Origin: Candidatus Cloacimonadota bacterium
GTDB taxonomy: Bacteria; Cloacimonadota; Cloacimonadia; Cloacimonadales; WRIO01
NCBI GenBank assembly: GCA_029553545.1
Contig: JAKPKU010000053.1
Span: 1 to 40,463, forward strand
Length of the DNA: 40,463 nucleotides
Direction: 5' to 3'
Part shown: one piece after another, positions 1 to 40,463 of the stretch
How the letters are laid out: every line of letters begins with the position of its first letter
Position numbering within the stretch: the stretch's first letter is position 1
Program-made: the position numbers and the translations under genes
Notes under the pieces: generated by a model
Told to the model about the DNA's origin: nothing
Databases searched by the model: none
What the model saw: the letters and a program-made list of their open reading frames with translations, nothing else

Positions 1-312
1 AAGCTTGGGCTACAATCTAAAGATAAAGATAGAACCTCTCGTACACTCGAGCTCGTCACCATTCAAGATACAAATTATGAAGTTATAGATGTTTATATTG
101 ATCCAGATTTTTATGAAGGATCTTGCCATATTTATGAATTAAAGCTACCTCCAGGTACATTAGTCATATTTGTCACACGAAATAGAAAACTCATACCTCC
201 ATATGGCGGCACGCTTATCAAGCCCAACGATACACTCACTATTCTTGTCGACAAGGAAGATATAGACATGATCCCCGTCGATATCCTCAATAGCTTTATA
301 TTCAAAGGATAA
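1..312 (+). CDS. C-terminal part of an RCK_C (TrkA-C) domain cation transport protein, 5' end outside window
   Basis: Frame 1 is open from the first base to the TAA at 310-312 and encodes 103 residues with no start codon, so this is the 3' end of a longer gene. The final ~75 residues carry the pattern of an RCK_C domain: a strand/helix start, then LPPGTLVIFVTRN, a short turn with PPYGGT, then KPNDTLTILVDKED. This ligand-binding domain ends TrkA-type K+ channel regulators and K+/H+ antiporters such as the NhaP2/CvrA group. The LPPG and IPPYG spacing is most like the antiporter type, but the membrane part is missing, so the exact transporter cannot be named. The domain would lie in the cytoplasm and gate transport in response to a bound ligand. 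Confidence 0.7.
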   Translation, partial: KLGLQSKDKDRTSRTLELVTIQDTNYEVIDVYIDPDFYEGSCHIYELKLPPGTLVIFVTRNRKLIPPYGGTLIKPNDTLTILVDKEDIDMIPVDILNSFIFKG

Positions 313-477
313 TAAGTCTAAAACCAACTGCTTTTTTCAACTATTTAACAAAGGCAAACCCCTCAATTTACATAAATGTAAATACAGGCAGATTATTGCT
401 TCACCACAAAATACCAAATTGAACATCCCTCATCATTAAAAAATTACAAATAGTAAGATATATTTTCTTAAAAAAAC

Positions 478-558
478 CTCCCTTTGATTCCCTTTAGATT
501 CCTATAATATTACCTTTCATTCTCCAAGATAGCAAGAGGAATGTAAAGGGAATCAAAG
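478..558 (-). repeat. Dispersed 81-bp element, copy A, with 15-bp terminal inverted repeat
   Basis: Read on the minus strand, this stretch matches 22904-22984 at about 70 of 81 positions by my hand alignment; the central 58 bp (487-544 against 22918-22975) match at 54. Copy A has a perfect 15-bp inverted repeat: CTTTGATTCCCTTTA at 482-496 and TAAAGGGAATCAAAG at 544-558. GGAAT/ATTCC motifs recur through the element. It contains no ORF. It could be a small palindromic mobile repeat, or a conserved promoter/leader: in element orientation TTTACA lies where copy B has TTGACA. Confidence 0.8.
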
Positions 559-792
559 AGGCAATATATTGAAATATAATTAATTATAACAATGTCACGA
601 GAATTAGCAAAAAGTGAGAGAAATTGCCCTAAAAGCAGAGCAATTTGTACTTCTTTTTTGAATCTTTAAAAAGTAAAATAAGGAATTTTTCAGCATGTCT
701 CTTTTTTTTTTGTAGATATGATTAATTGCATGACAAGCTCATAAAAAATATTTTAGCCTTCAAGTCAATGTGAGCAAGCATTTTTCTTGCAC

Positions 793-802
793 ATTTGCAA
801 AT
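793..802. promoter_or_regulatory. Palindrome ATTTGCAAAT next to the umuD -35 box, possible SOS operator
   Basis: ATTTGCAAAT is a perfect 10-bp palindrome ending 5 bp before the -35 box of the umuDC promoter. A second small inverted repeat, GCAAG (774-778) and CTTGC (786-790), lies just upstream. umuDC operons are normally LexA-controlled and LexA boxes vary between phyla, so this is a candidate operator. It resembles neither the E. coli nor the Bacillus LexA box. Confidence 0.35.
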
Positions 803-807
803 TTCTC

Positions 808-837
808 TTGACATTATCTCCCTAAATATTATTATAT
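808..837 (+). promoter_or_regulatory. Predicted umuDC promoter
   Basis: TTGACA at 808-813 and TTATAT at 832-837 are 18 bp apart. The Shine-Dalgarno AAAGGAGG at 843-850 precedes the ATG at 860. The leader would be very short, since the expected transcription start falls near the Shine-Dalgarno. Confidence 0.5.
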
Positions 838-859
838 CTCTTAAAGGAGGATTAATCAA

Positions 860-1294
860 ATGTACAAAATAAAACCAATAAAAATGGCAATCAATAATAA
901 TAGCCCTTGGCAGATGCCTTTCATCGGGTCGCTCGTACCTGCAGGGTTTCCATCTCCAGCGCAGGACTATATTGAGGCTGTTTTGGACTTAAATGAGCTC
1001 TTAATTCAGCATCCTGCTGCCACTTATTTCGTGAGGGTAGAAGGATACTCAATGGTGGATTCTGGCATCAATCCAAATGACATACTAATCGTTGACCGCT
1101 CTTTGGAGGCAAGCGACGGCAAAGTCATCATTGCCGTATTAGATGGCGAGTTTACTGTGAAAAGATTACATATTGACAAAAATGGCAACTACTTTCTTGT
1201 ACCAGAAAATGCTGACTACAAGCCAATCAAAGTGACCGATGAGATGGGCTTTTCTATTTGGGGCGTCGTCACTAATGTAATCCACAAGCTATAA
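860..1294 (+). CDS. umuD: UmuD-like S24 family self-cleaving SOS protein
   Basis: This 144-residue protein is the usual UmuD length. UmuD cleaves itself when RecA filaments form on damaged DNA; the shortened form joins UmuC to make DNA polymerase V. The expected sites are visible: an Ala28-Gly29 scissile bond (PAGFPSPA), the nucleophile Ser64 in VEGYSMVDSGI and the general base Lys101 in EFTVKRL. The Ser-Lys spacing equals that of E. coli UmuD (60 and 97). A strong Shine-Dalgarno (843-850) fixes the start. umuC follows after 9 bp, so the two form an operon, as is usual for this pair. Confidence 0.95.
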   Translation: MYKIKPIKMAINNNSPWQMPFIGSLVPAGFPSPAQDYIEAVLDLNELLIQHPAATYFVRVEGYSMVDSGINPNDILIVDRSLEASDGKVIIAVLDGEFTVKRLHIDKNGNYFLVPENADYKPIKVTDEMGFSIWGVVTNVIHKL

Positions 1295-1303
1295 GGTGTT
1301 TTT

Positions 1304-2605
1304 GTGATAGAGTTTCCTATTCCTGAAAAGAATAAACGTCCTCTCTTTGCACTTGTCGATTGCAATCAATTTTACGTCTCCTGTGAACGTGTTTTTCAGC
1401 CCTATTTAGAGGGAAAAGCTGTTGGTGTGCTCTCTAATAATGATGGCTGCTTGGTTGCTTTATCTCCAGAATTAAAAAAGCTTGGGGTCACCCGAGGCAT
1501 GCCTGCTTTCAAGATCAAGCCCCTTCTCAAGCAGCATGAGATTTACCTCTTCTCTTCTAATTATACACTTTACGGCGATATGTCGTCTCGAGTCATGCGT
1601 GTACTCTCGAGCTTCACTTCAGATATTGAAATCTACTCAATTGACGAAGCCTTTTTATCATTCAGAGGAATGGAAAATATAGATTTAATTGAATATGCAC
1701 AAACTATTCGCCAAACTGTCTTAAAGTGGACAGGCATACCCGTATCAATCGGTATTGCACCGAGTAAAACACTGGCTAAGATAGCGAACAGGGTTGCCAA
1801 AACCTATAAGGGCTATAATGGCGTCTTCAATATCACCGACCACCCAAAAACAGAAAAGATCCTCTCATCTATTGCGCTCGAAGATGTCTGGGGCATAGGG
1901 AGGAAATACTCAAAAAAGATGAAAAAGATAGGGTTAGCAAATGCTGCTGATTTGCTCTATTTAGAAAATGAATGGGTCAAAAAAAACTTTACTGTCGTCG
2001 GCTTACGCACGGTTTTGGAGCTCAAAGGCTACCCCTGCATAGAGTTGGAACAAGTCACTAATAATAAAAAGCAAATAGTCTCATCTCGTTCTTTTGGCAA
2101 ATTATGCTCTAATTATGAGGATATCGAGCAAGCGATGTCATACTTTTGTACAACAGCAACAGAGCGCCTCCGCTCACAAAAGAGTGTAGCACGCCAGCTC
2201 TTGGTCTATGTCTGCACCAATCCTTTTAGAAATGATCCTCAATATGCAAACTTCATGTCTGGCGTTTTATCTGATTATTCTGCTTATACGCCTGACTTTA
2301 TCAGCCTTGGCAAGTCAATGCTCAAGAGAATCTTTAAGCCTAATTATCTTTATAAGAAATGCGGTATCATGATCAGTGATATTATTTTGGAAAAGAATAT
2401 TCAGCCAAATCTGTTTACTTTGCCGTATAATGAGCAAAGCAAGAGTTCAATTATGCAATGTATTGACACAATTAATACAAAATACGGCACAAATAAAGTA
2501 TTTTTTGCATCTAATGGAACAAAGAATAACTGGAGCATGAAGCGTGATATTCTTTCGCCACAGTTTACTACCTGTTGGGCAGAGCTACCTATCGCCAAAG
2601 ATTAG
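1304..2605 (+). CDS. umuC: UmuC, Y-family translesion DNA polymerase V catalytic subunit
   Basis: The 433-residue product has the Y-family palm with catalytic acids Asp19 (FALVDCNQFYVSCE) and Asp114-Glu115 (YSIDEAFLSF), followed by the helix-hairpin-helix thumb (EDVWGIGRKYSKKMKKIG), the little finger domain, and a C-terminal UmuC extension (about 370-433). It copies across lesions at the cost of errors, with UmuD' as partner. The start is GTG at 1304; AAGGTG at 1294-1299 overlaps the umuD stop codon and serves as the ribosome site. The length is normal and no catalytic residue is missing. It lies directly downstream of umuD and 63 bp before another DNA repair gene. Confidence 0.96.
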   Translation: MIEFPIPEKNKRPLFALVDCNQFYVSCERVFQPYLEGKAVGVLSNNDGCLVALSPELKKLGVTRGMPAFKIKPLLKQHEIYLFSSNYTLYGDMSSRVMRVLSSFTSDIEIYSIDEAFLSFRGMENIDLIEYAQTIRQTVLKWTGIPVSIGIAPSKTLAKIANRVAKTYKGYNGVFNITDHPKTEKILSSIALEDVWGIGRKYSKKMKKIGLANAADLLYLENEWVKKNFTVVGLRTVLELKGYPCIELEQVTNNKKQIVSSRSFGKLCSNYEDIEQAMSYFCTTATERLRSQKSVARQLLVYVCTNPFRNDPQYANFMSGVLSDYSAYTPDFISLGKSMLKRIFKPNYLYKKCGIMISDIILEKNIQPNLFTLPYNEQSKSSIMQCIDTINTKYGTNKVFFASNGTKNNWSMKRDILSPQFTTCWAELPIAKD

Positions 2606-2668
2606 TTTTTGTTATAAAAGTTTTCTTTTTTAAAAGCTTTTATTATATTATTAAATAAATGAGGCAAT

Positions 2669-2989
2669 ATGGAATTATTTACAGAAGAAGTGATAAGAGT
2701 TATAAAATCGATACCCAAAGGCAAAGTGTTAACCTATAAGATAGTTGCCAGCCTTGCAGGCAATCATTTAGCAAGCAGACAAGTTGCCCGCATTTTACAC
2801 AGCTGCTCAAAAAAGTATAAATTACCCTGGCATCGTGTCATTAATTCCCAGGGTTATATTTCACTCCCAGTTGGTGGCGGTTTTGAAGAGCAATTTATTT
2901 TATTAAATAAAGAGGGTGTCTTCATTTCACCAGCTGGTAGAGTTGATTTGAAAAAATATTTATGGTGCATTAAAAATGAGGGGGAATAG
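2669..2989 (+). CDS. Alkyltransferase-like protein (ATL), Trp in place of the reactive Cys
   Basis: This 106-residue protein consists only of the DNA-binding domain of the O6-alkylguanine-DNA methyltransferase family. The active-site PCHRV of true methyltransferases reads PWHRV here, with Trp54 replacing the acceptor Cys. Tyr23 and the arginine finger Arg37 are kept, with the same spacing as Tyr25, Arg39 and Trp56 of S. pombe Atl1. ATL proteins flip out and bind O6-alkylguanine without repairing it and hand the lesion to nucleotide excision repair. The gene lies 63 bp after umuC with its own GAGG Shine-Dalgarno and no clear promoter, so it may be co-transcribed as part of a DNA damage response unit. 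Confidence 0.9.
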   Translation: MELFTEEVIRVIKSIPKGKVLTYKIVASLAGNHLASRQVARILHSCSKKYKLPWHRVINSQGYISLPVGGGFEEQFILLNKEGVFISPAGRVDLKKYLWCIKNEGE

Positions 2990-3027
2990 TCAACTTGCAA
3001 TTAACATCAATATTTTTACCTTTTTAC

Positions 3028-3055
3028 TTGACAATTAAAAGGCATTTGCTATTTT
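3028..3055 (+). promoter_or_regulatory. Predicted promoter of the csd6-like/csd4-like/yraN/mnmE operon
   Basis: TTGACA at 3028-3033 and TATTTT at 3050-3055 are 16 bp apart. Transcription would begin near 3062. This leaves little room before the ATG at 3072 but fits the TTG start at 3087 with GGGAG at 3076-3080. Confidence 0.55.
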
Positions 3056-3086
3056 TACTCTTAAGAATAATATGTGGGAGTTATAT

Positions 3087-4088
3087 TTGAAGTATATTTA
3101 TAAAATCACCATTTTAATATTAATACAAGCATTCATTCTTCCTCTGGCTTATGCAGCCATTGAACAAGTACCTTATGAGATGATAAACTATCTGTTAGAC
3201 GACGATCAAAGCTATGACAATGTCGTTATCTTCGTTGATAAAAGTAAACAAGATGCTTTTTTATATGAAGTATCACGAGACTCTTTACACCTCAGGCAGC
3301 TGAATCAATACAAGGTAACTACGGGTAAAAACCATGGAGATAAATTTAAACAAGGCGACAAAAAAACACCTGAAGGCTTTTACATAATTGAAGGTGAAGT
3401 ATCAAAATGGCGTCTAACCCCCATGTATGGATACGGTGCCTACCCGATTAATTATCCAAACCAAATTGACAAATACTTAAAGAAAAAAGGCAATAGTATC
3501 TGGCTTCATGGCACAGATAAAGATATCACGCCATACGATACAGATGGATGTATTCGTTTTGAGAACGAAGAATTAAGAGAACTATCCAAAAAGTTTAATT
3601 TCAAAAAAACCGCTGTCATAATAAATGATACACCACGATGGGTAAAAACAAATGAATTAAAAAAGGAAGCAGAAAACCTTAAACAATTCCTTGTTGACTG
3701 GGAGCACGCTTGGGAATCTCAAGATCTCACAGCTTATTTGCAATTTTATCATGCAGACTTTTATACAGAAAACCTCAAAATGAGTTTTGAGAGCTGGGCG
3801 AGATATAAAAACCGTATTAATAAAAAGAGGTCAAATATCCAAGTAGAAGTCAAAAACCAAAGGTACTTATATTCAAATGGCTATCTGTTGATTGAATTTG
3901 ATCAAGTTTATAAATCTGCAAACTACTCTGATCTTGGTAAGAAATCAATGCTGTGGAAAAAAGAAGGAGAAAACTGGCTGATACTACGTGAGGAATGGGA
4001 TGGAAATGTCATACCTGTTAGATCCACAGAATTCATAGATTTAGATTCACAAATACCAGAAGCGTCAGAGGAGTTAAACCATGAATAA
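3087..4088 (+). CDS. Csd6/Pgp2-like L,D-carboxypeptidase: YkuD domain plus NTF2-like domain
   Basis: I place the start at TTG 3087: GGGAG lies 6 bp upstream and a clean signal peptide follows (MKYIYK, hydrophobic core, then LAYA). The ATG at 3072 has no Shine-Dalgarno. The mature protein has a YkuD catalytic domain with His141 (WLHGT) and Cys155 (DTDGCIR), where Asp153 stands for the usual Ser. A C-terminal NTF2/SnoaL-like domain covers about residues 195-300. This order is that of H. pylori Csd6 and Campylobacter Pgp2, periplasmic enzymes that trim peptidoglycan tetrapeptides to tripeptides. The next gene, overlapping by 8 bp, is a Csd4-like enzyme that would act on the tripeptide. The alternative is a generic L,D-transpeptidase of the YafK/DpaA type; the NTF2 domain and the partner favour Csd6. 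Confidence 0.82.
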   Translation: MKYIYKITILILIQAFILPLAYAAIEQVPYEMINYLLDDDQSYDNVVIFVDKSKQDAFLYEVSRDSLHLRQLNQYKVTTGKNHGDKFKQGDKKTPEGFYIIEGEVSKWRLTPMYGYGAYPINYPNQIDKYLKKKGNSIWLHGTDKDITPYDTDGCIRFENEELRELSKKFNFKKTAVIINDTPRWVKTNELKKEAENLKQFLVDWEHAWESQDLTAYLQFYHADFYTENLKMSFESWARYKNRINKKRSNIQVEVKNQRYLYSNGYLLIEFDQVYKSANYSDLGKKSMLWKKEGENWLILREEWDGNVIPVRSTEFIDLDSQIPEASEELNHE

Positions 4089-5862
4089 ACACACAATAAA
4101 ACATACGTTTTTAACTCTACTTTTACTCCTCTCTATATCTCTTATTTTCGCTGAAACTGAGCATCTAAAGTACTTTGCAAATACAGATTATGAGCTCAAT
4201 GTCTACCACATAAAAGGTGAAAAGCCTGGTAAAACACTAATGATTATTGGTGGTATTCAAGGCGATGAGTCAGGTGGTTATCTTACTGCAGATTCATATG
4301 TCGATATTAATATTGAAAAAGGTAGCATGATTATTGTGCCCAGAGCCAATGTTCCTACTATTGTGCAGAATAAAAGACAAATTAATAAAGATATGAATAG
4401 ACGATTTAATCAGCCAAAAACTGAGATATTTGAAGATCAAGTGGTAGATATACTAAAGCAATTGATGGATAAAAGTGATATACTGCTGAATCTACACGAG
4501 GGTGGCGGTTATTATCGTGATACATATATAGATGCTACCAGAAACCCAATGAAGTTTGGTCAATGCATTATTGCTGATGCAGACTCTTTTTACTCAGAAA
4601 AACATAATAAGACGATTTATCTTGGCGATGTAGCAAGAACTGTCTGCAATGAAGTAAACCAGAATATTGACAATGATTTTTACCATTTTCATTTTAATAA
4701 TCACAATACTATCTCTACCTCTACCAACCATGCAGAACAGAGAAATAGTGCCACATATCACGGATTAACAAATGTGGGTATACCATCTTTTGGAATTGAA
4801 GTATCTAAGCAATTACCAAGCATTGAAATGAAAATAAATCACCTCAGCCTGGTTATCAATTCCTTTTTAAAACATTTAGAAATAGTCCCTCAAATACCAC
4901 ATATCAATCATCAAAAACCTGACTTTGAATATCTCATTGTGAAAGTTGATGGACATAGCCAAATTGTTGAAAAAAGCTCAGTACTTGTAATAAACAAACC
5001 TGCGGACATTGAGATTACTGCGCTCAAGGGCAATTATAATAGAGGTTATTTGCTCGATATTGAAGCATATGGCACAACTAATGATATAAATAAGTCTTTC
5101 TTTATCGATAAAGACACACAAATCATTATCCGTAAAGATTATGATATTATTGACAAGATCCCCATTATTATTCAAAGCAAAGATGAGGCATATAATGGAA
5201 TTGTCCTCTCCATTAATAATAAAAAACAAACACTGAAGCCTGGTCAAGGAATAAAAATCGATAAAAACGATACAGTGAAGATTATTGAATTGCTCAATGC
5301 TGATAATACATATGAAGCCAATTTCCTCGGTTATGCCAATGCAAAGCTGACGGCAAATGATATTGGCTTAGATATCATTGTTGACGACAAGTTAATCAAA
5401 AAGTTTTCTCCTGACGGAGGCAAATCATGGTTGATTGATATATTAAAAAACAAAAAGAGAGTGTCTACTCACCGCTTATTTGTCAATGAACCTGATATTA
5501 TTGTTGAAAAACAAGAGCCAAAACAATTCCAACTTGAGTATGTATTGAATGGCAAAACTAATATATTAAATGAAGGCGACACTCTTTATTGCAAAAATGG
5601 CGACCGTTTACTCTTGGTTAAACCAATCCTATCAAGCAAAGCTGAAGCGATAATCAAGCAAAAAGATATCCCTTATATCAAAATCAATCTCGCAGGCTTT
5701 GTCTCCGATCCCAAAAAAGATGGTGATGATAAAGGGCTTACTTTTACCATCAATGCCAAGAAGTTCTACCCAAAATTTGCACTTAGTAAAAATCTTTATG
5801 AGCTGCAAGTAAATCTTTACGAAAAGAGATACGCTCTTTTTTACCTTAAAATAACAGAATGA
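4081..5862 (+). CDS. Csd4/Pgp1-like M14 D,L-carboxypeptidase with C-terminal beta-rich extension
   Basis: An N-terminal signal peptide (about 1-24, ending LIFAET) precedes an M14 metallopeptidase domain (about 30-265). The zinc site reads GGIQGDESGG, with Gln60 where most M14 enzymes have His, then Glu63 and His139 (LNLHEGGG); Glu240 (FGIEVS) is the likely catalytic acid. The Gln ligand is the hallmark of H. pylori Csd4 (Gln46, Glu49, His128, Glu222), which cuts peptidoglycan tripeptides to dipeptides and is needed for helical shape. Residues 270-593 look like several Ig-type domains. Csd4 has a similar but shorter tail, and this protein is about 150 residues longer than Csd4. GAGGAG at 4068-4073 supports the start. 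The gene overlaps its neighbours on both sides. Confidence 0.82.
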   Translation: MNKHTIKHTFLTLLLLLSISLIFAETEHLKYFANTDYELNVYHIKGEKPGKTLMIIGGIQGDESGGYLTADSYVDINIEKGSMIIVPRANVPTIVQNKRQINKDMNRRFNQPKTEIFEDQVVDILKQLMDKSDILLNLHEGGGYYRDTYIDATRNPMKFGQCIIADADSFYSEKHNKTIYLGDVARTVCNEVNQNIDNDFYHFHFNNHNTISTSTNHAEQRNSATYHGLTNVGIPSFGIEVSKQLPSIEMKINHLSLVINSFLKHLEIVPQIPHINHQKPDFEYLIVKVDGHSQIVEKSSVLVINKPADIEITALKGNYNRGYLLDIEAYGTTNDINKSFFIDKDTQIIIRKDYDIIDKIPIIIQSKDEAYNGIVLSINNKKQTLKPGQGIKIDKNDTVKIIELLNADNTYEANFLGYANAKLTANDIGLDIIVDDKLIKKFSPDGGKSWLIDILKNKKRVSTHRLFVNEPDIIVEKQEPKQFQLEYVLNGKTNILNEGDTLYCKNGDRLLLVKPILSSKAEAIIKQKDIPYIKINLAGFVSDPKKDGDDKGLTFTINAKKFYPKFALSKNLYELQVNLYEKRYALFYLKITE

Positions 5863-6245
5863 ACAATAAAAGTAATACCACCGAAAAAGGTAAATATGGT
5901 GAAGAATTGGCGATTAAATACCTAATCGAACAGTCCTATGAAATACTCGAACGCAACTATACTATTCGCGGTGGTGAAATAGATATTATAGCCCGAAATG
6001 GCGATGAGCTCGCCTTTATAGAAGTTAAATTTCGTACGCAAGGGACAGAAGACGACGCTGTACTTTCCATCACCAAAGCAAAACAAAAGAGAATTAGCAA
6101 GGCTGCTTTACTGTATCTTGCCACACATGATGAGACCTTTTCATATTATAGTCGTTTTGATACCATTATCATAATCCAAGAAAAAGAAAATCACTATCAA
6201 TTAAATCATTATAAAAACGCCTTTGAGAGCATTGTTGACTTTTAA
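5859..6245 (+). CDS. YraN family (UPF0102) predicted endonuclease-like protein
   Basis: The 128-residue protein has the YraN pattern: KGKYGEELAIKYL near the N-terminus, then GGEIDIIARNGDELAFIEVKFR with Asp42, Glu55 and Lys57 as a restriction-endonuclease-like D...ExK core. The family is widespread and poorly characterised; a role in DNA processing or repair is assumed from the fold. The ATG overlaps the stop of the preceding gene by 4 bp, so translation is probably coupled. mnmE begins 3 bp after its stop. Confidence 0.9.
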   Translation: MNNKSNTTEKGKYGEELAIKYLIEQSYEILERNYTIRGGEIDIIARNGDELAFIEVKFRTQGTEDDAVLSITKAKQKRISKAALLYLATHDETFSYYSRFDTIIIIQEKENHYQLNHYKNAFESIVDF

Positions 6246-6248
6246 AAA

Positions 6249-7646
6249 ATGTACCAATCATTAAGCGATACTATTTCTGCTATCTCAAGCCCGCGTGGTC
6301 GAGGTGCAATTGCTATTATAAGAATCAGTGGCGAGAGCGCAATTGATATTGTTTTGTCTTTTGTAAAGCCTACTCTTAACTCACTCAAAATCAAACCAAG
6401 AAAGAGCTATTTTGCCCGCTTTTATGATGATGAACAGCTCATCGATGAGGTTTTGTTCACCTGTTATTTTGCACCGCATTCATATACGGGAGAGAATTTG
6501 GTGGAAATATCATGTCATGGTAATGATTTTATAGCAAGCCAAATACTGGAAACTCTTTTAAAGAAAACACGCCTTGCTGAGCCTGGAGAATTTACATTAA
6601 GAGCATTTTTAAACCATAAAATGGACCTCACACGTGCTGAAGCGGTTGGTAATCTCTTAATGGCACAAACGAAGAAAGCGCAACAAGCTTCATTGGCACA
6701 GCTCGAAGGTAAACTTGAAAAGAAAATAAATCAAATTTTGGAAGATATTCTTGACTTGAGAATGCAATGTGAGCTTGCTATTGACTTTATCGAAGATGAA
6801 GTGGACATCATCGAGAACAATAGAATTGAAGAAAAACTAAATGCAATATTAAATCTCCTGCTTAAGCTCGAAAAGACAGGTCGCGATGGGCTGATCATTC
6901 ATGAAGGCTTAAAGATCTGCCTCGTCGGAGAACCTAATGTCGGCAAATCAAGCTTATTCAATAAGATTCTTGATATGGACAGGGCAATTGTTAGTGATAT
7001 ACCTGGTACCACGCGTGATTATTTGGAAGAAGCTATCTCTCTGAATGGCAATCTCATCAGGTTTTTCGATACTGCTGGCATCAGACAAAGCAATGATATT
7101 ATTGAGAAAATGGGCATTGATCGTTCTAATCAAATGATAGCTCAAGCTGATCTTGTCTTTCTACTTTTAGATGCCCAAATAATCATGCAAACCCCAAATA
7201 TTAGCCATTACCAAGCTTATTTATCTGATTTGCAAGACAAACTTATAAAGAGTACATCACAAGAAAAAATAATACCAATAATCAATAAGTCAGATTTACT
7301 CAGTCCCGCACTAAAAGCTAAACTGATTGATCATAAGATAATTCTCTGTTCAAGTATCACTGAAGATGGACTTGACTCGCTAAAAGCCTATCTCTTAAAC
7401 TACTTTTCGTCTTTTGCTCACGAGATAGATACTGGGCTGATCTCCAATGTGCGTCAACTCTCTGCTGTCTCCAAAGCAAAAGAGGCTATTATCCAAGCAA
7501 TAAATACTCTGAAAATGAGTACGGGTATTGAATTTATCGCCTTTGACATTGCCTCAGCCAGCGCTCACCTTGAAGAGATTATTGGTAAAATATCTACAGA
7601 CGATATACTTAATAAGATATTTGAAAACTTCTGTATTGGCAAATAA
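6249..7646 (+). CDS. mnmE: MnmE (TrmE), tRNA uridine-5-carboxymethylaminomethyl synthesis GTPase
   Basis: The 465-residue length is typical. The N-terminal tetrahydrofolate-binding domain (about 1-120) starts with DTISAISSPRGRGAIAIIRISG. An inserted G domain shows GEPNVGKS (227-234), the IPGTTRD switch, DTAG (274-277) and NKSD (346-349). The chain ends in FCIGK with the conserved Cys462. With MnmG it modifies the wobble uridine of several tRNAs; MnmG is not in this window. There is no clear Shine-Dalgarno; the ATG lies 3 bp after the yraN stop, which suggests translational coupling. It ends the operon that starts at 3087. Confidence 0.97.
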   Translation: MYQSLSDTISAISSPRGRGAIAIIRISGESAIDIVLSFVKPTLNSLKIKPRKSYFARFYDDEQLIDEVLFTCYFAPHSYTGENLVEISCHGNDFIASQILETLLKKTRLAEPGEFTLRAFLNHKMDLTRAEAVGNLLMAQTKKAQQASLAQLEGKLEKKINQILEDILDLRMQCELAIDFIEDEVDIIENNRIEEKLNAILNLLLKLEKTGRDGLIIHEGLKICLVGEPNVGKSSLFNKILDMDRAIVSDIPGTTRDYLEEAISLNGNLIRFFDTAGIRQSNDIIEKMGIDRSNQMIAQADLVFLLLDAQIIMQTPNISHYQAYLSDLQDKLIKSTSQEKIIPIINKSDLLSPALKAKLIDHKIILCSSITEDGLDSLKAYLLNYFSSFAHEIDTGLISNVRQLSAVSKAKEAIIQAINTLKMSTGIEFIAFDIASASAHLEEIIGKISTDDILNKIFENFCIGK

Positions 7647-7779
7647 AGCATTCCTTTTTCTCGTTTAGCTTTGAAATTATAGCAAACAACTAAGCAATAT
7701 TCCCCACTCTATACTTCTGCAAAGTGATTATTTAATTATGAGAGCTTTGAATTAGTCATTAATGCCTTATTCAAAACAT

Positions 7780-7806
7780 AAAACAGATGAAGTTAAAGTC
7801 TGTTTT
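7780..7806 (+). terminator. Possible weak terminator after mnmE
   Basis: AAAACAGA (7780-7787) pairs with TCTGTTTT (7799-7806) around an 11-nt loop, and the T-run extends to 7808. The stem has few G/C pairs and lies 134 bp after the stop codon. Confidence 0.35.
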
Positions 7807-7995
7807 TTAAAAAGCCTTCGTTATTATGCCTTTTTTGGAGCTGGCTCAAAACATAAAATCCTTAAAATCAGCGTAATCCGCGTCTATAAATCTTTTCCTT
7901 TCTAATTCAAAGATCTCATTATTGTAGTGTCTTATCTGAACCCTTTGAGACTCATCTACAAATAGGAAAAACCAGTCTGCATAAAGTTAATCTTC

Positions 7996-8025
7996 AAAAA
8001 AAAAGACCCCCGAAATGGGGGTCTT
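7996..8025 (-). terminator. Intrinsic terminator of ppdK
   Basis: AAGACCCCC (8003-8011) and GGGGGTCTT (8017-8025) form a 9-bp stem with a 5-nt loop. On the minus strand the stem is followed by a run of T (the A-run at 7996-8004). It lies about 70 bp beyond the ppdK stop codon. Confidence 0.9.
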
Positions 8026-8092
8026 CTAATCTAATTCATTTGGAACAGTCGCAGCATCATACTCGATGTCCAAAATAATGATACATTATTAG

Positions 8093-10813
8093 TTATTCAA
8101 CGTTCGCTTGTGCTGCAGCAACTCTTGCGATAGGTACGCGGAATGGTGAGCAGCTTACATAGTTCATCCCAACTTTGTGACAGAACTTCACTGAATTAGG
8201 TTCGCCACCGTGCTCGCCACAGATACCAACTTTAAGCTTAGCATTGGTTGATCTGCCTCTGCTTGTTCCAAGCTCAACTAATTGACCAACGCCTTCTTGG
8301 TCAAGGATTTGGAATGGGTCATTCTTCAAGATATTTCTATAGACATATTCTGGTAAGAACTTACCAGCGTCGTCACGTGAGTAACCGAATGTCATCTGAG
8401 TTAAGTCATTAGTACCGAATGAGAAGAACTCAGCTTTTGCAGCGATTTTATCAGCCATCAAAGTAGCTCTTGGTATTTCGATCATAGTTCCGACGAGATA
8501 TTCGATTCTATCGTTTCTTTCAGCAAAAATCTTTTCAGCAGTAGCACGAATAATCTTCTCTTGGTTTTCGAATTCTTGAACAGTTCCGATAAGAGGGATC
8601 ATGATTTCAGGTAATGCTTTAATACCTTTTGCTTTAAGGTTTAGGGCAGCTTCAATGATAGCTCTTGTCTGCATTTCAGTGATTTCAGGATAAGTGATAC
8701 CGAGGCGGCAGCCACGATGTCCCAGCATTGGATTGAGCTCATGAAGTGAGTTGACACGGTTTTTTACAACTTCTAAAGACAATCCCATTTCTTTAGCCAT
8801 TTCAGCTTGGTTTTTCTCTTCTGCAGGCACAAATTCATGTAGTGGTGGGTCGAGCAAGCGAACAGTTACAGGCAGTCCTTGCATTGCTTCAAAGATACCT
8901 TCAAAGTCATCTCTTTGGAAAGGTAATATCTTTTCGAGAGCCTTTTTTCTTCCTTCGAGGCTGTCTGAGAGAATCATTTCGCGCATAGCTTTAATTCTAT
9001 CACCTTCAAAGAACATGTGTTCTGTACGAGTGAGGCCAATACCTGTAGCACCAAATTGTCTTGCTTTAGCAGCGTCTTTTGGTGTGTCTGCATTTGTTCT
9101 TACATTCATACGTGTATGTTTATCGCAGATATTCATCAGTTTCGCAAAGTCGCCTGATACTTCTGCTTCTTGTGTTTCTATTTTGCCTTCATAGACTTCG
9201 CCAGTTGTGCCATTGAGTGAGATCCAGTCACCTTCTTTAAAGGTCTTTCCTGCAGCACTCATTGTTCTCTCTTTATAGTCGATTACTACAGAGCCAGCAC
9301 CTGATACACAGCATTTACCCATGCCACGTGCAACCACAGCAGCGTGAGAAGTCATACCGCCACGTGCAGTAAAGATACCTTTGGCAACGTTCATGCCTTT
9401 TAAGTCTTCAGGAGATGTTTCTATTCTCACTAAGATCACGTGTTTACCTTCATTTGCCCATTTTTCAGCATCATCAGCAAAGAAGACGATTTGTCCAGTT
9501 GCAGCCCCAGGAGATGCAGGCAAGCCTTTTGCTAAGACAACAGCTTTTTTCACAGCATCACTATGGAAAACAGGGTGTAATAATTCATCGAGCTTGCCAG
9601 CTTCCATGCGCATGAGAGCTTCTTTTTCAGTCAAGTAGCCTTGCTCAAGCATATCCATAGCAATCTTCACCATTGCAGCGCCAGTTCTCTTTCCGCTTCG
9701 TGTTTGTAGCATCCAGAGTTTGCCGTCTTCGATAGTAAATTCGATATCTTGCATATCTTTATAATGATCTTCAAGCTTTTGTTGGATAGTATTTAATTCT
9801 TCATAAGCTTTTGGCATAATCTCTTCTAAAGAAAGGAAATTCTTCGCTCTTTCTTCTTCAGTTACATTCTGTGATTCAGCCCATCTCTGTGAACCAATCT
9901 TGGTAATCTGTTGTGGAGTACGGATGCCTGCAACAACGTCTTCACCCTGTGCGTTAACGAGGTATTCGCCATTAAAGAGATCTTCACCCGTTGCAGAGTC
10001 ACGTGTAAATGCGACGCCAGTAGCGCTTTTTTCACCCATATTACCAAAGACCATTGCTTGTACATTGACAGCTGTTCCCCACTCTTCAGGGATATTATTG
10101 AGTTTACGATAATAGACAGCACGTTCATTCATCCAGCTTTCAAAGACGGCAAATATTGAGCCATAGAGTTGTTCCCAAGGATCTGATGGGAAATCTCTAT
10201 TAACACTCTTTTTTACAACAGCTTTGAATCTTTTTACCAATTCTTTAAGGTCATCAGTTGTCATTTGCAAGTCTTCTTGATAGCCTTTTTCTTTTTTTAA
10301 TTCATCAATAATTTCTTCAAAAGGATCATGAGCTTCTTTATCTTTAGGTTTCATTTCTAAAACAACATCACCATACATCTGTACAAAACGGCGATATGAG
10401 TCCCATGCAAAGCGTGCATTGCCACTTTTTTTAGCAAGTGCTTCGACGGTTGTATCGTTCATACCGAGATTAAGCACAGTGTCCATCATACCAGGCATGG
10501 AAGCACGTGCACCAGAGCGAACTGATAAGAGTAATGGGTTTTCATTATCACCAAATTTCTTTTCCATGATAGCTTCTACTTTGGCAAGTGCAGCTTCCAC
10601 TTCTGCTTTGATAAGTTCTTTTGTCTTGTCTTTGCCAAGTTTATTGTATTCAATACACATTTCAGTTGTGATAGTAAAGCCTGGAGGTACTGGCACGCCT
10701 ATCAAGTTCATTTCAGCTAAGTTAGCCCCTTTCCCTCCCAAAAGGTTTTTCATATCAGCTTTGCCTTCTGCTTTGCCATTGCCAAAGAAATATACTTTTT
10801 TTGTATTATTCAT
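8093..10813 (-). CDS. ppdK: Pyruvate, phosphate dikinase
   Basis: The 906-residue protein interconverts pyruvate, ATP and phosphate with phosphoenolpyruvate, AMP and pyrophosphate in the cytoplasm. The N-terminal ATP-grasp domain opens with KVYFFGNGKAEG and GGKGANLAEM. The swivelling phosphohistidine domain has GGMTSHAAVVARGMG, with His490 as the phosphorylated residue. The C-terminal TIM barrel ends with GICGEHGGEPNSV and its active Cys865. The length fits the bacterial family and no key residue is missing. AAAGGAG precedes the ATG on the minus strand. It is a single-gene unit, convergent with mnmE and divergent from 11128. In anaerobes the enzyme often runs in the glycolytic, pyrophosphate-using direction. 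Confidence 0.98.
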   Translation of the reverse strand: MNNTKKVYFFGNGKAEGKADMKNLLGGKGANLAEMNLIGVPVPPGFTITTEMCIEYNKLGKDKTKELIKAEVEAALAKVEAIMEKKFGDNENPLLLSVRSGARASMPGMMDTVLNLGMNDTTVEALAKKSGNARFAWDSYRRFVQMYGDVVLEMKPKDKEAHDPFEEIIDELKKEKGYQEDLQMTTDDLKELVKRFKAVVKKSVNRDFPSDPWEQLYGSIFAVFESWMNERAVYYRKLNNIPEEWGTAVNVQAMVFGNMGEKSATGVAFTRDSATGEDLFNGEYLVNAQGEDVVAGIRTPQQITKIGSQRWAESQNVTEEERAKNFLSLEEIMPKAYEELNTIQQKLEDHYKDMQDIEFTIEDGKLWMLQTRSGKRTGAAMVKIAMDMLEQGYLTEKEALMRMEAGKLDELLHPVFHSDAVKKAVVLAKGLPASPGAATGQIVFFADDAEKWANEGKHVILVRIETSPEDLKGMNVAKGIFTARGGMTSHAAVVARGMGKCCVSGAGSVVIDYKERTMSAAGKTFKEGDWISLNGTTGEVYEGKIETQEAEVSGDFAKLMNICDKHTRMNVRTNADTPKDAAKARQFGATGIGLTRTEHMFFEGDRIKAMREMILSDSLEGRKKALEKILPFQRDDFEGIFEAMQGLPVTVRLLDPPLHEFVPAEEKNQAEMAKEMGLSLEVVKNRVNSLHELNPMLGHRGCRLGITYPEITEMQTRAIIEAALNLKAKGIKALPEIMIPLIGTVQEFENQEKIIRATAEKIFAERNDRIEYLVGTMIEIPRATLMADKIAAKAEFFSFGTNDLTQMTFGYSRDDAGKFLPEYVYRNILKNDPFQILDQEGVGQLVELGTSRGRSTNAKLKVGICGEHGGEPNSVKFCHKVGMNYVSCSPFRVPIARVAAAQANVE

Positions 10814-10853
10814 TTCAACTCCTTTTATTCTTTATTATTTACCTATGACAAAA

Positions 10854-10881
10854 ATAATAGAATGAACAATTTGTCAATCAA
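10854..10881 (-). promoter_or_regulatory. Possible ppdK promoter
   Basis: On the minus strand TTGATT (10876-10881) and TATTAT (10854-10859) are separated by 16 bp, about 40 bp upstream of the ATG. A better -35, TTGACA, overlaps it at 10872-10877 but has no well-spaced -10. Confidence 0.4.
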
Positions 10882-11071
10882 TATTTGCCTTTTTTTATTA
10901 TTGTGAAGAAACAGCCATTATTCATGATAAACTCACAGATTTTACCAAGCAAACCAGTTAAACACCATTCATTATTGAATAAGAAATAAAAAAACTATAT
11001 TGGCTAAATACCTATCTTACAGTTAATTCTAATAAAAGATAAAATAATTTAAACTTTTTTACATTTTTTAC

Positions 11072-11099
11072 TTGACAGAAATACTCAATTATGCATAAT
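11072..11099 (+). promoter_or_regulatory. Promoter of the subunit/chaperone-like/surface-protein cluster
   Basis: TTGACA (11072-11077) and CATAAT (11094-11099) are 16 bp apart, followed by a ~20-nt leader and GGAGGAG (11118-11124) ahead of the ATG at 11128. Confidence 0.7.
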
Positions 11100-11127
11100 C
11101 AAAACAGAATAAAATTTGGAGGAGAAA

Positions 11128-11685
11128 ATGAAGAAAACCTTTTTATTAATCGTAGTGCTCGTAGCTTTTACAAGCTTGTTGTTGGCTGATAGTGACAACT
11201 CAGGATTCGCAATTCCTACAATGGACAGACTTGTTGCAAATCAGAACCTTAATGTTTCTGCTGCAAACTGGGCTCCAACAGCTAATGTCGGAGAATGGAC
11301 TAATAGTGGTGCTGTCACATCGTCTTTTGAATATGGCACAACAAGAACAGAAACAAACTCAGCGAAAATTAGCGCAAAAATCAATACTGTTACTGGTATT
11401 GAAGCGAAACTTTGGGTAGAAGATTTTGCTTCGGCAGTGGCAAGCAACTTAGCTACAAATAACAGCCAAGGTGAAATATCTTTAAATGAAGAAACATATT
11501 ATGATTATACAACTGAAGATGATGCATTAGTTCTTGGCTTAGAAGATCAAGTTCTCATTGAAGATATTTATGGTGGCACATGGAAATTAACAGATCTCTT
11601 AAATTACAGATTTGTCTTTAATACACGTTTACCAGAGCAAACAAATATCATAGTAACTTATACAATTAGCGAAACAGTTGAATAA
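11128..11685 (+). CDS. Small secreted protein, subunit-like first gene of an export cluster
   Basis: The start is ATG 11128, 4 bp after GGAGGAG; an upstream in-frame TTG overlaps the ribosome site and is not used. The 185 residues begin with a standard signal peptide (MKKTFLLIVVLVAFTSLLLA, cut before DSDNSG). The rest is acidic, rich in Thr/Ser/Asn and alternating hydrophobic residues, has no Cys, and ends in a strand-like IIVTYTISETVE. Size, predicted all-beta character, strong ribosome site and position ahead of a chaperone-like gene suggest a secreted structural subunit, as in spore coat U/archaic pilins. I recognise no family directly, so this is inference from context. The next ATG lies 4 bp after its stop. 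Confidence 0.6.
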   Translation: MKKTFLLIVVLVAFTSLLLADSDNSGFAIPTMDRLVANQNLNVSAANWAPTANVGEWTNSGAVTSSFEYGTTRTETNSAKISAKINTVTGIEAKLWVEDFASAVASNLATNNSQGEISLNEETYYDYTTEDDALVLGLEDQVLIEDIYGGTWKLTDLLNYRFVFNTRLPEQTNIIVTYTISETVE

Positions 11686-11689
11686 AAAG

Positions 11690-12412
11690 ATGAATTTATC
11701 AATCATTGTAAGCAAGAGGTTGATCTTCTTGCTTACGATTTTTCCTTTATCTTCTTTACTTTTAGGTATATCTATGGGTAGTGGTCTATTAAATGAGTTT
11801 GAATTGACAGACAAGGCAATAGAGCAAAATCTGCTGATAACTAATGAAGCAGATAAAGCCTGCTTTGTAAGAGTATACTCAGAAGATGACATTAGCAGTG
11901 GCTGGTATCCTACATTACCAGATACTGTCATGATCAGCCCAAAGACAAATTATATTTATACTTTAAACACTAAAATCCCAGAAGAGCTTATAGATCAGTC
12001 GTATCACACCAAAATCTATGTTGAAGAAATTGGTGCAGTTCAAGCACAAAAGACGAGCTTTGGTAGTATAGGCACGTCTGTAAGATATGAGATTAATAAT
12101 ATCTATCACCACAATTATTCTCCCACACTAAATATCGAATTAAATAATTTTAAGATAAGTGATAATGCTATCAGCTTTGACTTGACTAATCAAGATGATT
12201 ATTTTCTCAAAGCAGAAATTAGTGTTCAAATTATCAATAATAGCGGAGAGATCAGTAAAGAAATAAAAGACAAATACAAAATATTAAACAAAAAGACACG
12301 CAAATGCAATCTCAAATTGGGCAATGATCTTGCTACAAACAGTATCAAACAAGTCTTAATCGTCATTACCAATCAAGAAGATGAGATTTGTGTCTTTGAA
12401 AAAAAGATTTAA
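11690..12412 (+). CDS. Exported Ig-like protein resembling a PapD-type periplasmic chaperone
   Basis: The 240-residue product starts at ATG 11690, 4 bp after the preceding stop with no clear Shine-Dalgarno, so coupling is likely; a TTG at 11678 overlapping that stop is the alternative. After a hydrophobic N-terminus (about 10-30) comes a pattern typical of PapD-like N-terminal domains: LLITNEADKACFVRVYSEDD, a Trp-Tyr-Pro segment, ISPKTNYIYTLNTKIPEEL, then YHTKIYVEEI. A second beta-rich half (about 135-240) would be the other Ig domain. I see no diagnostic PapD signature that proves the family; WxL/DUF916-type Ig proteins are an alternative. Its place between a subunit-like and a barrel gene supports a chaperone role. 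Confidence 0.5.
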   Translation: MNLSIIVSKRLIFLLTIFPLSSLLLGISMGSGLLNEFELTDKAIEQNLLITNEADKACFVRVYSEDDISSGWYPTLPDTVMISPKTNYIYTLNTKIPEELIDQSYHTKIYVEEIGAVQAQKTSFGSIGTSVRYEINNIYHHNYSPTLNIELNNFKISDNAISFDLTNQDDYFLKAEISVQIINNSGEISKEIKDKYKILNKKTRKCNLKLGNDLATNSIKQVLIVITNQEDEICVFEKKI

Positions 12413-12424
12413 TAGGAGGATAAA

Positions 12425-13459
12425 ATGAAGAAATCCCTAATTTTTGCTTGCTTATTTATGTTAAGCTTATCCGTGCTCTTAGCACAAGTAACTTATAATG
12501 AAGTGGAGAAAAATGATACTGTGGCACAAGTAGAAGCAGGTTCACAGCCTAAAATCATGACAAAGAATGCAATATTGATAGGATCTGTGCAAAAAGATAA
12601 TGACCAATATGACTATTGGAAATTAGATGAATCTCTTGAAGGGAATATTAAGATTAGTATCGTATCCGATGCAAATGTTGCTACGTATGGTTTACTTAAT
12701 CAATCAGATAAAACATGGGTTTTTAGGGATATTAAAGAACCACAAAGTACCGATCTAATACCAACTAAGGTTTATTATCTAGTGGCCAGAAACACCACAA
12801 ACACCAAGGTAGCTTACACCGTGACTCTCTATGACGAAGCTACTCTCCCAGTTGAGCTCTCATCTTTCGATGCTGTTTTACTCAATACCAATAATGTGCA
12901 ATTAAATTGGACGACCCAAACAGAAGCGAATATGGTTGGCTATAATATCTATCGTTCAAATGACGATGTGCAGACCAATGCTATTAGAGTAAACAATGAG
13001 ACAATCGGTGCGACCAATACTTCAAGCGAGCATAACTACTCTTTTATCGACTACGGTATTGAAGAAGGCGAATACTACTACTGGTTACAGTCAGTTGAAT
13101 CCAACAATGAGATAGAGATGCACGGACCAGTACAAGTGATCTACAATATCAATACAGATGTACCAAACCCAAACTATCAATACAATCATGTATTAAAAGG
13201 TGCATATCCAAACCCATTCAATCCCAGCACTTCAATTCAATATGAATTAGCTTGTGCAGCAAATGTTCAGATCTCTATTTACAATACTAAGGGTCAAAGA
13301 GTTAAGACTTATAACACGAGCCACAATGCTGAAGGCACATACAGCGTGACTTGGAATGGTGAAGATGAAAATGGCAAATCTGTGAACAGTGGTGTTTATT
13401 TCTACACTATGACAGCAGGCAAGACAATTCAAAGTAAGAAAATGATCTTAGTAAAGTAA
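12425..13459 (+). CDS. Secreted protein with PPC-like, fibronectin-like and C-terminal FlgD-like sorting-type domains
   Basis: AGGAGG lies just upstream of the ATG. The signal peptide (MKKSLIFACLFMLSLSVLLAQ) is followed by a pre-peptidase C-terminal-like domain (about 22-135; VEKNDTVAQVE at its start), then a fibronectin III-like segment (about 138-235: PVELSSFDAVLLNTNNVQLN, WTTQTEANMVGYNIYRS). The last 85 residues are a FlgD-like Ig domain starting YPNPFNPS (261-268) and ending GVYFYTM...KKMILVK. Such tails are common on secreted proteins of Bacteroidota and relatives and often serve as type IX secretion signals. No type IX component is in this window. The protein is probably exposed on the cell surface; a tip or adhesin role in the cluster is conjecture. 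Confidence 0.8.
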   Translation: MKKSLIFACLFMLSLSVLLAQVTYNEVEKNDTVAQVEAGSQPKIMTKNAILIGSVQKDNDQYDYWKLDESLEGNIKISIVSDANVATYGLLNQSDKTWVFRDIKEPQSTDLIPTKVYYLVARNTTNTKVAYTVTLYDEATLPVELSSFDAVLLNTNNVQLNWTTQTEANMVGYNIYRSNDDVQTNAIRVNNETIGATNTSSEHNYSFIDYGIEEGEYYYWLQSVESNNEIEMHGPVQVIYNINTDVPNPNYQYNHVLKGAYPNPFNPSTSIQYELACAANVQISIYNTKGQRVKTYNTSHNAEGTYSVTWNGEDENGKSVNSGVYFYTMTAGKTIQSKKMILVK

Positions 13460-13479
13460 GACATTGATATTAATATTTA

Positions 13480-13507
13480 AAGCGGACAGCAATTGTCCGC
13501 TTTTTTT
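13480..13507 (+). terminator. Intrinsic terminator inside the cluster, before the beta-barrel gene
   Basis: AAGCGGACA (13480-13488) and TGTCCGCTT (13494-13502) form a 9-bp stem with loop GCAAT, and the T-run reaches 13507. Ten bases later the next ORF starts, so partial read-through would set a lower level for the barrel protein. Confidence 0.92.
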
Positions 13508-13516
13508 GTATCAAGC

Positions 13517-16135
13517 ATGAAGCAAGTAATAAGTTCCCTCTTTTTTCTGCTATTTTGTTCATTGTATAGCCTACAATTGAGCTTTATCTCAGTGCCTACG
13601 TCGCTTGAACCCAATAAGAGCTACACTATCTCCATCGGTATAGAAAATGATAGTGACTCTCTTCTTGTGCTTCATGGGGAATTGCAGACGCCTGGTCGTT
13701 GGCAAGCATTTCTCACCAAGCATAATATTAGCTTAGAAGCGCATGAAAAGACCTTTCAAGTGAGCACAATCAGGGTGCCTTTAGCAGCTGCAGCAGGGAC
13801 TTTTCCCCTTACTTATCTCATCTCAAATGTTCAAGGGATAGCACTTGATTCTATTAGTATCAAGTGCAAGGTACCAGAGCTTAGAGAAGTGGAAATAATA
13901 GGGTCGCCTCTTCCCATATACTCGCTCAGTGGCGATAGCCTAAACTTTGAAATCTCTGTAAAAAACAAGAGTAATATGCCTATTCAACTGAAGAATCTTG
14001 ACCCACACAATAGAAGTTTAGAAAAGGTCACTCTTTTTCAAGAAGAATTGGCGATCAATGAAGCGAGAGTGCTTCATTTCTCAGCTCAAATAAGCAAAGA
14101 CATAGAGAAGTCACAATCCATGCTACTTGAGTTGCCAATAGAAATCAGGTATGCCAATGGAGGCAGAGAACAGAGGGCAATAAGCTATCAGACGCAAGTG
14201 ATACCTGTAGATAGTCGAGAAGGTGATATTTATAATAACCTTAATCTTGTCTTCAATGGGCAAAGCCGCTATGCAGAGAATGACTTAAACAGTTATTATT
14301 CGATTACAGGCAATAGTTATCTCGATGCGAAGAGGCGGCAATATCTCAGCTTTAATTATAGCGGTAATGACCAGCAAGGTGGTTTTTTATCACGTGAAAA
14401 TAGAAGCTCAGCCACATGGCAAACACCATATAGCACGCTTACTTATGGCGATACAAACTTGGGCTTTGTCTCTTCAAAGATAAACTCTCAATCTGGGCGT
14501 GGTGCAAGTCTTGCGCTCAATAGTCGTTATCTCAACTTGTATGCAGGCAATCTGCAGGATTTGGATAGTTTTACTGATCATTATGCCTTTGCTGCCTCAG
14601 TCAAGCCGTGGAGATATTCAATGCACAAGGTTTCTCATGCCTTTTCTGATCAAGCAGATAATGTCTTCACTGCAGTAGAAAATCAGATAAGAATCAATAA
14701 TATACTAAACTTTGATGCAGAGATTGCCAGTAATCATGATAAAGGCAAGCAGGACAATAGTTATGCCTATGATCTCAGCTGGCAACCAAGCCTGAATAAT
14801 GTGAACTTTAAGTCTCGTTATTTTTACAAGCCTTCTGCATACACGGGTACTGAAGAGAAGAGTACACAATTCAACAATGCTCTGCGTTTTAATGCACTCT
14901 CTCGCTATATAAGCCTCTATTTTGACAAAGATTCATACGATATTAAAAATAAATACCAAAAGGAAGAATTGCGCTTTGCGGGTGAAACCAGTATCACAGG
15001 TAATTTTAATACACAATTAGAATATAAAATACAAGATACAGACTTTGCAGAGATCAAGGTGAATGAGAAAGTCATCAATAGTATTTGGTATTATGATAGA
15101 GACTTTGAGCAGCTCCAGACGAGGCACTCTGCTACTTTCAGTATCAATCAATTAGATGAGGGGAGTAAACGCCTTTCACAGACATATCGTTCATCTTTTC
15201 TCTTTCCCTATGATGCCAATAATACCCTGCGAGCATCTTTCACCTTAAATAGTAAAAATGAGAACTTTAGCTATCAAAATTTGAAGACACTCAGTTCGAG
15301 CTTTAACCTGCATAGCATTTTATCGAATAGGCTGAGCAATTCTTTTTCTTATAGTAATAATCTATTTTTGCACAAACACAGTCAAATGAGCAATAGCTTT
15401 TCCAATAATCTCAACTATAAGTATGCAGATAACTATGTCTTTTCTCTAAATACAGGGCTCTCATTTCGACAAAAACATAACTATTGGTTCGCTTCTCTTG
15501 GGTTAAATTATCGATTAGGCATTCCACTACAAGAGCGAAGAGATATTAGCTATCTAAAAGGACGGATAGTTGATCAGAATAATATTGCTATCGAAAAGAA
15601 GATAATGAAGCTCAACCAAGATCTGGCAATAAGCAATAAAGACGGCGAGTTTATTTTCGCTGCTTTACGTGACGGCTCATATAAATTGGACGTGATAGAC
15701 AGTGATAGTCATGTCATGACGCCTGCCCTGCCATTACAAGTGCAGATCAAAGCCGATTCATTGCAGTATCTCACTCTTACTCAAGCCTCTGCCTCTGCTA
15801 TCTTAGGGCAAGTTAAGCTCTTTAAGCCTGTAGCAAATTGGTTTATGCAAGACGAACCAGAGTTTTACGAAGCGGGACCATTTTCTGCACTATTAATCAC
15901 GCTATCAAATGGTGTGACAAGTTATAGCACAGCCAGTGATATTAGGGGTAACTTTTCTTTTAAAAGGCTGCAGCCTGGTCAGTGGACATTAAAGATAGAT
16001 AAGAATAGCTTACCAAAGAATTATGAAACAGAATGGGAAGAACTCAATATCGTGCTGAGTGCTGCGCAAGATATAGAGATAATAATTAAGGTATCAGAAA
16101 AGCTAAAAAGAGTAATAATCAGGCAAATAGATTAG
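13517..16135 (+). CDS. Large outer-membrane beta-barrel protein with Ig-like domains at both ends, usher-like
   Basis: The start is ATG 13517; an in-frame TTG at 13493 lies in the terminator. No Shine-Dalgarno is visible. The 872-residue protein has a signal peptide (MKQVISSLFFLLFCSLYSL), two Ig-like domains (about 20-115 and 120-225), and about 450 residues of alternating aromatic/polar strands rich in Tyr, Asn and Ser (about 235-680), as in outer-membrane barrels. Two carboxypeptidase-regulatory-like domains follow (about 682-755, GRIVDQNNIAIEKK and NKDGEFIFAALRDGSYKL; about 765-865, DIRGNFSFKRLQPGQWTL). The total length and the order barrel then C-terminal Ig domains recall fimbrial ushers, but no PapC signature is recognisable. 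With the upstream subunit-like and chaperone-like genes it could be the export pore. Confidence 0.6.
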   Translation: MKQVISSLFFLLFCSLYSLQLSFISVPTSLEPNKSYTISIGIENDSDSLLVLHGELQTPGRWQAFLTKHNISLEAHEKTFQVSTIRVPLAAAAGTFPLTYLISNVQGIALDSISIKCKVPELREVEIIGSPLPIYSLSGDSLNFEISVKNKSNMPIQLKNLDPHNRSLEKVTLFQEELAINEARVLHFSAQISKDIEKSQSMLLELPIEIRYANGGREQRAISYQTQVIPVDSREGDIYNNLNLVFNGQSRYAENDLNSYYSITGNSYLDAKRRQYLSFNYSGNDQQGGFLSRENRSSATWQTPYSTLTYGDTNLGFVSSKINSQSGRGASLALNSRYLNLYAGNLQDLDSFTDHYAFAASVKPWRYSMHKVSHAFSDQADNVFTAVENQIRINNILNFDAEIASNHDKGKQDNSYAYDLSWQPSLNNVNFKSRYFYKPSAYTGTEEKSTQFNNALRFNALSRYISLYFDKDSYDIKNKYQKEELRFAGETSITGNFNTQLEYKIQDTDFAEIKVNEKVINSIWYYDRDFEQLQTRHSATFSINQLDEGSKRLSQTYRSSFLFPYDANNTLRASFTLNSKNENFSYQNLKTLSSSFNLHSILSNRLSNSFSYSNNLFLHKHSQMSNSFSNNLNYKYADNYVFSLNTGLSFRQKHNYWFASLGLNYRLGIPLQERRDISYLKGRIVDQNNIAIEKKIMKLNQDLAISNKDGEFIFAALRDGSYKLDVIDSDSHVMTPALPLQVQIKADSLQYLTLTQASASAILGQVKLFKPVANWFMQDEPEFYEAGPFSALLITLSNGVTSYSTASDIRGNFSFKRLQPGQWTLKIDKNSLPKNYETEWEELNIVLSAAQDIEIIIKVSEKLKRVIIRQID

Positions 16136-16204
16136 AGAGCTATTTTATTTACAAATACTTTTTGCATAATATTCAAATCTTAATATTTTAATATTGGAGG
16201 GCAC

Positions 16205-16957
16205 ATGCTAAGACACTTTGATAAATACATAGAAAAAGCAAAAATACTGGTAGTAGACCACAATGATGATAATGCCTACTCTATCTCAAATATTCTAATT
16301 GCTAACTCATTCCAAGTCATACCATGCAAATATGGTAAAGAAGCACTGGGACTTGCAATTGAGAGCGTGCCCGACCTAGTGTTAATGAGAATCGACTTAC
16401 CTGATATAAATAGCTTTGAAATCTTTAAAAACTTCAAAAGAAACGGTAAGTTAGCCACAATACCTATTATCTTTATCACCTCCAGCAGAGAGGTAGACGA
16501 TTTAATAAAAAGCCTCAATATGGGGGCAACTGACTATATATCACTTCCAATCAATCAGGGTGAGCTAATCGCTCGTATCAAAACACACCTAATTAATAAA
16601 TTTGCCATAGAGCTCATAATACAGCAAAACAAAGAGCTCTCAGAATCTACGCAAGACCTGGCAAATGCACTGATGAACCTAAAAATACACCAAGAAAAAG
16701 AGATTGAAATGGAAAAGCTGAAAAGTGTCTTGGCAATGGCGGTGACGACGAATCACGAGCTTAAACAACCCCTGGCTGTTATTCAAGGCAACATTGAGTT
16801 ATTAATACTCAAACATCCAGAGTTGAAAGATAATAAAAACATAAATAGAATATTCGAGAGTTTACAAGATATTACCACTAAAATAGCAGTGAATACAAAT
16901 ATCGACCAGGTACTCTACAAAGAGTATGCTAATGGAGAAGAGATGGTCGATACCTAA
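16205..16957 (+). CDS. Degenerate receiver domain fused to an isolated HisKA domain
   Basis: GGAGGG precedes the ATG. The N-terminal 130 residues have the fold pattern of a response regulator receiver (KILVVDHNDDN, DLVLMRIDLPDI, FITSS, YISLPINQGELIARI). The phosphorylation chemistry is lost: the second acidic residue of the pair is His19, the acceptor Asp is Arg62, and the Lys is Leu114; Thr92 is kept. A coiled linker (about 140-175) leads to a HisKA helix pair with the H-box TTNHELKQPLAVIQG (His184). The protein ends at residue 250 with no HATPase domain. It might be a dimerising scaffold or be phosphorylated in trans by another kinase. It stands alone, convergent with purL. Confidence 0.8.
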   Translation: MLRHFDKYIEKAKILVVDHNDDNAYSISNILIANSFQVIPCKYGKEALGLAIESVPDLVLMRIDLPDINSFEIFKNFKRNGKLATIPIIFITSSREVDDLIKSLNMGATDYISLPINQGELIARIKTHLINKFAIELIIQQNKELSESTQDLANALMNLKIHQEKEIEMEKLKSVLAMAVTTNHELKQPLAVIQGNIELLILKHPELKDNKNINRIFESLQDITTKIAVNTNIDQVLYKEYANGEEMVDT

Positions 16958-16960
16958 AGT

Positions 16961-16993
16961 AAAAAATGGACTCACCAAATGAATGGCAAGTCC
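16961..16993 (-). terminator. Intrinsic terminator of purL
   Basis: GGACTCACCA (16968-16977) and TGGCAAGTCC (16984-16993) form a 10-bp stem with two wobble pairs when read on the minus strand, with a 6-nt loop. On that strand the stem is followed by ATTTTTT. It lies just past the purL stop codon. Confidence 0.75.
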
Positions 16994-17015
16994 TGTAAAT
17001 ATATTATTTTATTGA

Positions 17016-19223
17016 TTAAATACTAAAACTATAAAATGCTTCAGCACATACCTTTGTTTCAAGGTCAATTAATTCATTGATGCTAATTCTATCAGCAATT
17101 ACTTCGCCTAAAGGCATAAAAGTTTGTTTTTCATCTTGACATAGCTTTTCAAAAGCATCTTTATCAGCTGGTTTAATGCTCACAATAATACGGCTGTGAG
17201 ATTCACCAAAGAGCTCTATATCTGCTCTATTTTTCAAATTCACCTTCACTTTGCAGCCTGTATGATAACCATTTGGACTGAAGCTTGATTCCATCAGGGC
17301 AATTGCCAAGCCGCCATCAGAGCAGTCATGCGCTGACTGCAAGAGTCTTTTATCAACGAGCTTGAGCATAGCATTATACAATAGTGCTTCTTTATCTAAG
17401 TCAACATGCGGAGCATCACCTTTTATCAAGCCATGTATCTCATGCAGGTATTGCGAGCCCCCTATTTCATTACAATTTTCACCTAATAGATAGATCAAGT
17501 CGCCTTTATTTTTAAAGTGAGATGTGATGACCTTGCTATTATCTTCAATTAAACCGAGCATACCGATAGTTGGAGTAGGATAAATAGCTCCTGTCGGACT
17601 TTGATTATAAAAAGAGACATTGCCACCCGTAACAGGTGTTTCAAACTTAATGCAAGCGTCTGACATACCCTTGATAGCCTCAACAAAAGTCCAATAGACC
17701 TCTGGATTATAAGGATTACCAAAGTTCAGACAGTTGGTAATAGCTACAGGTTTTGCACCAGAACAGACGACATTTCGTGCAGATTCAGCCACAGCACCCT
17801 TTGCTCCCTCATATGGGTTTAAGTAAACGAGGCGCGCATTACAGTCAGTTGCTACAGCAATAGCCTTATTTGTATCTTTTATCCTAATCACAGCTGCATC
17901 GCTACCAGGCTCGACCATAGTATTGATTTGCACCATATGATCATATTGCTGATAAATACTCTTTTTGGAAGCAATAGTTGGTGTTGCAGCAAGTTTTAAC
18001 AATACTTCATTATAATTATTTGGTTGTGCTAAAGAGTCTATATTCAAATTTCTAATCTCATTAAGATATTCAGGCTTCTTTAATTCACGATCATAAATAG
18101 GTGCATCTCCACCTAAAACAAGCATTTGCGAAGGTAGCTCAGCCTTAACTTCGCCATTATATTTGATACGCAAAAGACCGTCACCTGTAACAACGCCGAC
18201 TTTTTCAGCATGTAAGTCCCATTTTTCAAAGACAGCTTTTACCTTCTCATAATTCTTTGGTTCAACTATCATCAGCATACGCTCTTGTGATTCAGAGAGC
18301 ATGATCTCATAAGCAGTCATACCTTTTTCTCTCTGTGGTACAAGCGCAACATCCATTTCAATACCATTATTAGCCTTGGCAGACATTTCACTACTGGAGC
18401 ATGTCAAACCCGCAGCACCCATGTCTTGAATGCCAACAACAAGCTTTTTCTGTATCACTTCGAGGCTAGCCTCAAGCAAGAGTTTTTCCATGAAAGGATC
18501 GCCTACTTGCACAGCGGTTCTCTTTTCTTCTGATTCTTCGGATAGGTCTGCACTGGCAAAGGTCGTACCATGAATACCATCACGACCTGTCTTAGCGCCA
18601 ACATAAACCACATAATTGCCTGGTCCTTCAGCGGCAGCAGACATCAAATCGTCATGTTTCATCAAACCCACAGCCATGGCATTTACCAATGGATTGCCAG
18701 AATACGCATCTTCAAAATAAACTTCACCACCAACAGTCGGTACACCAAAGCAATTACCATAATCAGCAATACCAGCGACCACGCCTTTGATTAAGAACTT
18801 TACACGTGGATCATTTGGATTGCCAAATCTTAATGAATTTAAAGCACAGATAGGACGTGCACCCATAGTAAAGATATCTCTTAAAATACCGCCTACGCCT
18901 GTTGCTGCACCATGATAGGGTTCAACAGCTGAAGGGTGATTGTGTGATTCAATTTTAAATGAGATTGCAAGATTATCGCCTATATCGACCACGCCAGCAT
19001 TTTCTTCGCCTGCTTTAGTCAGCATAAAAGGACCATCTTTGGGTAATGTTTTTAGGTATTTAATTGAATTCTTATAACTTGCGTGCTCAGACCACATAAC
19101 AGACACAATTCCCAATTCTGTGAAAGTGGGGGTTCTGCCAATTGTTTTTAATACTAATTCATATTCTTCTTCGGTTAGACCATGCTCTAACGCTAAACTC
19201 AAATCTACTTTAGGCTCTTGCAT
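17016..19223 (-). CDS. purL: Phosphoribosylformylglycinamidine synthase subunit PurL
   Basis: The 735-residue protein is the small-type PurL, which acts with PurS and PurQ to convert FGAR to FGAM using ATP and glutamine-derived ammonia in purine synthesis. Family signatures are the N-terminal [20 protein letters not shown] and [12 protein letters not shown], then [39 protein letters not shown] and, in the second half, [15 protein letters not shown] and [23 protein letters not shown] precedes the ATG on the minus strand. PurS and PurQ are not in the window. Length and motifs are complete, and the gene appears to be a single transcription unit. Confidence 0.98.
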
Positions 19224-19413
19224 AATAAATCCTTTTATTTATTTGTTTTAAATACCTAATGAATAAAAACACATATTTAGTCAATCTTTTTTTAATTAAT
19301 ACTTAGCATAATCAGAAAACTCATAGCAGAATGGCTAATAGGCAGTTGCCAACTTGAATATTCAATGCATTTGTTCAGCAAATCAATTTTTTCTTTTTTA
19401 TATAAATAAAAGC

Positions 19414-19442
19414 TTGACTTATTCAATTGTTTTTGCTAATCT
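19414..19442 (+). promoter_or_regulatory. Promoter of the binding protein/hybrid kinase operon
   Basis: TTGACT (19414-19419) and TAATCT (19437-19442) are 17 bp apart. Transcription from about 19449 leaves the ATG at 19453 almost leaderless and favours the ATG at 19474, which has AAGGGG at 19461-19466. Confidence 0.6.
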
Positions 19443-19473
19443 TATAAAGATTATGAAAGAAAGGGGATTATTT

Positions 19474-20532
19474 ATGAAAAAGACTTTAAAGATTGCATTA
19501 CTGTGCATCTTCATTTTAATCATTTTGCTAATCGTGATACAATGTAAGGATAACGACAAACTGTCCAAAAACAAGCAGGCTGCACCTCAAGACACCTTAT
19601 TATTTGGGCTGGCAACGGGGCTCGGTGGGCTGGGTGATAAGGCATTTAACGACATGCATTTCAAGGGTATGACTTTGGCACAACAGAAGTATAATATTAA
19701 ATATATCTACGATACTCCTCTTGCTATTGAAAATGATACTGAAGTAATTGAAGGACTGATTAGTAAAGGGGCAAATGTCATAATTGCTGGTGGTGGTTAT
19801 CATATGATAGAACCTGTCGATATGCTGGCAAAAAAGTACCCAAAAATAAAATTCATCGTCATGGACGATGTGGCTCATAACTATTATGACAATGTGGCAT
19901 CCATTCAATTCAGGCAAAATGAAGGTTCTTTCTTGGCTGGAGCTCTCTGCGCAATGGAAAGCAAAACCAAAGCAATTGCCATGATCGGCGCTATTAATAT
20001 CAATATCATCAATGACTTCAATGTCGGCTTTATTGCTGGTGCAAAGTATATTAATCCAAATATCAATATCTACACTGAGTACATTGCTGATTATGATAAA
20101 ATAAGCAATCCATTTGACAACTCAAAAGTTGCCCGCCAAATAGCCAATAAGCTTTACCAAACAAAAAATGTTGATATCATCTTTCAAGTTGCAGCAGGCG
20201 CAGGCTTAGGCGTCTTTAGTGCAGCAAAAGACAATAATAAATATGTTATTGGGGTAGATTCTGACCAGGATTATCTTGCAGAAGGTATTATTTTAACAAG
20301 CATGATGAAAAATATAGACGTTGGCTTAGACATTGTCATTAGTGAAATCATTAATTCTGGCTTCAAGAATAAAGCATATAAATTCGGCATTAAAGAAAAT
20401 GGTGTTGGTCTTAGTCAAATGCTCTACACAAAAGATAAAATTAGCCCCGCGACACTAGATAAACTAACGGAAATAGAAAGCTTATTAGTGAACAAAGCTA
20501 TCAAAGTTCCAACACTATTTAAGGATGAGTAA
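19474..20532 (+). CDS. BMP/PnrA-like solute-binding protein, membrane-anchored
   Basis: The 352 residues begin with Lys-rich MKKTLK and a hydrophobic segment ending in IVIQC; Cys24 could be lipidated but the lipobox is poor, so this may be a plain membrane anchor. The periplasmic part matches the Bmp/Med family (purine nucleoside-binding PnrA, B. subtilis Med): GLGGLGDKAFNDMHFKGM, GANVIIAGGGYHM, IKFIVMDD, SIQFRQNEGSFLAGALCAM, VGFIAGAKY, VDIIFQVAAGAGLGVF and YVIGVDSDQD. Family members bind nucleosides for ABC import. Here no permease or ATPase gene is adjacent; instead a hybrid histidine kinase starts 6 bp downstream. I infer that the protein delivers a ligand signal to that kinase. Confidence 0.85.
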   Translation: MKKTLKIALLCIFILIILLIVIQCKDNDKLSKNKQAAPQDTLLFGLATGLGGLGDKAFNDMHFKGMTLAQQKYNIKYIYDTPLAIENDTEVIEGLISKGANVIIAGGGYHMIEPVDMLAKKYPKIKFIVMDDVAHNYYDNVASIQFRQNEGSFLAGALCAMESKTKAIAMIGAININIINDFNVGFIAGAKYINPNINIYTEYIADYDKISNPFDNSKVARQIANKLYQTKNVDIIFQVAAGAGLGVFSAAKDNNKYVIGVDSDQDYLAEGIILTSMMKNIDVGLDIVISEIINSGFKNKAYKFGIKENGVGLSQMLYTKDKISPATLDKLTEIESLLVNKAIKVPTLFKDE

Positions 20533-20538
20533 TAAAAT

Positions 20539-22740
20539 ATGAACAAGTTTTTTGATAATCTAAAGCTCAATACAAAACTATTATCTATTATTAGTATCAC
20601 ATTAATCTTTTCATTGATTTTCATCAACAGCTTTTTGTTTCGTACTTTTTATTCAACTTTGATGAAAAAAGAAAAAGAAAAAGGCGATCAATTAACTAAG
20701 GTCTTTGCTCATAACTGTGCAAGCTCACTGTATAGACTTGATTTTTACTCACTGGAAAACTATGTTATTCAAATGCAAAATCTCCCTCTGGTGAAATCGG
20801 CAAGAGTCTATGATAATTCCAACAGAGTAGTAACTCCATCAAGCAGAGGTATAACAGAGGGGAAAAATAACTCAATCACCATCAAAGATTTACTTACCTA
20901 TAATGACCTCATCGTAGGAAAAGTCGAGGTTGACATTGACTTATCTGATAGCATGAAGCAAATAAATACATATCGCTATAAAACCCTCTTTTCCAGCTTT
21001 TTCATTATTTTGGCAGTACTACTCATCCTATATTTACTAATCAATATTAATGTATTAATGCCGCTGAGCAAAGTCATTGCAAGCATTAGCAAAATAACAA
21101 AGGGGGATCTTGATCAAGAAATCCCTGTACATTCAAATGATGAGATTGGGGATCTCTCACGCAGCTTCAACCTGATGACAGAATCGCTAAAAGAAAACAT
21201 CTCTATTACAGCAGGCGTCTTTGCTTCTATGCCAGGCGTGTTTATCGTCACTAATAAAGATTTTGCTCTCTTGAAATGGAACAGTTTCACAGAAGATTTC
21301 TTTGAAATAGATGGCGATCTTGAAAATAAAATAATCTGGGAAGCAATACCCTTCTTTGAAAGATACAAAGAAGTACTAAGAGAAGTAATAGATATCTCAA
21401 ACCCTATCAGACTTTATCGTGAAACTTATGCAAAAAAACCAAATCATTTCTTTGAGGTTTTTCTCTTTCCTTTAAAGACAAATAAGGGAAATGGGCTGGT
21501 TGTCAGCGTAAATGATGTGACTGAAACTGAGAGCATTAATGAACAGTTTAGACAAACTCAAAAGATGGAGGCAGTGGAATCGCTCGCTGGTGGTCTGGCT
21601 CATGATTTTAATAATATTCTCTGCGGTATTAGTGGCACACTATCTCTCTTAAAGCATAAATTACACTTTACAAATGACTTCAAGACTGAAGATGTCTATG
21701 ATTATATTCAAACTATTGAAAGCTCAACAAATAGAGCTGAAAACTTGGTTCAACAATTCTTAACTTTATCCAAAAAACAAAACCTCTATATCACAAAAGT
21801 CGATCTAAACGAAGCAATTCAACATATCTACAATATCTGCCAAAATACCTTTGATAAATCTGTCAAAATGGAGGTAAACTGCTACCCTGAACCAGCCATT
21901 ACCATAGCTGATCAAACACAAATTGAACAAGTTTTACTCAATCTTGCCTTAAATGGTTATCAAGCAATGGCGACGGTAGACTCTCAAGATAGAGAAAAAA
22001 TCTTGAGCATCTCTATTGAAAAATTTGAAGCAGATAGATTCTTTGTCTTATCAGAACCTAGCTCAATGGAAATAACCTATTGGAAAATAACCGTCAGCGA
22101 CACTGGAATAGGCATCTCCAAAGAAAACATGTTAAAGGTGTTCGACCCATTCTTCACCACCAAAAACATCGAAAGCTCAACTGGCTTAGGATTGTCTATC
22201 ACATACAATATTGTCAAACAACATAATGGCTTTATCAAATTCTTTTCAGAAGAGAATGTCGGCACAAATTTCGTCATCTATCTCCCTTATTTGTCAGCTG
22301 AAAACTCCATTGTCCTCCTCAAAGGTGAAAAAGAACGCTTCTATGTCGGAAATAAAGAATGCATCTTAATAGCTGATGACGAACCTATTGTCTTGCAAAT
22401 AGCAAAAGAAATATTAGAAGAATCAAAATACACTGTTATCACTGCAATAGATGGACAAGAAGCTGTTAGATATTTTAAAGAACTACACAAAACCATTGAT
22501 TTAGTAATTTTGGATATTAATATGCCTAAACTCAATGGCAGAGACACTTATATCCAAATGAAAAAAATAAAACCAGACATCCAAGTTTTGCTCTGCTCTG
22601 GGCTCAAAAAAGATGCACGTATTGATAAAATCATGGACCTTGGCATCCAACACTATATCCAAAAACCTTTTACCCTACACAAGCTATCAAAAAAAGTATA
22701 TGATATTTTCCAAGGACTAAAAAAAGAAAGAGGCAATTAA
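20539..22740 (+). CDS. Hybrid histidine kinase (TM-HAMP-PAS-HisKA-HATPase-receiver)
   Basis: The 733-residue inner-membrane kinase has a transmembrane helix (about 15-35), a ~115-residue periplasmic sensor region, a second helix (about 151-172), HAMP (about 173-225) and PAS (about 230-345). His355 lies in the H-box SLAGGLAHDFNNIL. The ATPase domain shows NLALNGYQAM, SDTGIGISKENM and STGLGLSITYNIV. The C-terminal receiver (about 610-725) has ILIADDEP, acceptor Asp659 (VILDINMP) and Lys709 (QKPF), so it looks functional. There is no output domain. The start lies 6 bp after the BMP-like binding protein, which probably contacts the periplasmic sensor region. Confidence 0.93.
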   Translation: MNKFFDNLKLNTKLLSIISITLIFSLIFINSFLFRTFYSTLMKKEKEKGDQLTKVFAHNCASSLYRLDFYSLENYVIQMQNLPLVKSARVYDNSNRVVTPSSRGITEGKNNSITIKDLLTYNDLIVGKVEVDIDLSDSMKQINTYRYKTLFSSFFIILAVLLILYLLININVLMPLSKVIASISKITKGDLDQEIPVHSNDEIGDLSRSFNLMTESLKENISITAGVFASMPGVFIVTNKDFALLKWNSFTEDFFEIDGDLENKIIWEAIPFFERYKEVLREVIDISNPIRLYRETYAKKPNHFFEVFLFPLKTNKGNGLVVSVNDVTETESINEQFRQTQKMEAVESLAGGLAHDFNNILCGISGTLSLLKHKLHFTNDFKTEDVYDYIQTIESSTNRAENLVQQFLTLSKKQNLYITKVDLNEAIQHIYNICQNTFDKSVKMEVNCYPEPAITIADQTQIEQVLLNLALNGYQAMATVDSQDREKILSISIEKFEADRFFVLSEPSSMEITYWKITVSDTGIGISKENMLKVFDPFFTTKNIESSTGLGLSITYNIVKQHNGFIKFFSEENVGTNFVIYLPYLSAENSIVLLKGEKERFYVGNKECILIADDEPIVLQIAKEILEESKYTVITAIDGQEAVRYFKELHKTIDLVILDINMPKLNGRDTYIQMKKIKPDIQVLLCSGLKKDARIDKIMDLGIQHYIQKPFTLHKLSKKVYDIFQGLKKERGN

Positions 22741-22878
22741 TTCTCAACTAATTCAACACTTTTCTGTGTAATACTGAAGAAAACTGCCGTTAAAAGCTCA
22801 CAGCTTAAGTATAGGCAAGGATAATTATTACTCTGCTTTTTATATAATAAATAACAACCTTTTGTTCAGGGAGCTAAT

Positions 22879-22896
22879 TTACCTATTTTTAGGTAA
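22879..22896. other. Short perfect hairpin TTACCTA-TTTT-TAGGTAA
   Basis: A 7-bp perfect stem with a TTTT loop, 8 bp before repeat copy B. No T-run follows, so it is not a standard terminator. It may be a protein-binding site. Confidence 0.45.
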
Positions 22897-22903
22897 TAAG
22901 CCC

Positions 22904-22984
22904 CCTTCATTCTCTTGACATTCCCCTTGCTATCTTGGAGAATGAAAGGGATTCTTATAGGAATCTAAAGGGAATGGAACGGAG
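22904..22984 (+). repeat. Dispersed 81-bp element, copy B
   Basis: This is the inverted counterpart of 478-558, about 70 of 81 positions identical by hand. The outer inverted repeat is imperfect here (CATTCCCCTT against AAAGGGAATG). It contains TTGACA at 22915-22920 and an inner near-palindrome GATTCTTATAGGAATC (22950-22965). It ends in CGGAG, 7 bp before the ATG of a 13-codon ORF. Confidence 0.8.
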
Positions 22985-23323
22985 ATTTATTATGAATTTT
23001 GACAGAAAAATGCTGAAACTATTTGTTATTTAAAAATTATACAACTGTCCCTCAAAATATGATCCATTGAATACTATTCGAGGCTATTGCATAGTAAACC
23101 AAAAAAAGTTATCAAAGAATAAGGTAGAATTATGAATTTAAACAACAACACCTTTTAAATAGTTCTCCAATTTTTACCTAAATAGCCATAATTTGTAGCG
23201 GATTTAGTTATTAGCTATAAAATGTAACTCAATTATCACACTACGTTCTCATCAAGAGTTAAAGTCGTATTGATTTTTGTCATTTTCTATCATTTGCTAA
23301 TATATTATATTGCAATACTTAAC

Positions 23324-23349
23324 ATCACGAGAATAATCGTTCTTGTGAT
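23324..23349. other. 10-bp inverted repeat upstream of the sigma54 activator gene
   Basis: ATCACGAGAA (23324-23333) and TTCTTGTGAT (23340-23349) pair at 9 of 10 positions, with a G-T wobble at the tenth and a 6-nt loop. No T-run follows. It lies 99 bp before the start codon of the next gene and could be an operator or leader hairpin. Confidence 0.5.
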
Positions 23350-23448
23350 TTGTTAAAATAAAAGCTGTAATTTTTATAGACAGTGTAAAAACTTTGTTGA
23401 CAAAATTACTATGTTTATTTGAATTAGCTTAATTAGGAGTGAAGTGAT

Positions 23449-26400
23449 ATGAAAGACGTATTAGAAAAGAGTTTAACTCAAATATTGGCAAATAAGTCTG
23501 ATCTTATTGATGATATTTTATTAGAGCTCGGCTCAGAGACAAGTCAGTTAATTGAAATATTTGGACATTCGGGTACAGGAAAATCATATTTGTTTAGGAA
23601 ACTCTCTGAAGTATTAAAGTCAAAAAAAATAATGCATGTAAACTATATTCCGAGTTATTTTGTTTTCAATCATATATCCGATTTGCTGCAATCAATCTCT
23701 AAACAGATAGACACGACTCTTTTTACCGAGATCAGGGCATCATGGAATGCAAAAAGCACCAATAAATACAACTTTTTCTATTACTTGAGCTCTATTTTAC
23801 GAGAAAAAGAGCTCTTAAAACCTATGGTATTGCTCATCGATAGCGCAGATATTTTGGACCAATATACTATTGATTTTATCCAGTATTTTATTCAGTTTGT
23901 TAGTAGTTATAAGATTCATATTGTTGCATTTACCAGTCGTGAGCTATTTCCCTTTAGCACAAAAAAGAACCTTGAATACTTTAAAGCTCATGAAATATCG
24001 CTTATTCTCAATGAACTATTTTTATCAGAACCAAAAGAAAATGATATCGATGCAGAAATAATTGAAAGTATTACTGGAGGCAATTTATTTCTCATAGAAA
24101 ATATCATCGCCTCGTCTATTGTCGATGGTAAAGGCTCCAGGGCAGAATTGCATAGACAGTTGAACAAAACAACTAATGCAGAAAATCTTTATTCCGAGAG
24201 ACTTGAACAACTAAATGAAAAAGAATTGGAGACAATGCTATATATCTTACTCTGTGATGGAAGTGCAAAGCCCCCCGTACTTGAAGAGCTTTTGGGAATA
24301 AAGAGTCAAGCCTTGCAAAAGATTATCAATAGACTCGAAAAAGGACACTATATCGGAGTGAATGAGGACAATTTTTATATCAAGAAAGTTGGCTTTTTTG
24401 ACAAATTCATCAAAGATAAGGCAAATAACTCATTTGCAAGTTATACCAATAACTTTTTTGATTACCTTAAAAGAAAAAATGTCAATGAAGCAAGCTATAT
24501 AAAGCACTATTTTTTAAAAAATAAATATATGCCTGCAGCAGTAAAAAAGGAAATTGCTTACCTCAAAGATATTAATGATCACAATGCACTTTTAGAAGTG
24601 TTTGAGCTGTCTTTGAAACACATTAAACAGGTAAAAGAACAAATCTCCATGCAAAAAGACTTGGGGATATCCTATAGAAATATTAAACAATATGAAAAGG
24701 CAAGCGATGTCTTTCGCTATATCTTAAAGATCTCTATTGCAAACGATTACCCTGTCGAAGAAATTGCTTATTTGCTGGCTAAAACACTCTTTGACTTGAG
24801 CTCATATAAGTTTGCTTTAGAAATTATAAAGACATACTATAGTGATAACTTTGACCCTGTTTGGAAAGCACAATTTGAGCACTTGAGAGCTGAAATTCTG
24901 ACCGATCAAGAAGACTTTAATGAGGCTATCAAATCAATCGATAAAACGCTTGAATATGCTATCTCTATAGACGATAAAGACTTTAGCAAATCCATTCAGG
25001 CAGAAGCAAAAAAGACTGTCGGAAAGATATATTATTATATTAATATGCTTGAAAAGGCTGAAAGTGCGTTTAAAGAAGCAGAATCTATTTATAAATCTAT
25101 AAAATGTAATTACGGACTGGCTGCAATTTATAATAATCTCGGCGTCATCAAAATGTTTCAAGGTGATTGGGAAGAGACTGAAAGACTCTATCTGGAAAGC
25201 TTAAAACTGGAACAAGAACACTATAATCTCGAAGGAATAGCAGTTTGCTATAATAATTTAGGTAGTCTTGCAGACGATCAAGGCGACTATAAAAAGTCTT
25301 TGACCTATTTTAATGAAGCTCTGAGTATACAAAAACTGCTGGCAGAGCGCTATAATATTAGCAATTGCTATAATAATATTGGCGTTACTTATATGGATAA
25401 TCGCGAATATGATAAAGCAATTGAGGCATATGAAAAGTCACTACAAACCGCTGTGAGCTTTAATCTCTTTAAAAATATCATTGCCAGTCTGAATAATCTG
25501 GGAGCAGTTTATTTTATCGTTGGTAATTGGACAAAGGCAATTGAATACTATGAATCTGCCATCAAGAAATCTGAAGAGATGGGCTTTATGGAAGGCTTGC
25601 TGAGATCCTACAATAACCTTGGTGAATTATATGAAAAAAGAGGCGAATATAATTTAGCGCATGACCTTTATATAAAAGGACAAAATATTATTAATAATAT
25701 AAATGACGACTATCTAAAGGCAGAACTCTTTGGCAATCTGGGCTCTGTGTTGACCCAATTACATAAGTTTGGAGAGGCTTATGGTTATTTGGTCGAAAGC
25801 TTTGATTTCTTTAAATCTCTGAATGCTAAAGATAAAATCTTGGAAAGTAGTATAAAACATGCATGGTACTTTATTTTAACACATAATAATGAAAGCGCTG
25901 ACTATTATCTTAAGCTGGCTGAAAAAACCGCATTAGAGCTCAATAACCAACTACATTTGGGTAATATCAATATCATGAGAGCCATGCTTGAAAAAAGAGA
26001 TATTGAGGTATCAAAGCCTTATCTCGAAAAAGCTATCGAGATATTTAAGACTAATCAAAATCTATTTGAGCTCTCGCTCGCCTATTATGAATACGCAGTT
26101 TTATTAAATGACATGGGAGACTGGGAACAGGCTTTGCATATCCTGACAAACAATATCAGCATTGTGAAAAATTATGGAGCAATCAAATTCTTAGAGCAAA
26201 ATGAACTGCTCTCTCAAAAAATTGCAAAAGAACACTCAGGTGAGCTAAAAGAAACAAAATTTCAAGAGTCTTTGCTTAATAAATTCTCTGAAGTAATACA
26301 AAAACTTAATTCTATTACCGACTTTATTACCTTGCTGGAAACTTCACTAGAACTACTAGTCGAGTTTTCAGAGGCTGATGGCGGGATTCTCTCTCTTTAT

Positions 26401-27747
26401 AAATCAACTGATTCTGTCGATTCTTGGGAATATCAGCTGTTTAACAACTTTTCTACTAATGAAAAAGACTATGATTCGATGTTGGACTTGATACATAAGT
26501 CTTATAAAAACAACCAAAACTACACTTATAAACAGCCTGCATTTGCAATGCAATATAATGACATTGCCACCTTTTCATTGAATATTAGAAATAACACTAT
26601 TGGAGTGATTCTTCTCTTTAGTAAGCATGGCTCGCATTATTTTGCAGAAAAGATGATAAATCTACTCAACTCGCTCTGCAACCAAATCATTGTTATTATC
26701 GAGAATATTAGGCATAGTAACCTGGAAAAGTCTCATGCTGTACTGAGAGAAGAGCTTGAATCAGGCAATCAATTTACAAATATGATCGGCAAAAGCTCGA
26801 AGATGATAGAAATATTTGAACTGATAGATAAGATAAAAGACTCGCCTACCACAGTACTTGTCGAAGGACCAAGTGGTACTGGTAAAGAGCTAATTGCCAG
26901 GGCTATACATTATAATAGTAATCGCAGAAACAAGAAGTTTGTGGCTCAATACTGTGGAGCATTAACCGAAACACTATTGGAAAGTGAGCTCTTTGGTCAC
27001 GTCAAGGGATCCTTTACAGGCGCTACACATGATAAGAAAGGACTATTTGAAGTCGCTGATGGAGGGACTTTCTTCTTAGATGAGATAGCTGATATCAGCC
27101 TCTCTACACAAGCAAAATTGCTACGCTTTTTGCAAGAAGGTGAGATAAAAAGAGTCGGGTCAACCGTCACAGAAAAAGTCGATGTACGCGTCATTTGCGC
27201 TACTAATACCTCGATGATGGAGAGAGTAAAACAAGGAGAATTTCGTTTAGACTTGTACTATCGACTCAATGTTATCAGAATACAAATGCCTTCTCTACAA
27301 GAACGTAAGTCAGATATACCACTGTTAGCAATTCACTTTCTCGATAAATATAAACAAAGAATTAATAAAAAGATCATCGGAATCACCGACGAAGCAATGA
27401 GATGCTTGGTCAATTATGAGTGGCCTGGTAATATTAGACAACTTGAAAATGAGATCGAGCGAGCTGTTACTCTGGCAGAAAATGATAGTCTAATCAAAGC
27501 AAGTGACTGGTCTGAAGAAGTATACAGATATCAAGAAAACAAAGATTTAGGCAAAGATGAAAACGTTAAAAAAACTTTAAAAGAAGCAATAGAAGACTTG
27601 GAAAAGCAAATGATCCTGAACACTATGGCAGAAGTCGGAGGAAATCAAAGTCATGCAGCGATTATGCTTGGCATCAGTAGGCAGGGGTTAATTAAAAAAC
27701 TAAAACGTTATGCCCCCACAGATGAACAGGATGAAGTAGATGAGTAA
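23449..27747 (+). CDS. Giant multidomain regulator: ATPase-TPR-GAF-sigma54 activator-Fis HTH
   Basis: The 1432-residue protein starts at ATG 23449 behind TAGGAGTGA. An N-terminal AAA/STAND-type ATPase (about 1-330) has Walker A GHSGTGKS (39-46) and a Walker B-like MVLLIDSAD. TPR repeats follow (about 370-930; recurring YNNLG motifs), then a GAF-like domain (about 945-1095). The sigma54 AAA+ domain (about 1110-1345) has GPSGTGKE (1140-1147), GSFTGA (1187-1192, for the usual GAFTGA) and FFLDEIADI. A Fis-type helix-turn-helix ends it (NQSHAAIMLGISRQGLIKKL). It should activate RpoN-dependent promoters. The ATPase-TPR front resembles MalT-like sensors that assemble on ligand. It overlaps the next gene by 8 bp. 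Its targets are unknown. Confidence 0.92.
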   Translation: MKDVLEKSLTQILANKSDLIDDILLELGSETSQLIEIFGHSGTGKSYLFRKLSEVLKSKKIMHVNYIPSYFVFNHISDLLQSISKQIDTTLFTEIRASWNAKSTNKYNFFYYLSSILREKELLKPMVLLIDSADILDQYTIDFIQYFIQFVSSYKIHIVAFTSRELFPFSTKKNLEYFKAHEISLILNELFLSEPKENDIDAEIIESITGGNLFLIENIIASSIVDGKGSRAELHRQLNKTTNAENLYSERLEQLNEKELETMLYILLCDGSAKPPVLEELLGIKSQALQKIINRLEKGHYIGVNEDNFYIKKVGFFDKFIKDKANNSFASYTNNFFDYLKRKNVNEASYIKHYFLKNKYMPAAVKKEIAYLKDINDHNALLEVFELSLKHIKQVKEQISMQKDLGISYRNIKQYEKASDVFRYILKISIANDYPVEEIAYLLAKTLFDLSSYKFALEIIKTYYSDNFDPVWKAQFEHLRAEILTDQEDFNEAIKSIDKTLEYAISIDDKDFSKSIQAEAKKTVGKIYYYINMLEKAESAFKEAESIYKSIKCNYGLAAIYNNLGVIKMFQGDWEETERLYLESLKLEQEHYNLEGIAVCYNNLGSLADDQGDYKKSLTYFNEALSIQKLLAERYNISNCYNNIGVTYMDNREYDKAIEAYEKSLQTAVSFNLFKNIIASLNNLGAVYFIVGNWTKAIEYYESAIKKSEEMGFMEGLLRSYNNLGELYEKRGEYNLAHDLYIKGQNIINNINDDYLKAELFGNLGSVLTQLHKFGEAYGYLVESFDFFKSLNAKDKILESSIKHAWYFILTHNNESADYYLKLAEKTALELNNQLHLGNINIMRAMLEKRDIEVSKPYLEKAIEIFKTNQNLFELSLAYYEYAVLLNDMGDWEQALHILTNNISIVKNYGAIKFLEQNELLSQKIAKEHSGELKETKFQESLLNKFSEVIQKLNSITDFITLLETSLELLVEFSEADGGILSLYKSTDSVDSWEYQLFNNFSTNEKDYDSMLDLIHKSYKNNQNYTYKQPAFAMQYNDIATFSLNIRNNTIGVILLFSKHGSHYFAEKMINLLNSLCNQIIVIIENIRHSNLEKSHAVLREELESGNQFTNMIGKSSKMIEIFELIDKIKDSPTTVLVEGPSGTGKELIARAIHYNSNRRNKKFVAQYCGALTETLLESELFGHVKGSFTGATHDKKGLFEVADGGTFFLDEIADISLSTQAKLLRFLQEGEIKRVGSTVTEKVDVRVICATNTSMMERVKQGEFRLDLYYRLNVIRIQMPSLQERKSDIPLLAIHFLDKYKQRINKKIIGITDEAMRCLVNYEWPGNIRQLENEIERAVTLAENDSLIKASDWSEEVYRYQENKDLGKDENVKKTLKEAIEDLEKQMILNTMAEVGGNQSHAAIMLGISRQGLIKKLKRYAPTDEQDEVDE

Positions 27748-30595
27748 TGATATTAGATCCCAGTTTTCTTTTGTTGTTTTTGACCTCGAGACAACTGGTT
27801 TAAGTAGTTATAATGATGAAATTATTGAAATAGCAGCTGTTCGTTTTGAAAATGGCTCTGTCACAGACTCTTTTACAACATTGATCAAGCCACAAAAGGA
27901 AGTGCCGCCCTTTATCTACAAATTAACGAATATCACCCAAAAAGAGCTTGATAAAGGAACGACTATCAATAAGGCATTGAAAGAGTTTTATGACTTTATC
28001 AAACCAAGCGATATGTTGCTGGCACACAATGCCCCCTTTGATGTAGCTTTCCTCAATGCAAAAAGCTTTGCAGTAATGAAGCACAAATTACTCAATGATG
28101 TGCTTGACTCATGCGATTTTGCCAGAATATTTCTTCCAACCCTCAATAATCACAAGCTGGAAACTCTGGTGGAATACTACGGCTTAGAAAATGCTGGAGC
28201 ACATCGTGCTGTCAATGACTCTGAAGTAACTGGACAAGTTTTTTACAAAATGCTGGAAGAAGCTGTAGAGAGCATTTCTCTTGATACAATAAATTTCCTA
28301 TATAATGTGGCTGACTTTAGCGACAACTCCTCTGCGCTAACAGAAGTATTGGAGAAACTAAGAAAACATATTATCAAGCATTCATTAGTGAAAGGAAAGA
28401 CTGAAAAAAAACAGTTCCAAAACCAAAACTATATAAAACATGAGCCCAAAAATCATTCATCTTATGAGATAAATGACATTTTTGAAGAAAATGGTTTGTT
28501 AAAGAAAAGCTTTGATAGCTATCAGGTGAGAACTGGACAAATAGAAATGGCAAAAGCCGTTTTAGCAGCACAAGAAAAGGATGAATATTTGCTTGTTGAA
28601 GCAGGCACAGGCGTTGGTAAATCGCTGGCTTATCTTATCCCTTCAATTCAATTCTGCTTCAGAAAAGGTGAAAAAGTTGTTGTCTCTACAAATACCAAAA
28701 ACTTGCAAGAACAATTGATCACTAAAGACTTGCCATTAATACAAAATGCAATTGATACGCCATTTACCGCTACCATAGTCAAAGGGCGTGAAAACTATAT
28801 TTGCCTCAAAAAATGGAAAGAGATATACAGAGAATTATCTCAAAGCACCACTATACAAAACTTCTCAAAATTTGAAGCTTATGGGCTATTATACCTTGCA
28901 GTTTGGGCAAATAATACAAAGTCTGGAGATATTTCAGAAAACAATGCCTTCGAGAGCTCTGACTATTCAATGATCTGGAAAAGAGTAGCTTCCGAAAGAC
29001 ATCAATGTAGCGGCAAAAAATGCCCTGAATATGCATCTTGTTTCTTGATGAATATACGCTTTAAAGCAGAAAAATCTAATATTGTCATAGTAAATCATTC
29101 GCTTTTATTCTCTGATTTTATGAATGAAAACAATGCCTTGGGCGCTGTAAACTACTTGATTGTAGACGAAGCACATAATTTATTAAACTCGGCAGCGCAG
29201 CATTTAGGCTTATCAATAGGCTATTATGATATAAATAACTTTTTAAACGCCATGTATTATAATGGTAAAAAATACCAAAATGGGCTTTTGGTAAACCTGA
29301 AAATAAGCGCCATGAAAAGCACTATAGTTAATTCGAAAAAGGAATATCTGGTAAAAATAGTCGATGAAATGATCACCATAATTGAAGAAGAGGATGCTAA
29401 TGTTAGCCAATTATTTAAGGCAATTGCAGCTTATGCACAAGAATCGAATAATTATGGAAAGATTAGAATTAAAGATATCAATAAATTTCAAGATTTTACT
29501 AATGAATCAATTAAACTTATCGCCTTCTTATCTTCATTGCTCCAGAGATCTGAACAGCTTATCGAGATCATGAAAGGGGTAAGCGCTGATAAATTTAATG
29601 ATTATGACAATCAAATGACCACAGTTGAAGGCATCAGCGAAAGGCTCTTTGAGATTATTAATAATGTGAAAACCTTGCAATCACCAGACTTGGAAGATTA
29701 TACAATGTGGTTTTCGACAATAAAAGCAAAAGATGAAAACTACCCTGCTGGAGTTGTTAATTATGCGCCAATAGAAGTGAATAAGATTTTGCCTGATCTC
29801 ATCTTTCATAAGGTGAAGAGCATAGTCTTTACTTCTGCAACTTTGGCTTTGAGAGGCACGTTTAAATACTTCACAGCAAATCTTGGTCTGGATAATACAC
29901 AAAACATTGTCATCAATGAGACAATAGCTGAATCGCCTTTTGATTATCACAAGCAGGTTGTGGTGCTAAATACCACTTACTTGCCAGACAATAAAGACCC
30001 CTATTTTGCCCCACAAAGTATAGACTTATTAAAAAGGATAATCGAAGCAAACAAGGTCGGTACAATGGTCCTATTTACGTCGTATAAAGACCTCAATACC
30101 GCATATGATGAACTTAGTACCACCTGCTATGAAAAGGATATAAATCTTTTAGCTCAAGGTAAAACTGGCGGACGTAATAGCATTTTGAAAGACTTTATCA
30201 AACAGAAAAATGCTGTCTTATTAGGCACAAGCTCATTTTGGGAGGGAGTAGATGTGCAAGGTGAATCTTTGTCATTACTTGTACTCTACAAATTACCTTT
30301 CCAAGTACCGTCAGAACCTACAGTCGAAGCTTATATCGAAAAGCTTGAAAAGCAAAATAAGAACTCCTTTATGCACTACTCTTTACCCAATGCACTGCTT
30401 AAAATGAGACAGGGATTTGGCAGACTAATTAGAAGCAAAGATGACAATGGCGTGGTGCTAATCTTGGATAATCGTATAAAACTAAAGCAGTATGGAAAGT
30501 ATTTTGAGCAGATTTTACCCACTAATATTCGCTTTATGCAAAACCCAGAGCAAACCCTCAGTAATATAAAAATGTGGTTTGAGAAAATAAAATGA
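27740..30595 (+). CDS. dinG: DnaQ-type 3'-5' exonuclease fused to a DinG-family iron-sulfur helicase
   Basis: The 951-residue protein begins with a DEDDh exonuclease domain (about 8-175; Asp15-Glu17 in VVFDLETTGL, AHNAPFDVAFL, and GAHRAVNDSEVT with the final His and Asp). The XPD/DinG-type superfamily 2 helicase follows, with Walker A AGTGVGKS (288-295), DEAH (476-479), and four Cys (355, 423, 428, 434) spaced as a 4Fe-4S ligand set. The C-terminal motifs GTSSFWEGVDVQG and RQGFGRLIRS are intact. The fused layout is that of Gram-positive-type DinG rather than the E. coli protein. It probably unwinds or degrades structured DNA in repair. The ATG overlaps the regulator gene by 8 bp, so the two are translated together. 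Confidence 0.94.
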   Translation: MSNDIRSQFSFVVFDLETTGLSSYNDEIIEIAAVRFENGSVTDSFTTLIKPQKEVPPFIYKLTNITQKELDKGTTINKALKEFYDFIKPSDMLLAHNAPFDVAFLNAKSFAVMKHKLLNDVLDSCDFARIFLPTLNNHKLETLVEYYGLENAGAHRAVNDSEVTGQVFYKMLEEAVESISLDTINFLYNVADFSDNSSALTEVLEKLRKHIIKHSLVKGKTEKKQFQNQNYIKHEPKNHSSYEINDIFEENGLLKKSFDSYQVRTGQIEMAKAVLAAQEKDEYLLVEAGTGVGKSLAYLIPSIQFCFRKGEKVVVSTNTKNLQEQLITKDLPLIQNAIDTPFTATIVKGRENYICLKKWKEIYRELSQSTTIQNFSKFEAYGLLYLAVWANNTKSGDISENNAFESSDYSMIWKRVASERHQCSGKKCPEYASCFLMNIRFKAEKSNIVIVNHSLLFSDFMNENNALGAVNYLIVDEAHNLLNSAAQHLGLSIGYYDINNFLNAMYYNGKKYQNGLLVNLKISAMKSTIVNSKKEYLVKIVDEMITIIEEEDANVSQLFKAIAAYAQESNNYGKIRIKDINKFQDFTNESIKLIAFLSSLLQRSEQLIEIMKGVSADKFNDYDNQMTTVEGISERLFEIINNVKTLQSPDLEDYTMWFSTIKAKDENYPAGVVNYAPIEVNKILPDLIFHKVKSIVFTSATLALRGTFKYFTANLGLDNTQNIVINETIAESPFDYHKQVVVLNTTYLPDNKDPYFAPQSIDLLKRIIEANKVGTMVLFTSYKDLNTAYDELSTTCYEKDINLLAQGKTGGRNSILKDFIKQKNAVLLGTSSFWEGVDVQGESLSLLVLYKLPFQVPSEPTVEAYIEKLEKQNKNSFMHYSLPNALLKMRQGFGRLIRSKDDNGVVLILDNRIKLKQYGKYFEQILPTNIRFMQNPEQTLSNIKMWFEKIK

Positions 30596-30604
30596 TAAAA
30601 TCAG

Positions 30605-30633
30605 TTGACAAAAAAAGACAATCTGTTTATTAT
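30605..30633 (+). promoter_or_regulatory. Promoter of the EIIA-CBS gene
   Basis: TTGACA (30605-30610) and TATTAT (30628-30633) are 17 bp apart, a near-consensus promoter 10 bp after the dinG stop. Transcription would start around 30640, at the AAGGAG site (30641-30646). Confidence 0.8.
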
Positions 30634-30652
30634 TTTTTCAAAGGAGTGTAAC

Positions 30653-31561
30653 ATGGCTATAATGCAGTTTTCAAGTTTATTAAACAAAGATTTCATCAAA
30701 CTTAATGTCTGTTCGGAAACAAAAGAAGACATTTACAAAGAGCTATTGAATGAAATTTGCCACAAATACAAACTACCAATAAGTTGCGAAGCTTTATTTG
30801 ATAAAATTGTTGAGCGTGATCATGAGACAAGCACAGTTTTTCCTACAGAAGTTGCCATACCACATGTTCATGTTGCAGGGCTTAATGATGCAATCATAGC
30901 AATTGCAACACCAAAAACGCCATTGGTAACAGAGCATGGCACCGTAAAAATGTTAATTATGGTGATCTCTGATCCACAGCAAAACACTTTATATTTACAC
31001 ATCTTACAATGCATTATCAAACTTTCAAAAAATATTGAATTCTTCAACAAATTATTAGAGGTAAAAAAGCCTGAAGAATTTATTAATCTCATATCCAAAG
31101 AAGACTTTGCACTCAATAAAAACGTTACTGTTAGTGATATTATGAACACCCATATCATCTATGCACGCCCAAGTATGACTTTGAAAGAACTTGGCAATCT
31201 CTTTTATGACAAGAATTACAACTATACCCCTGTCGTCGATAAGGCTTTAAATGTTATTGGCGAAGTAACGGTGCTTGATTTGCTTATGTCGAGCTTTCCT
31301 GTTTATACTAATTACCTTGGCAATATGCAGTTTTTGAAAACTTTTGAACCATTTGAAAAGCTTTTAAAAGAAGAAAATAATATAAAAGTATCAGATATTA
31401 TGCAAGAATTAACATGCAAAATTTCACCCGACAGCACACTAATCGAAGCACTTTTTGTCATGAAAAAGAATAAAAGACGAAACCTGCCCGTTATGATTGA
31501 CAATAAAATAGTCGGAATTATCAGTTTTACAGACATATTTAGAAAGATTATTAAAGGCTAA
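30653..31561 (+). CDS. PTS EIIA type-2 (PtsN-like) domain fused to a CBS domain pair
   Basis: The start is ATG 30653 behind AAGGAGTG; upstream codons overlap the promoter. The 302-residue cytoplasmic protein has an EIIA-2 domain (about 1-150) with the phosphorylatable His71 in EVAIPHVHVAG, at almost the same position as His73 of E. coli PtsN. Two CBS motifs follow (about 160-225, TVSDIMNTHIIYARPSMTL; about 240-302, KVSDIMQELTCKISPDSTL), a Bateman module that usually binds adenine nucleotides. No EI, HPr or sugar-specific PTS gene is in the window. This suggests regulation that combines PTS phosphorylation with an energy signal, rather than sugar uptake. The target is not shown by context. Confidence 0.92.
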   Translation: MAIMQFSSLLNKDFIKLNVCSETKEDIYKELLNEICHKYKLPISCEALFDKIVERDHETSTVFPTEVAIPHVHVAGLNDAIIAIATPKTPLVTEHGTVKMLIMVISDPQQNTLYLHILQCIIKLSKNIEFFNKLLEVKKPEEFINLISKEDFALNKNVTVSDIMNTHIIYARPSMTLKELGNLFYDKNYNYTPVVDKALNVIGEVTVLDLLMSSFPVYTNYLGNMQFLKTFEPFEKLLKEENNIKVSDIMQELTCKISPDSTLIEALFVMKKNKRRNLPVMIDNKIVGIISFTDIFRKIIKG

Positions 31562-31626
31562 AGTATTATAATGTTGCCAATAAATATCTGTGTTTATAAT
31601 AAAAAAATAATTATTATAAAAAGCAA

Positions 31627-31655
31627 TTGACAAAAAATGGCTAAAGAATTATTTA
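31627..31655 (+). promoter_or_regulatory. Promoter of the pilin-like gene
   Basis: TTGACA (31627-31632) and TATTTA (31650-31655) are 17 bp apart. The leader would be about 33 nt, with AGGGAGG just before the ATG at 31695. Confidence 0.7.
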
Positions 31656-31694
31656 ACAATAAGAATAGATTATTATGATTATAAGGGAGGCAAA

Positions 31695-32144
31695 ATGGCT
31701 AAAGAAAATAAACAAAGCCAAGTAAATCCAGATGAAATAAGTGTTTCAGGAATAAAAAACTTTTCGCTTATCGACTTATTAATGATTATTATGATTGTTG
31801 GTTTGGTAGCATTAGCAGTATTTCCAAAGATTCAAGACTCAAAAAATGAAAAAATCATAATTAATAGTTTAACAAAAATGAACTTGATCATCAAAGCTAA
31901 TGAACAATTTAAAAAAGAAGATGGTGATTATGCTTTTGACATCTCACAGCTTAATTTGAAAGACGAATTGAAAGATGATTTCTTTGAATTTACACTAAAT
32001 GATACTGCAATCGTGGCAACTTCAAACAAGCTCACATTAAACCCTGTAACTTACTATTATTTGCTTAATGAACAAGGCTTTCGTATAATGCCAGATTCAA
32101 AAAAAGTAATAGACGAATCTATCTTTGATAAACCTGGAAAATAA
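31695..32144 (+). CDS. Atypical type IV pilin-like/pseudopilin protein
   Basis: The 149-residue protein has a 22-residue charged leader followed by a hydrophobic helix of pilin type: NFSLIDLLMIIMIVGLVALA, then FPKIQDSK. In canonical prepilins the cut site is G/FTLIE. Here the residue before the cut is Asn22 and position +5 is Asp27 instead of Glu. The C-terminal ~100 residues are acidic and beta-rich with no Cys pair, as in minor pseudopilins. Prepilin peptidase may or may not process it; if not, it would stay a membrane protein with one helix. It has its own promoter and a terminator right after, and no other pilus gene lies nearby. Confidence 0.75.
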   Translation: MAKENKQSQVNPDEISVSGIKNFSLIDLLMIIMIVGLVALAVFPKIQDSKNEKIIINSLTKMNLIIKANEQFKKEDGDYAFDISQLNLKDELKDDFFEFTLNDTAIVATSNKLTLNPVTYYYLLNEQGFRIMPDSKKVIDESIFDKPGK

Positions 32145-32161
32145 TTAGACATTCTTTTGAG

Positions 32162-32192
32162 AAAGTCTCGTATAAAAGCGAGACTTTTTTTA
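32162..32192 (+). terminator. Intrinsic terminator after the pilin-like gene
   Basis: AAAGTCTCG (32162-32170) and CGAGACTTT (32179-32187) form a 9-bp stem with an 8-nt loop, and the T-run extends to about 32191. The next gene's Shine-Dalgarno follows within 10 bp, so that gene depends on read-through or on a promoter I cannot see. Confidence 0.9.
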
Positions 32193-32205
32193 TTAAGGAG
32201 ACTTA

Positions 32206-33756
32206 TTGCAAATCCCTCTAATAGGGGCTTATGCTGAAATACACTATACTTTAAAAGGCTTAAAAGCTGCATACTATAACAATGCCCCAGAAATAATTAT
32301 TGATTTACCAAAGAGATGCATATTAAAACGTTGCAATACAATTCCTATTGCATTGATTGTTAAAGATGCTCATCTCTTCCCCACCTTGATAAATAATATC
32401 TCTCTGAAAATAAAATGCTCTGAAAAGACTGAAAAAATCAATCTGCCCTTTACTGAACAAATAAAGATCCCTTTTTATTCTCATATTTTTGAAATACCCA
32501 TCAAAGAAGAGTATTATAATAAAACACTACAACTATGGGTCAATTTTACTTATACAAATAAAAATAATAAGAAGATTAAAGCTATAAACGACAACTATAA
32601 AGCAATAGATAAACACTCTTTTTCCTGCTATATTGCTACAGATGATCTGCCGTTTCCAGATGATTTCAAAAAAGGTGAACCTCACTATCACAGTAATTAC
32701 ACTGCTGACCAAGTTGAGTTTGGCGCACCTCTTGAAATCGCTCAACGTTTTGCCTACTGTATGGGTATGGACTGGTTTTTTGTCACTGACCACTCTTATG
32801 ATTTAGACGATTCACCCGAAAACTATTTGGTAAATGACCCACACACACCAAAATGGTATCAGCAAGAAAAAGAAATTAGAAGCCTTGATAGAGATGAATT
32901 GCGGGTGGTGCAGGGTGAAGAAATTTCTATTGGCAACAAGAATAAGCAAAATGTACATCTCTTAGCCATAAATTATTCTTTTTTACCTGGCAAAGGAGAT
33001 AGTGCGGAGAAATGGTTTAGAAACAAACCTGATTTACAATTGTCTGATATTCAACAAAAAGACGATTCTTTGCTGATTGCAGCTCACCCATTTGATGAAG
33101 TACCCTTCTTACAAAAGATCAGCTTAAATAGAGGTTATTGGCACCTTGAAGACTTTGTGGATAATGATATTGACCTAATCCAAGCAATTAATTGCAATTC
33201 TTTGCCAAAAGTTTATTATGCGATCAATAGATGGAAGAATTATCTTTTAAAAGGCTCCAAACTCTATCTCTTAGCTGGTAATGATGCACATGGCAACTTC
33301 CAATTTATGAAGCAAATCAAGACGCCTTTCCTTAAACTCTTTATCAGCAAAAAACAAATATTTGCAAGCTTCTTTACTGCGTGCAAAACAAAAGCAAATG
33401 ACCCGATCTCTGGGATTAAAAGCAAATATATACTCGTCAGTAATGGACCATTTCTTGATTTTCAACTGAAAACTGAACGGCTGTATCATATTGGCGACAC
33501 CGTCAATGAAAAATCTGCTCAGCTTATCTTTCAGTGTAACAGTAGCTTAGAATTCGGTGAAATAATTATCACAAAATTATTCATAGGAGATCTTGACAAA
33601 CAAATAGAAATATGCTATGTTAAAAATATCAATAAAATGAGCATATCACTACCAAAAAGAGGATATATAAGAATGGAATGTTTAACTGAAAAAATGTTTA
33701 TTGCTATTAGCAACCCTATTTGGGTTGAGCAGCATGAGGATACTATGTATGATTAA
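32206..33756 (+). CDS. PHP-domain metal-dependent hydrolase (CehA/McbA-like)
   Basis: The start is TTG 32206 with AAGGAG 5 bp upstream (32195-32200). The 516-residue protein has no signal peptide. About 1-150 is a beta-rich N-terminal domain; the PHP metal site follows: His160 and His162 (EPHYHSNYTAD), Asp195-His196 (FFVTDHSYD), Glu near EGEEIS-type VVQGEEISIGN, His294 (IAAHPFD) and Asp360/His362 (AGNDAHGNF). PHP proteins are phosphoesterases or, in the CehA/McbA group, hydrolases of carbamate and other esters; the substrate cannot be read here. A C-terminal ~130 residues form another beta-rich domain. The gene overlaps the following histidine kinase by 8 bp, an unusual pairing. Confidence 0.88.
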   Translation: MQIPLIGAYAEIHYTLKGLKAAYYNNAPEIIIDLPKRCILKRCNTIPIALIVKDAHLFPTLINNISLKIKCSEKTEKINLPFTEQIKIPFYSHIFEIPIKEEYYNKTLQLWVNFTYTNKNNKKIKAINDNYKAIDKHSFSCYIATDDLPFPDDFKKGEPHYHSNYTADQVEFGAPLEIAQRFAYCMGMDWFFVTDHSYDLDDSPENYLVNDPHTPKWYQQEKEIRSLDRDELRVVQGEEISIGNKNKQNVHLLAINYSFLPGKGDSAEKWFRNKPDLQLSDIQQKDDSLLIAAHPFDEVPFLQKISLNRGYWHLEDFVDNDIDLIQAINCNSLPKVYYAINRWKNYLLKGSKLYLLAGNDAHGNFQFMKQIKTPFLKLFISKKQIFASFFTACKTKANDPISGIKSKYILVSNGPFLDFQLKTERLYHIGDTVNEKSAQLIFQCNSSLEFGEIIITKLFIGDLDKQIEICYVKNINKMSISLPKRGYIRMECLTEKMFIAISNPIWVEQHEDTMYD

Positions 33757-36124
33757 ACGAGCTATACTCTTAATCATTAAAGTGAGCATTTTAACTCAAT
33801 TATTCTGCTTGGAAAAGAACTTCCTGACAGAGCATTCTATTCCTTTATTCACCAGCATTTCTATTATTTCATTAATAATCTTTGCAGTTATTTATTCTGT
33901 CTTTAAAAAGAGTAAAAAGACATTGCTTGAAACTATAAACTCCAATAAAAACCTAATCGCTGTTTCCAAAGATATTCTTTGCGTGCTCTCACCCAATTGG
34001 TTTATCTTGCAAGTTAATCCATCTTTTGAGAAAATATTGTCTTATGACCGTATAGAGCTCCTCTCTCAAAACTTCTCTTTTTTATTAAGTACAGAAGAAA
34101 AAGAGAATTTCATCAATATCAAAAAGAATCTTAAAGCACAAGAGAGACTTGAGTTTACTACAAAACTTATTGGTAAAGATGGGGAGGAAAAATGGATATC
34201 ATGGTATGCTTTTTTTGATAATGATTCTCTAAAAATATACGCTGCTGGAAGAGATATTACCAATGAAAACCTCTTCCTGCAGCAATTGCAACAGTCTGAA
34301 GAAAGGGCAAGAAAGCAGTTTAAAAGCATTCCCATTCCCACCTATACTTGGAAAAGGCAAGGTAATGATTATGTATTGGTAGACTACAATGATATGGTTT
34401 TCAAAATGACTAATGGAGAAGTGCAAAACCATATTGGTATAAAAGCAAGTGAGCTACTCAAAAACAACTACCAAGTCCTCAGAGACATGGATTACTGCTA
34501 TATTTCACGCAAGCCTGTTCACAAAGAAATCGACTACTATGTTGAAGAAGATCATCAAAGACTCTCCTATATTACCAATTATGCATTTGTTTCTCCTGAC
34601 TCGGTAATGATTCACATGGAAGATGTGACTGAAAAAAAGACTTTCGAAACAACACTGAAAGATAATGAAGAAAAGTATCGCGTCCTCTTTAATACCACTA
34701 CTGACGCTATTCTACTGATTGATTTGGACGGCGTAGTTATCGATTGCAACAAAGCAAGTGCACGTATATTTGGCTATCCTATCGAAGAACTGTTTGGCAT
34801 TGCTATCAATGAACTATTTGAGACGCAACACAATAATAATCTTGACAACGATATTAAAATCACCAACGCAGAAGAGTTTGTACTTCAAATCGTAGCAAAA
34901 TCAACGATTGATGGTTTTATTGAAATAGAAGGCAAAAAGAAAGATCTCACTCCCTTCTCTGCAGAAATTCAAACTCAGTATATCTCATTCAAAAACGATA
35001 AAATAGTGCTATTGTATGCACGTGATATTTCAGAACGTAAAAAACTAGAAATAGATATCAAGGAAAGCTCTGCCCGCTTAAAAACAGCTTTTGAAAGCTT
35101 GCCTTTTGACTTATGGTTTATCGATAATGACTTGCGAGTGCTCATGCAAAGTAATCGCTCTATCGAATTATGGGGCAACATAATGGGTCAAAAAATTTAC
35201 GACTTTGACATACCAAGCGAGATTAAAGAGCCGTGGGCAAAAGACTGTCAATACGTGCTCACTGGCGAAAAACTCATGCATGAAGTGCGCTATAATTACC
35301 CTACAAGAAAGATCTATTATCAGATGATAGTGCCTGTAGTTATCGATAATATTATCAAGGGCTTACTTGGTATCAATATTGACTTCACACAATCACGTTT
35401 AAGAGAAGAAGAGCTCAGCAAATATTCAATTAATTTAGAGAGAGTAAATCAAGAGCTAAAATCTTTTGCTTATATTGTTTCTCATGACCTAAAGGCGCCC
35501 TTACGTGCCATCACTACCATCGTCGATTGGCTGGTTACAGACTACCACGATGTGCTCGATGAAGAAGGCAAAAACTTCCTTTCTCTATTAGATAATCGTA
35601 CAAGACGCATGCATGACTTGATAGATGGCATTTTACGTTATTCTAAAGCAGGTAATCAAGGTCAATCGAACGAGAGTGTAAATATTAGTGAGCTTGTAAA
35701 TGACGTCTGCCAAATGCTTGTCGTGCCGAAAAATACAGAAATAGAAATACAGGAAGACATGCCTACTCTTGAAATAAACAGAGTGCTCATAGAACAGGTG
35801 TTCCAAAATTTGATCAGTAATGCTTTAAAGTTTTTGGACAAAGAAAAAGGCATTGTAAGAATTAAAAGTGAGAAAAAAGACGGTAATTATATCTTTTCAG
35901 TTCAAGATAATGGGCCAGGAATTGACAATAGATACTTCGAAAAAATCTTTGAAATATTCCAAACTCTCAAGCCACGAGACGAATTTGAATCTACGGGAGT
36001 CGGGCTCTCTATCGTTAAAAAGATTATCGACACTATGGAAGGCAAGATTTGGCTTGAAAGTACATTAGGCATAGGTACGACCTTCTTTTTCTCATTGCCA
36101 GAAAAATCAAATAATATTAGCTAA
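33749..36124 (+). CDS. Multi-PAS sensor histidine kinase
   Basis: I choose ATG 33749, with GAGGA 8 bp upstream and overlapping the PHP gene's end; a longer form from ATG 33734 is possible. The 791-residue protein has two hydrophobic N-terminal segments (about 5-20 and 30-52), then four PAS-type domains (about 70-175, 190-305, 310-435, 445-555). HisKA has His579 in IVSHDLKAPLRA, and the ATPase domain shows NLISNALKF, VQDNGPGID and STGVGLSIVKKII. No receiver or output domain is attached, so a separate response regulator is needed. A small degenerate receiver follows 13 bp downstream. The kinase type is the phytochrome-like group with cytoplasmic PAS input. Confidence 0.93.
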   Translation: MIKRAILLIIKVSILTQLFCLEKNFLTEHSIPLFTSISIISLIIFAVIYSVFKKSKKTLLETINSNKNLIAVSKDILCVLSPNWFILQVNPSFEKILSYDRIELLSQNFSFLLSTEEKENFINIKKNLKAQERLEFTTKLIGKDGEEKWISWYAFFDNDSLKIYAAGRDITNENLFLQQLQQSEERARKQFKSIPIPTYTWKRQGNDYVLVDYNDMVFKMTNGEVQNHIGIKASELLKNNYQVLRDMDYCYISRKPVHKEIDYYVEEDHQRLSYITNYAFVSPDSVMIHMEDVTEKKTFETTLKDNEEKYRVLFNTTTDAILLIDLDGVVIDCNKASARIFGYPIEELFGIAINELFETQHNNNLDNDIKITNAEEFVLQIVAKSTIDGFIEIEGKKKDLTPFSAEIQTQYISFKNDKIVLLYARDISERKKLEIDIKESSARLKTAFESLPFDLWFIDNDLRVLMQSNRSIELWGNIMGQKIYDFDIPSEIKEPWAKDCQYVLTGEKLMHEVRYNYPTRKIYYQMIVPVVIDNIIKGLLGINIDFTQSRLREEELSKYSINLERVNQELKSFAYIVSHDLKAPLRAITTIVDWLVTDYHDVLDEEGKNFLSLLDNRTRRMHDLIDGILRYSKAGNQGQSNESVNISELVNDVCQMLVVPKNTEIEIQEDMPTLEINRVLIEQVFQNLISNALKFLDKEKGIVRIKSEKKDGNYIFSVQDNGPGIDNRYFEKIFEIFQTLKPRDEFESTGVGLSIVKKIIDTMEGKIWLESTLGIGTTFFFSLPEKSNNIS

Positions 36125-36137
36125 TTAAGGAGATAAA

Positions 36138-36488
36138 ATGTCACAAGTGTTATGCTGGAACTATCCTCTTACAGCATCTAAATTTAATGAGAGTATAGTT
36201 TATTGCGATACAAAAGATAAGATATTAGATTATTTAACTTCAACTTCGATAATCATTTTTACGGAAAACACCATCAAAGATAAAAACAACCTACTCTTAT
36301 TGACTCTAATACAGGTTTCTTGCCCAAGAACCACATTAGTCTGCATTGGTGGCTGCCTCGAAACTAAATTCTTTAAAAACATAAAAGAAAGCGAATTAGA
36401 CGAGTTTATTAGCAATTCTGTTGTTCGTCCCTTTCAAATTGAAGATAAAATTGCAACAATAAGAGAAGCATTTAGCATTCTCTCATAA
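36138..36488 (+). CDS. Small protein resembling a degenerate receiver domain
   Basis: The 116 residues start at an ATG with AAGGAGAT upstream, 13 bp after the kinase stop. The pattern is that of a CheY-like fold: a strand SIIIFTEN where the acceptor Asp would be, a second strand TTLVCIGGCLE, a helix ending ESELDEFISNSVV, then RPF (97-99) and a final helix IEDKIATIREAFSIL. The usual acceptor Asp, acidic pair and Lys of KPF are not present; Arg97 stands for the Lys. I infer a pseudo-receiver working with the upstream kinase, perhaps binding it without phosphate transfer. The family call is tentative. Confidence 0.55.
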   Translation: MSQVLCWNYPLTASKFNESIVYCDTKDKILDYLTSTSIIIFTENTIKDKNNLLLLTLIQVSCPRTTLVCIGGCLETKFFKNIKESELDEFISNSVVRPFQIEDKIATIREAFSILS

Positions 36489-36595
36489 AAAACACAATTA
36501 TTTAATAAGCAGTTCTTTGTAGAATATTCAAATTACTTGCACAAAAGTGCTGTGAATAAAAAAAATCATTGCCAAAAACATCCACTTAATTAAAT

Positions 36596-36624
36596 TTGAC
36601 CTTGCATAGTTATAAAAATATAAT
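36596..36624 (+). promoter_or_regulatory. Promoter-like sequence before glnS
   Basis: TTGACC (36596-36601) and a perfect TATAAT (36619-36624) are 17 bp apart. Transcription would begin near 36631, only about 5 nt before the ATG at 36636 and inside the GAGGTG Shine-Dalgarno, so either the mRNA is nearly leaderless or another promoter is used. Confidence 0.5.
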
Positions 36625-36635
36625 TGAGGTGAAAA

Positions 36636-38327
36636 ATGGAAGAAACAACTGACAAAAACAAAGAAATTGAAGTGTCGAATTTCATTAGAAACATTATCGA
36701 CAGCGACTTAGAATCTGGAAAACATACAAAAATAATCACCAGATTCCCCCCCGAACCAAATGGCTATTTGCACATTGGTCATGCAAAATCTATCTGCTTA
36801 AATTTCGGTATAGCGCGTGATTATCAAGGACAATGCCATTTAAGATTTGACGACACAAACCCTGCAAAAGAAGAAACTGAATATGTCGATTCTATCATGA
36901 ACGACGTACACTGGCTTGGGTTTGACTGGGGTGGCAATCTTTTTTATGCTTCTGATTACTTCCAGCAATTATATGACTATGCAGAATTACTTATCAAGGA
37001 AGGCAAAGCATACGTTTGTGAGCTTTCTCAAGAAGAAATTAGAGCTACCAGAGGCACACTTACCGAACCTGGCACGCACAGCCCATACAGAAACAGAAGT
37101 ATTGAAGAAAATCTCGATCTCTTTCGCAGAATGAAAGCAGGAGAGTTTGAAGAAGGAACATATTCGCTTCGTGCCAAAATTGATATGGCTTCACCTTTTA
37201 TCTGCATGCGTGACCCTGTTATGTATCGAATAAAATATGTTCATCATCACCGTACAGGCGATAAATGGTGTATTTACCCTATGTATGACTACACTCACTG
37301 CCTATCAGACTCGATTGAAGCAATCACCCACTCTCTATGTACCTTAGAATTTGAAAACAACCGCCCGCTTTATGACTGGTTTATCAATGAATTACCAGTA
37401 AAACATAAGCCCAGACAAATTGAGTTTGCCAGACTAAATCTCTCCTATACTGTAATGAGCAAAAGGCTATTGCTTGACTTGGTAAAGAGTAATACAGTCA
37501 ATGGTTGGGACGACCCTCGTATGCCTACTATCGCAGGGATGCGTCGCCGTGGATATACACCGAAGTCTATCAGAGATTTTGCAGATAGAATAGGTGTGGC
37601 AAAGGCAAATAGTATTGTCGATTTTGAGCTATTACAGTTTTGTGTGAGGGAAGACTTAAACCTCACTGCCAACCGTGTCATGGCAGTATTAGAGCCATTA
37701 GAAGTTGTTATTGAAAACTACCCAGATGATAAAGTTGAGTATCTCGAAGCAGAAAATAATCCTGAAGATGCAAATGCTGGCAAGAGATTGGTGCCTTTTT
37801 CAAAGACTATTTACATTGAACGCGAAGACTTTATGGAAGAGCCACCAAGAAAGTGGTTTAGACTATTTCCTGGTGGTGAAATACGTCTCAAGCATGCCTA
37901 CTATATCACCTGCAAAGAGGTTATTAAAGACAATGAAGGCAATGTAATAAAGCTTATCTGCACTTATGACCCTGAATCACGTGGCGGCTGGTCAAAAGAT
38001 GGAAGAAAAGTAAAAGGTACATCGCATTGGGTGTCAAAGGAACACGCTATCACTGCTGAAGTGCGCCTCTATGAACAATTATTTAGTGTGCCAGACCCTA
38101 TGGACTACCCAGAAGGAAAAGATTATAAATTTCATCTTAATCCTGACTCATTGACCATCACCCAATGCTTGGCAGAACCATCTCTCAAAGAGGCAAAAGC
38201 TGGTGAAAAGTTCCAATTCCTTAGACAAGGTTACTTTAATACTGACGATGATAGCACAGCTGAAAAGCCTGTCTTCAACAGAATTGTAGGATTAAAAGAT
38301 ACATGGGCAAAAGAAGCCAAAAAATAA
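36636..38327 (+). CDS. glnS: Glutaminyl-tRNA synthetase
   Basis: The 563-residue class I synthetase charges tRNA-Gln directly with glutamine. The N-terminal [15 protein letters not shown] contains HIGH (46-49), the catalytic core has [11 protein letters not shown], and the KMSKR loop reads VMSKR (273-277). The C-terminal anticodon-binding beta-barrels follow, with [12 protein letters not shown] and a normal end. FDDTNP and the length favour GlnRS over GluRS. Its presence suggests that this organism does not rely only on the GatCAB amidotransferase route for Gln-tRNA. GAGGTG lies 4 bp before the ATG. It is a single gene closed by a clear terminator. Confidence 0.97.
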
Positions 38328-38355
38328 AACTTTCTGAGTGATATATTTAAAGTTT

Positions 38356-38382
38356 GGGAGTCTTAATTGACTCCCTTTTTTT
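38356..38382 (+). terminator. Intrinsic terminator of glnS
   Basis: GGGAGTC (38356-38362) and GACTCCC (38369-38375) form a perfect 7-bp stem with loop TTAATT, followed by seven T. Its right arm contains TTGACT, which also works as a -35 box. Confidence 0.93.
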
Positions 38383-38394
38383 ATGCTATATTAT
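38367..38394 (+). promoter_or_regulatory. Orphan promoter embedded in the glnS terminator
   Basis: TTGACT (38367-38372) and TATTAT (38389-38394) are 16 bp apart. No ORF follows for about 370 bp, but hairpins and a T8 run do, which suggests a small RNA. Confidence 0.5.
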
Positions 38395-38400
38395 GCAGAG

Positions 38401-38542
38401 TAATTAAAAATAACTTATAAAGAATAAAATAAAATCATCACCCTCTATATATATAGGGCTTACAAAATGGTGTTTTTTGAAAACTATTTTCACCTAAATC
38501 AGCAGATGCCTACTACGAGCGAGTTTAGAGGTGCTTTTTTTT
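38401..38542 (+). ncRNA. Candidate small RNA, about 140 nt
   Basis: Transcription from the promoter at 38367-38394 would start near 38401. The predicted RNA holds a CCCT/AGGG hairpin (38441-38458), GAAAA/TTTTC (38479-38491), and a closing stem CACCT-AAA (38491-38498) with TTT-AG-AGGTG (38524-38533). A T8 run at 38535-38542 follows, as in an intrinsic terminator. The last two stems compete for one base at 38491. No protein can be read from it and I recognise no Rfam family. Confidence 0.4.
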
Positions 38543-38713
38543 CGAACTAACAGATATCCATAATCGCGTCAATTCAATAACATTTCATATCATTATTCCC
38601 AGCTTTCAATAATTTTCAAGTCAATAAACCTGAATTATGCATTAATCAACACCACCATAATATTGGGTGCCCTGCGCTTTTTTAAGAAATAATTAAAAAA
38701 CATATTTTTATTC

Positions 38714-38741
38714 TTGACATATTCTTTCATTTTCCTAAACT
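38714..38741 (+). promoter_or_regulatory. Promoter of the lipoprotein gene
   Basis: TTGACA (38714-38719) and TAAACT (38736-38741) are 16 bp apart, with a ~20-nt leader and GGAGG at 38760-38764. Confidence 0.65.
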
Positions 38742-38769
38742 AATTAAAACTTAATAAATGGAGGTTAAA

Positions 38770-39513
38770 ATGAGATACCTATTAACAACACTATTACTTT
38801 TGAGCGCTATTCTTCTTGGTGTGCAAGGTTGCAGTACCAATGATAAAGAGGTAGAGCAACTTGTTGATCCAAATGACATGAGCAGCGCTCCACTAATTGT
38901 GAGAATTTTCCCAGATTTTGTCATGGAAGAGCATGGTTATACTGAAGAAGCTGGTGTATATATTTGTTGGGCAGACGGTTTAGGCGAGGTAACAATCGAG
39001 GACTTTTTAGTCGATGGGCAATCTGTTAATTTATCATCAGAATACACTGCTCCTTTTTTAGAGGGCAGATACCCTTTCCAGCCAAATCAAGTTTACAATA
39101 TTAAGATAATTAGCTCGCTTGGTACTTATTCTGCTAAATTAACTGCTATTGGCAAAATTGATATTACTTTTCCAACTTATATAAACCCTGAGACAAATAT
39201 TACTATCGACTGGTCTGTGAATAGAGCGGTCAAGGCACAACTTCTTACTTTCAACCAAGGGTGGGCGGATCAAGATCATAATACTTATCGAGACGAATTT
39301 ACTTGTTTAGTATCTCCCTCACAAAGGCATTTTACCTTGCCAGCAAATACTATTGAACGAATACCAAGTGATGCATATTTGGGGTCTTATTCTATCATAA
39401 TTGATGTTGCAAGTTTTGTTAATATCAATAATCAGTGCCTCATGCAGTCATATAGATTTACCCGTGCAGATTATACAAAAGATGGGACTTTGGCGCATAT
39501 AAGAAGCAAATAG
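38770..39513 (+). CDS. Secreted lipoprotein of unknown function
   Basis: I place the start at ATG 38770, 5 bp after GGAGG (38760-38764); the ATG at 38758 overlaps this site. The 247 residues begin with a type II signal peptide (MRYLLTTLLLLSAILLGVQG) and Cys21, which fits lipidation, although Gln at -2 of the lipobox is unusual. The mature part is beta-rich: an Ig-like segment with Gly-Glu-Val-Thr and Tyr-Asn-Ile-Lys strands (about 40-130), then a second one with several aromatic residues (about 135-240). I recognise no family. It is a single gene with its own promoter. Confidence 0.75.
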   Translation: MRYLLTTLLLLSAILLGVQGCSTNDKEVEQLVDPNDMSSAPLIVRIFPDFVMEEHGYTEEAGVYICWADGLGEVTIEDFLVDGQSVNLSSEYTAPFLEGRYPFQPNQVYNIKIISSLGTYSAKLTAIGKIDITFPTYINPETNITIDWSVNRAVKAQLLTFNQGWADQDHNTYRDEFTCLVSPSQRHFTLPANTIERIPSDAYLGSYSIIIDVASFVNINNQCLMQSYRFTRADYTKDGTLAHIRSK

Positions 39514-39695
39514 ATAACTAAATTATACAATCTACAATGATGATTCTTTCATTAATACTTAGCATACCCAGAGCAGCTTGTTAACAGTGCTCTTAGAGCA
39601 TTTATTGTTAATATATAAAGCATAGCTGAGTCAATTTAACATATCTTGAAAGCTTTGGATTAGAAAACAGACAATATATATAGTTAAAATATTAC

Positions 39696-39723
39696 TTGAC
39701 AATAATATAGGGTATCATAGAAT
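39696..39723 (+). promoter_or_regulatory. Promoter upstream of the transposase fragment
   Basis: TTGACA (39696-39701) and TAGAAT (39718-39723) are 16 bp apart; AGAGGTG at 39745-39751 precedes the ATG at 39755. The signals look intact although the gene is truncated. Confidence 0.55.
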
Positions 39724-39754
39724 GGCCTTAATTAAAGAATAAAAGAGGTGTTCA

Positions 39755-40042
39755 ATGTCAGGTAGCTTTATCGATTCAGAAATAGACAGTTTTGTTGAAA
39801 AATTCTCAGATGAACCAGTAATAAAAGCATTAAAATTATTAGATTGGTCTCGAATTAATAAATTATCAAACAAAGCTAAATTAACAAATGTAGGAAAACA
39901 TCGTGTTCCATATTGCCCAGTTTTGATGACAAAGATATTTTTACTTCAATCGATGTATGGCTATGCAGATGTCGCAATGGAAAAGCAGCTGCACTATATT
40001 CTCACTTTTTTGTCGTGTAAAATATATATTGACAAGTTTTAA
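39755..40042 (+). pseudogene. Truncated IS5-type transposase, N-terminal fragment
   Basis: Only 95 residues remain. They match the N-terminal (DUF772/InsH-type) part of IS5-family transposases: LLDWSRINKLSNKAK, then PYCPVLMTKIFLLQSMYGYADVAMEKQLHY. In full-length enzymes this is followed by a RISFRRFL-type segment and the DDE catalytic domain; here the similarity ends near residue 85 and the frame stops. The Shine-Dalgarno and promoter are intact. I found neither the rest of the gene nor clear terminal inverted repeats, so this is a remnant that should not transpose by itself. Confidence 0.75.
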
Positions 40043-40248
40043 AAGACTTGTATAGTTTTGTATGTTGAAAGGAATGATTGAAAATGGTTTCGTGCTAAAG
40101 GAAACAATAGAGATGAAGTATCCTGAAAAGAAAAACCAAAACAGGTTTTGGAGAAGAAGAGTAAGTACATATATATATATACTTAGCTTGTTTATTGTGT
40201 TCTCAGGGCTATCAGTACCAAGAGATAAAAATAAATTCATTGTATCAG

Positions 40249-40281
40249 GGGCTTTTCATTTTTAAATGAAAAGCCCTTTTT
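40249..40281 (+). terminator. Strong intrinsic terminator after the transposase remnant
   Basis: GGGCTTTTCATTT (40249-40261) pairs perfectly with AAATGAAAAGCCC (40264-40276), followed by TTTTT. The next promoter's -35 begins inside this T-run. The A-rich left side lets it work poorly, if at all, in the other direction. Confidence 0.93.
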
Positions 40282-40308
40282 GACAAATTGACCATAAAAG
40301 AATAATAT
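40280..40308 (+). promoter_or_regulatory. Promoter of the last gene, overlapping the terminator T-run
   Basis: TTGACA (40280-40285) and TAATAT (40303-40308) are 17 bp apart. The expected start of transcription (about 40315) falls in the AGGAG site (40312-40316). Confidence 0.75.
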
Positions 40309-40322
40309 TACAGGAGAAAAAC

Positions 40323-40463
40323 ATGAAAAAAGTAATCATACTTCTGCTGATAATCAGCACCTTTGTCACATTAACTGCACAAAAAAACAATAAAGCTAAT
40401 TTTAGACTGATTAGTACAAAAAAGATTCAGTCAGAAAAAACTACTAAAGTTACAGAACGCTGC
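40323..40463 (+). CDS. N-terminal part of a secreted protein, cut by the window end
   Basis: The frame is open from ATG 40323, 6 bp after AGGAG, to the last base (47 codons). It begins with a clear signal peptide (MKKVIILLLIISTFVTLTAQ), cut about after residue 19 or 20, followed by a Lys/Asn/Thr-rich stretch. Nothing after this identifies a family. Strong promoter, ribosome site and signal peptide all support a real gene. Confidence 0.75.
   Translation, partial: MKKVIILLLIISTFVTLTAQKNNKANFRLISTKKIQSEKTTKVTERC

Follow-up and report, generated by a model that had tools for sequence, protein, structure and literature searches.

A conserved three-gene locus in Cloacimonadota probably encodes a divergent chaperone-usher-like system

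Can a locus that follows the logic of chaperone-usher gene clusters, yet carries none of their usual signatures, be placed among such systems? This question is raised by four adjacent genes for exported proteins in a 40,463-nucleotide stretch of DNA (hereafter, the window) from a Candidatus Cloacimonadota bacterium, which an earlier note had interpreted as one fibre or surface-protein assembly system. We checked the four ORFs (Table 1); their coordinates and the signal-peptide-like segment at the start of each product were borne out. Three of the products, namely the putative subunit, the two-Ig chaperone and the barrel protein (hereafter, the trio), did not match any known pilus family. Overall, we consider that the trio probably represents a divergent chaperone-usher-like system. 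Its most likely task is to assemble a fibre on the cell surface, along a variant chaperone-usher pathway to which standard protein-family libraries are blind.

Table 1. Features of the locus and the evidence on which they were placed
Feature	Position	Strand	Evidence or remark
Sigma-70-like promoter candidate	11072..11099	+	TTGACA, 16, CATAAT; 11/12 consensus bases; before subunit gene
Strong Shine-Dalgarno GGAGGAG	11118..11124	+	Subunit gene; read in sequence
Putative fibre subunit, 185 aa, signal peptide, small all-beta	11128..11685	+	Family profile; first position as in other loci
Predicted two-Ig periplasmic chaperone, PapD/WxLIP relative, 240 aa	11690..12412	+	Profile and two-sandwich model
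15-pair hairpin then T run, possible attenuator after subunit gene	11705..11739	+	z -6.3; inside chaperone gene start
Gene 3, exported protein, Fn3-like part and FlgD/T9SS type A tail, outside module	12425..13459	+	344 aa
Intrinsic terminator-like hairpin before barrel gene	13479..13510	+	Stem 13479-13503 plus T run, z -5.1
Usher-like, probable outer-membrane protein, 872 aa	13517..16135	+	Leave-one-out profile 1.3e-41; relatives follow chaperone in other loci
N-terminal module, residues about 21-240, probably two Ig/NEW3-like domains	13577..14236	+	Weak likeness to own chaperone
Barrel-like region, residues 241-690	14237..15586	+	Amphipathic strand-like segments
Two C-terminal transthyretin/CarboxypepD_reg-like domains	15587..16132	+	Pfam; common to DUF4402-type ushers

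Relatives within the phylum kept the order of subunit, two-Ig chaperone and barrel protein of 870-970 residues. The ordered trio was found in seven loci (the window, C192, G001, G002, G023, G117 and G092), of which C192 lies in the window's own genome as a second copy. It was interrupted in two of them, by gene 3 in the window and by a subunit-like gene in G092. Two partial loci on short contigs comprised the chaperone and barrel genes (G093) or the subunit and chaperone genes (G003), while two scans of genome contigs and two of viral contigs returned no relative. Dispersal of the genes in relatives had been named beforehand as a ground for abandoning the proposal; instead, the three core genes stay together across families of the phylum, despite an identity of 15-25%.

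The chaperone gene starts 4 bp after the subunit gene, and its product matched a leave-one-out profile, i.e., one built from the relatives and then used to score the window protein, at 2.7e-15 (8.8e-14 without the signal peptide). No Pfam match was found in the window chaperone itself. Direct hhalign comparisons of the trio family with E. coli chaperones, FimC included, E. coli ushers, EcpB and EcpC were negative. A connection emerged through loci that encode a DUF4402 subunit, a chaperone and a CarboxypepD-type usher (Polaromonas, Novosphingobium, Sphingopyxis and Pseudoalteromonas plasmids; locus L067 of G009). The trio chaperones aligned with those of the DUF4402 loci end-to-end (98.9%, 1.7e-17), and the latter aligned with E. 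coli chaperones (94.9%, 4.5e-8), three of them passing the PapD_N cut-off. By this two-step chain, the two-Ig chaperone falls within the PapD superfamily.

A single-sequence model of the window chaperone displayed two beta-sandwich domains (pLDDT 61, pTM 0.44), whose mutual orientation it does not fix; a fold search with this model returned the chaperone YadV and the Gram-positive WxLIP among the matches, at low TM scores. Published criteria for such chaperones are a super-conserved proline in strand D1 and a donor-strand motif (PMC4654587). The proline is present in the window chaperone, and across the family five of nine members carry it and the other four do not; the donor-strand motif of the window chaperone opens with an aromatic residue. 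Together with the two-Ig architecture and the subunit-chaperone-usher order, these traits liken the locus to the archaic and alternative pili (CsuC-CsuD and EcpB-EcpC). However, Arg89, which is conserved in archaic and alternative chaperones and anchors the C-terminus of the subunit (PMC4654587), is missing from the trio chaperones, the aligned position being Trp in most members and His in the window.

As for the 872-residue protein, the earlier note had seen in it a barrel-like region flanked by Ig-like domains. The barrel-like stretch held up by a crude strand count: residues 240-690 contain 22-25 strand-like segments, against 14-20 in shuffles and 25-27 in the FimD barrel plus plug. The C-terminal domains, in turn, are of transthyretin/CarboxypepD_reg type rather than Ig-like. 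The single-sequence model gave no usable fold (mean pLDDT 29.5); still, we suppose that this protein probably forms an outer-membrane pore. Its N-terminal module weakly resembles the chaperone of the same family (92% when full-length proteins were compared and 46% when isolated), and no relation to the N-termini of E. coli or DUF4402-type ushers was found by profile. This last test is weak, since the control pair of DUF4402-type and E. coli ushers was negative too.

The likeness of the barrel protein to ushers is C-terminal. Its twin domains matched those of the DUF4402-type ushers at 97.1% (5.2e-11), and the barrel protein of the family as a whole matched the same ushers at 97.6% over 229 C-terminal columns, while an alignment of 409 columns joined DUF4402-type to E. 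coli ushers (95%). The shared domains are in part generic, as a control TonB receptor that carries CarboxypepD_reg scored 63%. The many matches of the usher profile in 59 genomes were set aside as generic CarboxypepD_reg, because outside the family they extend over no more than its C-terminal part. Neither the N-terminal module nor the barrel region matched a known usher in profile comparison, and there was no direct match to FimD. The Usher family PF00577 was absent from the barrel protein and from all 125 genomes of the phylum, the E. coli control being positive; the same model also misses the DUF4402-type ushers, though they align with those of E. coli. Ushers of the chaperone-usher pathway hold a plug domain inside a 24-stranded barrel. 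A plug profile found none in the barrel protein, but this test was discarded because it missed the plug of FimD, the positive control, as well. Taking together the homology of the chaperone, the usher likeness confined to the C-terminus and the lack of an Usher Pfam match, we conclude that the trio probably works in a chaperone-usher-like manner and that no known usher family can be assigned to it.

The window subunit matched its leave-one-out family profile at 8.3e-7; with signal peptides removed the value was 0.0024, which links it to its own family weakly. The N-termini of several relatives' subunits show alternating hydrophobic residues (TLDLDLSIP, TIDFDFSIP), a pattern that is degenerate in the window. 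All subunits of the family terminate at a beta strand, and chaperone-usher subunits, being devoid of strand G, also end at one. In G092, a 350-aa protein encoded between the chaperone and barrel genes matched the subunit profile (1.3e-7; 7e-4 without signal peptides) and might possibly be a tip protein.

Among known systems, the DUF4402 loci, on which our literature search found no paper, share with the trio its gene order, whole-length chaperone homology, usher length and the twin C-terminal domains. In the Pseudoalteromonas locus, a TPR protein follows downstream, as it does in G023 and G117. However, a plug-like segment is found in DUF4402-type ushers, which can also be aligned with those of E. 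coli, whereas the barrel and N-terminal module of the trio match neither group, and the trio subunits, which we compared with DUF4402 pilins, are not detectably related to them. The classical FimC-FimD pili resemble the trio in overall logic and in the sizes of the three proteins, with the chaperones linked only through the DUF4402 type, and differ in the negative comparisons given above. The proposal of a chaperone-usher-like locus gains support from its gene order, chaperone homology and twin C-terminal domains, but not from gene 3.

GGAGGAG precedes the first ATG of the subunit gene, in accordance with the strong ribosome site proposed earlier. The promoter candidate upstream is no more than a match to the consensus: shuffled sequences contain about as many promoter-like sites as the region does. 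The terminator placed before the barrel gene by the earlier note (13480-13507) is real as a structure. A second hairpin, absent from that note, lies where the chaperone gene begins, within its coding sequence, and is the stronger of the two. As a family feature, a terminator at the subunit-chaperone junction was rejected: besides the window, only G092 had one among the loci tested. In the window, the two hairpins would fit high expression of the subunit and low expression of the usher.

From these pieces, the following scenario may be drawn. In the periplasm, the two-Ig chaperone would hold the exported subunit and complete its fold with a G1-type strand. This complex would then dock on the barrel protein via the N-terminal Ig module and/or the twin C-terminal domains, after which subunits would exchange strands and a thin surface fibre would be extruded. 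The two hairpins may grade the amounts, with the subunit abundant, the chaperone less so and the barrel protein scarce.

Another reading, which we hold to be unlikely, is a WxL-like surface complex without any polymer, where the two-Ig protein permanently completes and anchors the small protein, and the role of the barrel protein is confined to exporting or anchoring the two. In the Gram-positive WxL cell-wall clusters, WxLIP is predicted to supply a strand that completes the WxL fold (PMC10599100). The joint chaperone profile matched E. faecium WxLIP over its full length (2.1e-9), although WxLIP was absent from the matches of the smaller family profile used by itself; in addition, the G023 chaperone exceeds the WxLIP_PGBD (PF06030) cut-off, and WxLIP was among the fold-search matches. 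The small number of subunits, few in most loci and single in four, also agrees with such a complex, but some loci have two or three plus a two-domain subunit-like protein. Moreover, the chaperones bear no C-terminal transmembrane or hydrophobic helix, and neither a WxL motif nor a WxL family match was found in the trio, whose subunits were included in this search. WxL clusters also have no counterpart to the large, barrel-like protein present in every case here, whose C-terminal domains are of usher type.

Even less probable, in our opinion, is a generic cluster with no assembly function, in which an Ig-domain envelope protein merely neighbours a CarboxypepD-type outer-membrane porin or receptor. 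In Pfam, the barrel protein indeed has generic CarboxypepD_reg matches, and the direct comparisons with FimD and FimC were negative; however, gene order is retained among distant families, and the chaperone groups with PapD-type chaperones far above background.

The FlgD-like sorting tail ascribed to gene 3 was confirmed (FlgD_ig, 4.8e-13; TIGR04183, 1.7e-11, above the cut-off), and none of the core three genes carries such a tail. With the strong ribosome site AGGAGG lying 12 bp after the chaperone gene, gene 3 is probably co-transcribed, but the claim that it is the real substrate, the four genes forming one secretion unit, is highly improbable, since its domains recur at 55 places in the genome, other loci contain no counterpart, and an SprA-type type IX gene (SprA_N, 2.1e-20, above the cut-off) is present in the same genome to export its product. 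We therefore excluded gene 3 from the module; it is a general type IX-style cargo, separate from the trio.

Returning to the divergent chaperone-usher-like system that we favour, it would bring this kind of assembly to a phylum in which the standard usher model has no match; for that very reason, surveys based on PF00577 miss the trio. Together with the DUF4402 loci, the trio family bridges PapD chaperones and WxLIP at the sequence level, so that structures can be used to test how strand complementation arose in both diderms and monoderms. It is tempting, though rather doubtful at present, to regard the trio as a branch of its own among strand-donating surface-assembly systems, with a plugless barrel, a chaperone-like Ig pair as the usher N-terminal domain and a chaperone standing between PapD and Gram-positive WxLIP. 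Were this so, chaperone-usher pili and WxL complexes would share one ancestral two-Ig strand donor.

All four open reading frames that the earlier note had joined into a candidate fibre or surface-protein assembly system were present, each with a signal-peptide-like start. The three core products (subunit, chaperone and 872-aa barrel protein) had no match to any pilus family in Pfam or NCBIfam. The family scan did place two CarboxypepD_reg-like stretches in the C-terminal part of the 872-aa protein, for which a search of PDB sequences returned zero significant matches.

Coordinates of the genes and hairpins discussed (each row refers to the sequence named in its second column)
Feature	Sequence	Position	Remark	z
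Subunit gene	window	11128-11685		
Chaperone gene	window	11690-12412		
Hairpin with T run	window	11705-11739	15 pairs, just inside start of chaperone gene	-6.3
Third gene	window	12425-13459		
Hairpin with T run	window	13479-13503	before barrel gene	-5.1
Barrel gene	window	13517-16135	872 aa	
Signalling genes	window	16205-16957		
Signalling genes	L017	8571-11139		
Signalling genes	L019	11561-14135		
Signalling genes	L016	11472-13001		
Subunit-like gene	L016	8447-9499	350 aa	
Region with subunit-like gene	L018	1267-2623		
TPR protein gene	L015 (genome G117)	8917-14136	3' of barrel gene	
TPR protein gene	L003 (genome G023)	10097-15043	3' of barrel gene	
DUF4402-type locus	L067 (genome G009)	615-7327		

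Among 59 related genomes, a single-sequence search found one relative of the barrel protein (G023, 1.5e-20). A two-sequence profile led to further relatives in G117, G092, G001 and G093 and to a second copy on contig C192 of the window's own genome, while G002 and G003 were added by the chaperone profile. As read from the DNA, these relatives first encode between one and three small secreted proteins, then a two-Ig protein of 256-292 aa and lastly a protein of 908-969 aa, the genes mostly lying 2-60 bp apart or overlapping (100-167 bp in G092). Conservation of gene order, which the earlier note had made a test of its proposal, holds for the core three, with the complete order in seven loci (the window, C192, G001, G002, G023, G117 and G092), interrupted by the third gene in the window and by an extra subunit-like gene in G092. 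The G093 contig begins at the chaperone and contains a masked stretch, and that of G003 carries subunit and chaperone without a barrel gene. Pfam found twin transthyretin-like C-terminal domains in the barrel proteins of the other family members; that of G002, the most divergent, had no Pfam match.

As a check on chance and circularity, profiles built with the window proteins excluded were searched against 190 ORFs, and they recovered the window barrel protein at 1.3e-41, the chaperone at 2.7e-15 and the subunit at 8.3e-7. Without signal peptides, the chaperone score was still strong (8.8e-14); that of the subunit fell to 0.0024, still at the top after the members and the second subunit-like protein of G092, so the subunit assignment is the weakest of the three.

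The subunit profile also matches a protein of 350 aa that is encoded between chaperone and barrel gene; it looks two-domained and is a candidate tip protein. Signalling genes adjoin the module in four loci. One is a response regulator gene; the others, identified by reading the sequence, are CheW- and CheA-like genes and another response regulator, accompanied by a stretch that reads as a fragment of a sigma-54-type activator. A TPR protein of 1650-1740 aa lies directly 3' of the barrel gene in G117 and G023, and a Pseudoalteromonas DUF4402 locus likewise has one downstream.

The third gene fares differently. Its FlgD-like sorting tail was borne out by FlgD_ig and type IX family matches in Pfam and NCBIfam, and its place in the system was not: the genome has 55 places that resemble its tail and Fn3-like part, a SprA-type gene occurs there too, and the other loci lack a counterpart. 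The product is best read as type IX cargo that shares the unit with the module by happenstance.

The chaperone profile also matched chaperones of G009 and of plasmids from Polaromonas, Novosphingobium, Sphingopyxis and Pseudoalteromonas. Adjacent genes there encode DUF4402 proteins, a 'molecular chaperone' and a 'carboxypeptidase regulatory-like' protein; in three such loci, the chaperone passed the PapD_N Pfam cut-off. Profile-profile comparison joined the two chaperone families (98.9%, 1.7e-17, 258 columns), and the DUF4402-type family with five E. coli chaperones (94.9%, 4.5e-8). Because of this two-step chain, we place the window chaperone in the PapD superfamily; it had no direct match to FimC. 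An alignment of the family with EcpB served to check published chaperone hallmarks (PMC4654587). The D1 proline is present in the window chaperone and in 5 of the 9 members, and most have Tyr or Phe at the beginning of the archaic donor strand. Where archaic and alternative chaperones have their arginine, most members have Trp and the window chaperone has His.

A bridge leads to WxLIP, from the WxL cell-wall clusters of Gram-positive bacteria. The G023 chaperone passed the WxLIP_PGBD cut-off, and the joint chaperone profile gave a full-length match to E. faecium WxLIP (2.1e-9; next PDB sequence, 0.26); WxLIP was not among the matches of the smaller profile alone, so this result hinges on the combined alignment. 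PMC10599100 (section 2.4) presents WxLIP as predicted to insert a strand completing the WxL fold, in effect donor-strand complementation. Among the control genomes, WxLIP_PGBD also matched in the non-Gram-positive Thermotoga maritima.

The DUF4402-type ushers, not called by the Pfam Usher model, gave a 409-column alignment with the ushers of E. coli, from plug to late barrel (95%, 4e-8), and because of this alignment we regard them as true ushers. With the window barrel family, they share only the last strands and twin C-terminal domains (97.6%, 2.7e-12; C-terminal region alone, 97.1%). A control TonB-type receptor with the same C-terminal domain scored 63%, and the likeness to ushers is thus partly generic. 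Profile comparison of the barrel region by itself with other barrels gave no match, nor did that of the N-terminal region with usher N-termini. The N-terminal region looks like two Ig/NEW3-like domains, weakly resembling the family's own chaperone (92% in full-length comparison, 46% isolated). A crude amphipathic-strand count, with propensities chosen by the analyst, gave 22-25 segments in residues 240-690; shuffled versions had 14-20, and the FimD barrel and plug together 25-27.

The Usher family was absent from 125 of 125 genomes of the phylum, the E. coli control being positive. On the G009 contig, an 888-aa usher with a plug-like segment is accompanied by a chaperone and by five small proteins of DUF4402/SCPU-like type; this contig is unlike the rest of the phylum and possibly mis-binned. 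Five plasmid loci (L070, L071, L072, L085 and L087) have the order DUF4402-chaperone-CarboxypepD, and their ushers, which align with those of E. coli, are annotated merely as carboxypeptidase regulatory-like or hypothetical proteins.

The terminator proposed before the barrel gene was found again as a strong hairpin with a T run. A second, at the start of the chaperone gene, is a possible attenuator right after the subunit gene. At this junction, G092 has a different terminator-like hairpin of its own, and the other loci tested have none; such patterns are not in excess across the region as a whole. Both hairpins would fit an abundant subunit and a scarce barrel protein.

The system is not assigned to the classical, archaic or alternative chaperone-usher families, because no Usher match, no known usher N-terminal domain and no non-classical chaperone arginine were found. 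Overall, a chaperone-usher-like mode of action is the most likely one for the window system, a variant outside the known chaperone-usher families with a putative pore.
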